From positions 195,780-259,779 of the forward strand of contig KV908509.1 of the NCBI GenBank assembly GCA_002005505.1: DNA of 64,000 bases, written 5' to 3'. The notes below the pieces were generated by a model. The model had not been told where the DNA came from. It saw only the letters and a list, made by a program, of their open reading frames with translations, and did not search any database. Source of the DNA: Botryococcus braunii (taxonomy: Eukaryota; Chlorophyta; Trebouxiophyceae). The translations under genes and the position numbers were made by a program. Below are positions 1-64,000 of this stretch, piece by piece (the first letter of the stretch is position 1; each line of letters opens with the position of its first letter).

Positions 1-413
1 TACTGCACGCCCGTGGGAGCCACGTGGTTAGCCGCTCGAACGAGAGTAGCACCTTCCGTCGGTGATGGTTGCTTACGCCATGCATAGTTGGCACTCCGTC
101 ATTGCGTGTGTTTGATGACAATAGTTGTCACCGTTAGCACGCCAACGAGTGGACGATCTAGGGCTCTCACGAAGGATAGAGAGACATAAGTCGTACATGG
201 GCCGAGTCCGAATGATAGGCGTCCCCTGGCTAGGAACCCGCGTGCCGAGTAGATTAACACGAGAGGACAGAACTGGAGAAACCACAAGGGTAAGCTGTGT
301 GGTGGGGTGGTTCTTGTAAACGCTTGCTTGCCCCAAGTGACGGACCTCGTGTCGCGCCTCGTTCCTTGCTCCCTTCCTGCCTTACTTCCTTATAAATTCC
401 GCTGAGTTATTAC
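1..413. other. Unassigned sequence left of copia A
   Basis: No coding region or known repeat is recognised here. A TATA-like stretch (tataaatt) lies near 390, about 25 bases before copia integrase homology begins at about 414. This could be part of an LTR or leader from another element, but nothing else in the window matches it. Confidence 0.3.
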
Positions 414-3400
414 ATCCGCAGTGACAGAGGCACAGAGTTCCTAAATGCCAAGTTCAAGGAATTTTGTGCATCCCAGGGCACTAAGCTGGAGACATCTGCC
501 CCATATACCCCTCAACAGAACGGAGTTGCGGAGAGAGCCAACAGGACCCTCAAGGAACGCACCAGAACCCTCCTCAATTTTGCTGCAGCTAGCCCTGTCA
601 TGTGGAAGGAAGCCCTGGAGACAGCATGCACCCTCCTGAATATGGGACCCAGCACAGGCAGGCCCCTATCTCCCTGCGAAATGTTCATGGGATATAAACC
701 AGACGTATCCTTGCTGCGCACATGGGGATGCCTAGTCTTTGTGCACGTTCCTGATCAGCAGAGGGGGGCATTTGCACCAAAGGCTATGGCTGGGATGTTC
801 ACTGGTTACTCTCCAGTGTCAAAAGCATACCGTGTTTATATGGGAGGGGGAATCTGGAGAGAGAGCAGAGATGTCCAATTTGTAGAACACATTCGAGGAG
901 CTACTCGGGTGGGAATGGCAGTTCTCCCTGACCAGCCTCAGCAGTTCTCATACCCTGAAGACTTACCAGGGCAAATGCACAGCAGCAACCCAGTGGTGTC
1001 ATTACCACAGTGCAGCACGCAGAATCAGACTGTCAGTAGCCCATGCTCCAGCAGTAGACCTGACAGCTCCTTCCCAGTACCCTCTGACCAGGCTGCAACT
1101 GAGCCTGCTAGTCAGGGGAAGCCTTCCCAAGAGGAGGGCATTCTCAATGTGACTCCTGAATCAAGCACGGGAGAACAGCAGCCGGACTTGGATCAGTCCG
1201 GGGCTTTGGACGCTATTCAACGACTGGCGCGAGGAAGTTCGGACAGCGGGCAACACCAACAGATATTCAAGCGAGCACAGCAGTCACTGCGTAACACTCA
1301 TCCGACAACGACCATTCCGCCTCCGGACGGACTGTCGCGGGCTCAACGCTATGAGCAACGAACTGCGGCTCGAGATATCCTGCTGGCACAGGATAAGGGA
1401 GAGAGCTGTGAGCGAGAGGGGATGACTGAAGGTGACACAGAGTCACAGGGACCAGGGGAAGTGCAGGAATTGGGTCAGGACACCGAGAGACCTGCTTCAC
1501 TTGTAAGAGATGAGAAGGGGGCAGTCTCTGATCAGACTGCAGATGGTCCAAGCGAGCTGAGCTGTATGGGTGGGACCTGCTCAGTGCCTGAGAGACATGT
1601 TAGAGATGGGACCGCAATCTGTGATGCCCAAGGACAATGTGGTGCCAGCCACGCAAGTGTGGGCCATGCTTGGGAGTGTGCTGCTGGGCCTGCGCCCCAG
1701 CGCTCATGTCTAGTAGGGAGCAGACAGAGAGAGAGAGAGAGACATGGGCACAGTCTCAAGACAGACCAAGAACTCATGCAATGCAGAGTGGTTCAAATGC
1801 CTGTGAGAGTCCAGACGGGACTGCAAACCGTCAGCCATGTGAGAGTGTGTCTGAGGAGGTGAATCGGAAGCCTGGACAGTGTGAGAATTCCCCCAATTAC
1901 AAGAGCTTTCCGAGAGGTACCTGTGTTTGGGAGGATGATGTGAGAGTGACTGGCAGCAAGCTTGAGAGGGCAAGCTGTGAGTCTAAGAGAGAGAAGGATC
2001 AGAGGGGGGGATCTGGATCTTTGCCCACAGTCCCCATGTGCAGTGCGGCGACATTCAGCGAAAGAGTAGTGGGTGATAGTGAGAGTAAGAGTAAGCAAGA
2101 TCAGGGGAAGCACACTGGTGTGCGATTTGGGAAGATTAGTGTGCCTTCCAGTTTAAAGGAAGCCCAGCAGTCCCCACAGTGGGAATATTGGAAGGCTGCT
2201 ATGCAGGAGGAGCAAAACTCCTTAGATGCTCATGAGGTGATGGAGTTTGTTCCAAGACCTCGTGGTCACAAAGTAATCCCAGTTCACTGGATTTTCTCAG
2301 TGAAAATGGATGCTCACGGTAATGTGCTTAGGTTCAAGGCTAGGCTGGTGGCTCAAGGGTGTAGGCAAATTCCAGGAGTGGATGTAATGGAGGTATTTGC
2401 TCCCACCAGCAGTTATGGGTCTAGAAGAGCTTTGCTGTCAGTGGCTGCACAGGAGGGTCTTGAAATTCACCAGGTGGATGTCAAGACTGCATTTTTAAAT
2501 GGTGAATTAGAGGAGGAGGTCTATGTCACACAACCTCCTGGGTTTGAGAATGGGGATGGGAACACTGTGTGTCGCTTGAAGAAGGCACTGTATGGCCTGA
2601 AGCAAGCTCCAAGGGCATGTCATAAGACCCTGAATGAGAAGCTACTTACCATGGGGTATGAGGTGTGCAAGAGTGATGCTGGGGTCTATGTGAAATGTTC
2701 TGTGGATGGAGGGAAATCCTTTGTGCTGATTTATGTTGATGATCTGCTGATAGTTTCCAAGGGCATGAGTGAGATTGAAAGAGTGAAAGGGTTGCTTAAG
2801 CAGGAGTTCACCATTCATGATCTAGGAGAGGTGAAAGATTTCTTGGGCTGCCAAGTGATGAGAGATAGAGAGAAAGGGTTGATTTCGTTGAGCTGCATCC
2901 CCAAGATTGATGCCCTAGTTGAGAAAATTGGGCTGGATCTGGAGTCTGTGGGGCCTGACACCCCTATGACTAAGGATTTTGTGGCCACATAGCGACCTAT
3001 GTCTAAGGACAACAGTGCCAGCATTGGAGCTGGGAGTCCCTTACCACCAGGTCACAGATATTGTGAACTGGTTGGGTCACTGTTGTACATTGCCAACACC
3101 ACAAGGCCTGATATTTCCCAGGCTGTGGGAGTGCTTTCCAGGTATAGGATTACTCCCACCACTGCTCACTGGAATGAAGCCATCAGAGTGTTGAAATATC
3201 TGATGGCTACCAGGGATCTTGTGTTAGTACTTGGAGGGAAGGACACAGAGCTGGAGGGCTTTGTGGATGCAGATTATGGTGGTGATCAGGATCACAGGTT
3301 TTCCACTACGGGTTACGTAATTCGTGTGTTTGGAGGAGCAGTAGTTTGGGGAAGCAAAAAGCAGTCTGCAGTGGCCACATCCACTGTAGAGGCTGAGTTT

Positions 3401-3718
3401 ATGGCGGCAAGTGCAGCTGTCAAAGAGGCAAATTGGATGAAGGGATTCCTGGAAGAAATTGGTATTTCTCCATGGATTGTGAAGATCCACTGTGATAATC
3501 AGGGATGCATTAATCATCTCAGAAATCCAGTGTTCTCTAAGCATACCAAGCACATTGCAATCAGCTTTCATTTTGCTCGGGAAGCTATTGCATTGGGGCA
3601 GGTTGATGTGAAATACGTTCCTTCTGCTAGGAATGTGGCAGATATATTTACCAAGCCTCTGACAAGGCAGGTATTTCAGAGTCATCGTGAGGCTCTGGGA
3701 TTGGCCAAGTTTTTGTGA
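414..3718 (+). pseudogene. pol: Copia A pol remnant (integrase C-part, linker, RT, RNase H)
   Basis: This is the 5'-truncated polyprotein of a Ty1/copia retrotransposon. Homology starts inside the integrase core, just before the second catalytic Asp (DRGTEF, from 423), followed by the Glu in NGVAERANR. An acidic Ser/Glu/Cys linker follows, then RT with YVDD near 2733-2744, and copia RNase H (FVDADYGG, TVEAEF, HCDNQG) ending in ADIFTKPL and the stop at 3718. Gag, protease and the integrase zinc domain are absent. The frame shifts inside a GA microsatellite at about 1725-1745. An in-frame TAG at 2990-2992 replaces a Gln codon conserved in copia D. A conserved Trp before HKTLN is Cys near 2617. 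It belongs to the same subfamily as copia II and D. Confidence 0.9.
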
Positions 3719-3736
3719 GGAAAAGGCAAGGGGAAG

Positions 3737-4442
3737 TGTTATAATAGTGACAGAACATTTTGGTGCCTTTCCCTCAGAAGAGTAATAGTGGCCAGATCAG
3801 CTTCAATGAATAATCGGTGGCAGAACCTGGGAGTTTTGCCAGAACTCATCTAGACCAGTTATACGTTGATTAGGAAGGATGAGGTAATCAGACACGGTTT
3901 GCTAGAAAGGATTTATGACACCGGCGTGCAAGGACGAGGCACTTGATTGGGACATTAAAGGCACTTCGGGTGCTTATCTCTTGACTGTTGCCTATCAAGT
4001 CCTCATTCACATTCGGTCACTGCTTGTTCTCCTACACACAACAAGAGTACCGACGAGCTAATCACCCTTCGTGCCCGGGTCATACAGGTAACCTGACGTT
4101 ACGAGCCTGAAGCCTCATTGACAATGGATTAGGAAAGGTCTAGGTAATATTATTAAGTTGGTGCTAATGTTTTTCTCATTGATACACTGATAATGCAGAC
4201 TATCGGTAGTTACGTAGATTAAGTAGTTTGAATTACGGAGTGATGAGAGAAAGCAAGTAGCATTGTAATGACTTGATTGGGACATTAAAGGCACTTCGGG
4301 TGCTTATCTCTTGACTGTTGCCTATCAAGTCCTCATTCACATTCAGTCACTGCTTGTTCTCCTACACACAACAAGAGTACCGACGAGCTAATCACCCTTC
4401 GTGCCCGGGTCATACAGGGAACGCCGAACACAGAAGTTTACA
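3737..4442 (+). repeat. 3' LTR of copia A
   Basis: It starts TGTTATAATAGTGAC directly after a purine-rich tract (aaaaggcaaggggaag, 3721-3736) and ends TTTACA, giving TG...CA ends over 706 bp. The start and end match the LTRs of copia D. Near its 5' end it has the U3 motif GCCTTTCCCTCAG shared by A, D, II, III and IV. It carries the duplicated module described separately. The base after it (4443) is already inside the 3' LTR remnant of copia II, so copia A probably inserted there. Confidence 0.88.
3941..4417 (+). repeat. Duplicated structured module in LTR A (inner 3941-4087, terminal 4271-4417)
   Basis: A 147-bp segment occurs twice with a 330-bp period. The only difference I find is g/a in attcRgtcac. 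Each copy begins ACTTGATTGG and ends CATACAG. The inner copy is followed by GTAACC, a splice-donor-like context, and the terminal copy by GGAACGCC. Within each copy, ACTTGAT pairs with ATCAAGT, GCAC-TTCGG-GTGC forms a small hairpin, and CTTGTT pairs with AACAAG. Confidence 0.85.
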
Positions 4443-4647
4443 ACATATATCCTCCTAGCAAAAACGTGTCAGATCACCTCATTCTCTCTAATCTAAGTGG
4501 AATCAGTCTAGATTGATCTTGGCAGAACCTCTAAGTTCTGCCACCTATTACTCATTCTACAAATTGTTCCCGCTTGTTGTTCAGAGCTGGTCTGGCCACT
4601 ATTACTCTCCTGAGGGAAAGGCAGAAGTTTCTCTTACATATATAACA
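4443..4647 (-). repeat. 3' LTR remnant of copia II
   Basis: About 205 bp of U3. On the minus strand it starts TGTTATATATG directly after a polypurine tract (plus-strand cacttccccttgc just right of it). It matches the 5' LTR of the same element at 43690-43908 base for base apart from scattered substitutions. The rest of the LTR is missing where copia A's LTR begins. Confidence 0.8.
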
Positions 4648-5693
4648 CTTCCCCTTGCCTTTTTCCTCACAAAAACTTGGCCAGACCTAGAGACTCACGG
4701 TGTCCTTGAAATACCTGCCTAGTCAAAGGCTTAGTAAAGATGTTCGCCACATTTCTGGCTGAAGGGACGTACCTCACATCAACTTACCCCAGTGCAATAG
4801 CTTCCCTAACAAAGTGGAAGCTGATTGCAATGTGCTTGGTATGCTTGGAAAACACTGGATCTCTGAGATGATTAATGCACCCCTGGTTATCACAATGATT
4901 TTTAACAATCCATGGAGAAACTCCAATTTCTTCCAGGAAGCCTTTCCTGGACAATTTGCCTCCTTGACAGCTGCACATGCCGCCATGAACTCAGCTTCTA
5001 CAGTGGAAGTGGCTACTGCTAACTGCTTCTTGCTTCCCCAAACTACAGCTCCGCCAAACCTCGGATGACATAACCTGTAGTGGGAAAACGATGATCATGA
5101 TCTCCTCCATAATCTGCATCTATGAACCCTTCCAATTCTGTATCCTTCCCTCCTAGGACCAGGACCAGATCTCTCGTTCCCTTCAAATACTTCAGCAACC
5201 GAATGGCTTCATTCCAGTGTGCTGTAGTGGGATTTATTCTATAGCGAGAGAGTCACCCACTGCCTGTGCTATATCAGGCCTGGTGGTATTGGCAATGTAC
5301 AATAGTGACCCCACCTGCTCACAATATCGGTGGCCAGAAGGCAACAGGCTCCCAGCACCAATACTGTCACTGTTGTCCTTACACATAGGCCTCTGAGTGG
5401 CCACAAAATCTTTGGTCATTGGGGTGTCAGGCCCCAAGGACTCCAGATCCAGCCCAAATTTCTCTACCAATGCATCAATCTTGGGGATGCAGCTCAGGGA
5501 AATAAGCCCTTTATCCCTGTCTCTCACTACTTGGCAGCCCAAGAAATCTTTCACCTCTCCCAGATCATGGATAGTGAATTCTTGCTTGAGCAGCCCCTTC
5601 ACTCTCTCAATCTCTCCCATGCCCTTTGAAACAATCAGCAAATCATCCACATAAATTAACACAAATGACTTCCCTCCATCCACAGAGCACTTC
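4648..5693 (-). pseudogene. pol: Copia II RT C-part and RNase H, degenerate
   Basis: The end of the copia II polyprotein, read from 5693 down. YVDD lies in the frame at about 5660-5650, then the conserved FLGCQV and IANTTRPDIAQ blocks. A frameshift near 5245 breaks the frame, and RNase H pieces (WIVKNHCDNQGC, SKHTKHIAISF) appear in other frames around 4784-4978. Its upstream coding sequence resumes at 19734, on the other side of the chromovirus. Confidence 0.82.
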
Positions 5694-5993
5694 TGTAACA
5701 GGAATAGTCGCGTGTTATGGGAAAATGACCGGACCACGAGGATTTGGACCTCCATTAGGGTCCCTTCGTGCGTTATGGTCCTCCACGCCAAGAAGTGGCT
5801 GCTTCACGCGCCAAGGGAGTGACCCCTTGCTTGACAAGGCGCATTGGCGATGGAGACAGGGATACACTTAGAAAAAGGATAGAACAAGGTTTTGGCAGGG
5901 GAAGGACCGGGCCGGACTGGACGGGTACTGAGGTGGAGCCCAAACAACTTGTAACCATTGTTTTCGCATCCTTTGGCCGATTCTACTGTATCA
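5694..5993 (+). repeat. 5' LTR of chromovirus
   Basis: 300 bp with ends TGTAACAGG...TGTATCA. It matches 19430-19733, with a difference in a short CA repeat near 5861 and a few substitutions. Confidence 0.92.
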
Positions 5994-6221
5994 CTGGTAT
6001 CGGTGAGAGGGGCCAAATTTTGAGCTCCTCTCGTTGCTCCTCTCGTTGAAAAAATTTCCCAAAGAAGTTTTTCAGAGAATCCTATAGATTCGGATTGGGT
6101 TAGTTGTGGTGTGTGTGGCGCTTTTAGGGGCCTACGACTCGGGTCACCGAGTTTAGGGCCCCCACCCGGACTTTCTCGATTTCCTGTGTCACCGAGCCTC
6201 GCCAGCACTGACAGCTCAGAT
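5994..6221 (+). other. Chromovirus leader with likely primer-binding site
   Basis: Non-coding leader between the LTR and gag. The sequence just after the LTR, TGGTATCGGTGAG from 5995, has the TGG start expected of a site pairing with a tRNA CCA end. I could not match it to a specific tRNA. Confidence 0.55.
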
Positions 6222-7541
6222 ATGGCTACACGACAAGTCGAAGAGCTGCAGGCTGCTTTGGCAGAGGCCGAGGGGCGTGAAGCGGCAATGGCTGCCGAAC
6301 TGGCTGAGTTACGACAACAGGCAGAAAACGCTGAAGTTGCGGCTCAAAACCCCGCGAACCCACAGGCAAGAATCCCGACCGTTCGAACCCACTTACCGGA
6401 AAAATTCGAGGGACGCAGGGACGATCTCGAACAATTCCTAGACGATGTGAGGTCATATTGTGAACTCACCGGTATGCCCGCGAACCTCAGGGTTGACTAC
6501 GCAGTGCGCTGCTTAGGAAAGAGCGTGAAAAAGGTGTGGTTAACCAAAAAAGCAGCTTACGTGAGGCAAAATCCAGGTGCTGTCGTGGATTTAGCTCTCT
6601 TTGGGGATCTGTTGTCTTCTGTCTATGATAACACTGACAAGGTTGCAAAGGCAAGGGATAAACTTGATTCCGTATATCAGGGCAACGAATCAGTTGAGAA
6701 GTATGTTGAGCGCTTTACAACTTTCCTAGCAGAGGTAGAAGTCAGTGGGGACCTATCCATGGGGGAGAAAATCCATAGGTTTCGTAAAGGCCTACGTGAG
6801 GATTTAAAGAAATATTCAGCAATTAACCCTACAACAGGCAAAGGTTTTGATGATTTGGATGCCTTGATAAGTTTACTCACACGGTACGATGCCGCGGTGG
6901 GCGGGCCCTTACAGGCAAAGAGACTGAGAACCGGCCCCGGGGGCCCTAACTCAAGCATTGCAACCGCCACCGTTGGCCCAGCACCGCACGTTGCTGGCGT
7001 CGGACAGGACTGGACAATCCCCTACTACAGTCATGAATTTGGGATGATGGCAGCTGCACCGATGGTGGCAGCGCCAATCCAGATGGCCCATGGTTACCCT
7101 GCGCCGCTCGCCACGGTCGCCGCGATCCAAGGCGCGACTCCTTATCCCCGCAGGGATGGTTTACCTCCCGAGTATCGGAGGGACACTAGAGTTGCCTTTC
7201 CCCTCAACAGAAGCTGTTACGCGTGCAATACCCCTGGCCATGAATCTTGGTTTTGCCCACTCAAAAAACTTAGAGAGGACCCTAACGTCTATCTTAATCA
7301 ACAACAGTGGGACATCTTGCAACACATTGTGAAGGCCAGACAGGAGGTAAACCAGCCTGCTCCACCAATTCCAGGTCTGGCTGGTGATTTGCTGCGGCGA
7401 AGGGTAGGAGGGGGCCACAACAACTTTAGGTCCCTCGGTGTGGGAGCAGCCCCTATGCAAGGATGGACAGGACAGGGTGGGGCCGGACGGGGGATGAGAA
7501 TCAGAGGACGGGGCCGGGCAAGGGGACGCGGTAGGCCATGA
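6222..7541 (+). CDS. gag: Chromovirus Gag
   Basis: An intact frame of 439 residues from ATG 6222. The frame is open further upstream to 6111, but the start MATRQVEELQ begins the Gag-like coiled N-terminus. It encodes the structural protein of the cytoplasmic virus-like particle. An alanine/glutamate-rich helix comes first, then a retrotransposon Gag core (HLPEKFEG, about residue 50). A CX2CX4HX4C zinc knuckle (CYACNTPGHESWFC) lies near residue 330, and the Arg/Gly-rich tail resembles RNA-binding tails. Its stop overlaps the pol start in the four bases ATGA (7538-7541). Confidence 0.9.
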   Translation: MATRQVEELQAALAEAEGREAAMAAELAELRQQAENAEVAAQNPANPQARIPTVRTHLPEKFEGRRDDLEQFLDDVRSYCELTGMPANLRVDYAVRCLGKSVKKVWLTKKAAYVRQNPGAVVDLALFGDLLSSVYDNTDKVAKARDKLDSVYQGNESVEKYVERFTTFLAEVEVSGDLSMGEKIHRFRKGLREDLKKYSAINPTTGKGFDDLDALISLLTRYDAAVGGPLQAKRLRTGPGGPNSSIATATVGPAPHVAGVGQDWTIPYYSHEFGMMAAAPMVAAPIQMAHGYPAPLATVAAIQGATPYPRRDGLPPEYRRDTRVAFPLNRSCYACNTPGHESWFCPLKKLREDPNVYLNQQQWDILQHIVKARQEVNQPAPPIPGLAGDLLRRRVGGGHNNFRSLGVGAAPMQGWTGQGGAGRGMRIRGRGRARGRGRP

Positions 7542-10500
7542 GTGGAGTTAGAGAAGGAAACCTCCACACTTTTGTTCCTTGGGAATCTTTTCATTCTTCT
7601 ATCGAGCAACGTTGTTCTGAGTTTTTGCATTGTTCTTTTTCTAGAGGCCCCTTTGACAATACCCTACCCGATGGAACGTCTAAACCGAAATTTGTTGCAG
7701 TACCTATAGGTAAAGCTGAGGACACCTTATCCACTTTCGCTCGTGAGCAACAAGCAAATAAACATTTAAGTGCTTGTTTTCTAATGGGTAGTAAAGTGGC
7801 GAAATCCAAGGCAGTGTACCCATGGCTAAAAGGCATGAGAGTTATCCTGCAAGGTACCAAGGGACCTGATGTCCCCTACTCCTATGTAGTTTACCATGCC
7901 GGACCCAAATTTAGCGTATCTTTTGCTCAAGCTTTTTCAAATAGGCATTTAGCAATGCTTTTTCATGTTAACTGTACTGGTGTGAAGGGCGTCGCTTTAG
8001 TCGATACCGGGGCGACGCACTCGTTCGTCAGACATGACTTCCTAGCTACTCTCGGAGTGAGGCTGTCAAAGAAGTGTGTGGATGTCCAGCTTGCAGATGG
8101 GCAGACCATGCGCTCGGCGGGGACAGCTAAACTCTGTTGGATGGGGTGGACTTAATCGTTGGTGAGGATTTTCTGAAAGAAAGAAAAGCGTTAATTGACT
8201 ACAATCATGGCGCAGTTCATCTTAAACCGCCTCATTCCTCACACTACATTACACTCCTGAACCCGCTGCCCCCTAGTGAAAGAGGTACCTTACCGGCGCA
8301 AAAAGTGAATGTTATAAGTGAGGGTCAAGCTAGGCGGGCTATGCGTAAGGGTTGTCCAGGGTTTTGGGGGGTTGTGCGAGAGGCAAGGAGTGGACAGGAC
8401 TCAGTTTGTGCAACACACTATCTCCATAGGGTTGCAGTGGCAACTACAGAGGGGGATAATCCTTGGGACGAAGGCAGCGGAGCCACCGGCCTAAATTTAA
8501 ACGAAAACTCCCGGCGTGTTATTGAGGGTATGACTGACAAGCCACAAGACTTGAAGCAATTGTTGTTAGAGTTTTTGGATGTTTTTCCAGAGAAATAGCC
8601 AGATTTACCTCCAGACAGGGGCATCTTGCACACTATACCTATGACACCCGGCCATACGCCGCCCTGTCGCCCCACTTATAGGTTGGCTGAACCAGAAGTG
8701 GCGGAGTGTCGGAGGCAGGTTGAGGAATTACTAGCACAGGGTTTCATCAGGCCGAGTGCATCACCGTATGGTAGCCCCATATTGTTTGTGAGAAAGAAAG
8801 ACGGAACATTCCGAATGGTTATAGATTACAGGGCAGTTAATAACTTAACAAGGAAGGACAAATATCCATTGCCACGGATAGACGATCTTTTGGACAAGCT
8901 GCAGGGTTCAAAGTTCTTTACCTCTTTTGATCTCTTGTCAGGTCACCATTAAGTGCGATTACATGAATCCGATGTTCCCAAAACCGCTTTTAGAACACCC
9001 TTAGGTTCATTTGAATTTTTGGTGCTTCCTTTTGGTCTCACGAATGCTCCCTCCACGTTTCAACGGCTGATGAACAGTTTGTTTCATGATTTTATTCGAG
9101 AGGGTTTTGTTGTGGTTTACCTAGATGATTTGTTGGTATACAGCAAGTCAAGGGAACATCACTTAGAGCACTTAACTCGCATCCTTACTCGTCTGAGAGA
9201 GGAAAAACTTTATGCCAAATTATCCAAGTGTGAGTTTTTTGCTGATGAGTTGCGGTATTTGGGACATGTCGTGGGGCGCGACGGCATCAAAGTTGACCCT
9301 GCCAAAGTTCGGACTATTGTGGACTGGCCAACACCCACGGGGAGCACGCACGTACGACAATTCTTGGGACTAGCCAACTACTTCCGCAAGTTCGTCCCGG
9401 GCTACAGTACGCTTGCGGCCCCCTTAACCCGGCTCACTGGCAAAGTTCCTTGGATGTGGGGAGAAGCTGAAGAGCACGCGTTTCAAAGTTTAAAAGAAAC
9501 TTTGTCCAATGCTCCTGTACTAGCACTCCCAGACAGTAGCAAGCCTTTCAAAGTGATCTCAGATGCCAGTGACTATGGGGTGGGTGCAGTACTATTGCAA
9601 GAAGGTAGACCTTTAGCATACTTCAGTAAAAAGCTTAGTAATGCCGAACGCAATTATTCCACAACTGAAAAAGAGCTTGCAGGTGTGTTGTATGCCCTCA
9701 AGGAGTGGAGGTGTTACTTATTAGGGCAAACATTCATAGTTGTTACGGACCATCGCGCGAATAGTTTTTTGCAAATCCAAACCCTACTCTCACCCAGACG
9801 GGCGCGCTGGGCGGAGTTTCTACAGTTATTCGACATCCAATGGGAATATGCACCGGGATCCACTAACCCTGCTGACCCATTGTCTAGGAGTCCTCACTTA
9901 GCCGGGGCCCACGTCCGAGCCCTAGCTCGGGCCCAGGCTGGGGTTCAGGCGTCGGTTCAGGCTAGGGCAGGGCCCCTGGGGGAGCACTCTCCCCTTGTCG
10001 GAGTAGAAGCGATGGGGGTTGGGGAGGCTGCAGACTCCACCACCCTACCCACGCCGATGGACGGGTTGAGGGGATGGGGAAGGGTTTTAAGTGAGGCATA
10101 TGAGATAGATGATTGGCTCCATCGTAAACAAAATCGCCGCAAGTTAAGCTTCCATATAGTGGCTTGTGGAAGCGCGGTGCGCGCATTTACGTTCCCTCCC
10201 ACCATATGAGTTCTGACGGTGACGAACGTAACCTTCGTAGAGAAATCCTGGAAAATTTGCATGGACCACCTATAGTTGGTCATCCAGGCAGGGACAGGAC
10301 CCTCGAATTAGTGCAACGTTCCTGGTGGTGGCCAGGGATGGCCTCAGATGTGGCTGACTTTGTGGCCCAATGTGACTCGTGTCAACGTGTCAAAGCCCCA
10401 GCACACTTACCTGTAGGGTTATTACACCCTCTAGAAATACCTGACAGAAAGTGGCAATCAATGTCTATGGACCTAATCACTGGACTGCCAAGAACTAAGG

Positions 10501-11172
10501 AGGGGTATGACGCTATCTGGGTTGCTGTTGATAGGTTGTCAAAGTATGCGCACTTTGCTCCGACGACCACTGACGCAAGTGCAGAAGTGATAGCTCAACT
10601 GTTGCGGACCCGTGTCTTCACCTTGCATGGGTTTCCCACTCACATTGTATCAGACAGAGATCCTAGGTGGGTGGGTCGCTTCTGTCAAGAGCTCTTTCGG
10701 TTGGCCGGTTGTCGCTCTGCGCTATCTACAGCGTTTCATCCGCAGACCGACGGTCAAACGGAACGAATTAATAGGATCTTGGAGGACTACTTGCGTCATT
10801 ACGTCACTGGAAGACACAACGACTGGGATAAACACATGTGTGAGGCTGAATTTTCTTACAACAACACTTTTCAGCAATCAATCAACACTACTCCATTCAG
10901 GTTGACTTTCGGTCAGGATCCCACGATTCCCTTCCAGGAAGTCTATGAAGGTGTGACATCTTCTGTACGTGAGTATGTACCAGCAGCAGCAGAGTTTGTA
11001 CGAAGGATGAGATGGGATCTAGAAAGAGCGCGGACATGTCTCAAAGCTGCGCAGGACCGCATGAAGGCATATGCGGACGCGAGGAGAAAAGATGCTCCTA
11101 TTTTGAAAATAGGCCAACCTGTCCTCCTCTCAACAAAGAATCTGAAATTCAAGCATACCCGGACAAGAAAGC
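7538..11172 (+). pseudogene. pol: Chromovirus Pol, N-terminal part (protease, RT, RNase H, integrase core)
   Basis: Domain order is protease (LVDTGATHSFV, near 8000), RT ([20 protein letters not shown] near 9118-9129), RNase H (SDASDYGVGAVL, TEKELAGVLYAL, TDHRAN), an H2C2 integrase zinc domain (GHPGRDRTLEL, CDSC) and an integrase core (MDLITGLP, SDRDPRW, GQTERIN). Breaks are a frameshift at about 8125-8145, TAG at 8596-8598, TAA at 8950-8952 replacing a Gln codon in the GYHQVRL-type RT block, and a frameshift at about 10164-10209. The frame then runs into the C1 insertion at 11173, and the end of the protein is at 18399-18966. In its present state it cannot be translated as one protein. Confidence 0.9.
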
Positions 11173-12048
11173 TGTTGAATGAATTGGTCAATACTGTACT
11201 TAGTGACATCCCCTGTCACATGCCATCAACAGCAGTGTAAACTATAGCCTTTATAGCCCTTTATGAACGGTATAGATCATACTCGTACCTCAATGACATA
11301 ACACGTGACTTGTACGATATGCGTTCTCAATAGACATTACGTATGGTAGTACTTTAGGATCCCTGCAGTCCGAGCCATCCCTGGGCAGCCCAGGAACGGC
11401 TCGGTACTTGTCCGAAGCATGTTGGTATCCTTGACCAACCTCTACTATTGGAGAGTGCTGTGTGCTGTTCCTGGAAACGTTGTAGCGTGGACGGTTTTTC
11501 CCACAGGCTACGAACTGACGCTGCCGTCGTGCCATCACTGCAGGTGTGTTTAGGATTCTCAAAGTCGTTCCAGATATGATTGTGCTCAAACATTCAGACC
11601 AGTTAGATATTACTGCTGTGTGCATTGATGAGAGTGCATGACGAGAGCGCACTGAATGTTTGACCTCATTGAGACTTATGTTGACGTCCACCGTTGTGGC
11701 GGTAAGATAGTTTCACTGTACAAACATCACAAAGAGACCTTGCTGAGTTACTGATGAACTATTATTGTATTCTAGTGACGTAAAGTAGACATCGCAAGGC
11801 CTCTTTGGTGCTGAACTCTGCTATCAGGCAAGGCGTAGTGTTACGTGGTCTTTAGCAAGAGTGAGAGCAGTTAACATCATTTGTAAGACTTGTCCGAAGC
11901 ATGTTGGTATCCTTGACCAACCTCTACTGTTGGAGAGTGCTGTGTGCTGTTCCTGGAAACGTTGTAGCGTGGACGGTTTTTCCCACAGGCTACGAACTGA
12001 CGCTGCCGTCGTGCCACCGCAGGTGACGCCGCAAGCAGAAATGCTTGA
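11173..12048 (+). repeat. 5' LTR of copia C1
   Basis: 876 bp, starting TGTTGAATGAATTGG and ending AATGCTTGA, so the ends are TG...GA instead of TG...CA. All four C-family LTRs share this end. A ~140-bp module (ACTTGTCCGAAGC...CACTGCAGGTG) occurs at about 11405-11543 and again at about 11887-12025. This copy lacks 3 bp in the second module compared with the other C LTRs. Confidence 0.92.
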
Positions 12049-12061
12049 GGTTATGGGCCCA
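12049..12061 (+). promoter_or_regulatory. Primer-binding site of C1 (half-tRNA type)
   Basis: GGTTATGGGCCCA directly abuts the LTR. It is the exact complement of the anticodon arm of animal initiator tRNA-Met, not of a tRNA 3' end. Drosophila copia is known to prime this way. Confidence 0.88.
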
Positions 12062-12357
12062 CGCTTTCCAAGCTGAGCTTGCAGGTGACGCACGACAGAT
12101 TTCCAGGGAGAAAAGGGGTTTCGGACCCCGCTTCGAGACTGCGAGCTTCACTGACGAGTGAGGTCTGGCCGTTCAAACATATCGAGCTAGTCACGTAAAA
12201 TTATTCCTTCTGTAGTGCTGGAAGGAATTGTTGTACAGTAGCAACTGGGCTGGGAAAGCAGAAGTACTTCTGGGACTGATCAACTCAGTGTCAGAGCTAG
12301 GAAGAAGTGCTTCCAGGGGAAGTCATTTAAGGCTTGGAGTGAAGAACTGGCTTGATC
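12062..12357 (+). other. C1 leader without ORF0
   Basis: About 300 bp between primer site and gag. I see no conserved reading frame here, in contrast to the other copia elements of this window. The matching C2 leader is 49230-49524. Confidence 0.6.
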
Positions 12358-15300
12358 ATGAAAACTAGAAGCAGACAAGTGATCATGAAAACGAGAAGTA
12401 AGCGCACTGCAACGGAGTCTGGATCAGCTGGGTCTGGCTCCTCCATCAGTGCATCACCCAGCCAGCCAGCAAACTCCACTGCGCAGAGTGGAGAGATGTG
12501 CATCGCAATGACGAAAACCGGTGGCGTCGTCACCACGAATGTCAAATGTCCAGTGACTCTGGACAGAGAGGGAGTGGAATTTCCACTCTGGGATCTGGCA
12601 TATGTGGCAGCCTGTGGCCTCAAAAGGTGCAAGGCAGCCATTGAAGCTCCAATGCCAGACACAGAGGAGAATGCAGCAGCGCTCCTAATGCTGATTGAGA
12701 GCGTCCCCAAGGCTGCTGGGGTGCAAAGCTGGCTGCAATGCAAGTGGCAGCCAATGCCTACCAGTGGGTTCGAGAGCGTTTTACTGGAGGGGCAGACCAG
12801 GAGGTTACAGCACGCTGGCTGGAGCTCCTACACACCAGCATGGGAGAGACAGAAACGTTGGAGGACTACTACAACAGAAAGGTGGCACTCTTCCATGCAC
12901 TCAAGCGAAATGGGCACTCCATCATGGAGAGAGAAGCCAAGCTGGCAATCATCAAGGGCCTGCCAGAGGAAGCGAAGGAGACTGGGATGTTCTCCTCATC
13001 TGCTGGGAAGGATCTAGAGGGACTGTGGGAGATCATCTCCACCACAGCCAAGGGACTGGGCTTCAACGACCAGGTCCCCAGAGTCACCCCTGTGGCCAGG
13101 GCAGCCATCACACCAGCCTACTCCACCACACCAGGGACTGCAAGCCCACAGGAGACCCAAGCTGGAGGCCAGGGGGGCCAAGCTTCATCGACCAAGGTGG
13201 AGGGACGGGACCGGCGTGACAACAGGCGCTGCCGCTACTGCAACAAGCTAGGCCATTTTGAGAGGAACAGCCTCAAGAAGGAGGCGGACGAGAAGATGCA
13301 ACAGAACCTGCAGCAAGTCATGGCTGCAATGGCCAATCTGCTTCCGCAATTCCAAAATCAAGCGTCGGCTGCAGTGGCTCGACCTCCGGAGGGCAGCGGG
13401 AACGGCAACAACTTTTTCCCCGGTGGATATCCACCACCCTCTGGTATGTCTGCCATGATTTCTCTGAATGTCTTAACACCAACACGCGTCATGCCAGAAG
13501 CGAGAAGTTTTCTGGTGGACAGTGGAGCCACCATCCACCTAGTCAATGATCTGTCCCTGCTACATTCCCCCACCCTGCACAGAAATCCCATTCCTTTGCA
13601 TATGGCTACGTCAGATGCCACGGGACAGATAATTGCAACTGGTTCCCTGTGCTTGAGCAGTGCAGAACAGCAACCCCTGTGGCTTCACAATGTGCATTGT
13701 GTTCCTTCAGCTACAGCTAATCTGATTTCAGTGACAGCTGCTATACGTGATGGGGCTAGTTTTGTGACAGACAGTGTGGGAAGTTACACTGGTATGCGTG
13801 GCGCTCAAAACTGGTCTTGTTCAGTTGCACAGAGAAATGGCCTGTATTTCTTGCAGAAGGTCAGTCCAGTCAGAAACCCTGTCTCTGTGTTTGTTAACAC
13901 AGCCAGAGCACCAGTCGCTCATGATTGCAGATTGAGAGCACTGTGGCACAGTAGACTGGGGCACCCAGGGGAGGTTAATATGAGGCGACTGCAGTCTGAA
14001 GATTCGGTCCTGGGCATCCCTGTATCTCTCTCCCCTTGCGCAAACTGTCACTCTTCATGTGAAGCGTGCATTCAAGGAAAGCACAGTCGTCCCCCTTTTG
14101 GAACCAGTTCCAGAGCAGCCACTGAGCCCCTTGAGAGAATTCATTTGGACACAGTTGGCCCCATCTCCCCTACAGCTATTACTGGGGAGCGCTTCTTTGT
14201 CACGATTGTGGATGAGGCTACGCACTATGTCATAGCCCTGGCAGTAAAAATCAAGGATGCAATCAGCAGTGAGACCTCCTGATTTTTTGGCAGAGGCAGT
14301 TGAACCGCTCTGTTAAGTGCATTCGTACTGACAGGGGGACAGAATTCCTCAACAGTACATTGAAGGGTTTCTGTACGCAGGAGGGAATTAAATTTGAGAC
14401 CTCTGCAGCATACACGCCTCAGCAAAATGGCGTTGCTGAACGGATGAACCGAACAATCAAGGAGAAGGCCAGAACACTCATGTTGCATGCACCTGCCAAA
14501 CAGTCACTCTGGAAGGAAGCAGTGGAGACAGCCTGCATCCTGTACAATATGGGACCTGTGACTGGACGTGACAAGACGCCTTATGAAGCCTTCCATGGGG
14601 TAAAGCCCGATGTATCCCTGCTCAGGACTTCTGGCTGTCTAGCACATGTGCACATACCTGATCACCAAAGGGGAGTGTTTGAGTCCAAGACCTCCCCTGG
14701 TCTCTTCACAGGGTATTCCAGTGTGTCAAAGGCATATAGAATTTATATGGGAAACGGGATTTGGAAAGAAAGCAGAGATGTTACCTTTCTGGAGCACTTA
14801 AGGGGCGCAGACACAGTGGGGCTTAGCACCATGTCTCCTGTGAGTCCAAATGCAGTCCAGCAGCCCTTTGCCTTGCCTTTTGTACAACAGGAGGGCCAGC
14901 AGTCCTTGGGTCAGTTGTCTTTTTGGGACTCAGATGATCCTGAGCCTCTCTGCAACCGAGAGGTCAACGTGCAGCAGTCCGGACCTGACTCCCCCTGTGC
15001 AACCACCCCCTGTGCAACTACCCCATGAGCAACCAACCCCTGTGAGAATTATGAGACTACAAGTGTCAACGTGGACGGGGAGCCCACTTCCTCGGAGCTG
15101 AGCCATACGCAGTCCGGCCACAGCTGGTCCGTACTCGGACACATGGAGAACCTGGCGCGAGGAGGCCAGGAGACCAAGTCACACATGCAACGTTTGAATA
15201 ATGTGCAAGAATGTGTTCGAATGGAAGTTGGGGCCATGGGTGTCCGAGGGCAAGACGGGCTGACCCGGCAGCAACGGTATGATCAGAGAGTAGCAGCACG

Positions 15301-17494
15301 TGAGACTGCAGCTGAGGTCACTGTGGAACATGATGGAGATGTGAGTGATGGAGAGAATAGGAGAATGTCAGAGGCCATTTGCCCAGGGGAAGCAACGGAA
15401 GCTCAGCCTAATGGACAGGACTTGGCCAGGCTGGAGGGCATGTCTGATCATGTAAGCGCTGAGAGTGAGGCAAGAGAGGTCAGTTTGGAGATTTCCAATC
15501 AGACACTTGATGGACAAAGGGAGTCTTCAGATGGCCAGGCTCTGCGTGCTTGTGAGGGACACACTGGGGAGTCACAGGTGTGTTGTGAGAGTACAAGCGT
15601 GGATGAGAGACACACTGCAGGGTGTCGCACAGTGCCAGATTATGCTGCGCCTTTGAGTGATGAGTGCGTTTGGGACATGATGAGTGATGTAAGACCCAGA
15701 TTGAGTGGAGCAGCATGTGAATCCTCCAAGGAGAGAAAGCTACAGACACCTCCAGAGTGGGAGAGAGTCAGAGAGGTGTGTAACGCAGTAACCTCGAGCG
15801 AAAGAGTAGTGGAAGCACGTGCGTGTGAGCCTAGAGAAAATAGCCATGTTGTGCATGATCACAATCTGAATCCTGTAAAGGGTCAGATACCTGGGGTGAG
15901 GTGGTCCAAGGTGCCAGTCCCTGGAAACCTCAGGGAGGCGCAAAGATCCCCTCAGTGGGAATTCTGGCGCCAGGCAATGCAAGAGGAGCAAGATTCTCTT
16001 GATGCGCACGAGGTGATGGAGTACGTTGAGAGACCCAGGGGACACAAGGTGATCCCTGTGCATTGGATCTTCTCTGTGAAGACTGATGCACATGGGAACG
16101 TGTTGAGATTTAAGGCTCGGCTTGTAGCCCAGGGCTGTAGACAGATTCCTGGAGTTGATGTAGATGAGGTCTTTGCACCTACCAGTAGCTATGGGTCCAG
16201 GAGGATTTTGCTAGCAACTGCTGCAGCAAAGAACATGGAAATTCACCAGGTGGATATAAAGACCCCCTTTTTGAATGGTGAATTAGAGGAGGAGGTGTAT
16301 GTGACACAGCCTCCTGGGTTTGATAATGGCAACCCCAACATTGTGTGCAGACTGCGTAAGGCCCTTTATGGCCTGAAGCAGGCTCCCAGGGCTTGGCACA
16401 AGACCCTGAATGAGAAGCTGCTGAGTATGGGATATGAAGTGTGTAAGAGCGATGCGGGAGTTTACATAAAGAGACACGAGGATGGGGAGCTGTCATACAT
16501 GCTTGTGTATGTTGATGATCTTTTGATTGTGGCAATGGGTGCGGAAGAGATAGAATGGGTGAAAAAGGAGCTGTTGGCAAGCTTCAAGATTCATGACCTT
16601 GGTGAAGTCAAGGACTTCTTGGGCTGCCAGATCCTGAGAGATAGAGAGAATCGGTGCTTATCACTGAGCTGCGTGCCTAAGATTGATGCACTGTGTGAGA
16701 AGTTTGGGGTGAGTGCTGAGTCACGTACAGTCGATACTCCCATGAGCAAAGACTTTGTGATGTCTGGGATGCCGCAGGTTACAGTGGGTGAGACCAGCTT
16801 TGGGTCTGGGACTCCACTGCCTCCCGGGCATAGATATTGTGAGCTTGTTGGGTCTCTGTTGTATATTGCTAATACAACTCGACCTGATATAGCTCAGGCT
16901 GTGGGTGTTCTGTCCCGTTACCGGAACGCTCCCACCACTGCCCACATGAATGAGGGCTTGAGGGTATTGAGGTATCTTCAGTCTACTCGAGAGTGTGTCT
17001 TAGTGCTGGGAGGGAAAGGGCCTGTGTTAGAAGGTCATGTTGATGCAGATTATGCTGGCGATATTGACAGCAGGCATTCTACCTCGGGATATGTGCTATC
17101 AGTGTTTGGCAGTGCTGTGGTCTGGGGTAGTAAGAAGCAACACTCAGTTGCTACCTCCACTGTGGAGGCAGAATTCATGGCAACCAGTCTGGCTATTAAG
17201 GAACTTAACTGGCTGCGTGGGTTCATGGAGGAAATCGGAACTCCTCCTTGGTCAGTGAAGCTATACTGTGACAATCAGGGGTGCATTGCTAACCTGAAAA
17301 ACCCACTGTATAGCAAGTATACTAAGCACATTGCAGTGTGCTTCCACTTTGCACGTGAAGCTATTGCAAAGGGGCAGGTTACACTTTGCTATGTGGAGTC
17401 TGCAAGGAACAAGGCAGACATGCTGACAAAGCCTCTCGCTCGCCCTGCCTTCCAGATGCACAGGCGAGGGTTTGGACTTGTGAAGATGACATAG
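12358..17494 (+). pseudogene. gag-pol: Copia C1 Gag-Pol, broken
   Basis: The same polyprotein as the intact C2 copy, beginning at ATG 12358. Order: Gag with zinc knuckle (CRYCNKLGHFERN, last Cys changed to Ser at 13269-13271), protease DSGATIHLV, integrase (LWHSRLGHPG, TDRGTEF, NGVAERMNR), a Ser/Glu-rich linker, RT with YVDD near 16510, and RNase H to the stop at 17494. Damage: a frameshift near 12715-12725, loss of 7 bases at about 14270, and TGA at 15026-15028 where C2 has a Cys codon. In RT the conserved KTAFLNG block has Ala to Pro near 16263. These breaks make it non-autonomous. Confidence 0.92.
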
Positions 17495-17519
17495 GTGACA
17501 GGGTGCTGTCAAGGGGAAG

Positions 17520-18398
17520 TGTTGAATGAATTGGTCAATACTGTACTTAGTGACATCCCCTGTCACATGCCATCAACAGCAGTGTAAACTATAGCCATTA
17601 TAGCCCTTTATGAACGGTATAGATCATACTCGTACCTCAATGACATAACACGTGACTTGTACGATATGCGTTCTCAATAGACATTACGTATGGTAGTACT
17701 TTAGGATCCCTGCAGTCCGAGCCATCCCTGGGCAGCCCAGGAACGGCTCGGTACTTGTCCGAAGCATGTTGGTATCCTTGACCAACCTCTACTGTTGGAG
17801 AGTGCTGTGTGCTGTTCCTGGAAAGGTTGTAGCGTGGACGGTTTTTCCCACAGCCTACGAACTGACGCTGCCGTCGTGCCATCACTGCAGGTGTGTTTAG
17901 GATTCTCAAAGTCGTTCCAGATATGATTGTGCTCAAACATTCAGACCAGTTAGATATTACTGCTGTGTGCATTGATGAGAGTGCATGACGAGAGCGCACT
18001 GAATGTTTGACCTCATTGAGACTTATGTTGACGTCCACCGTTGTGGCGGTAAGATAGTTTCACTGTACAAACATCACAAAGAGACCTTGCTGAGTTACTG
18101 ATGAACTATTATTGTATTCTAGTGACGTAAAGTAGACATCGCAAGGCCTCTTTGGTGCTGAACTCTGCTATCAGGCAAGGCGTAGTGTTACGTGGTCTTT
18201 AGCAAGAGTGAGAGCAGTTAACATCATTTGTAAGACTTGTCCGAAGCATGTTGGTATCCTTGACCAACCTCTACTGTTGGAGAGTGCTGTGTGCTGTTCC
18301 TGGAAACGTTGTAGCGTGGACGGTTTTTCCCACAGGCTACGAACTGACGCTGCCGTCGTGCCATCACTGCAGGTGACGCCGCAAGCAGAAATGCTTGA
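17520..18398 (+). repeat. 3' LTR of copia C1
   Basis: 879 bp, preceded by the purine tract caaggggaag. It differs from the 5' LTR at roughly half a dozen positions by eye, plus the 3-bp gap. It is followed by the duplication AAAAC, and then chromovirus integrase sequence resumes. Confidence 0.92.
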
Positions 18399-18966
18399 AA
18401 AACTCTTACCTCGGTTTATTGGGCCTTTTCCCATCGTACAGGAGGTATCATCGGTAGCTTTCAGAATTAGGCTTCCAAAAAGCCTGCGGGTTCATGATGT
18501 CTTCCATGTTTCTATGCTTAAGCCTTATAAGGAAGGTGGGACGGTACAACCTCCTCCTCTACCTGAGATTATTGAAGGAGAAGAGGAGTATGAGGTCGAG
18601 GCTGTGCTAGGCCATAGGGAACGAAAGTTACGAGGTCGGAAAACTGCGCGAGAACATCTTGTAAAATGGACCGGGTATGAGGATATTCACAATACTTGGG
18701 AGCCAGAGGATAACTTAGAACACGCCAGGGAGGCGTTACAGCGGAGCACAGGCCGGAACAAAAAGAAAAGGTGGACAAGAAGCATAAAGGACGTGGTAAA
18801 AATGCTCAGAAGCAGCGGAAGCGCGCTAGGCGCGCTTAGTGCTCTGGCAGGTCGGGTCGGCCCCTCGGTGCGTCCTTGGGCCACCTTGGAAGCTCTAAGC
18901 TTGGCCCTTAGAGTGTACCCTGGGGGTATCCCAGTACTAGAGCGCACTCGGATGAATAGGACGTAA
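18399..18966 (+). pseudogene. pol: Chromovirus integrase C-terminus with chromodomain
   Basis: This completes the pol product interrupted at 11173. It begins with the LPRFIGPFPIVQ block and FHVSMLKPY, typical of the C-terminal part of Ty3/gypsy integrase. A chromodomain follows (EYEVEAVLGHR, LVKWTGY, NTWEPEDNL), at about 18585-18740. In this family the chromodomain is thought to tether integrase to modified histone tails and guide insertion. A basic tail of about 70 residues (KKKRWTRSIKD) runs to the stop at 18966. This part of the frame is open, but it is cut off from the rest of pol by the C1 insertion. Confidence 0.9.
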
Positions 18967-19429
18967 GCGGGGTAGAATGTCTACCTCGGGTGCGTGCGGT
19001 GATGACCGCTCACCCTGGACAGGACTCGTCGAGGTAGGGTGTCGTCTACCTTGGGTGCGTGCGGTGCTGACTGCTCACCCTTGTCAGGTTTCGGACGTCA
19101 ATCATGTCATGTCGCGACATCCGTGCTAGCTCGCGCTGTAGCGTAACGCCCGACGCAGATGGGTGGCCCCACTGCCGTTGGGTAGCATTCCTATTGGACA
19201 GGACGGGCGAATTTATGTATGGACGGGACAGACTTTACATTGTTAGACGGACAGGGCTGGACAAGACAGGACAGGACAGGGGTCCGGCATTGGGCTGGGG
19301 ACGCCAGACTAGTACCCGCGGACAGGACGTGACAGGACCGTACCTCTGCCAAGTGTGTTAGGTGCGTAGTGTAGTTGTTTAGAGTGAGTCTCCCTCTTGG
19401 CCGTGACGTCCAAGCTAAGGGGGGGAGGG
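18967..19429 (+). other. Chromovirus 3' untranslated region and polypurine tract
   Basis: Non-coding sequence between pol and the 3' LTR. It contains an imperfect GGACAG-rich stretch (about 19195-19335). It ends in the plus-strand primer tract aagggggggaggg (19417-19429) directly before the LTR. Confidence 0.8.
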
Positions 19430-19733
19430 TGTAACAGGAATAGTCGCGTGTTATGGGAAAATGACCGGACCACGAGGATTTGGACCTCCATAAGGGTCCC
19501 TTCGTGCGTCATGGTCCTCCACGCCAAGAAGTGGCTGCTTCACGCGCCAAGGGAGTGACCCCTTGCTTGACAAGGCGCATTGGCGATGGAGACAGGGACA
19601 CACACACACAGAAAAAGGATAGAACAAGGTTTTGGCAGAGGAAGGACCGGGCCGGACTGGACGGGTACTGAGGTGGAGCCCAAACAACTTGTAACCATTG
19701 TTTTCGCATCCTTTGGCCGATTCTACTGTATCA
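19430..19733 (+). repeat. 3' LTR of chromovirus
   Basis: 304 bp, TGTAACAGG...TGTATCA, followed by the duplication ACTTC. It carries a longer CA repeat (near 19601) than the 5' copy. Confidence 0.92.
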
Positions 19734-19799
19734 ACTTCACATTGACACCTGCATCACTCTTGCCGACCTCATACCCCATGGTGTGAAGCTTCTCATTAA
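19734..19799 (-). pseudogene. pol: Copia II RT fragment between chromovirus and Harbinger
   Basis: A 66-bp piece of copia II RT read on the minus strand, encoding the block around MGYEVGKSDAGV. Left of the chromovirus the frame continues toward YVDD. Right of the Harbinger element it continues with the KALYGLKQAPRAWHKTL region. Confidence 0.8.
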
Positions 19800-20088
19800 G
19801 AGGGCGTTCACATGAGGGTCTGCCGAGCGAGTAATTGTGATAATTGTTTCGGAGCGTTACTGGCCGCGTCGATTTTGTTCTAGAATCGGGAGGCAGAGGC
19901 CAAATTCCCAGCAGACCCCCTACCCCTCTACCTGACGGTCTGCCCGCACCAAAATTTTGAAATCCTTGCGTCATGACCAGGCTGCCGTCGACCCCTTCGC
20001 TATGCGTACCCACAAACGAGGAATTCTCACCATACAAGAACAGTTTTACTGTGACAGCATCAGTGCAGATAGCCTTGCGGTTGTCCCC

Positions 20089-20948
20089 ATGGCAGAAAAA
20101 GGGGTTGAAGTAGCAAGGTGGGATAATGAGGAGGTTCAACATCTTATTGAGGCTGTCGGGGCTATGGACCCCGACTGTAGAACGAATGCCATGATGACAT
20201 AGCAACAGAAATACGCCGGTATACTTCAAAAAATGAACAATTTGTTCCACGAAATTGACCCAGTGAAGTCCACACGCAAATCCCTGTCTCAACTGGCCAG
20301 GGATGACCATGGTCACAAAACTAGGAAAGTTGAAAGCGGAAGCAAAGAAATTTCGAAAAGCTTTTAAGTACAAACACAACTCGACAAGCTCCCTACAGGC
20401 TCGTCAGCGGAACTGAGAGCAGAAGTGGACAAGAAGATCCAGGATTTGGCTGAAAGCGTAGAAAGAAAGCAGCTTGGTACTTCACGTACGTCATGCAAGA
20501 AACAGTCATCGTGTTTTCTTTGCCCTGAATGCTCTGGTTTAACAACTTCGTCTTTAATTTCTGAGCAGGTACATGGATGAGCTGGGAAACGATGACCCTG
20601 TCATCCAACAACAATATGACATGGAGATAGGGCTTTCGGATAGCGCTGAAGGAGAAGAATGGTCTGATGGGATCGATGACAACACGACTCCCCAAGACCA
20701 GGAAAATAGAACGCCACTTTCAGGTATTCAGGAGTCGAATTTGTGCAAATTGTTTGCTGCATCAATGTGTACATGATTATCTTGTAGATTTATCTGATTT
20801 GCAAACATGGTGTACAGATGTAACAAATAAAAGGTCCAGGAGCAAGGAGGGGGGACCTCCCACTCAGTCAAGGCCAAAGAGGCAGCGCAAGACCCGGGAT
20901 ATAAAACAACTAATCCAAGACGGCATCAAGCAGCAGGCAGCAGAAGGG

Positions 20949-20970
<22 letters not shown>
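20089..20970 (+). pseudogene. Harbinger accessory Myb/SANT-like gene, decayed
   Basis: From ATG 20089 the frame reads MAEKGVEVARWDNEEVQHL, a Myb/SANT-like first helix. It stops at 20200-20202, but homology-like coding continues in the same frame (KYAGILQKMNNLFHEI). Further coding-like pieces are an acidic segment after a likely splice acceptor (ttctgagcag, about 20571; YMDELGNDDPV) and a basic segment near 20835-20940 (RSKEGGPPTQSRPKRQRK). PIF/Harbinger elements usually encode such a DNA-binding partner that brings transposase to the ends and the nucleus. Exon limits are inferred. The 3' end runs into the minisatellite. Confidence 0.55.
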
Positions 20971-22190
<1,220 letters not shown>

Positions 22191-22480
22191 CCCTCTCCCA
22201 ACCCCCAATATGTGTGTGTACTAGATTGTCACGGTGCAGCTCAGTGTCAGAAGCAAATCCTAAATTATAACACATTAGGACATTCCGTGGTGCCTTTTAA
22301 GTAGTCAACACAAAATTTCATATAAAGTGTAGCATAGTAATTGGGGATCAGAAGTTTCGGCAGTGTTGCGTTGGGGCGCAGCTTTGGGACAATTGTACGG
22401 CTTTTCAGGCGGTTTTACAGGTACACTACTAAGATGCCCACACCTTTTATATACATGTCCCTCACCAGTATACACCCTAG

Positions 22481-23785
22481 CTAGTAACCACCTCTGTCAA
22501 TGCACAGCTGAGCAAGCGCATCCCGCACCCTCCTTCCATGGTGTGACACTGCAATACCATCCTGATCAGCATTGTGCTGGGCCACCTGGTTTATCCCGTT
22601 CAGGAGCTCTTGTCCCGGGCCATAATCAAACTGAAGCTCACATATGTTGTGCAAGATGCAGCAAGCCCTTGAGATCTTAATTCCAAATTCAGGCTCTGGC
22701 AAGTGGGCCTGTGTCAAGACTCTCCACCTCATTTTCAGGAGACCAAAGGCATTCTCCACAACACGCCGAGTGCGAATAACACTATAATTAAACGCATGTT
22801 GGGGACTTCCTGGCTGCCATTCACCCCCATATGTCTTCATAAGGTAGGGCTCGAGGGCGAATGCAGCGTCCCCGACAAGAAAAGGCCTGACAACCACATC
22901 CCCAACCCTTTCACACAATTCAGGAGGAGCAAACCGTCCACTTGCCATCTTTGCCTTGAAACTGCTATTATTCCAAACCCCGGCATCCCCCGCCACACCA
23001 GGAGCAAATTTTAGATGCAGAAAACGCATATTGGAGTCCACAACGGCCAGCATAAGGATGGAAATAAATCCTTTGTAGTTTCTAAATGAAGCACCTTGTG
23101 GACCCCCGGGCCTGACCATCGCTATGTGAGTGCCATCAATGGCCCCACAGCACATGGGCAGTTTAGCAAGTTCCTGAAATCCTGCAATAATGCCCTGTAA
23201 CCCTTGCAAGTCATTGCGAGGAAAGTGAATGAATTGCTTTTCAAACTCCTCTATCAAAGCATCGACAACTTCATGAACGACATCATGTACAGTAGCTTTT
23301 CCTACCTGCCATTCATCTGCTAGCACCCCATAAAAGGTACCATGTGCTAAGAAGTCCATGGTGGTCCATCGTGATAAACGATGTTTTGCAGACAGGGGTT
23401 CTCTGATGTGAAAGTCGTGGTTGAGTTTGCCCCGCACCCTATTGAAGATCCATTCAAAGGTACTTTTAAATACCCTGAATGTAGCGAAGTACTTCTCGTT
23501 TTCAAAGTCTTGGCCATTGAGCGGCCACACATGTTCCATCTCATGAAGTTTGCTGGCATGTCTCTCCCATGCCCAAACTCTACGTTGTAAACTTGCTGAT
23601 GTATTTTCAGAAAGGTACTGCGTCACAAGCAAGTGTGCACAGCCAGGACTCCCACCCACGAGAGAAGCCAAGACAGGGAAGTATATCAAAGCGACCTCTC
23701 CTGTTGAGGGTGGAACCGCCTGAGTCACCGAGCTAAGGTGATGGTGCATGAGTACGAGCAGCAAAGCTAGCTCGAAAGGACCCAT
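22481..23785 (-). CDS. HARBI1-like PIF/Harbinger transposase
   Basis: An intact frame of 434 residues from ATG 23785. It carries the DDE nuclease fold of this family, with catalytic candidates Asp217 (AIDGTHI), Asp306 (LVGDAAFAL) and Glu344 (VVENAFGLL). Upstream is a helix-turn-helix-like region (HRLSRWTTMDFLAHGTFYGV) typical of HARBI1 proteins. It cuts at the terminal repeats in the nucleus. The bases ttgcag stand just before the ATG on the minus strand, and a good donor (AAG/GTAAGT) lies near 23878. A short 5' exon and intron are therefore likely, and the true start may be upstream. No stops or frameshifts are seen, unlike the accessory gene. Confidence 0.88.
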   Translation of the reverse strand: MGPFELALLLVLMHHHLSSVTQAVPPSTGEVALIYFPVLASLVGGSPGCAHLLVTQYLSENTSASLQRRVWAWERHASKLHEMEHVWPLNGQDFENEKYFATFRVFKSTFEWIFNRVRGKLNHDFHIREPLSAKHRLSRWTTMDFLAHGTFYGVLADEWQVGKATVHDVVHEVVDALIEEFEKQFIHFPRNDLQGLQGIIAGFQELAKLPMCCGAIDGTHIAMVRPGGPQGASFRNYKGFISILMLAVVDSNMRFLHLKFAPGVAGDAGVWNNSSFKAKMASGRFAPPELCERVGDVVVRPFLVGDAAFALEPYLMKTYGGEWQPGSPQHAFNYSVIRTRRVVENAFGLLKMRWRVLTQAHLPEPEFGIKISRACCILHNICELQFDYGPGQELLNGINQVAQHNADQDGIAVSHHGRRVRDALAQLCIDRGGY

Positions 23786-24168
23786 GAATGCCTGCAATGA
23801 ATCACCAGTTTACTCAGTGCCGCAAGAAGTTCATGACGTACACAAGAAGCCGAACATTACAAAAGCAACTTACCTTGACGGTCTTTCCTGGCTATTCAGA
23901 TGGATTTTAATTAAGAAGAGGAAAAGGTGTTTTGCTGCGTCTCTTTATTATTCGATGTATGTGTCAAAACAAACGAACTCCAGTGTCTTGGGTCAAGACT
24001 CCTGACTGGTGGGCGCCTACGGTAATTACCATGGGAATTACGACCCCTGTACAGCTTCGCGGATTGCGCACGTGATGCCTTTGTCATCCCCGTGCCTAGC
24101 GATTGACGTGACGGACAATTTCCGTAGCAATTTAGTAACGCGGCCGGACCCCCCGTATGAACGCCCTC
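23786..24168 (-). other. 5' region of Harbinger transposase with likely intron
   Basis: It contains the predicted donor AAG/GTAAGT near 23878, the acceptor ttgcag at the left edge, and the right terminal inverted repeat. No other coding region is seen. Confidence 0.5.
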
Positions 24169-26721
24169 TAAGAGTCTTATGCCAGGCTCTAGGTGCTTGT
24201 TTCAGGCCATACAAAGCCTTCTTCAAGCGGCAAACAATGTTGCCATCTCCATTTTCAAAACCAGGTGCTTGTGTTACATACACCTCTTCTTCTAACTCAC
24301 CATTCAGGAAAGCAGTCTTGACATCCACTTGATGGATCTCCAAACCCTCCTTGGCAGCCACTGCAAGTAGTGCCCGTCTCGATCCGTAACTGCTGGTTGG
24401 AGCAAACACTTCCATGACATCTACTCCAGGGATTTGCCTACATCCCTGAGCAACCAGCCTGGCCTTGAATCTGATTACATTACCATGGGCATCCATTTTC
24501 ACCGAAAATATCCAATGAAGGGGAATCACTTTATGTCCACGAGGCCTAGGAACATATTCCATCACCTCATGAGCATCCAACGAATCTTGCTCCTCCTGCA
24601 TAGCAGCCTTCCAGTATTCCCACTGTGGGGACTGCTGTGCTTCTTTCAAGCTAGAGGGCACACTAATCTTGCTAAACCGCACCCCAGTGTGCTTCCCCTT
24701 TTCTCCCTGCTTCTCATCAGTGCTACTCTCAGTCTCACTAGTACCCACTACTCTTCCACTGACATTCGCCGCACTGCATACAGGGGCAGTCTGGGCTGCC
24801 TCTGAATTTCTTCTCTGACCTCTCTCTCCCTTCGACTCACAGCTTGCCTTTTCAAGCTTGGTGCTTCGCACGCTTACATCATCCTCCAAAACACAGGTAC
24901 CTCTCGGAAACCTCTTATAATCTGTAGTTTCTGCACAGTGTCCGAGCTTCCGATTCACCTCGTCTGTCACACTCTGACATGTATGGTGAGTATCAGCCTC
25001 ACCAATTCTCTCACAAACAAAGCTGGCACAGTGTTTCATGTGTGTGCACTTCCCCTCTTGCTGGAGTGCCAGAACCTCTCTCTCTCTTTTCCGTCCTCCC
25101 ACCAAACATGAGCGCTGGGGCGCTGCCCCAGCCGCACTCTCACAAACAGACCACAAACAGCCCTCAGGGGTGTGGCTGGCACCACATTGTTCCTTGACTG
25201 GGGTCCGAAATGGGCAATCCACACTCTCCGCACAGCTCACATTGCTAACATTGCTCTCAAGTACATAACAGGTCCCACCCAGGCCACTCAACTCACTTGG
25301 ACCATTGTCAGTCTCTTCAGAGACTGTCCCCCTCTCATCACTTACATGCCTCGCAGGTCTCTCATGATCCTGACCCATGTCCTGCACTTCCCCTGGTCCC
25401 TGTGACTCTCTGTCATGTTCAGTCGACCCCTCTCGCTCACAGCTCTCTCCCTTCTCCTGTGCCAGCAGGAGTTCACGATTAGCAGCTCGTTGTTCGTATC
25501 GTTGGGATCCAGTCAGATCGTCCGGCAGCTTGTCTACGCTGTCGGGTTGATTGGTTCGAAGGGACTGCTGTGCCCTTTCCAAGAGAGGTTGAAGGTGTCC
25601 ACAGTCCTGGCTCCCTCTAGCCAGGTTGCGAAGTGACTCCACTATTCCTGATTGGTTCAGATCCAACGGGTGTGGTTCTCCAGATGGTCCAGTAGAACGC
25701 TTGGTGGCGGCCTCCCCTGGGAGGCACTTCCCCTGACAGCCAGGCTCGGTTGCAGCCTTGTCAGAGGGTTCTGGGAAGGTGCTGTAAGGCCTGCTGCTGG
25801 AACTGGGGGCGCTGATTCCTCCATTCCTGATGCTGGTCTGAAAAGTGTCCGCAGACTGATCACTGTTCTGCTGCTGGAGAGTTAACCCTTCAGGATACGA
25901 GAAATTCTGAGGTTGCCCAGAGGTTGCATTCACTCCTACCCGAGACGCCCCTCGGATATTTTCCACAAACTCCACATCTCTGCTTTCTCGCCAGACTCCT
26001 CCTTCCAGGTAGATTCGATATGCTTTGGACACAAGCGAGTATCTTGTGAACATGCCTGGGACTGCCTTGGGGGAGAACACGCCCCTCTGCTGGTCAGGAA
26101 CGTGGACAAATGCCAGACATCCCCATGTACGCAAGAGGGAGACATCTGGTTTATAGCCCATAAACAATTCAAAGGGAGTAAGAGGCCTGCCCATGCTGGG
26201 TCCCATATTCAGGAGGATGCAGGCTGTTTCCAGGGCTTCCTTCCACATCACAGGGCTGGCTGCAGCAAAATTGAGAAGGGTTCTTGTGCGCTCCTTCAGG
26301 GTCCTGTTGGCTCGCTCTGCTATCCCGTTCTGCTGCGGGGTGTATGGAGCGGACATCTCCAGTTTAGTTCCCTGAGAGGCACAAAATTCCTTGAGCTGGA
26401 GTTGATAAATTCAGTACCCCGATCGCACCGAATGCACTTGACAGTAACTCCTCTTTCAGTCTTCCAAAATAATATAAGGTCCCTGACCACTGATCCGATG
26501 ACGTCCTTTGATTTAACTGGCAGGACTGCCTTCCAGCCAGAAGCCTCATCAGCCACAGTCACCCAAAACCTTTCTCCAGTGATGGCAGCAGGGGAAATAG
26601 GGCCAACTGTGTGAATATGGACTCTGTCAAGAGGGTTCACGGCTGGTCTGGAACTTTCTCCAAAGGGGGGACGAGCATGCTTCCCCTCGATGCAGGCTTC
26701 ACAATACTTGGGGCAACTTTC
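24169..26721 (-). pseudogene. pol: Copia II integrase, linker and RT N-part
   Basis: Read from 26721 down: end of the integrase zinc domain (CPKYCEACIEGK), the catalytic core with VHIHTVGPIS (first Asp of the triad changed to His near 26614), CDRGTEF, and AERANRTLKERTRT. A frameshift lies at about 26385-26400. The frame then stays open through the long Ser/Glu/Cys linker to RT (VHWIFSVKMDAHGN, KTAFLNGELEEEVY, ALYGLKQAPRAWHKTL), where the Harbinger element interrupts. The linker has one CVLEDDV block. Confidence 0.87.
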
Positions 26722-27416
26722 TGTTAGGTTATGGGCTTGGCGTATTCCTGTGTGGTGGCAGCACGGAGGGTGTTAGACCAGTGTCGGCTCTACTGTGTGA
26801 CGAGAAGTAGAGAAAGAGACACTGTCAATCAAGGACTGATTGGCAACGTGAGTGAAGCACCCGAAGTGCTGTGATAGTCCCAATCAAGTCTATTACAACA
26901 TGCACTCTATCACTCTCGTAACAACGGAATTCAAACTACCCTAGTCTGTTCTCACTCAGTTCTGGGTGGTCTCATTGTCCGATGAATGGAAAGTCAAGCG
27001 CATACACCTAACATAATAAACTAAAAGCATTCAGAGTCTCAAACAAGCTATCCTAACTATGCACACATTACCTGTGTGGTGGCAGCACGGAGGGTGTTAG
27101 ACCAGTGTCGGCTCTACTGTGTGACGAGAAGTAGAGAAAGAGATACTGTCAATCAAGGACTGATTGGCAACGTGAGTGAAGCACCCGAAGTCCTGTGATA
27201 GTCCCAATCAAGTGCCTTGCCTTGCTGCGCAGCCACCACTACCTTCTTGCAACAAACGTGTGTGTAACTTGCGTTACTGCTATCCACATTCAAATGTACA
27301 TAACCTAGTGCTGAGTCACGTCTCGGCCCGATTTGTCTTGTATTATTGTCTCTGGCGGAATTGCCAATATTACTCCTGTGAGGGAAAGGCACTAAATATT
27401 ATTATCTATTACAACA
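26722..27416 (-). repeat. 3' LTR of copia III
   Basis: 695 bp. On the minus strand it runs TGTTGTAATAGAT...CCTAACA. Two 142-bp modules (plus-strand 26748-26889 terminal and 27072-27213 inner) stand 324 bp apart. The inner one is followed by GTAATG, the terminal one by GAATACGCC. The last bases, GCCCATAACC-TAACA, are complementary to the primer site. Confidence 0.92.
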
Positions 27417-27434
27417 CTTCCCCTTGCCTTTTCC

Positions 27435-28508
27435 TCACAGAAACTTAGCAAGTCCCAGTGAGTTACGATGACCCTGAAACACCAACTTAACCAGTGGCTT
27501 GGTAAAGATGTCAGCTATGTTTCTAGCAGATTGAACATATTTAAAGTCCACCTGCCCCTTTGCAATTGCTTCACGTGCAAAATGACAGCTTATTGCAATG
27601 TGTTTTGTGTGTTTTGAATACACAGGATTCCTCAGGTGATTGATGCACCCTTGATTATCACAATGGATTTTCACTATCCAAGGCAATACTCCAATTTCCT
27701 CCAGGAATCCTCTTAACCAGTTAGCCTCCTTCACTACAGCACTTGCTGCCATGAACTCAGCTTCTACTGTTGATGTGGCTACAGCAGATTGCTTCTTGCT
27801 CCCCCACACCACAGCACCTCCAAATACAGTAAGGACAAAACCAGTGGTGGAAAACCGGTGGTCTTGATCACCCCCATAATCTGCATCAACATATCCCTCC
27901 AACTCTGTTTCTTTTCCACCAAGGATCAGAACCAGGTCTCGGGTTCCCTTGAGATATTTAAGCACACGGACTGCCTCATTCCAGTGTGCTGTGGTGGGGG
28001 ACATACGATACCGAGACAACACTCCTACAGCCTGAGCTATATCAGGACGAGTTGTGTTTGCTATATACAGTAGGGATCCTACGAGCTCGCAATAACGATG
28101 CCCGGGAGGAAGGAGACTCCCAGCACCAATACTATTACTCCCATCCTTGGGAGCTGGCATCTGAGACATCACAAAATCTTTCGTCATTGGGGTGTCTGGC
28201 CCAACTGACTCAAGATCTAAGCCAAACTTCTCCACGAGTGCATCTATTTTGGGAATGCAGCTCAAGGAGATTAGCCCCTTTTCTCTATCTCTTGTTACCT
28301 GACATCCCAAGAAGTCTTTCACCTCTCCCAAATCATGAATGGTGAATTCCTTCTTGAGAAGTCCTTTTACTCTCTCAACCTCTGACATTCCCTTGGACAC
28401 AATCAGGAGATCATCAACATATATCAGCACATAGGATTTACCACCATCCTCGGAGCATTTCACATACACACCAGCATCACTCATACACACCTCATATCCC
28501 ATGATTTC
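27435..28508 (-). pseudogene. pol: Copia III RT C-part and RNase H
   Basis: An open frame from the copia IV junction to the stop at 27435. It begins at MGYEVCMSDAG, with YVDD near 28422-28411, the FLGCQV, SCIPKIDALVEKF and IANTTRPDIAQ blocks, then RNase H (YVDADYGGDQ, TVEAEF, HCDNQGC) and ADIFTKPL. The protein is nearly the same as the copia IV end, but many third codon positions differ. It is listed as a pseudogene because copia IV separates it from the rest of its own polyprotein (35284-39616). Confidence 0.9.
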
Positions 28509-28878
28509 TGTTGTATTGGATGAGTTATTTATGCCTTTCCCTCAGTGGAGTAATAGTGGCTATTCCGTCAGTGACAATAATAAATGACTAATATGGGCGA
28601 AACTACAAAGACTTAGCGGTTAGGAACAATTTGAACGAAGATAAAGATAACGCAAGTTACAGACACGTTTAGTGCAGGAAGGTAGTGGTGCTAGCACGGA
28701 GAGGCAAGGCACTTGTTTGGGACTTCACAAGCACTCCGGGTGTTTCCTTAAAGTTGCCCAATCAGTCCTTGATTGTTCATGTTCTAGACTCTACTCTTCG
28801 TCACACAGTAGAGCGAACTTTGACTCACACCCTCCGTGCCGCCACTGCACAGGAATACGCCAAGCCCATAACCTAACA
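28509..28878 (+). repeat. 5' LTR of copia IV
   Basis: 370 bp, TGTTGTATTGG...CCTAACA. It carries the U3 motif TGCCTTTCCCTCAG and a single copy of the structured module, from about CACTTGTTTGG to GCACAG, followed by GAATACGCC. The apical stem CTCTAC/GTAGAG is conserved with copia III, while the outer stem is GTTC/GAAC instead of CAGTGTC/GACACTG. Confidence 0.95.
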
Positions 28879-28888
28879 GGTTATGGGC
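28864..28888 (+). promoter_or_regulatory. Hairpin joining LTR end to primer-binding site (copia IV)
   Basis: GCCCATAACC (28864-28873), loop TAACA, then GGTTATGGGC (28879-28888): a perfect 10-bp inverted repeat across the LTR/primer-site border. The left arm matches the anticodon arm of initiator tRNA-Met itself. The same arrangement occurs in copia III at 40222-40246. Confidence 0.75.
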
Positions 28889-28891
28889 CCA
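28879..28891 (+). promoter_or_regulatory. Primer-binding site of copia IV (half-tRNA type)
   Basis: GGTTATGGGCCCA directly after the LTR. It complements the anticodon arm of initiator tRNA-Met. Confidence 0.9.
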
Positions 28892-28946
28892 CCACTCTCC
28901 CGTTGAGTGTGTGTGGCTGGCTCAAGAATCGGAGACGAGAAGCTGT

Positions 28947-29444
28947 ATGGCCAAGCGCCGCAGAGCAAAGCAGACTGCTCGCAAGACTACCAACGTCGAC
29001 GTTCCTGCTCGGCTAAGAACCGGTCCACCTTCGTACAACGATAGAATCAGAAACGGAGGACAGCAAGGAGATCGGACTCCTGACGAACGGGCTGCCATTG
29101 TAAAAGACTACGTGTTTCATCTGTACGTTGGACGACCTCTCCCCCAGCCAGCGTGGTTTGGTTCAAGATTTTCCACGTATCCAGCGTATAAGTTCACTCC
29201 TTGGGAACAATCATTTGTAAATTTGGAACCAGGTTTCATCACCAAAGAGAAATTTCGGAGGTATTGCAGTGCAACGAAGTGGCTCAACAGAGAGCAAGAA
29301 TTTGCTGAGCACACTGCATATTTGGCGGTTGAGTCTGCACTGGCAACTATTCCAGTGAAGGCCTTTCAGGATGTGCTGATTCCTAACATTCGTGACGAGT
29401 CTGAGTGGGAAACTGATTCAGACCTTGAAGGTGTTGTGGAGTAA
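28947..29444 (+). CDS. ORF0 of copia IV, conserved accessory protein of unknown function
   Basis: 165 residues from ATG 28947, the first ATG with a basic start (MAKRRRAKQTARK). An open stretch upstream lacks a better ATG. Nothing in it matches a family I know. It has a basic N-terminus that could be nuclear-localising or RNA-binding, a core with conserved aromatic blocks (PSYNDR, ERAAIVKDYV, WFGSRF, YPAYKFTPWE, EPGFITKEKF), and an acidic end (ESEWETDSDLE). Related frames sit in the same place in copia III (39668-40165), II (42600-43124) and D (57879-58402). Protein similarity between subfamilies is moderate, so the reading frame is evidently under selection. It ends 51 bases before the gag ATG. 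Stop codons between them exclude simple readthrough. Confidence 0.8.
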   Translation: MAKRRRAKQTARKTTNVDVPARLRTGPPSYNDRIRNGGQQGDRTPDERAAIVKDYVFHLYVGRPLPQPAWFGSRFSTYPAYKFTPWEQSFVNLEPGFITKEKFRRYCSATKWLNREQEFAEHTAYLAVESALATIPVKAFQDVLIPNIRDESEWETDSDLEGVVE

Positions 29445-29495
29445 GTGGTTTAAGTGTGCCTCTGACGCTAGAAACTGACATTCTGTGTGCACACT

Positions 29496-32400
29496 ATGAC
29501 TTCTAAGAAGAAGAGTCAGTCATCTAGTGGAACCTCTGCATCTGTGAGAGAGACCACCACCTCAACACCTGTGAGAGAGCCTTGCACTCCCAGCACATCC
29601 AGGGGAGAAGGTGATGAGTTGCCAAAGGTGATTCCTACACTTGTGAAGGTACATATCAAGCTAAAAGAAAAGGGACACAACATTATGATTTGGAAGAATG
29701 CGTACCTTGCAGCAAATGAGGCCAAGGGATCACTGCCTGCAGTACTTGAGGACATGCCTGGGACCACGCATGATGCTGCAGCACTGCTGTTGCTGTATGA
29801 ATCTGTACCCGAAGAGTGGCACGGGGAATTATCTGATTTGTCCTCTGCATATGTTGCATATGAATATATCTGTAGGAAGTTCATTGGGGGTTATAATCTC
29901 CAAGCCAACATGGACTGGCTGTTGGAGATGAGTCAGGGGATGAAGCACGACGAGACCATTTCCCAATATGTGAGTCGCATGCTGAATCTGAAGGCATGTC
30001 TTCAGAGGAATAATCATCCTCTTCTGGATAGCTTTGTAGCTACCCAAATTGTGCAGGGTCTACCTGAAACAGCCAAGGAGACAGGCAGCTTGTCAACAGC
30101 AGCAGGGACCCCACTCAACAAGCTGGCAGACCTGCTGAGGACCACAGCCGTTGCTCTGGGATTTGATGAGACTGCCCCACGTCAGCCACGAGTTTTGGCT
30201 GTTCCTCAGGGCAGCAACAGAGTCAGCACCCCTGGAGCAGTCAGTGGAGCCAGTCCTTCGCCCTCAACCGGACAGTCTGATTCCAAGGGAGTTTGCAACT
30301 ACTGCAATAGAAAGGGCCATTATTGGAGAGACTGCAGAAAGAGGCGCAGGGATGAGGAGACACAGAGGAACGTGGTGGCCGCTGTCCAACAGCTGCAAGG
30401 CATGTGGCCTCAGGGCCAGCCATCTATGGGTGGACCCCATCCCCCAGTAGCCCAACTGGCCCATCATGGTGCAGATGCCTTCCCTGCTTGGTTTCAGCCT
30501 CCTGCTCCACCTCCACCTCCTCCTGAAGGTATGCTGTACACAATATCTCACAATGTCCTGGACAGTACTATCAGTAAACCCCTGCAGCACTCCTGGCTGG
30601 TTGACAGTGGGGCCTCGGTCCACCTAGTAAATGACGTGGCATTGCTGCATAACCCTATCATCCATGCCAAACCAATTCCCCTGCACTTGGCCACCTCTGA
30701 TGCCACTGGGTGTATTATTGCATCTGGGTCAGTCTGCATTTTGAGCCCGCAACGCATTCCCCTCTGGATCCACCATGTGCAGTGTGTCCCTTCAGCTACC
30801 ACCAACATCCTGTCAGTATCTGCTGCCCTTAGGGATGGTGCAATATTCCAAACAGACAATGTGGGTGCCTTTTCGTATGTCAGTGGACCAAACCACTGGA
30901 GAGCTCAGGTCACTGCAGAGATGGGACTGTACTACATTCATAGTGTAGTTGCAGTGAGAGGAAACAGCACCTCAAAGCATGCAGCCAGTGCAACCAAACA
31001 GCCAAAATCCAGTATCTTATCACACAGCTGTGCCAAACGTTACTTGTGGCATAGCAGAATGGGACACCCTGGAGAAACGTGGATGCAGCGTCTTGCTAAG
31101 GAGAACCTGGTGACTGGGATTGACACCTCTCTCTCTCCCTGCACTGATTGCCCGGTACACTGTGAAGCGTGTATTGAAGGAAAGACTGCCAGACCCTCCT
31201 TCGGAATCAGTACCAGACCTGCCTTGGAACCCCTGGATCGAGTACACATAGACACTGTGGGTCCTATTACACCTGCAGCCATTACTGGTGAACGTTTCTG
31301 GGTTACTGTACTGGATGAAGCCTCACAGTGGAAAGCAGTTATTCCAGTAAAGTCCAAAGACACCATCAGTGCAGCTGTCAGGGACTTACTTGTTTACTGG
31401 CAGACACAACGAAAAACCACTGTGAAGTGTGTCAGATGTGACAGAGGAACTGAATTTCTTAATGCCCGGTTCAAGGAGTTCTGTGCCTCCCAGGGGACTA
31501 AGCTGGAGACCTCTGCCCCATACACCCCACAGCAGAATGGAGCAGCTGAACGAGCCAACCGAACCCTGAAGGAAAGAACCCGGACTATCCTGAGCTTTGC
31601 TGCTGCCAGTCCCACCCTCTGGAAAGAAGCCCTGGAGACAGCATGCACCCTGCTTAACATGGGCCCAAGCACAGGCAGGGACCTTACCCCCTTTGAATTA
31701 TTCTGGGGATATAAGCCTGATGTCTCACTCCTGCGCACATGGGGTTGCCTTGCATATGTGCATATCCCAGATGTCCAGAGGCCAGTCTTTGCACCAAAAA
31801 CTGTGCCAGGAATGCTCACAGGTTATTCAGCCTCCTCCAAAGCCTATCGGATATACATGGGTGGGGGTATATGGCGAGAGAGCAGAGATGTCATCTTTGT
31901 GGAGCATCTCAGAGGGGCCTCTCGTGTTGGTCTCAGTGTGACTCCTGCTCAGTCTGAGGAATTTCTGTCCCCTGTTCCCTCTGAACCCAGCACTACCAAA
32001 CAGCACCCAGAGCCAGTTAAGGTATCTTGTGGAGACGACAGTGAGGCAGAGATCCAGGACTCATCAGTCGAGACAGTACATTCACACATTTCCCAGGAAG
32101 ACACAGACTCAGAATGTCCAGGACCCTCTGGGAAGGCTGAGCCCGAGCCTGACCCCCAGAGATCCACTGCTCCCGCGGAGATCCGAAGGACCATCGAAGC
32201 AGCTCTGGACCTGGCCCGCGGCATTCATTCGGACTCGGGACTACAGCAACAAATGATGCGAGCTCAAGAGTCTCTCAGACCAACAAGCCTGGAGAACTCC
32301 AATTTGGCTGCTGATGGGCTAACAAGAGCCCAGAGGCATGAGCAACGAACACTTGCAAGAGAACTCCTGCTGTCACAGGAGGTGGGTGAGAGCAGAGACA

Positions 32401-34895
32401 GAGTGGGGCTAACTGAAAGTGACACACAGTCACAGGGACCAGGGGAAGTGGAGATAGATGAGTGCCTGTCTGAGAGCCCTGATTTTCATGTTAGTGATGA
32501 GAGGGGGGCAGCCACAGTCATGACTGCAAATGGTCCCAGGGAGCTGAGTTGCACGGGTGGGTCCTGTCCAGTGAATGAGTGTCATGTCAGTGGTGAGACC
32601 TGTGTGGAAACATCTGGCTCTCCCCATCAGTGGCATGAACTGGTAGGGGAAGGTGGTGACAGCCACAGTCCTGAGAGGAGACATTCCACTCTCTCGGAAT
32701 CAGCCAGAAATGTCTGTGCGAGCAGTACTGGGTCAGCATCCCAGTACTTGTGTGAGAGCCGAGAAGAGGAGGTGAATCAGGTGCACGGACAATGTGTGGT
32801 ACCACCAAATTACAAGTGCAGCCTGAGAGGTACCTGTGTCTGGGAGAAGGATGTCAGGGATGAGAGGTCACAGACTCTTGTGACACAACGTGAAAGTCAG
32901 AGACATACAAGTCAAGAAAGGAAGGGGAAGAAAAGGGGTGACCAGAGCCTACCTCCCTCTGCCTGTGAGAGCCCTCAAGAGCCTGAGCTTGAGAGGATGT
33001 GTCAGAGTGTGGATGTGGAGGTGAACCGGAAGCTCAGACAATGTGAGAAACCTCAAGACTATGGATGCTTCCCGGGAGGTACCTGTGTTTGGGAGGAAGA
33101 TGTGAGCGTGCGAGGCAACAAGTTGAGCAGTGCGAGGTGCGAATCCAAGAGAGAGAGAAACATGCGAGAAAGCCCTGATACCACTGAGAGAAAAGCTAGC
33201 TGTAGTGCGGCGAGTGTCAGTGGAAGAGTAGTGGGTTCTGAGGGTGCAACCAACGATTCTCCCAAGGGCAAGGGAGAGGAGGGGAAGCACACTGGGGTTA
33301 GATTTGGTAAAATCCATGTTCCCTCTAATTTAAGAGAAGCTCAGATGTCTCCTCAGTGGGAATACTGGAAGGCTGCGATGCAAGAAGAGCAGAATTCATT
33401 AGACACCCATGAGGTTATGGAATATGTTCCCAGACCTCATGGGCATAAGGTAATACCAGTTCACTGGATTTTCTCAGTGAAAATGGATGCACATGGCAAT
33501 GTGTTGAGATTCAAGGCAAGATTGGTTGCTCAGGGTTGTCGACAAATTCCTGGAGTAGATGTCATGGAGGTCTTTGCACCCACCAGCAGCTATGGAGCTA
33601 GGAGAACCTTGCTAGCTGTGGCTGCTAGGGAAGGTTATGAGATTCACCAGGTAGATGTTAAGACAGCTTTTCTCAATGGTGAGCTGGAGGAAGAAGTGTA
33701 TGTAACGCAACCTCCTGGATTTGAGAATGGTGATCGCAATACCGTGTGTCGACTCAAAAAGGCACTGTATGGCCTAAAGCAGGCCCCACGGGCCTGGCAT
33801 AAAACCCTGAATGACAAACTTGAAGTCATGGGGTATGAGGTGTGCAAGAGTGATGCTGGAGTTTATGTGAGATGCACTGAAGATGGGGGTAAATCCTATG
33901 TGCTAATTTATGTAGATGATCTCTTGATTGTATCCAAGAGCATGTCAGAGGTGGAGAGAGTGAAAGAGCTTCTCAAGAAAGAATTCACTATCCACGATTT
34001 AGGGGAAGTGAAGGATTTCTTAGGTTGTCAAGTCATGAGAGATAGAGAGAAGGGGTTAATCTCCCTGAGTTGCATTCCTAAGATAGATGCACTTGTGGAG
34101 AAGTTTGGTCTTGATCTTGAGTCAGTTGGGCCCGATACCCCAATGACAAAAGATTTTGTAATGTCTCAGATGCCTGCACCTAAGGATGGGAGTGATAGTA
34201 TTGGTGCTGGGAGTGTTCTGCCTCCTGGTCATCGATACTGTGAGTTAGTAGGGTCACTACTCTACATAGCTAACACCACTCGTCCTGATATATCCCAGGC
34301 TGTAGGAGTTCTGTCGAGGTACAGGATGTCACCCACAACAGCACACTGGAATGAGGCAATCCGTGTGTTGAAATATCTTAAGGGAACCCGAGACCTGGTT
34401 CTGATCCTTGGTGGAAAAGAAACAGAGTTGGAGGGATATGTTGATGCTGATTACGGTGGGGATCAAGACCACCGTTTCTCCACCACCGGCTTCGTTCTCA
34501 CTGTGTTTGGAGGAGCAGTTGTGTGGGGAAGTAAAAAGCAATCTGCTGTGGCTACTTCCACAGTAGAAGCAGAATTCATGGCAGCAAGTGCTGTTGTGAA
34601 GGAAGCTAATTGGCTGAGGGGATTCCTAGAGGAAATTGGTGTGTTACCCTGGATAGTGAAGATACATTGTGATAACCAAGGGTGCATCAACCATCTCAGG
34701 AATCCAGTGTATTCTAAACATACCAAACACATTGCAATCAGCTGTCACTTTGCTCGTGAAGCTATTGCAAAGGGGCAGGTTGACTTCAAATACATTCAGT
34801 CTGCCAGAAATGTGGCTGACATCTTCACTAAACCTCTAGTAAAATTAGTGTTTCAGGGTCATAGAAACTCACTGGGTCTTGCCAAGTTCTGGTGA
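29496..34895 (+). CDS. gag-pol: Copia IV Gag-Pol polyprotein, intact
   Basis: 1799 residues in one frame from ATG 29496 (MTSKKKSQSS). Order by residue: Gag with zinc knuckle CNYCNRKGHYWRDC at 267-280; proline-rich stretch near 330-345; aspartic protease (WLVDSGASVHLV, Asp370); integrase zinc region (LWHSRMGHPGE, about 515, to CPVHCEACIEGK) and core with Asp586, Asp649 and Glu685, the last two separated by 35 residues as expected. A Ser/Glu/Cys-rich linker of about 400 residues (790-1240) follows, containing two copies of a GTCVWE-DV block. RT has YVDD at 1472-1475. RNase H (VDADYGGDQ, Asp1650) ends with ADIFTKPL. The polyprotein yields particle, protease, integrase and RT for copy-and-paste transposition. 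All catalytic residues I can check are present. Confidence 0.97.
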   Translation: MTSKKKSQSSSGTSASVRETTTSTPVREPCTPSTSRGEGDELPKVIPTLVKVHIKLKEKGHNIMIWKNAYLAANEAKGSLPAVLEDMPGTTHDAAALLLLYESVPEEWHGELSDLSSAYVAYEYICRKFIGGYNLQANMDWLLEMSQGMKHDETISQYVSRMLNLKACLQRNNHPLLDSFVATQIVQGLPETAKETGSLSTAAGTPLNKLADLLRTTAVALGFDETAPRQPRVLAVPQGSNRVSTPGAVSGASPSPSTGQSDSKGVCNYCNRKGHYWRDCRKRRRDEETQRNVVAAVQQLQGMWPQGQPSMGGPHPPVAQLAHHGADAFPAWFQPPAPPPPPPEGMLYTISHNVLDSTISKPLQHSWLVDSGASVHLVNDVALLHNPIIHAKPIPLHLATSDATGCIIASGSVCILSPQRIPLWIHHVQCVPSATTNILSVSAALRDGAIFQTDNVGAFSYVSGPNHWRAQVTAEMGLYYIHSVVAVRGNSTSKHAASATKQPKSSILSHSCAKRYLWHSRMGHPGETWMQRLAKENLVTGIDTSLSPCTDCPVHCEACIEGKTARPSFGISTRPALEPLDRVHIDTVGPITPAAITGERFWVTVLDEASQWKAVIPVKSKDTISAAVRDLLVYWQTQRKTTVKCVRCDRGTEFLNARFKEFCASQGTKLETSAPYTPQQNGAAERANRTLKERTRTILSFAAASPTLWKEALETACTLLNMGPSTGRDLTPFELFWGYKPDVSLLRTWGCLAYVHIPDVQRPVFAPKTVPGMLTGYSASSKAYRIYMGGGIWRESRDVIFVEHLRGASRVGLSVTPAQSEEFLSPVPSEPSTTKQHPEPVKVSCGDDSEAEIQDSSVETVHSHISQEDTDSECPGPSGKAEPEPDPQRSTAPAEIRRTIEAALDLARGIHSDSGLQQQMMRAQESLRPTSLENSNLAADGLTRAQRHEQRTLARELLLSQEVGESRDRVGLTESDTQSQGPGEVEIDECLSESPDFHVSDERGAATVMTANGPRELSCTGGSCPVNECHVSGETCVETSGSPHQWHELVGEGGDSHSPERRHSTLSESARNVCASSTGSASQYLCESREEEVNQVHGQCVVPPNYKCSLRGTCVWEKDVRDERSQTLVTQRESQRHTSQERKGKKRGDQSLPPSACESPQEPELERMCQSVDVEVNRKLRQCEKPQDYGCFPGGTCVWEEDVSVRGNKLSSARCESKRERNMRESPDTTERKASCSAASVSGRVVGSEGATNDSPKGKGEEGKHTGVRFGKIHVPSNLREAQMSPQWEYWKAAMQEEQNSLDTHEVMEYVPRPHGHKVIPVHWIFSVKMDAHGNVLRFKARLVAQGCRQIPGVDVMEVFAPTSSYGARRTLLAVAAREGYEIHQVDVKTAFLNGELEEEVYVTQPPGFENGDRNTVCRLKKALYGLKQAPRAWHKTLNDKLEVMGYEVCKSDAGVYVRCTEDGGKSYVLIYVDDLLIVSKSMSEVERVKELLKKEFTIHDLGEVKDFLGCQVMRDREKGLISLSCIPKIDALVEKFGLDLESVGPDTPMTKDFVMSQMPAPKDGSDSIGAGSVLPPGHRYCELVGSLLYIANTTRPDISQAVGVLSRYRMSPTTAHWNEAIRVLKYLKGTRDLVLILGGKETELEGYVDADYGGDQDHRFSTTGFVLTVFGGAVVWGSKKQSAVATSTVEAEFMAASAVVKEANWLRGFLEEIGVLPWIVKIHCDNQGCINHLRNPVYSKHTKHIAISCHFAREAIAKGQVDFKYIQSARNVADIFTKPLVKLVFQGHRNSLGLAKFW

Positions 34896-34896
34896 G

Positions 34897-34913
34897 GAAA
34901 AGGCAAGGGGAAG
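34897..34913 (+). promoter_or_regulatory. Polypurine tract of copia IV
   Basis: ggaaaaggcaaggggaag directly before the 3' LTR, the expected plus-strand primer. The same tract precedes the 3' LTRs of copia A, D and III. Confidence 0.85.
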
Positions 34914-35283
34914 TGTTGTATTGGATGAGTTATTTATGCCTTTCCCTCAGTGGAGTAATAGTGGCTATTCCGTCAGTGACAATAATAAATGACTAATATG
35001 GGCGAAACTACAAAGACTTAGCGGTTAGGAACAATTTGAACGAAGATAAAGATAACGCAAGTTACAGACACGTTTAGTGCAGGAAGGTAGTGGTGCTAGC
35101 ACGGAGAGGCAAGGCACTTGTTTGGGACTTCACAAGCACTCCGGGTGTTTCCTTAAAGTTGCCCAATCAGTCCTTGATTGTTCATGTTCTAGACTCTACT
35201 CTTCGTCACACAGTAGAGCGAACTTTGACTCACACCCTCCGTGCCGCCACTGCACAGGAATACGCCAAGCCCATAACCTAACA
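34914..35283 (+). repeat. 3' LTR of copia IV
   Basis: 370 bp, no difference seen from the 5' LTR. It is followed by the duplication ATTTC and the resumption of copia III. Confidence 0.95.
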
Positions 35284-38200
35284 ATTTCCAGCTTCTCATT
35301 CAGGGTTTTATGCCAAGCACGAGGAGCTTGCTTCAGGCCATACAGGGCCTTCTTCAAGCGACACACAGTATTGCGATCACCATTCTCAAAGCCTGGAGGT
35401 TGTGTGACGTACACTTCCTCCTCCAACTCTCCATTGAGGAAGGCAGTCTTGACATCTACCTGATGAATTTCAAGCCCCTCCCTGGCAGCAACTGCCAGTA
35501 ATGCTCTCCTGGCCCCATAGCTGCTGGTTGGAGCAAATACCTCCATGACATCTACTCCAGGGATTTGCCTGCATCCTTGTGCTACTAATCTAGCCTTAAA
35601 TCTCACCACATTTCCATGAGCATCCATCTTCACTAAGAAGATCCAATGCACAGGAATTACTTTATGACCATGAGGTCTTGGAACATACTCCATAACCTCA
35701 TGGGTATCAAGTGAATTCTGTTCTTCTTGCATGGCTGCCTTCCAATATTCCCACTGTGGAGACATCTGAGCCTCTCTTAAATTAGAGGGAACATGAATCT
35801 TGCCAAATCTTACACCAGTGTGCTTCCCCTCATTTTCCAAACTCTTTGGAGACTTGTCACTTGCAACATCTGAACCCACTACTCTTCCACTGACACTCGC
35901 CGCACTACAGCTAGCAATTCTCTCAGCAGTGTCTGGGTTCTCTCTCATTCTTCTCTCTCTGGAGGATTCACACTGTGCACTGCTCAGCTTAGAGCTCCTC
36001 ACACTCCCATCATCTTCCCAAGCACAGGTACCTCCCAAGAAGCCTTTGTAATCAGGATACTTTCCACACTGTCTGGGCTTCTGGTTCACCTCCACATTCA
36101 CACGCTTACATGTCACTTGGGGCTCTGGCTCCAAGGGTCTCTCACAGGCAGTTGAGGAGGAGCACTGTTCAGTGCTGAGCTTCCCCTCATCCTCATATTG
36201 GGAGAGTCCGGAACTCTCACACTTTGTCACTTCAGGATGTGACCTCTCGTCCCTCACAGGATCCTCCCATGCACAGGTACCTCTCAGCTTGCACTGGTAA
36301 TTTGGCACACTCTCACATTGTCTGTGCAGCTGATTCACCTCCTCATCATGTCTCTTACATGGGTACTGGGAGGCTGTCCCAGTACTGCTCTCACATGCAT
36401 TACTGACTTTTCCTGAGAAGTTAGAGACGCACTTCTCAGGTCTGTGGCTGTCACCACTTTCCCTCCCCTGTTCACGTGGCAGGAGAAGGGAGCCAGTCTC
36501 TCTCAAATCAGATTCATCCCTTACAAACATCTCATTCACTGGGCAGGACCCTTCCATGCAACTCAGCTCCCCGGGACCATTTTCAGCCGAGTTTGAGGCT
36601 GCTCCTCTCACAGCACTAACATTCAGAACAGGTCTCTCATGGTGAAGTCCCTCTGCCTGCACTTCCCCTGGTCCCAGTGACAGTGTGTCACTTTCAGTAA
36701 TCCCCTCTTCTCCCTTGCACTCTCCCACCTCCTGTGACAGCAGGAGTTCCTTTGTTTGATTGCGTTGCTCAAGCCTTTGAGCCCGGGTTAAACCACGGAC
36801 CCGAAGGTAAATTCGAATTCTTCAATGCGGCAGGCCTCAGCAACTCCTGGGCTCGCAGCATTTGTTGCTGTAGTTCGTCACCAGGAATAGTGCCACGAGC
36901 CAGCTCCAATGCTGCTTCAATGGTCTGTTGGATGTTCTGCGGGACTCCCTCTCTTCGATGATCAGGCTCGGGCTCAGCCTTCTCAGGGGGTCCTTGGCCG
37001 TCTGGAACAGTGGTCTGCTGAAGATTAGGAGCTGGTTCTGCCTCACATTCTGCTTCCTGAGTTTCTGCCTCAGCAGACCTTGGACTGGGAGAGATAACTG
37101 ACACAGGGAACTGACGGGAAGCATGGTTCTCAGAGGGACTGGGGCACTGGAACTCCAGGGATTGTGTTGGAAGTTCACTCATGCCAACTCTGGAGGCTCC
37201 CCTGAGATGTTCCACAAATACAACATCCCTACTCTCTCTCCACACCCCCCCCCATGTATAGGCGGTAGGCCTTAGAAGATGCAGAATATCCTGTGAGCAT
37301 GCCTGGAGCAGTTTTGGGAGCAAATACAGGTCTCTGTACGTCTGGTATGTGGACATAAGCCAAGCAGCCCCAGGTGCGCAGAAGAGACACATCTGGCTTG
37401 TAACCCCAAAATAATTCAAGAGGAGTAAGGTTCCTGCCTGAACAAGGGCCCATATTAAGCAGGGTACAAGCTGTCTCGAGCGCCTCCTTCCAGAGGGTTG
37501 GGCTTGCTGCTGCGAAGGCAAGGATAGTCCGGGTTCTCTCCTTCAGCGTGCGGTTTGCTCGTTCTGCTACTCCATTTTGCTGTGGGGTGTAGGGGGCTGA
37601 GGTCTCCAGCTTAGTTCCCTGAGATGCACAGGATTCCTTGAACTTGGCATTAATGAATTCTGTGCCCCGATCACATCTGATGCACTTCACTGTCGTTTTC
37701 CTTTGGGTTTGCCAGTATACCAACAGGTCTCTAACTGCAGCACTTATGGTGTCCTTGGATTTAACTGGAATGACAGCTTTCCACTGTGAGGATTCATCCA
37801 CCACTGTAACCCACAGACGTTCCCCAGTGATGGCTGCAGGGGTGATGGGACCCACTGTGTCAATGTGCACTCTGTCAAGGGGTTCAAGGGCAGGTCTGCT
37901 GCTAGTCCCGAAAGAGGGTCTGACTGTCTTTCCCTCAATACATGCCTCACAGTGCACTGGACAATTATCACAAGGGAAGAGGGAAGTGTCAATTCCAGTC
38001 ACCAGTTCTTCCTTTGCAAGGCGCTGCATCCATGGTTCTCCTGGGTGTCCCATCCTGCTGTGCCACAGGTAGCGTCTGGAGCAGTTGTGAGAGGTGTTGC
38101 CGGATTTTGAGGTTTTGGCTGCATTGACAGTCAGCTTGGGGTGACTGCTTCCCCTGACTGCCACTAAATGATGGATATAGTACAGGCCCGTTTCAGCAAC

Positions 38201-39616
38201 AACCGAAACCCTCCAACTGTTTGGACCACTGACATGCACAAATGCCCCAACACTGTCTGTGTGGAATACTGCACCATCCCTCAAGGCAGCTGAGACAGAC
38301 AGGATATTTGTACTGGCTGAAGGAACACATTGCACGTGGTGAATCCAAAAGGGGATGCCTTGGGGGCTTAAGACACAGACTGATCCAGAGGCAATAATGC
38401 TCCCAGTAGCATCAGATGTAGCTAGATGCAATGGAATTGGTTTGGAATGAACAGTGGGATTATGCAGAAGGGCTGGATCATTCACAAGGTGGACTGATGC
38501 TCCACTATCCACCAGCCAGGAGTGCAGAGGGGGTTTGCCCAAAGTCCGGTCCAAGATATTGTGGGACACTGCATAGTGCCTACCTTCAGGTGGGGGAGGA
38601 GGAGGAGCAGGCGGTTGGAACCAGGCAGGAAATGCATCCGCCTGAGGGTGAGCCATCTGAGCAGCAGGTGGAGGAAGACTTCCCATGAGTGGCTGCCCCT
38701 GGCTCCACATACCCTGCAGCTGCTGCACTGCTGCCACAACGTTTCTCTGGGTCTCCTCATCTCTGTGTCGCTTACGGCAATCCCTCCAGTAATGCCCCTT
38801 TTTATTGCAATACTTGCACACTCCTCTGGTATCAGACTGTCCGGTTGAGGGCGAAGGACTGGCTCCACTGAATGCTCCAGGGGTGCTGACTCTGTTGCTG
38901 CCCTGAGGAACAGCCAAAACTCGTGGCTGACGTGGGGCAGTCTCATCAAACCCCAGAGCAACGGCTGTGGTCCTCAGCAGGTCTGCCAGCTTGTTGAGTG
39001 GGGTCCCTGCTGCTGTTGACAGGCTGCCTGTCTCCTTGGCTGCTTCAGGTAGACCCTGCACAATTTGGGTAGCTACAAAGCTATCCAGAAGAGGATGATT
39101 ATTCCTCTGAAGACATGCCTTCAGATTCAGCATGCGACTCACATATTGGGAAATGGTCTCGTCGTGCTTCATCCCCTGACTCATCTCCAACAGCCAGTCC
39201 ATGTTGGCTTGGAGATTATAACCCCCAATGAACTTCCTACAGATATATTCATATGCAACATATGCAGAGGATAAATCAGATAATTCCCCGTGCCACTCTT
39301 CGGGTACAGATTCATACAGCAACAGCAGTGCTGCAGCATCATGCGTGGTCCCAGGCATGTCCTCAAGTACTGCAGGCAGTGATCCCTTGGCCTCATTTGC
39401 TGCAAGGTACGCATTCTTCCAAATCATAATGTTGTGTCCCTTTTCTTTTAGCTTGATATGTACCTTCACAAGTGTAGGAATCACCTTTGGCAACTCATCA
39501 CCTTCTCCCCTGGACGTGCTGGGAGTGCAAGGCTCTCTCACAGGTGTTGAGGTAGTGGTCTCACTCACAGACGCAGAGGTTCCACTAGATGACTGACTCT
39601 TCTTCTTAGAAGTCAT
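35284..39616 (-). pseudogene. gag-pol: Copia III Gag-Pol, N-terminal and central part
   Basis: It starts at ATG 39616 and is open through Gag (zinc knuckle CKYCNKKGHYWRDC), protease (WLVDSGASVHLV), integrase zinc region and core (VHIDTVGPIT, CDRGTEF, NGVAERANR). A frameshift in a run of G (plus-strand c-run, about 37246-37255) breaks the frame just before VWRESRDV. A second frameshift lies in the linker at about 36795-36812. The linker has two GTCAWE-type blocks, as in copia IV. RT is open to the copia IV insertion point and continues at 28508. The first ~260 codons and ORF0 are almost identical in nucleotide sequence to copia IV; the rest is clearly more divergent. Confidence 0.92.
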
Positions 39617-39667
39617 AGTGTACACACTGAATGTCAGTTTCTAGCGTCAGAGGTACACTTAAACCAC

Positions 39668-40165
39668 TTACTCCACAATGCCTTCAAGGTCTGAATCAGT
39701 TTCCCACTCAGACTCGTCACGAATGTTAGGGATCAGCACATCCTGAAAGGCCTTCACTGGAATAGTTGCCAGTGCAGACTCAACCGCCAAATATGCAGTG
39801 TGCTCAGCAAATTCTTGCTCTCTGTTGAGCCACTTCGTTACACTACAATACCTCCGAAATTTCTCTTTGGTGATGAAACCTGGTTCCAAATTATCGAATG
39901 ATTGTTCCCAAGGAGTGAACTTGTATGCTGGATACGTGGGAAATCTTGAACCAAACCACGCTGGCAGGGGGAGAGGTCGTCCAACGTACAGATGAAACAC
40001 GTAGTCTTTTACAATGGCAGCCCGTTCGTCAGGAGTCCGATCTCCTTGCTGTCCTCCGTTTCTGATTCTATCGTTGTACGAAGGTGGACCGGTTCTTAAC
40101 CGAGCAGGAACGTCGACGTTGGTAGTCTTGCGAGCAGTCTGCTTCGGTCTGCGGCGCTTGGCCAT
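39668..40165 (-). CDS. ORF0 of copia III
   Basis: 165 residues from ATG 40165, unbroken. Nearly identical to ORF0 of copia IV (MAKRRRPKQTARK start, YPAYKFTPWE core, acidic end), with only a few substitutions such as Phe to Leu near the WFGSRF block. It ends 51 bases before the gag ATG at 39616. Function unknown. It remains open although the gag-pol next to it is frameshifted. Confidence 0.78.
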   Translation of the reverse strand: MAKRRRPKQTARKTTNVDVPARLRTGPPSYNDRIRNGGQQGDRTPDERAAIVKDYVFHLYVGRPLPLPAWFGSRFPTYPAYKFTPWEQSFDNLEPGFITKEKFRRYCSVTKWLNREQEFAEHTAYLAVESALATIPVKAFQDVLIPNIRDESEWETDSDLEGIVE

Positions 40166-40218
40166 ACAGCTTCTCGTCTCCGATTCTTGAGCCAGCCACA
40201 CACTCAACGGGAGAGTGG

Positions 40219-40231
40219 TGGGCCCATAACC
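40219..40231 (-). promoter_or_regulatory. Primer-binding site of copia III (half-tRNA type)
   Basis: On the minus strand it reads GGTTATGGGCCCA directly after the LTR. Together with the LTR end it forms the 10-bp inverted repeat at 40222-40246. Confidence 0.9.
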
Positions 40232-40926
40232 TGTTAGGTTATGGGCTTGGCGTATTCCTGTGTGGTGGCAGCACGGAGGGTGTTAGACCAGTGTCGGCTC
40301 TACTGTGTGACGAGAAGTAGAGAAAGAGACACTGTCAATCAAGGACTGATTGGCAACGTGAGTGAAGCACCCGAAGTGCTGTGATAGTCCCAATCAAGTC
40401 TATTACAACATGCACTCTATCACTCTCGTAACAACGGAATTCAAACTACCCTAGTCTGTTCTCACTCAGTTCTGGGTGGTCTCATTGTCCGATGAATGGA
40501 AAGTCAAGCGCATACACCTAACATAATAAACTAAAAGCATTCAGAGTCTCAAACAAGCTATCCTAACTATGCACACATTACCTGTGTGGTGGCAGCACGG
40601 AGGGTGTTAGACCAGTGTCGGCTCTACTGTGTGACGAGAAGTAGAGAAAGAGACACTGTCAATCAAGGACTGATTGGCAACGTGAGTGAAGCACCCGAAG
40701 TGCTGTGATAGTCCCAATCAAGTGCCTTGCCTTGCTGCGCAGCCACCACTACCTTCTTGCAACAAACGTGTGTGTAACTTGCGTTACTGCTATCCACATT
40801 CAAATGTACATAACCTAGTGCTGAGTCACGTCTCGGCCCGATTTGTCTTGTATTATTGTCTCTGGCGGAATTGCCAATATTACTCGTGTGAGGGAAAGGC
40901 ACTAAATATTATTATCTATTACAACA
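40232..40926 (-). repeat. 5' LTR of copia III
   Basis: 695 bp. It differs from 26722-27416 at about three positions. Terminal module 40258-40399, inner module 40582-40723 (plus coordinates). Confidence 0.93.
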
Positions 40927-42585
40927 CTTTCACATGGGGACAGGAGTGTATCAATTCCAGTGACCAGTTGTTCCTTGCTCAGACGTATCATCCAAGGTTC
41001 TCCTGGGTGTCCCATCCTGCTATGCCACAAAAAACTTCTGGCGCAGTCATGTTTTGGGATATTCTTGCACTTGTTCTTCACTGCAGCTGTGACTGGGGAG
41101 AGGGTCTTCTTTGTGACAACAGGGAAGCAGTCATGTATATAATACAGACCGTTTTCTGATCTGACGGACATTCTCCACCCATTCGGACCAGACATTGCAG
41201 TGAATGCACCCACATTGTCTGTGGTAAAGCAAGCTCCGTCCCGGAGGGCAGCAGACACTGACAGGATATTTGTTGTGGCCTACGGAACACACTGAACATG
41301 GTGCAGCCACAGAGGAATACCCTGTGGGGTCAATAGGCATACTGATCCAGTAGCAACGATTCCTCCTGTAGCATCAGACGTGGCAAGCTGTAGAGGAATG
41401 GGTGTGGCATGTACTGTGGGGGCATGCAGCAATGACATAGTATTGACAAGATGGACTTAGGCTCCACTGTCAACTAACCACGACTGTTTGGACAGCTTGC
41501 TGTTGAAGGAGTCTAGCACATTGTAGGATACCACGTATGGCATACCTTCTGGTGGAGGTGAAGGTGGGCCAGGAGGTGGGTGCAGCAGGGGAAAAGCTCC
41601 ATCTCCAGGGAACGCATGGACTGCTGGAGGAGGCTGAGGTCCTCCAGGAAGCTGTCCTTGGGGCCACATGCCTGCCAATTGCTGGACTGTTGCCACAACA
41701 TTTCTCTGCGTTTCTGAGTCCCTCTGCCTCGTGCGACAGTCTCTCCAGAAATGCCCCTTCTTGTGACAGTAGTTGCACGTCCCACGTACCTCGGTCTTAG
41801 GATCGGTGTCAGCAGGCTGCCTGGGCTGGTTCACCACACAGGCAGCAGGGGCAGGGATCGTTGCAGCTGGGGCAGGCTGGGCCATCATGACCCTTGCAGG
41901 CTGGTCTTCATCATCGTTATATCCGATTGCTTCTGCTACAGTGGAAATGAGGTCTGCCAGTTGGTCCAAGGGATGGGCAACGGCAGTGGGCAGCAGTCCT
42001 GGCGTGTTTGCAGCAGCATGCAGTCCTTGCACAATCTGAGTTGCCACATGTCCGTCCAGCAGATCATGAACATTGTTTTTCAGACAATTCTTGAGATTGA
42101 TCATCCTATTCACATACTGAGATATTGATTCTCCCTGTCTCATGCCGACATGCTAGACATCTCTTTTAGCCAGTCTGCATTGGCCTGAACATTGCCTCCA
42201 CCAGTGAATTTTTTGCAAATGTGGATATATGCATCATACGCAGAAGGTTTGCTAGACACTTCTCCCAGCCAGTCTTCCGGGACTGATTCATACAGCAGGA
42301 GCAAGGCAGCAGCATTGTGGGTAGTGCCAGGCATGGCTTCTTGAACAGCAGGCAATGAGCCTTTGAATAATTTGCTTCAATGAAAGCATTATTCCACACT
42401 TTGAAGTTCTGACCTTTAGCCTGTAGTTTCACGTGAACCTTGACCTGGGTGGCAATGAACTGGGGCAGGCTGTCTCCTTCTCCTGTGGATGTGCTGGGGG
42501 TACAGGGTTCTCTGGTAGGTGTTGATGTAGACTGTTCGCTGGCTGACTTTGATGCCTCAAAGGTGCTCGAACCCTTCTTCTTCAT
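40927..42585 (-). pseudogene. gag-pol: Copia II Gag, protease and integrase N-part, degenerate
   Basis: It starts at ATG 42585 (MKKKGSSTFEAS). Gag is broken by a frameshift near 42362 and a stop/frameshift near 42140. It continues with the zinc knuckle CNYCHKKGHFWRDC, a proline-rich stretch and protease WLVDSGA. There a TAA replaces the next Ser codon at about 41457-41459. Another stop (TAG at 41280-41282) lies in the VPSATTN-type block. The integrase zinc region (LWHSRMGHPGE) follows and is cut by copia III. The sequence resumes at 26721. Confidence 0.88.
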
Positions 42586-42599
42586 TCTGATGGGGTTGG

Positions 42600-43124
42600 T
42601 TAGTTGTCGCTCCTTTCAGAGAGTCGGGAGTCTCCGTCTTCGTCCTCACTGTCTGTCTCCGTGAGCCACTCGTCCACGTGGTAGCCCTCGCTGTGGAGTA
42701 TTAATCTATTGATAAAGCTGTCTCCCAGGCTGCTCAATGCCAACTCAATAGCTGCGTAGGCTGCTTTCTCCGTCCAGTATGCTTCTTGCGACGGTCCTCC
42801 CGTCTGCTGTAGGCACCTCTCAAAAATTGCTCTGGTCAGGAATCCAGGCTCTCCGTTGATGAACGAAACTTCCCACACTGTAAATTTGTAGGCTGGATAT
42901 CTTGGGAAGCGATCCTGAAACCACTGTGGAGGCGTGAGAGCTCCCAGTCCGTAAGCTGCGTTGACGAAGTCTTTCACAAGAAATGCTCGTTCTTCAATTG
43001 TTCGTGGTCCTCTCTCTCCTTCTGCCTTTCTTCGCTCGTTATATGACGGAGGGGGAGGTGGTGGTGGTCTAACAGGTCCAGGTGCGCCAGCGCGCATGCG
43101 TCCACTTTGCCTCGTTCGCGCCAT
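42600..43124 (-). CDS. ORF0 of copia II
   Basis: 174 residues from ATG 43124 (MARTRQSGRM), unbroken although the rest of copia II is heavily damaged. It shares with copia IV/III ORF0 the blocks PSYN-R, ERAFLVKDFV, WFQDRF, YPAYKFTVWEVSF, EPGFLT and an acidic tail. It also has a run of seven prolines near residue 25. The stop lies only 14 bases before the gag ATG and in another frame. Function unknown. Confidence 0.72.
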   Translation of the reverse strand: MARTRQSGRMRAGAPGPVRPPPPPPPSYNERRKAEGERGPRTIEERAFLVKDFVNAAYGLGALTPPQWFQDRFPRYPAYKFTVWEVSFINGEPGFLTRAIFERCLQQTGGPSQEAYWTEKAAYAAIELALSSLGDSFINRLILHSEGYHVDEWLTETDSEDEDGDSRLSERSDN

Positions 43125-43177
43125 CGCAGATGACTTTGCTCGAGTTATACATCTTACATGCCCAGCATAAGAGGTGG

Positions 43178-43190
43178 TGGGCCCATAACC
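43178..43190 (-). promoter_or_regulatory. Primer-binding site of copia II (half-tRNA type)
   Basis: GGTTATGGGCCCA on the minus strand, directly next to the LTR end GAAGTGTTCA. Confidence 0.88.
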
Positions 43191-43908
43191 TGAACACTTC
43201 TGTGCTTGGCGTTTTCCTGTATGACCCGGCACGAAGGGTGCTTAGTTCTGCGGCTCTCTTGTTGTGCGTGTATAATAAGCAGGGCCGACTGTGTGTGTGT
43301 GTTCACTTGATAGGCAACTGTCACAGATAAGCACCCGGAGTGCCCTTATAGTCCCAATCAAGTCTTACATTGCTTATTGCTTTCTCTCATCACTCACGAA
43401 TTCAAACTACTCACTCGACGTATCGACCGATAGCCTGTCTTACTATTGTTTGATGAGTCAAACATTAGCATACTTCTAATCATACTATCTAGGCCTCTTC
43501 CTAACTGATCGTTCATGAGCATCTAGTGCTCTAACATCAAGTTACCTGTATGACCCCGGCACGAAGGGTGCTTACTTCTGCGGCTCTCTTGTTGTGCGTG
43601 TATAACAAGCAGGGCCGACTGTGTGTGAACACTTGATAGGCAACTGTCACAGATAAGCACCCGGAGTGCCCTTATAGTCCCAATCAAGTGCCCCAACCTT
43701 GCGAGCCGGCGACATATATCCTCCTAGCAGAAACGTGTCAGATTACCTCATTCTCTCTAGTCTAAGTGGAATCAGTCTAGATTGATCTTGGCAGCACCTC
43801 TAAGTTCTGTCACCTATATTACTCATTCTACAAATTGTTCCCGCTTGTTGTTCAGAGCTGATCTGGCCACTATTACTCTCCTGAGGGAAAGGCACAAGTT
43901 TCTCTTAC
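43191..43908 (-). repeat. 5' LTR of copia II, missing its first ~10 bases
   Basis: It ends GTGTTCA next to the primer site. The far end stops at GTAAGAGAAAC and lacks TGTTATATAT, seen in the 3' copy at 4647. Two modules: terminal 43217-43363, inner 43546-43689, about 329 bp apart. The inner one is followed by GTAACT. Stems CGGC/GCCG and GGGTGCTT/AAGCACCC replace the pairs seen in copia D. Confidence 0.88.
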
Positions 43909-44047
43909 TTGGACCACTATTTGGCCTCTTTGGGGTGTTTTTGCTGTTGATTTTTTTTGGATATTTTTGTAGGAATGAGACTTGTACACATACGTGTACT
44001 TGTACCTGCGATATTACAATTGGTTGTGGTCCCATAAATTCCTATTC
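43909..44047. other. Unassigned sequence right of copia II
   Basis: T-rich sequence with no recognised gene. It begins exactly where the copia II LTR is cut. Confidence 0.3.
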
Positions 44048-44212
44048 CTATAGAGATTACTCCCCCTGATATCCTATTCCTATAGATTTTAGTGACCCTG
44101 ATATCCCACTGCTATAGATTTTAGTGACCCTGATATCCTACTGCTATAGGTTTTAGTGACCCTGATATCCCACTGCTATAGATTTTAGTGACCCTGATAT
44201 CCCACTGCTATG
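44048..44212. repeat. Tandem repeat, ~32-bp unit, five copies
   Basis: The unit is about ctatagattttagtgaccc plus tgatatcccactg. The first copy is more diverged; the last four are nearly identical. Confidence 0.9.
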
Positions 44213-44281
44213 ACACTCCTAATATAAATCAAAGCACTCCTGCTTGGGGACTAATCCATAGCCCTGAATTGTGGCAACAAA

Positions 44282-44380
44282 CGAAAGCCAAACGTGACAA
44301 GAAGATGGGGAAATGTCCCCAATAATCTACTAAAAGCCAAACCTGACAAGAAGATGGGGAAGTGTCCCCAATAATTCTAC
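44282..44380. repeat. Short tandem duplication, ~48-bp unit, two copies
   Basis: agccaaacgtgacaagaag, then atggggaaatgtccccaata, repeated once with a few changes. Each unit holds a small palindrome around ggggaaatgtcccc. Confidence 0.85.
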
Positions 44381-44722
44381 TCACATTCAAACCCAAACAA
44401 TCAATCGTGAGAAAAACATCCACAACTAATATGTATGAAAATGAAAGTATGGCCTTGAACAACCTCTTTGCAAACGCCGAAGTGAAAGAGGAAGAACTAT
44501 GGTGGCAAGATTTGCCTCACGTGTCTTCCTGGTGCACCAGGAAGACATACCCCTTCCAACAATCAGTGATCTTGCTAATAATTGCTAACCTGTCAGCTGC
44601 ATTAACACCGTGTTGAAACCGTTACTCTCATGATACGTTTAGCAAAAATTGACCAGCTCCCGCGTGCTGGTTGTCCCAAACCAATCTCTCTGCGGTGTGT
44701 TGTTGCTGCAATTGGCTGTTTC

Positions 44723-44903
44723 TCAAAACTGCCTGGAACAGCCGATTACCGTTTGCCACGCAGTCCCACTACATGGATTTTCGCATTGTTGTAGTACTTC
44801 GAATCTGGGGATTCCAGCAAAGCCAACGTCCTTCTCAGCACACACCAGACCAACAAAATCATCTATGCCGTAACACGGAGTCCCATGATAACTAATTCTG
44901 TCC
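44723..44903 (-). other. Possible terminal exon on minus strand
   Basis: After tgcag (weak acceptor context) the frame starting DRISYHGTPCYGIDD is open for about 60 codons to a stop. Its phase fits the exon at 45192-45242. I do not recognise the protein; it could be decayed element sequence. Confidence 0.25.
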
Positions 44904-45093
44904 TGCATTTCAAGCACTTTGCAGGATTGCGTCCGTGAAACAGAATGACAACATCAGTACAAACAGCACAACTAAAAACCATTAGGGTCCTTTCCACTTC
45001 ATTCCACAGTTGACCATCAAAAGACCCTTGCAACGCAGAGGATACACTTGCAACGCAGTTGACCATCAAAAACCCCTTGCAACACATGCGAGC

Positions 45094-45126
45094 GCGTTTG
45101 CGTGCGCGTGCGTGTGCGCGCGCGCG

Positions 45127-45157
<31 letters not shown>

Positions 45158-45160
45158 CCC
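45094..45160. repeat. (CG)n(CA)n microsatellite
   Basis: Alternating purine-pyrimidine tract of gtgcgcg and cgcgcg followed by (CA)n, capable of forming Z-DNA. Confidence 0.9.
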
Positions 45161-45191
45161 CCCTAAAGAAAAGAAAAGGGGAAGGACGTAC

Positions 45192-45242
45192 TTCTGAGAT
45201 ATTTATGGCCTCAAAATTTAAGAAGTCGTCCAACTCGTCTTC
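45192..45242 (-). other. Possible coding exon (51 bp)
   Basis: Flanked on the minus strand by ttgcag and GTACGT. It translates in phase 0 to EDELDDFLNFEAINISE, an acidic peptide. Together with the exon at 45372-45451 it gives an uninterrupted frame. This is a splice-signal prediction only. Confidence 0.35.
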
Positions 45243-45371
45243 CTGCAATCATCAGTTCCCACCAAAGTTCATCAACCATAACTAAACCAAGTTTCATCAA
45301 AATCAAAAGATTGCTGCATACGTAGTGAATCAAGAATAACTAACAACTTGAAGCAGATGAAGCATTTTTAC

Positions 45372-45451
45372 CTGGAGGTCCATGAGCTCGGGATCAACAA
45401 GGGACGCCTTGCAAAGAGCGTTGACATCAACCTGCAGCATATTGTACCAGG
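45372..45451 (-). other. Possible coding exon (80 bp)
   Basis: On the minus strand it lies between tcttgacag and CAG/GTAAAA. It encodes WYNMLQVDVNALCKASLVD plus PELMDLQ and ends in phase 0, matching the next candidate exon. It may be part of a host gene whose upstream side was displaced by copia D. Confidence 0.35.
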
Positions 45452-45600
45452 CTGTCAAGAGTGAGTATGTTTCAAATAACAGAACTATACGTAAAAAAGA
45501 AAGACATACATTGTCCCTGCTCATTTACATTATATCCGTTTGACTGTGATATAAAGGCAAATATTTGAAGGTTAGCTGCAGCGACAGCTCAAAGGATTAC

Positions 45601-46329
45601 TGTAAACTTCTGAGTTCGGCGTTCCCTGTATGACCCGGCACGAGGGTGTTTAGCCCGGCGACACTCTTGTTGTGTGTCGAGTAACAAGCAGTGTCGACTG
45701 TGAATGAGATGACTTGACTGGCAACAGTGAAGTAGCAAACACCCGAAGTGCTTTTGATGTCCCAATCAAGTGTTACAATGCTTATTGCTTTCTCTCATCA
45801 CTCAGCAATTCAAACTACTCTATCGACGAAGTTACTGATAGTCTGCATTACCGATGTCCGATGAGCTAAGCAGTAGCACCTTTCTATTACACATTATCTA
45901 GACCCTTTCCTAATCCATTGTTCTTGTGCATGTGATGTCCTAACAGCAGTTTACCTGTATGACCCGGCACGAGGGTGTTTAGCCCGGCGACACTCTTGTT
46001 GTGTGTCGAGTAACAAGCAGTGTCGTCTGTGAATGAGATGACTTGACTGGCAACAGTGAAGTAGCAAACACCCGAAGTGCTTTTGATGTCCCAATCAAGT
46101 GCCTCAACCCTTCGAGCCAGGAGCATATATCCTTTCGAGCAAACCGTGTCTGATTACCTCATCCTCCATTGTTAACGTGCAATTGGTCTAGATTGGTTCT
46201 GGCAGAACTCCTAGGTTCTGCCACCTATTACTCATTTTAATAAGTGGTCTCACTGGTAATTGGAGCTGATCTGGCCACTATTACTCTTCTGAGGGAAAGG
46301 CACCAAAATGTTCAGTCACTATTATAACA
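45601..46329 (-). repeat. 3' LTR of copia D, two-module form
   Basis: 729 bp; on the minus strand TGTTATAATAGTGAC...TTTACA. Modules at 45626-45771 (terminal) and 45955-46100 (inner), 329 bp apart and nearly identical. The inner one is followed by GTAAAC, the terminal by GGAACGCC. Apical stem CGACACT-g-CTTGTT pairs with AACAAGAGTGTCG. Confidence 0.93.
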
Positions 46330-46347
46330 CTTCCCCTTGCCTTTTCC

Positions 46348-48337
46348 TCACAAAAACTTGGCCAAACCCAGAGCCTCACGATGTCCCTGAAATACCTGCC
46401 TTGTTAAAGGCTTCGTGAATATATCTGCCACATTCCTTGCAGAAGGAACGTATTTCACATCAACTTGACCCAATGCAATAGCTTCCCGCGCAAAGTGGAA
46501 GCTGATAGCGATATGCTTGGTATGCTTAGAGAACACTGGATTTCTGAGATGATTGATGCATCCCTGATTATCACATTGAATCTTGACAATCCATGGGGAA
46601 ATCCCAATTTCCTCCAGGAATCCCTTCATCCAATTGGCCTCTTTGACAGCTGCACTTGCTGCCATGAACTCAGCTTCTACAGTGGATGTGGTAACTGCAG
46701 ACTGCTTCTTGCTCCCCCAAACTACAGCTCCACCAAACACTCTGATTACATACCCTGTAGTGGAAAATCGATGATCTTGATCCCCACCATAATCTGCATC
46801 AACGAAACCCTCAAGCTCTGTGTCCTTCCCTCCAAGGACCAAAACGAGATCTCTGGTTGCCTTCAGATATTTCAACACTCTGATGGCTTCATTCCAGTGA
46901 GCAGTAGTAGGGGTAATCCTGTACCTGGAAAGCACTCCCACAGCCTGTGAAATATCAGGCCTGGTGGTATTTGCAATGTACAACAGTGACCTAACCAGTT
47001 CACGGTACCTGTGTCCTGGTGGAAGTGGGCTCCCAGCACCAATGCTGTCACTGTTGTCCTTGGACATAGGTCGCTGTGTGGCCACAAAATCTTTGGTCAT
47101 AGGGGTGTCGGGCCCCACAGACTCCAGATCCAGCCCAAATTTCTCAACCAGTGCATCTATCTTAGGGATGCAGCTCAACGAAATGAGCCCTTTATCCCTA
47201 TCTCTCATCACTTGACAGCCCAGAAAATCTTTCACCTCTCCTAAATCATGAATGGTGAACTCTTGCTTGAGTAACCCCTTCACTCTCTCAATCTCTCCCA
47301 TTCCCTTTGAAACTATCAGTAGATCATCTACATAAATCAACACAAATGACTTTCCTCCATCTACTGAACACTTCACATAGACACCAGCATCACTCTTGCA
47401 CACTTCATAGCCCATGGTATGCAGCTTCTCATTAAGGGTCTTATGCCATGCCCTTGGAGCTTGCTTCAGGCCATACAAGGCCTTCTTCAAGCGACACACT
47501 GTGTTACCATCCCCATTTTCAAACCCAGGAGGTTGTGTGACATACACTTCCTCCTCTAATTCCCCATTCAGGAACGCGGTCTTGACATCCACCTGGTGAA
47601 TTTCAAGACCCTCTTGTGCAGCCACTGACAGTAAGGCTCTCCTAGATCCATAGCTGCTAGTTGGGGCAAAGACTTCCATGACATCTACTCCAGGAATTTG
47701 CCTGCATCCTTGAGCTACCAGCCTAGCCTTGAACCTCAGCACATTGCCATGGGCATCCATTTTCACGGAAAAGATCCAATGAACTGGAATCACCTTATGG
47801 CCACGAGGTCTAGGGACATACTCCATGACCTCGTGGGCATCCAAGGAATTCTGCTCTTCTTGCATAGCAGCCTTCCAATATTCCCACTGAGGGGACTTCT
47901 GTGCCTCCCTCAAGTTGGAAGGCACACTAATCTTCCCAAACCGTACCCCTGTGTGCTTCCCCTGATCTGGCTTGCTCTCACTCTCTCTTTCACCCACTAC
48001 TCTTTCGCTGAATGTCGCCGCACTGCACCTGGGTGCAGGTTGTGAGGATTCTGACTTTCCTCGCTGCTCTCTCTCTCTTTTTGACTCACAGTTTGCCCTT
48101 TCGAGCTTACTGCTTCGCACTCTCACATCGTCCTCCCAAACACAGGTATCTCTCGGAAAGCTCTTATAATTAGGCACATTCTCACACTGTCCGAGCTTCC
48201 GATTCACCTCCTCATCCACACTCTTACATGTCTGTCGGGTTTCAGCCACATCAGAGCTCTCACAAGCAGTTGAACCACTCTGCACAGCTTGGACACTTGG
48301 TCTGTCTTGGTGTTGTGCCCATGTCTCTCTCTCTCTC
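46348..48337 (-). pseudogene. pol: Copia D linker, RT and RNase H (open frame)
   Basis: Open from the C2 junction at 48337 to the stop at 46348. It contains the linker block DTCVWEDDVRVRSSKL, RT (VHWIFSVKMDAHGN, KTAFLNGELEEEVY, YVDD near 47335) and RNase H (FVDADYGGDQ, TVEAEF, CDNQGC), ending ADIFTKPL. No stop or frameshift in this part. It is listed as a pseudogene because the upstream half of the polyprotein is deleted, frameshifted and separated by C2. The best preserved relative of copia A. Confidence 0.9.
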
Positions 48338-49216
48338 TGTTGAATGAATTGGTCAATACTGTACTTAGTGACATCCCCTGTCACATGCCATCAACAGCAG
48401 TGTAAACTATAGCCGTTATAGCCCTTTATGAACGGTATAGATCATACTCGTACCTCAATGACATAACACGTGACTTGTACGATATGCGTTCTCAATAGAC
48501 ATTACGTATGGTAGTACTTTAGGATCCCTGCAGTCCGAGCCATCCCTGGGCAGCCCAGGAACGGCTCGGTACTTGTCCGAAGCATGTTGGTATCCTTGAC
48601 CAACCTCTACTGTTGGAGAGTGCTGTGTGCTGTTCCTGGAAACGTTGTAGCGTGGACGGTTTTTCCCACAGGCTACGAAGTGACGCTGCCGTCGTGCCAT
48701 CACTGCAGGTGTGTTTAGGATTCTCAAAGCCGTTCCAGATATGATTGTGCTCAAACATTCAGACCAGTTAGATATTACTGCTGTGTGCATTGATGAGAGT
48801 GCATGACGAGAGCGCACTGAATGTTTGACCTCATTGAGACTTATGTTGACGTCCACCGTTGTGGCGGTAAGATAGTTTCACTGTACAAACATCACAAAGA
48901 GACCTTGCTGAGTTACTGATGAACTATTATTGTATTCTAGTGACGTAAAGTAGACATCGCAAGGCCTCTTTGGTGCTGAACTCTGCTATCAGGCAAGGCG
49001 TAGTGTTACGTGGTCTTTAGCAAGAGTGAGAGCAGTTAAGATCATTTGTAAGACTTGTCCGAAGCATGTTGGTATCCTTGACCAACCTCTACTGTTGGAG
49101 AGTGCTGTGTGCTGTTCCTGGAAACGTTGTAGCGTGGACGGTTTTTCCCACAGGCTACGAAGTGACGCTGCCGTCGTGCCATCACTGCAGGTGACGCCGC
49201 AAGCAGAAATGCTTGA
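48338..49216 (+). repeat. 5' LTR of copia C2
   Basis: 879 bp, TGTTGAATG...AATGCTTGA. Two ~140-bp modules beginning ACTTGTCCGAAGC, near 48573 and 49055, both ending CACTGCAGGTG. Confidence 0.95.
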
Positions 49217-49229
49217 GGTTATGGGCCCA
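49217..49229 (+). promoter_or_regulatory. Primer-binding site of copia C2 (half-tRNA type)
   Basis: GGTTATGGGCCCA directly after the LTR, complementary to the initiator tRNA-Met anticodon arm. Confidence 0.9.
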
Positions 49230-49524
49230 CGCTTTCCAAGCTGAGCTTGCAGTGACGCACGACAGATTTCCAGGGAGAAAAGGGGTTTCGGACCCCGCTT
49301 CGAGACTGCGAGCTTCACTGACGAGTGAGGTCTGGCCGTTCAAACATATCGAGCTAGTCACGTAAAATTATTCCTTCTGTAGTGCTGGAAGGAATTGTTG
49401 TACAGTAGCAACTGGGCTGGGAAAGCAGAAGTACTTCTGGGACTGATCAACTCAGTGTCAGAGCTAGGAAGAAGTGCTTCCAGGGGAAGTCATTTAAGGC
49501 TTGGAGTGAAGAACTGGCTTGATC

Positions 49525-52500
49525 ATGAAAACTAGAAGCAGACAAGTGATCATGAAAACGAGAAGTAAGCGCACTGCAACGGAGTCTGGATCAGCTGGGT
49601 CTGGCTCCTCCATCAGTGCATCACCCAGCCAGCCAGCAAACTCCACTGCGCAGAGTGGAGAGATGTGCATCGCAATGACGAAAACCGGTGGCGTCGTCAC
49701 CACGAATGTCAAATGTCCAGTGACTCTGGACAGAGAGGGAGTGGAATTTCCACTCTGGGATCTGGCATATGTGGCAGCCTGTGGCCTCAAAAGGTGCAAG
49801 GCAGCCATTGAAGCTCCAATGCCAGACACAGAGGAGAATGCAGCAGCGCTCCTAATGCTGATTGAGAGCGTCCCCAAGGCGTGGGGTGCCAAGCTGGCTG
49901 CAATGCAAGTGGCAGCCAATGCCTACCAGTGGGTTCGAGAGCGTTTTACTGGAGGGGCAGACCAGGAGGTAACAGCACGCTGGCTGGAGCTCCTACACAC
50001 CAGCATGGGAGAGACAGAAACGTTGGAGGACTACTACAACAGGAAGGTGGCACTCTTCCATGCACTCAAGCGAAATGGGCACTCCATCATGGAGAGAGAA
50101 GCCAAGCTGGCAATCATCAAGGGCCTGCCAGAGGAAGCGAAGGAGACTGGGATGTTCTCCTCATCTGCTGGGAAGGATCTGGAGGGACTGTGGGAGATCA
50201 TCTCCACCACAGCCAAGGGACTGGGCTTCAACGACCAGGTCCCCAGAGTCACCCCTGTGGCCAGGGCAGCCATCACACCAGCCTACTCCACCACACCAGG
50301 GACTGCAAGCCCACAGGAGACCCAAGCTGGAGGCCAGGGGGGCCAAGCTTCATCGACCAAGGTGGAGGGACGGGACCGGCGTGACAACAGGCGCTGCCGC
50401 TACTGCAACAAGCTAGGCCATTTTGAGAGGAACTGCCTCAAGAAGGAGGCGGACGAGAAGATGCAACAGAACCTGCAGCAAGTCATGGCTGCAATGGCCA
50501 ATCTGCTTCCGCAATTCCAAAATCAAGCGTCGGCTGCAGTGGCTCGACCTCCGGAGGGCAGCGGGAACGGCAACAACTTTTTCCCCGGGGGATATCCACC
50601 ACCCTCTGGTATGTCTGCCATGATTTCTCTGAATGTCTTAACACCAACACGCGTCATGCCAGAAGCGAGAAGTTTTCTGGTGGACAGTGGAGCCACCATC
50701 CACCTAGTCAATGATCTGTCCCTGCTACATTCCCCCACCCTGCACAGAAATCCCATTCCTTTGCATATGGCTACGTCAGATGCCACGGGACAGATAATTG
50801 CAACTGGTTCCCTGTGCTTGAGCAGTGCAGAACAGCAACCCCTGTGGCTTCACAATGTGCATTGTGTTCCTTCAGCTACAGCTAATCTGATTTCAGTGAC
50901 AGCTGCTATACGTGATGGGGCTAGTTTTGTGACAGACAGTGTGGGAAGTTACACTGGTATGCGTGGCGCTCAAAACTGGTCTTGTTCAGTTGCACAGAGA
51001 AATGGCCTGTATTTCTTGCAGAAGGTCAGTCCAGTCAGAAACCCTGTCTCTGTGTTTGTTAACACAGCCAGAGCACCAGTCGCTCATGATTGCAGATTGA
51101 GAGCACTGTGGCACAGTAGACTGGGGCACCCAGGGGAGGTTAATATGAGGCGACTGCAGTCTGAAGATTTGGTCCTGGGCATCCCTGTATCTCTCTCCCC
51201 TTGCGCAAACTGTCACTCTTCGTGTGAAGCGTGCATTCAAGGAAAGCACAGTCGTCCCCCTTTTGGAACCAGTTCCAGAGCAGCCACTGAGCCCCTTGAG
51301 AGAATTCATTTGGACACAGTTGGCCCCATCTCCCCTACAGCTATTACTGGGGAGCGCTTCTTTGTCACGATTGTGGATGAGGCTACGCACTACGTCATAG
51401 CCCTGGCAGTAAAAACCAAGGATGCAATCAGCAGTGCAGTCAGAGACCTCCTGATTTTTTGGCAGAGGCAGTTGAACCGCTCTGTTAAGTGCATTCGTAC
51501 TGACAGGGGGACAGAATTCCTCAACAGTACATTGAAGGGTTTCTGTACGCAGGAGGGAATTAAATTTGAGACCTCTGCAGCATACACGCCTCAGCAAAAT
51601 GGCGTTGCTGAACGGATGAACCGAACAATCAAGGAGAAGGCCAGAACACTCATGTTGCATGCAGCTGCCAAACAGTCACTCTGGAAGGAAGCAGTGGAGA
51701 CAGCCTGCATCCTGTACAATATGGGACCTGTGACTGGACGTGACAAGACGCCTTATGAAGCCTTCCATGGGGTAAAGCCCGATGTATCCCTGCTCAGGAC
51801 TTTTGGCTGTCTAGCACATGTGCACATACCTGATCACCAAAGGGGAGTGTTTGAGTCTAAGACCTCCCCTGGTCTCTTCACAGGGTATTCCAGTGTGTCA
51901 AAGGCATATAGAATTTATATGGGAAACGGGATTTGGAAAGAAAGCAGAGATGTTACCTTTCTGGAGCACTTAAGGGGCGCAGACAGAGTGGGGCTTAGCA
52001 CCATGTCTCCTGTGAGTCCAAATGCAGTCCAGCAGCCCTTTGCCTTGCCTTTTGTACAACAGGAGGGCCAGCAGTCCTTGGGTCAGTTGTCTTTTTGGGA
52101 CTCAGATGATCCTGAGCCTCTCTGCAACCGAGAGGTCAACGTGCAGCAGTCCGGACCTGACTCCCCCTGTGCAACCACCCCCTGTGCAACTACCCCATGT
52201 GCAATCAACCCCTGTGAGAATTCTGAGACTACAAGTGTCAACGTGGACGGGGAGCCCACTTCCTCGGAGCTGAGCCATACGCAGTCCGGCCACAGCTGGT
52301 CCGTACTCGGACACATGGAGAACCTGGCGCGAGGAGGCGAGGAGACCAAGTCACACATGCAACGTTTGAATAATGTGCAAGAATGTGTTCGAATGGAAGT
52401 TGGGGCCATGGGTGTCCGAGGGCAAGACGGGCTGACCCGGCAGCAACGGTATGATCAGAGAGTAGCAGCACGTGAGACTGCAGCTGAGGTCACTGTGGAA

Positions 52501-54669
52501 CATGATGGAGATGTGAGTGATGGAGAGAATAGGAGAATGTCAGAGGCCATTTGCCCAGGGGAAGCAACGGAAGCTCAGCCTAATGGACAGGACTTGGCCA
52601 GGCTGGAGGGCATGTCTGATCATGTAAGCGCTGAGAGTGAGGCAAGAGAGGTCAGTTTGGAGATTTCCAATCAGACACTTGATGGACAAAGGGAGTCTTC
52701 AGATGGCCAGGCTCTGCGTGCTTGTGAGGGACACACTGGGGAGTCACAGGTGTGTTGTGAGAGTACAAGCGTGGATGAGAGAGACACCACTGCAGGGTGT
52801 CGCACAGTGCCAGATTATGCTGCGCCTTTGAGTGATGAGTGCGTTTGGGACATGACGAGTGATGTAAGACCCAGATTGAGTGGAGCAGCATGTGAATCCT
52901 CCAAGGAGAGAAAGCTGCAGACACCTCCAGAGTGGGAGAGAGTCAGAGAGGTGTGTAACGCAGTAACCTCGAGCGAAAGAGTAGTGGAAGCACGTGCGTG
53001 TGAGCCTAGAGAGGATAGCCATGTTGTGCATGATCACAATCTGAATCCTGTAAAGGGTAAGATACCTGGGGTGAGGTGGTCCAAGGTGCCAATCCCTGGA
53101 AACCTCAGGGAGGCGCAAAGATCCCCTCAGTGGGAATTCTGGCGCCAGGCAATGCAAGAGGAGCAAGATTCTCTTGATGCGCACGAGGTGATGGAGTACG
53201 TTGAGAGACCCAGGGGACACAAGGTGATCCCTGTGCATTGGATCTTCTCTGTGAAGACTGATGCACATGGGAACGTGTTGAGATTTAAGGCTCGGCTTGT
53301 AGCCCAGGGCTGTAGACAGATTCCTGGAGTTGATGTAGATGAGGTCTTTGCACCTACCAGTAGCTATGGGTCCAGGAGGACTTTGCTAGCAACTGCTGCA
53401 GCAAAGAACATGGAAATTCACCAGGTGGATATAAAGACCGCCTTTTTGAATGGTGAATTAGAGGAGGAGGTGTATGTGACACAGCCTCCTGGATTTGATA
53501 ATGGCAACCCCAACATTGTGTGCAGACTGCGTAAGGCCCTTTATGGCCTGAAGCAGGCTCCCAGGGCTTGGCACAAGACCCTGAATGAGAAGCTGCTGAG
53601 TATGGGATATGAAGTGTGTAAGAGCGATGCGGGAGTTTACATAAAGAGACACGAGGATGGGGAGCTGTCATACATGCTTGTGTATGTTGATGATCTTTTG
53701 ATTGTGGCAATGGGTGCGGAAGAGATAGAATGGGTGAAAAAGGAGCTGTTGGCAAGCTTCAAGATTCATGACCTTGGTGAAGTCAAGGACTTCTTGGGCT
53801 GCCAGATCCTGAGAGATAGAGAGAATCGGTGCTTATCACTGAGCTGCGTGCCTAAGATTGATGCACTGTGTGAGAAGTTTGGGGTGAGTGCTGAGTCACG
53901 TACAGTCGATACTCCCATGAGTAAAGACTTTGTGATGTCTGGGATGCCGCAGGTTACAGTGGGTGAGACCAGCTTTGGGTCTGGGACTCCACTGCCTCCC
54001 GGGCATAGATATTGTGAGCTTGTTGGGTCTCTGTTGTATATTGCTAATACAACTCGACCTGATATAGCTCAGGCTGTGGGTGTTCTGTCCCGTTACCGGA
54101 ACGCTCCCACCACTGCCCACATGAATGAGGGCTTGAGGGTATTGAGGTATCTTCAGTCTACTCGAGAGTGTGTCTTAGTGCTGGGAGGGAAAGGGCCTGT
54201 GTTAGAAGGTCATGTTGATGCAGATTATGCTGGCGATATTGACAGCAGGCATTCTACCTCGGGATATGTGCTATCAGTGTTTGGCAGTGCTGTGGTCTGG
54301 GGTAGTAAGAAGCAACACTCAGTTGCTACCTCCACTGTGGAGGCAGAATTCATGGCAACCAGTCTGGCTATTAAGGAGCTTAACTGGCTGCGTGGGTTCA
54401 TGGAGGAAATCGGAACTCCTCCTTGGTCAGTGAAGCTATACTGTGACAATCAGGGGTGCATTGCTAACCTGAAAAACCCACTGTATAGCAAGTATACTAA
54501 GCACATTGCAGTGTGCTTCCACTTTGCACGTGAAGCTATTGCAAAGGGGCAGGTTACACTCTGCTATGTGGAGTCTGCAAGGAACAAGGCAGACATGCTG
54601 ACAAAGCCTCTCGCTCGCCCTGCCTTCCAGATGCACAGGCGAGGGTTTGGACTTGTGAAGATGACATAG
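49525..54669 (+). CDS. gag-pol: Copia C2 Gag-Pol polyprotein, intact
   Basis: 1714 residues in one frame from ATG 49525 (MKTRSRQVIMKTRSK). Gag has the zinc knuckle CRYCNKLGHFERNC at about residue 291. Protease is FLVDSGATIHLV, with Asp387. Integrase follows with LWHSRLGHPG, the CX2C pair in CANCHSSCEAC, the core HLDTVGPIS, TDRGTEF and NGVAERMNR. The linker is Ser/Glu rich and carries one ECVWDMTSDVR block. RT has YVDD at 1387-1390. RNase H (VDADYAGDI, TVEAEF, YCDNQGC) ends ADMLTKPL. It is a more distant copia lineage than A/D/II/III/IV, shown by protein divergence, different LTRs and the absence of ORF0. All key catalytic residues are present. Confidence 0.97.
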   Translation: MKTRSRQVIMKTRSKRTATESGSAGSGSSISASPSQPANSTAQSGEMCIAMTKTGGVVTTNVKCPVTLDREGVEFPLWDLAYVAACGLKRCKAAIEAPMPDTEENAAALLMLIESVPKAWGAKLAAMQVAANAYQWVRERFTGGADQEVTARWLELLHTSMGETETLEDYYNRKVALFHALKRNGHSIMEREAKLAIIKGLPEEAKETGMFSSSAGKDLEGLWEIISTTAKGLGFNDQVPRVTPVARAAITPAYSTTPGTASPQETQAGGQGGQASSTKVEGRDRRDNRRCRYCNKLGHFERNCLKKEADEKMQQNLQQVMAAMANLLPQFQNQASAAVARPPEGSGNGNNFFPGGYPPPSGMSAMISLNVLTPTRVMPEARSFLVDSGATIHLVNDLSLLHSPTLHRNPIPLHMATSDATGQIIATGSLCLSSAEQQPLWLHNVHCVPSATANLISVTAAIRDGASFVTDSVGSYTGMRGAQNWSCSVAQRNGLYFLQKVSPVRNPVSVFVNTARAPVAHDCRLRALWHSRLGHPGEVNMRRLQSEDLVLGIPVSLSPCANCHSSCEACIQGKHSRPPFGTSSRAATEPLERIHLDTVGPISPTAITGERFFVTIVDEATHYVIALAVKTKDAISSAVRDLLIFWQRQLNRSVKCIRTDRGTEFLNSTLKGFCTQEGIKFETSAAYTPQQNGVAERMNRTIKEKARTLMLHAAAKQSLWKEAVETACILYNMGPVTGRDKTPYEAFHGVKPDVSLLRTFGCLAHVHIPDHQRGVFESKTSPGLFTGYSSVSKAYRIYMGNGIWKESRDVTFLEHLRGADRVGLSTMSPVSPNAVQQPFALPFVQQEGQQSLGQLSFWDSDDPEPLCNREVNVQQSGPDSPCATTPCATTPCAINPCENSETTSVNVDGEPTSSELSHTQSGHSWSVLGHMENLARGGEETKSHMQRLNNVQECVRMEVGAMGVRGQDGLTRQQRYDQRVAARETAAEVTVEHDGDVSDGENRRMSEAICPGEATEAQPNGQDLARLEGMSDHVSAESEAREVSLEISNQTLDGQRESSDGQALRACEGHTGESQVCCESTSVDERDTTAGCRTVPDYAAPLSDECVWDMTSDVRPRLSGAACESSKERKLQTPPEWERVREVCNAVTSSERVVEARACEPREDSHVVHDHNLNPVKGKIPGVRWSKVPIPGNLREAQRSPQWEFWRQAMQEEQDSLDAHEVMEYVERPRGHKVIPVHWIFSVKTDAHGNVLRFKARLVAQGCRQIPGVDVDEVFAPTSSYGSRRTLLATAAAKNMEIHQVDIKTAFLNGELEEEVYVTQPPGFDNGNPNIVCRLRKALYGLKQAPRAWHKTLNEKLLSMGYEVCKSDAGVYIKRHEDGELSYMLVYVDDLLIVAMGAEEIEWVKKELLASFKIHDLGEVKDFLGCQILRDRENRCLSLSCVPKIDALCEKFGVSAESRTVDTPMSKDFVMSGMPQVTVGETSFGSGTPLPPGHRYCELVGSLLYIANTTRPDIAQAVGVLSRYRNAPTTAHMNEGLRVLRYLQSTRECVLVLGGKGPVLEGHVDADYAGDIDSRHSTSGYVLSVFGSAVVWGSKKQHSVATSTVEAEFMATSLAIKELNWLRGFMEEIGTPPWSVKLYCDNQGCIANLKNPLYSKYTKHIAVCFHFAREAIAKGQVTLCYVESARNKADMLTKPLARPAFQMHRRGFGLVKMT

Positions 54670-54694
54670 GTGACAGGGTGCTGTCAAGGGGAAG

Positions 54695-55573
54695 TGTTGA
54701 ATGAATTGGTCAATACTGTACTTAGTGACATCCCCTGTCACATGCCATCAACAGCAGTGTAAACTATAGCCGTTATAGCCCTTTATGAACGGTATAGATC
54801 ATACTCGTACCTCAATGACATAACACGTGACTTGTACGATATGCGTTCTCAATAGACATTACGTATGGTAGTACTTTAGGATCCCTGCAGTCCGAGCCAT
54901 CCCTGGGCAGCCCAGGAACGGCTCGGTACTTGTCCGAAGCATGTTGGTATCCTTGACCAACCTCTACTGTTGGAGAGTGCTGTGTGCTGTTCCTGGAAAC
55001 GTTGTAGCGTGGACGGTTTTTCCCACAGGCTACGAAGTGACGCTGCCGTCGTGCCATCACTGCAGGTGTGTTTAGGATTCTCAAAGCCGTTCCAGATATG
55101 ATTGTGCTCAAACATTCAGACCAGTTAGATATTACTGCTGTGTGCATTGATGAGAGTGCATGACGAGAGCGCACTGAATGTTTGACCTCATTGAGACTTA
55201 TGTTGACGTCCACCGTTGTGGCGGTAAGATAGTTTCACTGTACAAACATCACAAAGAGACCTTGCTGAGTTACTGATGAACTATTATTGTATTCTAGTGA
55301 CGTAAAGTAGACATCGCAAGGCCTCTTTGGTGCTGAACTCTGCTATCAGGCAAGGCGTAGTGTTACGTGGTCTTTAGCAAGAGTGAGAGCAGTTAAGATC
55401 ATTTGTAAGACTTGTCCGAAGCATGTTGGTATCCTTGACCAACCTCTACTGTTGGAGAGTGCTGTGTGCTGTTCCTGGAAACGTTGTAGCGTGGACGGTT
55501 TTTCCCACAGGCTACGAAGTGACGCTGCCGTCGTGCCATCACTGCAGGTGACGCCGCAAGCAGAAATGCTTGA
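54695..55573 (+). repeat. 3' LTR of copia C2
   Basis: 879 bp, preceded by caaggggaag and followed by CTCTC. No differences from the 5' LTR found by eye. Confidence 0.95.
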
Positions 55574-57863
55574 CTCTCTCTGTCTGCTCCCCACCAAACA
55601 TGAGCGCTGGGGCGCAGGCCCAGTCGCTCCCTCACAAGCAAGGCCCACACTTGTGTGGCTGGCACCACATTGTCTTTGGGCATAACAGACAGAACTCACA
55701 TCTCTAACAATCCCCTCAGGCACTGGACAGGTCCCACCCATACTTCTCAGCTCGCTTGGACCATTTTCAGTCTGATCAGAGACTGTCCCCCTCTCATCGC
55801 TCACATGTAGTTCAGGTCTCTCAGGATCCTGACCTCTTTCCTGCACTTCCCCTGGTCCCTGTGACTCGGAGTCACATTCAGTCACCCCCACTCGCTCACA
55901 GCTCTCTCCCTTCTCCTGTGCCAGCAGGAGCTCGCGAGCAGCAGTGCGATGCTCATAGCGTTGGGCCCGAGAGGGTCCATTCAAAGGCGGAATTACAGGA
56001 GCAGGAGGTGTATTCCGGAGGGACTGCTGTGCTCGCTCCAAGGTCCGTTGATGCTGCCCACTGTCAGAGCCTCCTCGCGCAAGTTGCTGCAGTGTATTAG
56101 TGCCCCGGACTGGTCCAGATCCAGCTGCAGTGGTTTCTCACTTGGTCCATGACCAATTTCTGGAGCGCCCTCCTCTTGGGAAGACTTCCCCTGACATGCA
56201 GGCTCGGTTGCAGCTTGGTCAGGGGGTCCTGGGAGGGTGCTGTCAGGTCTGCTGCTGGGGCAGGGAGCTCTGACAACCTGATTCTGAGTGCTGCACTGAG
56301 GTGAGGAGACTGTCGGGTCGCTGATGTGCTGCTGAGCTGGCAAACCTTCAGGATAAGAGAACTGTAGTGGCTGGTCAGGGAGGGTAGACATTCCCACCCG
56401 AGAGGCTCCTCGGATGTGTTCCACAAACTGGACATCTCTGCTCTCTCTCCAGACCCCCCCTCCCAGATAAATACGATATGCCTTGGACACTGGGGAATAA
56501 CCAGTGAACATGCTAGGTACAGCCTTTGGTGCAAATACCCCCTCTGCTGATCGGGCACATGCACAAATGCTAGGCATCCCCACGTACGAAGAAGTGACAC
56601 ATCTGGCTTGTATCCCATGAATAATTCACAAGGAGTGAGAGGCCTGCCTGTACTGGGTCCCATATTCAGGAGGATGCAGGCTGTTTCTAGGGCCTCTTTC
56701 CACATGACTGGGCTGGCACCAGCAAAATTGAGGAGGGTTCTGGTTCGCTCCTTCAAGGTCCTGTTGGCTCTCTCTGCTATCCCGTTCTGATGGGGAGTGT
56801 AGGGGGCAGACATCTCCAGTTTAGTGCCCTTCAGGTGGGGGAGAAGGTGGACCAGGTGGTGGGTGCAGCAGTGGGAACGCTCCCACTGCAGGGAAGACAT
56901 GCTGGACTGCTAGTGGGGGCTGGGGTCCTCCAGGAAACTGACCTTGGGGCCACATGCCAGTTGCTGCACTGCTGCTACCACATTCCTCTGGGTTTCGGTG
57001 TCCCTCTGTCTCTTGCGGCAGTCTCTCCAGAAGTGTCCCCTTTTGTGGCAGTAGTTGCATGTACCACGTACTTCCCCCTTGGTCTCTGTGTCTGCAGGCT
57101 GTCTGGTCTGAGTCAAAGCACATGCAGTAGGGGCAGGGGCTGCAGCAGCCTGCACTGGTTGTGCAGTCATGACCAATGCAGGCAGATCTGGGTCATCATC
57201 GTAGCCCGTTGCATCTGCTGTGGTGGAGATGAGGTCTGCGAGTTGGTCCAAGGGATAAGCAACGGCTGTAGGCAGTAGTCCAGGGGGGTTGGCAGCTGCT
57301 GGCAGACCCTGCACAATCTGTGTGGCCACGTGCCCATCTTGAAGATCATGTCCATTTCGTTTCAAGCAACCTTTCAGATTGATAATCCTATTGACATACT
57401 GAGAAATGGTTTCTCCTTGTTTCATGCCACGGGACATCTCCTTTAACCAGTCAGCATTGGCCTGAGTATTGTAGCCTCCCACAAACTTCCTACAAATATA
57501 CACATATGCGTCATATGCCGATGGCTTACTTGACAGCTCCCCCAACCAGTCTTCTGGTACTGATTCATACAACAACAACAATGCTGCGGCATTGTGGGTA
57601 GTCCCAGGCATAGCTTGTTGAATGGCTGGCAACGAACCCTTGGCATCATTTGCTGCAGTGAAAGCATTGTCCCACACCACAAAGTTCTGGCCCTTACGTT
57701 GCAGTTTTATATGTACCTTGACCTGAGTAGCAATAACCTTGGGAAGGGTGTCTCCTTCCCCTCTGGAGGTGCTGGGAGTGCAAGGCTCCCTGGTAGGAGT
57801 TGATGTGGACTCCTCTCCTGCTGACTTAGATTCTGAGCTGGTGCTGGTACCCTTCTTCTTCAT
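55574..57863 (-). pseudogene. gag-pol: Copia D Gag and integrase C-part, with internal deletion
   Basis: It starts at ATG 57863 (MKKKGTSTSSES). Gag is open to a frameshift at about 56955, past the zinc knuckle CNYCHKRGHFWRDC. At about 56828 the proline-rich end of Gag (PPPEG) is joined directly to the integrase segment GTKLEMSAPY. Compared with copia IV this removes roughly 970 bases: protease, the integrase zinc domain and two of the three catalytic Asp. More frameshifts follow near 56540 and 56095. The frame then runs to the GA microsatellite where C2 inserted. Confidence 0.9.
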
Positions 57864-57878
57864 GCTGTTGGGACCCTG

Positions 57879-58402
57879 TCAGTCGTCGCTCCTTTCTGAC
57901 AGTCTGGAGTCTCCGTCCTCGTCCTCACTGTCGTCCTCTGTGACCCACTCGTCCACGTGAAATTCGCCCTCACCGTAGAGAATTAGACGATCAATGAAGT
58001 CGTCTCCCAGGCTGCTCAAAGCTAGCTCAATCGCTGCGTAGGCGGCTTTCTCTGTCCAATAAGCTTCGTGCGATGGACCTCCCGTTTGCTGTAAGCACCT
58101 CTCAAAAATTGCTCTTGTCAGATATCCTGGCTCTCCGTTGATGAATGAGATTTCCCAAACAGTGAATTTATAAGCTGGATATATCGGAAAACGCTCTCGG
58201 AACCACTGAGGGGGTGTGAGTGCTCCCCGTCCGTGAGCTTCGTGGACGAAGTCCTTCACCAGGAATGCTCGTTCTTCTATCGTCCGTGGTCCCTTTTCTC
58301 CTCCTGCCTTTCTTCGCTCGTTATATGTTGGAGGAGGAGGTGGAGGTGGGGAGGTCTACTTCCGCCCGTGCTCATACGTCCGGTTGGTCTCTTTCGCGCC
58401 AT
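57879..58402 (-). pseudogene. ORF0 of copia D, frameshifted near its start
   Basis: Closest to ORF0 of copia II. ATG at 58402 (MARKRPTGRM). A one-base frame change near 58350 lies before the proline run and YNERR block. From there to the stop at 57879 the frame is open (VKDFVHEAHG, YPAYKFTVWEISF, EPGYLT, acidic end). The stop is 15 bases from the gag ATG, as in copia II. Function unknown. Confidence 0.7.
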
Positions 58403-58457
58403 CGCAGACTACTTTGCCCAAGTCATACATTTTTTTCATGCCTCAGCAGAAAAGTCG

Positions 58458-58470
58458 TGGGCCCATAACC
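58458..58470 (-). promoter_or_regulatory. Primer-binding site of copia D (half-tRNA type)
   Basis: GGTTATGGGCCCA on the minus strand, directly after the LTR end AGTTTACA. Confidence 0.9.
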
Positions 58471-58870
58471 TGTAAACTTCTGAGTTCGGCGTTCCCTGTA
58501 TGACCCGGCACGAGGGTGTTTAGCCCGGCGACACTCTTGTTGTGTGTCGAGTAACAAGTAGTGTCGACTGTGAATGAGATGACTTGACCGGCAACAGTGA
58601 AGTAGCAAACACCCGAAGTGCTTTTGATGTCCCAATCAAGTGCCTCAACCCTTCGAGCCAGGAGCATATATCCTTTCGAGCAAACCGTGTCTGATTACCT
58701 CATCCTCCATTGTTAACGTGCAATTGGTCTAGATTGGTTCTGGCAGAACTCCTAGGTTCTGCCACCTATTACTCATTTTAATAAGTGGTCTCACTGGTAA
58801 TTGGAGCTGATCTGGCCACTATTACTCTTCTGAGGGAAAGGCACCAAAATGTTCAGTCACTATTATAACA
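58471..58870 (-). repeat. 5' LTR of copia D, single-module form
   Basis: 400 bp. It matches the 3' LTR of the same element except that exactly one module plus the spacer (329 bp) is absent. The single module is at 58496-58641 and is followed, on the minus strand, by GGAACGCC as in terminal copies. Confidence 0.93.
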
Positions 58871-60010
58871 ATTACTATCTGCAAAGAAGCAACGATGCAA
58901 GCAGACCAGGAAATCACGAGGGCTGCAAACTCACGAATAGCATCTGTACCTGCTGGCCGGCGACATGCAACATCTGCCGTAAAGGTTGCTGATGTCCACT
59001 GCCAGACTCCTGCAGCAAGAGCAGAAACACTTCAAGGAGGAGCTCTGCACGCCTGGATTTCAAGGTCGAATGCAAAAAACAAGCAGCAGCAGCGACAGCA
59101 CAAAGGATTTACTATCTGCAAGCAAAGATGCAGCGATGCGAGCAAGGCTGGAAATCGTGAGGGCTCCAAAAGTCAAGCACAGCGTGTACCTGCTGCGTGG
59201 GGACATGAGACATCTGCTGAAAAGGTTACTGATGTCCACTGCCAGCCTCCTGCAGCAACAGCAGAAACACTTCAAGGAGAAGATCTGCACGCCTGGCAGT
59301 CAAGATCGAATGCAAAAAACAAGTAGTAGCAGCAGCGACAACACAAAGTATTACTTTCTGCAAGAACCGAAGCAGCAATGCAAGAAAAGCAGCAAATCAT
59401 GAAGGCTCCAAGAGTCAAGAACAGTGTGTACCTGCTGGCTGGCGACGTGCGACATCTGCCGACAAGTTTGTTGATATCCACTGCAAGACTCCTGCAGCAA
59501 GACCAGAAGCACTTTAAGGAGGAGCTCTGCACGCCTGAATTTCAAGGTCCAATGCAAGAAACAAGCAGCGGCAGCGACAGTTAGAAAGGATTACTCTCTG
59601 CAAGCAAAGAAGCAGCGATGCAAGCAAAGCAGGAAATCACGAGGGCTGCAAAGTCACGAACAGCATATGTACCTGCTGGCCGGCAACGTGCGACATGTGC
59701 CGTAAAGGTTGCTGATGTCCACTGCCAGAATCCTGCAGCAAGAGCAGAAACACTTCAAGGAGGAGCTCTGCACGCCTGGATTTCAAGGTCGAATGCATAA
59801 AACAAGCAGCAGCATCGACAGCACAAAGGATCAACTATCTGCAAGAACAGAAGTAGCGATGCAAGAATAGCAGGAAATCATGAAGATTCCAAAAGTCAAG
59901 AACAGCTTGTACCTGCAGGCCGGCGACGTGCGACATCTGCTGACAAGTTTGCTGATATCCCCTGCAAGACTCCTGCAGCAAGAGAAGAAACATTTCAAGC
60001 CTAGAATCTA
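58871..60010 (+). repeat. Tandem array, ~240-bp unit, about five copies
   Basis: The common phrase gcagaaacacttcaagga recurs at 240, 242, 241 and 240 bp intervals (from 59031). Units diverge by several percent. One frame is mostly open per unit (SVYLLAGDVRHLL, ARLLQQEQKHFKEELCTP), but stops and length changes break it between units. The array extends left of copia D, which inserted in it. It could be a decayed coding repeat or a satellite. Confidence 0.8.
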
Positions 60011-60229
60011 CGTGTTGAAGGAAAGTGACAAGGTAGGGGACGCAGTAAAGTTACCTGCCACGAATCGGTGCAGTCAGATCCGAAAGGGATACAGATTGCC
60101 GGCTCCTGCCACTCCATCCCTTTTCTCCTTGTTCCGAAAAAGATTCACTTTCAAATGCGCATTTACAAAGAGCATCTTCCAGGAAAGTTTGGCACAGAGG
60201 AACGGCCAAACAGTGGCCTAAATCTTTTA
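60011..60229. other. Unassigned sequence between array and foldback element
   Basis: No recognised gene or repeat. Confidence 0.3.
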
Positions 60230-60263
60230 GACCACCGCTATATGGGGATCTGGGGTGGTACTC

Positions 60264-60344
60264 GCGGAACAATTCCACCGCTTCTCGGTACCAGGGGATT
60301 TTTCGAAAATCCCCTGGTACCTCGAAGCGGTGGAATTATTCCGC
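60264..60344. repeat. 81-bp near-perfect palindrome
   Basis: Arms of about 40 bp centred on TTCGAA near 60304, with only a few mismatches. Left arm begins GCGGAACAATTCCACCGC, right arm ends GCGGTGGAATTATTCCGC. Confidence 0.92.
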
Positions 60345-60544
60345 TTATACACTTCCGGTGCTACTTCTGGGTGTTTTTCGAGGTGCTGCATTTCAGGAGT
60401 TCACCCAGCTTGTCCCATTGGCGCTGTAGCTTCCTTTCATAGGTGTGCTACTTCAGGCTGAAGTATCACACCTAGGCCCTCAAGTATCACACCTACGCTG
60501 AAGTAGGCCTATCACCCTACTATCTGCGGATGGGGTTTATTTTT

Positions 60545-60630
60545 TCTCCCGTTTTTCTGGGGGATTTGAACTCGCGTTCTCCTGCTCCATGGCCTTGTAG
60601 CGACGCGCTCCACACACGCCATCCGCATTC
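60545..60630 (-). ncRNA. tRNA-like (Pol III promoter-like) segment, possible SINE piece
   Basis: On the minus strand an A-box-like TGGCGTGTGTGG and a B-box-like GAGTTCAAATCC stand about 45 bases apart, followed by an A-rich stretch. A proper cloverleaf does not form, so it is not a functional tRNA. It may be a tRNA-derived SINE relic inside the foldback element. Confidence 0.3.
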
Positions 60631-61089
60631 CAGGACAATTGTAGTACGTTGATACTTGTATATGTACTGCGGAGCCCCATTCTTGCTTGAATCTGCAGTC
60701 GAATGGTCAACATACCTACACTTTCCGCCGTACCATACCACGAGGACGTATGAAAAGAAAGTTTGAAGCTGCTTGTATGTCTGTTGGGTGTCTTTATAGG
60801 TTTCGACGGAGCCCCACACATGGAATTCCGAACACGATTTCCATGAACAATCCATCAGATTAAACGTATTATTAATTAATACAGTATATTTTAAGCTTGA
60901 TTTCAAAAATGTGTTTACTATCAATTAAACGGGGCCGTGATGGTGAGCCGGCATACCTGCTTCCCCCTGCCGGACGGCCTCATGAGTGATAACTAACCAA
61001 GCTAATCACAATATATAAGCAGTGTACATAACCACCCTGAAGTAGCACCGGAAGTGCATAAATTAGTTATACACCCGCTTAACCGGACC

Positions 61090-61158
61090 TCGGGAAGCTG
61101 AGATTTTCAAGAGCCCTCGGCTTCGCCTCGGGCTCTCAAAAATCCCAGCTTCCCTCGG
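61090..61158. repeat. Second palindrome of the foldback element
   Basis: GAAGCTGAGATTTTCAAGAG pairs with the segment ending CTCTCAAAAATCCCAGCTTC, with a GC-rich loop (tcggcttcgcctc). Confidence 0.88.
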
Positions 61159-61268
61159 GAGGAGGTGCATTCCTGACGGACCCCTCGGCGCTCGGTTTCG
61201 CGGGTGTATAACCTATACTTTTGTACCACCCGATCCCCATATAGCGGTGGTCTAACTAATACATATAC

Positions 61269-61557
<289 letters not shown>

Positions 61558-61560
<3 letters not shown>

Positions 61561-63040
61561 CTGCTTAGATACCATATCCCCCACCATAGCCGCTTGTTAT
61601 TTTTTAACTACTACGATCAGCTCTTTGCGCAACTGGAGACACCCTCCTTAAAAACCCATATTTTCCATTATGGTATTGGAGTCTTCCAAGGATGCACTGG
61701 CTCGCCAGTCGTGTTTAATCTGGCTATGCAACTACTCCTTGATGTTCTTTATCAGGATGACAACTTTCAGTTTGCATACTCTATTGCTCCGCTTGATTCG
61801 AAGGTTGGCAAGGTTCTTTGCCCTACGTTTGCTGATGATTTAGGTATAGTTACGAAATCCGTTAAGGGAAATCAAATCTTGTTAAACAAGCTCCATACTT
61901 GCTTAATTCGGTCCAAAACCATGCGTTTAAAAGTGCCAAAGTGTTTGGCACTGGCTTTTGGCATACAGGCGCGGTTGGCTTCTCTTTCATCTTCTCGTAC
62001 GTGGGGTGTATTATAATATTATATCCTCAACTAATGGTAGGTGACCAACGTATACCTCTGATATGTCAATCAGGGTTTAAATACTTAGGTAAGCTTTTTG
62101 ATCCGTCACTCACTGAGGAGAATGTCAAATTGCAAGTACAAAATATGCTGCAACAATGGTTAACTATGTAGCAATAATTGAGCGGAAGAAATTTGGATGA
62201 GACAGTGAGACAGTTCATGGTGTGCACGGAAAGAGTGTTACATGATTGATTCACAGGTTCGCCCTTAACCCCATCCAGGGTCGGATGTACACCGTACTGC
62301 CACGGACGTATAGTCGCGCAACCGAGCGACTACCTGAGCGAGGTTGTACCGTGAATCTAGATCACATGGCAAGTCATAGAGCAATGCCAAGGACCATACT
62401 AGAGCATTATACCCTAGGAAATGCTACAAACTAAGTTAGATGCGACCCCTCTGACGGGAGCTATGAAGTGCTGGGTGTACAACAAATTTTGTCATACCTA
62501 AACTCTCCTGGTACTTCACAATCTATAATTTATCCTTATCATTTGTAAAGGCAAAACTTCATGCTAGTGTCCTCCCATTTCTGAAAAATTGGTGTGGCAT
62601 CCCGAAGGGTGGTAACACAGCCATCCTTTTTTTGTGGCGCTCCCGATTACATGGGGCTCTCTTTAAAAATGGCACCTCATAATATCGTTGCCACGGCACG
62701 ACGGCCTGATATTTTTATGTACTCTGCCTCAGCTAGGAAATGTATTTTGATTGAGTTGACGGTTCCCTTTGAGGATAGGGAATTTATAGCTGCTGCAAGC
62801 AAGGCCAATAAGCACTTTGAGCTACAAACAAAGATTATCTTTGCTGGTTATGAGTGCGCGCTTTACACAGTTGAGATAGGTTGTCGTGGCAATTATGCGG
62901 CTTCGCTGCACCATTGTCTCACTCAACTCGGACTTCCGCATCGCCACACACAACGTGTCTGTAGCTGTGCTACAAAGACGGCGCTGAGTTGCAGCTACTA
63001 TATTTTTCTAAAACGTAATAACTCACTGTGGGAGGAATAA
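61558..63040 (+). pseudogene. LINE remnant: RT and restriction-like endonuclease
   Basis: Degenerate coding sequence of a non-LTR retrotransposon. RT motifs GVFQGCTGSPVVFNL (near 61680) and the catalytic FADDLGIVTKS (near 61830) are clear. After a frameshift near 61900-62020 the thumb-like block FKYLGKLFDPSLTEE follows, to about 62170. A stretch of about 400 bp is unreadable. A later frame (about 62600-63040) has RPDIFMYS, CILIELTVPFEDRE and KANKHFELQ, resembling the PD-(D/E)XK restriction-like endonuclease found at the C-terminus of R2/CRE-type elements. Such elements nick a target site and prime cDNA there. The 5' half with its DNA-binding domains is absent, as is usual for 5'-truncated copies. 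Confidence 0.75.
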
Positions 63041-63902
63041 AGAAGTTGTGTTTCTTTTGTTTAACAATTTCTGTGTCCTCGGGACTATTTTAATACTGCG
63101 GACAGTTACCAGAAGTGTTGTGATTTGTCAAACGTTTTCAACCTTTGGCCATTTTGGGAAGCTAAGCGTGCGCTCTTTCTCCTAAAACTAGGTTTAGCTT
63201 CCTGGGCGATACCTGCATACACTTCAGGCCTATCCACTGATCTCTGTGGGACGGTGTCCCTTGTATGCATAATCTTACACTTAGGCAAGGTATGTTGGCA
63301 AGTCCCCATTTGGGGTCCCTATGTGTGAAGGAAAATGGTCCTCTTTTCAAGATCGCTGAGTATTCCTCCCCCTTTTCTATGTAGAGTCAAGGAGTGGTGA
63401 GTTCCTAAAAATTATTTAGGAAAGTGTTCCTTAGGATTGGGAGAACATATGATTTACCACTGAGCTCACTGCAGTCCTCGTACCGGGAGGGATCCCAACA
63501 GCCAGTGCTTACGTGACTGCCTGGCGGGAGTGTGATGATTTTTCATGGGGCTTCACGCTGTTACATTATCTGCAGAGTGGCATGTGTTCTCCTTTTTTTG
63601 TTAGACGATATTTCAAATTGGTTGGTGGTTTTCGGTGGGGTTGTACCAGAAACAACGGCATTCTCTGGACTTCGGGAGGTTGTTCCATAAACAACGTTCT
63701 ACTTTGGTATATGTCCTTTAGGTGTATTTCTTGTCAAATGGTCCCTCTTGGGTTTGGCAGGATGTCTCCTAACGTCGTCTGCAAGCCCTGGGTAAAACCT
63801 CGGTGTGGTGGCATATATCCCCTCCCCTTCCCCATTGTATACTCAATGTGCTTGTGCTTTCGACGGGTGTGCGTGATATGGGGCATTTTTACTTTCACAC
63901 CT
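63041..63902 (+). other. Probable 3' untranslated region of the LINE
   Basis: No coding region recognised. It continues from the endonuclease frame to the right-hand (CT)n tract without a visible boundary. Confidence 0.4.
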
Positions 63903-63966
63903 TCTCTTCTCTCTTCTCTCTCTCTCTCTCTCTCCTCTCTCCTTCTCTCTCTCTTCTCTCTCTTCT

Positions 63967-64000
<34 letters not shown>
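63903..64000. repeat. (CT)n microsatellite, right of LINE
   Basis: CT/TTCT-rich tract running off the window edge. Same composition and orientation as the tract left of the LINE. Confidence 0.95.

Follow-up and report, generated by a model that had tools for sequence, protein, structure and literature searches.

The DNA analysed here, a stretch of 64,000 nucleotides from the trebouxiophyte green alga Botryococcus braunii (the window), carries several Ty1/copia elements, recognised by their long terminal repeats (LTRs), primer-binding site and copia-type gag-pol, in which the pol domain order was judged by eye. Element IV (28509–35283, forward strand) hosts the first-described copy of an upstream frame, ORF0. 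Its LTRs (28509–28878 and 34914–35283) are 100% identical over 370 nt. The primer-binding site GGTTATGGGCCCA (28879–28891, forward strand) lies directly 3' of the LTR, and the identical string occurs in elements II, C and their relatives. We take it to pair with the anticodon region, and not with the 3' end, of initiator tRNA-Met; priming by this anticodon region is known from Drosophila copia. An AUG is contained within the primer site itself, and an upstream frame of 7 codons, read from the sequence, begins there (28883–28906, forward strand). ORF0, an open frame of 165 codons (28947–29444, forward strand), follows the primer site, which starts at 28879, and precedes the gag ATG at 29496, from which an open gag-pol extends to 34895 on the forward strand. 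In Pfam, the gag-pol matched Pol_BBD above the cut-off and Retrotran_gag_2 slightly below it.

The preliminary description had placed a frame of 165–174 codons between primer site and gag in four elements, which holds for IV, III and II but not for D. ORF0 of element III (165 codons; 39668–40165, reverse strand) is intact, carries the same type of tail and is 96% identical to ORF0-IV. That of element II (174 codons; 42600–43124, reverse strand) is 41–43% identical to IV over the aligned part and, as had been noted, has stayed intact beside a wrecked gag-pol, in which gag survives as short open pieces only. ORF0 of element D (57879–58402, reverse strand) is broken, its tail and body lying in different frames: the ATG-initiated tail MARKRPTGRMSTGGSRPP leaves frame near a proline run, after which another frame stays free of stops for 158 codons. 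The conserved blocks quoted earlier (ERA--VKD-V, WF--RF, YPAYKFT-WE-SF and EPG--T) are present. A Pfam search with the four window copies matched no family, in keeping with the earlier failure to recognise one, and gave no similarity to gag families. The C lineage was rightly said to lack the frame. The 308-nt leader of element C (49217–49524, forward strand) shares the primer site, has no long frame and gave no tblastn match to ORF0. Since element C (48338–55573) has LTRs identical over 879 nt and an open gag-pol of 1714 codons, this ORF0-less sister lineage has also been recently active.

Three further features were observed in the window. A second copy of copia C (11172–18398, 99% identical to element C) is apparently nested in a Ty3/gypsy element (6222–18966), whose integrase frame ends near 11240 and whose chromodomain-like frame resumes near 18300–18966, both read by eye. 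A 434-codon frame at 22481–23785 (reverse strand) resembles, also by eye, a PIF/Harbinger-type DDE nuclease, and a tandem array with units of about 241 nt occupies 58871–59999.

ORF0 recurs at hundreds of places in the 176-Mb genome of B. braunii. All 150 scored candidates for ORF0-IV (the best 150 of 802) were matches, 126 of them without an internal stop and 24 with; for ORF0-II (the best 150 of 792) all 150 matched again, 133 without and 17 with. The stops were counted by hand, the two lists have some loci in common, and both are skewed towards intact copies because they are ranked by score. Moreover, the copies are related, so that their number is not a number of events. In protein searches, relatives were found only among Botryococcus gene models and in JGI and ENA contigs; a third such search returned five proteins, all already found. 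Viral contigs scanned with the relative P0008 as query yielded no ORF0 relative, and an SRA search gave four partial matches, one of which was above the cut-off.

The copies were compared for selection by the Nei-Gojobori method. Of 22 pairs, 18 had a measurable dS and gave dN/dS ratios of 0.08–0.33 for ORF0; the other four were saturated. This purifying selection extends across subfamilies to a dS of about 1.8. The conserved extra protein that had been claimed upstream of gag is thereby borne out; values near 1, which the preliminary description had named as speaking against it, were not seen. Gag was comparable in five of the ten pairs chosen, where its dN/dS was 0.12–0.22, with 0.16–0.33 for ORF0. 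Five pairs per clade, summed, gave pN/pS values of 0.28 and 0.39 for the tail as against 0.21 and 0.20 for the core, which is under the tighter constraint. In ORF0, a copia lineage of B. braunii has a true accessory protein, one that is under selection as such. In two comparisons the synonymous distances of the neighbouring genes were discordant (IV versus III of the window: gag dS 0.333, ORF0 dS 0.074; L034 versus L035: 1.506 and 0.292), which suggests different histories, with the 5' region exchanged between subfamilies by recombination.

Translation of gag downstream of ORF0

Two clades of ORF0 are distinguished below. Clade IV comprises elements IV and III and their relatives, and the M9 clade, with methionine at position 9 of the tail, comprises II, D and a third subfamily (V). 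How gag is translated behind ORF0 had been raised as unclear, and avoidance of out-of-frame AUGs inside ORF0 provides part of an answer. Twelve such AUGs were found in 17 representatives, as against 54.2 expected from synonymous shuffling, a 4.5-fold depletion (Poisson 5e-12, although the 17 representatives are related). Neither the 5' ends of gag (77 versus 61.9 expected, from the 7 of 17 loci that gave one) nor the gag-pol frames of IV (80 versus 68.6) and C (68 versus 62.1) showed any depletion. A deficit confined in this way to ORF0 implies that ribosomes probably scan through it to gag, in which case selection would act against out-of-frame AUGs there. Gag would thus be reached by ribosomes that pass the ORF0 AUG, with leaky scanning as the presumed exact route. 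At position −3 of that AUG, all ten clade IV representatives have T and all ten M9-clade representatives have G or A, the latter not being the weak context favoured by leaky scanning. Short upstream frames also precede the ORF0 AUG, one of them beginning in the primer site. Given this context and these frames, reinitiation may contribute. In any case, the AUG avoidance offers a testable account of gag translation where another frame comes first.

Leaders were read in 20 representatives, three of which had no readable leader and two no gag ATG. The distance from ORF0 to gag is 14–17 nt in nine of the ten M9-clade representatives and 62 nt in the tenth, and 42–53 nt in the eight of ten clade IV representatives with a reading; the frame of gag relative to ORF0 is 0, 1 or 2. 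Such variable spacing and frame rule out stop-codon read-through and an N-terminal extension of Gag, and element IV has several in-frame stops in between. Splicing is a further possible route to gag: on inspection of splice sites by eye, an AG lies immediately 5' of the gag ATG in some copies, not in all. The same layout bears on whether ORF0 is a structural accessory of Gag, serving particle assembly or RNA packaging with its tail incidental. That ORF0 adjoins gag, and that its core is more constrained than its tail, would fit such a role. Set against this are its inconstant position and frame, the lack of similarity to gag families and the C-lineage elements with identical LTRs, which move without ORF0. 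We consider a Gag accessory very improbable.

Resemblance of the ORF0 N-terminus to the histone H3 tail

ORF0 is laid out as an H3-like N-terminus, predicted to be unstructured, followed by a mostly helical body and an acidic C-terminus. The basic start reported earlier is present; what had been missed is that it resembles the tail of histone H3 and that, in one clade, the residue corresponding to K9 is methionine. The tail of clade IV (MAKRRRAKQTARKTT in element IV, 28947–28991, forward strand) has the motif KQTARKTT, and KQTARK occurs unchanged in 41 of the 45 rows of clade IV (two of which, L001 and L028, are the same places as IV and III of the window). Elements II and D and the third subfamily have variants of (A/G)RT(K/R)Q(T/S)GRMSTGG, represented in element II by MARTRQSGRMRAGAPGPV (43071–43124, reverse strand), with M at the K9 position.

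Tail scores against H3 were evaluated with composition-preserving shuffles. For 11 of 14 tails the score was reached by 0–18 of 20,000 shuffles (2 for element IV, 18 for element II), and weaker tails were P0012 (32) and P0011 (94). With 50,000 shuffles, the counts were 0 for P0004, 5 for P0005, 8 for P0017 and 250 for P0010. P0017, a distant relative with 37% identity to P0011, comes from an ENA contig some 1 kb long and has the tail RKRQTARKSTSSK. Four tails of subfamily V (L101, L102, L103 and L105) were matched by none of 20,000 shuffles. Three relatives gave no significant H3 likeness, namely P0018 (33,930 of 50,000), P0008 (4,427 of 20,000) and L104 (4,142 of 20,000), a remote ORF0-like frame retrieved with P0017 as query; P0018 and L104 indicate that the ORF0 body can exist without an H3-like tail. 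As controls, the gag N-termini of IV, II and C showed no H3 likeness (9,749, 16,160 and 2,700 of 20,000), and scores for other histone tails were 15–26, as against 44–50 for H3 residues 1–20; H4, H3 21–40 and reversed H3 all fell far below H3 1–20.

Searches of structure-derived sequences lead to the same part of H3. For a histone-free profile made from 20 ORF0 proteins, the best of 177,635 PDB sequences was an H3 tail (residues 1–21 on 1–19, E 0.63). Two unlike single tails, one per clade, returned only histone H3 among the best 60 of 73 and the best 60 of 108 matches, with best E-values of 0.1 and 0.085. These PDB values (0.085–0.63) are not significant alone, and it is the agreement between the searches that matters. 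Furthermore, hhalign aligned ORF0 columns 1–18 with H3 1–18 at E 2.9e-6, while in the same profile comparison the helical body aligned with no part of H3. As to a histone-fold core, VIA listings for ORF0 contained no histone entry, and such listings exclude nothing. Taken as sequence comparison, these results establish that the N-terminus imitates the H3 tail, over about residues 1–16, in both clades.

As to the origin of the tail, each of the three host H3 genes L089–L091 matches in two parts that meet near residue 35, and the H3 tail may accordingly have the first exon to itself. Capture of this exon was considered and set aside as conjectural; many codons differ.

Methionine in place of H3 lysine 9

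The M9 clade was examined in 96 tails, for which 60 were additionally fetched and three dropped (L142 and L143, without an ATG at the fetched place, and L031, a duplicate of II). At position 9, 93 of them have M and three have I; R8 is found in 95, R2 in 96 and G12 in 95. The 96 tails comprise 33 distinct 18-mers and hence do not represent 96 events. Departures from H3 are A7 to G in 95 tails and K4 to R in 79, by which enzyme binding may be weakened. Subfamily V, found with the P0017 query, reads MGRTKQ(S/T)GRMSTGGKRPF. Its member L102 (GRTKQTGRMSTGGKR) is identical in 12 of 15 residues, R8-M9 included, to ARTKQTARMSTGGKA, the H3K9M peptide that was crystallised with G9a according to the available text of that study (PMC5030085). 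Other M9-clade tails agree with this peptide in 7–11 of 15 residues, and one I9 tail in 6 of 15. The hallmark of a K-to-M inhibitor, namely methionine at the target lysine, an arginine before it and a histone-like context, is thus present in the M9 clade and absent in clade IV, where K9 is kept.

These positions allow two other explanations to be weighed. The tail might serve nuclear import or the binding of RNA or DNA only, its H3 likeness being a convergence of basic peptides. The constraint on the tail is only moderate, and P0008 and P0018 keep basic starts without the likeness, as such a role would predict. However, composition-preserving shuffles seldom reach the H3 score, H4, H3 21–40 and reversed H3 score so much lower, and R2, R8, M9 and G12 are each retained in 93–96 of the 96 tails, though M9, G12 and S10-T11 add no charge. 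We therefore regard a purely basic tail as unlikely. Alternatively, M9 could be an internal translation start that gives a shorter ORF0, its coincidence with H3-K9 being fortuitous. One gene model, P0006, is indeed annotated from this residue (MSTGYTG), but R8, S10, T11 and G12 are kept as in H3, the three exceptions at position 9 are isoleucine, and clade IV has no AUG there; an internal start is most improbable. In favour of the H3-mimic reading, M9 is the sole internal methionine in 8 of 10 M9-clade representatives, despite the avoidance of AUGs in ORF0.

A tree built from the bodies alone places all M9 tails and one I9 tail together in a 14-row clade (support 88/100), and clade IV with K9 in a separate clade (90/92); P0017, also with K9, lies outside on a long branch. 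This topology suggests that K9 is probably ancestral and that M9 was gained once, a tentative reading in view of the long outgroup branches and the R at position 9 of P0011 and P0012.

A candidate decoy for H3K9 methylation and its known counterparts

On balance, we lean towards ORF0 being a retrotransposon-encoded decoy for host H3K9 methylation, acting as a K9M trap in one clade and as a K9 substrate mimic in the other. In the M9 clade (II, D and V), methionine at K9 after R8 reproduces the layout of the H3K9M inhibitor peptide; ORF0 of this type may occupy and trap a host H3K9 methyltransferase, and new element copies could thereby escape silencing. In clade IV (IV and III; KQTARKT), which keeps the lysine, ORF0 would act as a competing substrate of the methyltransferase, or else its tail, once methylated, might be a bait for H3K9me readers. 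Selection on ORF0, the likeness of its tail to H3, the conservation of M9 and the AUG avoidance are observed, whereas enzyme binding, inhibition and anti-silencing are inferred. A bolder version, which we advance tentatively as a serious possibility, is that the retrotransposon has its own 'oncohistone': the H3K9M tail would trap the H3K9 methyltransferase, the unmutated K9 tail of the sister clade would be a substrate bait, and both strategies would descend from one H3-mimic ancestor within one algal genome.

Candidate targets exist in the host, where 11 SET-domain matches were found. The fragment L097 matched SUVH6 best in the PDB (1.5e-10), with H3K4 enzymes nearly as close (3.3e-10); it alone of the fragments fetched was compared in this way, and the rest were judged by eye. 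A Pre-SET search of the host gave no match, and its controls were equally without signal. K-to-I replacement also inhibits some SET enzymes. It is not mentioned in the available text of the H3K9M study (PMC5030085).

The resemblance could, in a different way, reflect a chromatin tether, with host readers of the H3 tail binding ORF0 and bringing the element complex to chosen chromatin for integration. There is precedent in the chromodomains that target the integrases of chromoviruses, the tail resembles the reader-bound part of H3, and clade IV keeps K4, R8 and K9. A tether is nevertheless quite unlikely, because 93 of the 96 tails of the other clade have M instead of K9, and, as far as the available text states, none of the fission-yeast chromodomains tested bound the H3K9M peptide (PMC5030085).

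The decoy reading has a close biochemical counterpart in that same system. In the available account, H3K9M in fission yeast dominantly blocks H3K9 methylation and traps Clr4, and the peptide is an in vitro inhibitor of Clr4 whose binding to the SET domains of Clr4 and G9a is stronger with SAM (PMC5030085). There, however, the inhibitor is a mutated histone or a synthetic peptide, whereas ORF0 is a natural, transposon-encoded non-histone protein, in which A7 is G (PMC5030085). From the part of the literature consulted, EZHIP contains a K27M-like peptide that acts on EZH2 and has an arginine immediately before the methionine, so that, like ORF0, it carries a short K-to-M mimic of a histone without being a histone itself; it demonstrates that such a protein can work by K-to-M mimicry (PMC12842176). 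Unlike ORF0, it is a mammalian host protein that mimics K27 near its C-terminus, whereas the ORF0 motif mimics K9 at the N-terminus of a retrotransposon protein (PMC12842176).

Several transposon-encoded proteins are also comparable, in each case as described in the available text. The VANC proteins of VANDAL transposons counteract epigenetic silencing, as is proposed for ORF0, but they are sequence-specific anti-silencing proteins of Arabidopsis transposons, with no histone mimicry mentioned in that text (PMC10398659, PMC5735166). The LTR elements Retrosat2, RIRE3 and RIRE8 likewise have an extra frame of unassigned function, also called ORF0, upstream of gag-pol; these are grass elements whose ORF0 evolves faster than ORF1 (mean Ka 0.257 versus 0.078), and no H3-like tail is described in the part available (PMC3485330). 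An AlkB domain in orchid Ty3/gypsy elements is another addition to an LTR element thought to counter host surveillance, although as an RNA demethylase it differs in both element type and mechanism (PMC9289625).

Should the decoy reading be true, a selfish element would have arrived at the K-to-M trick known from tumours and EZHIP. This would help to explain the hundreds of copies of a copia lineage, in a species whose three races consist of 24–43% repeats, with LTR elements leading class I in race B, according to the available text (PMC11286282). It would also provide a natural H3K9 methyltransferase inhibitor to test, and make a heterochromatin arms race testable in a green alga. Open-access PMC text yielded neither a retrotransposon-encoded histone-tail mimic nor a natural K9M mimic. 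Histone mimicry, K-to-M inhibition, extra frames upstream of gag, captured domains and transposon anti-silencing proteins are all known already; what appears to be new lies in the carrier, in the protein family and in the natural occurrence of a K9M site.
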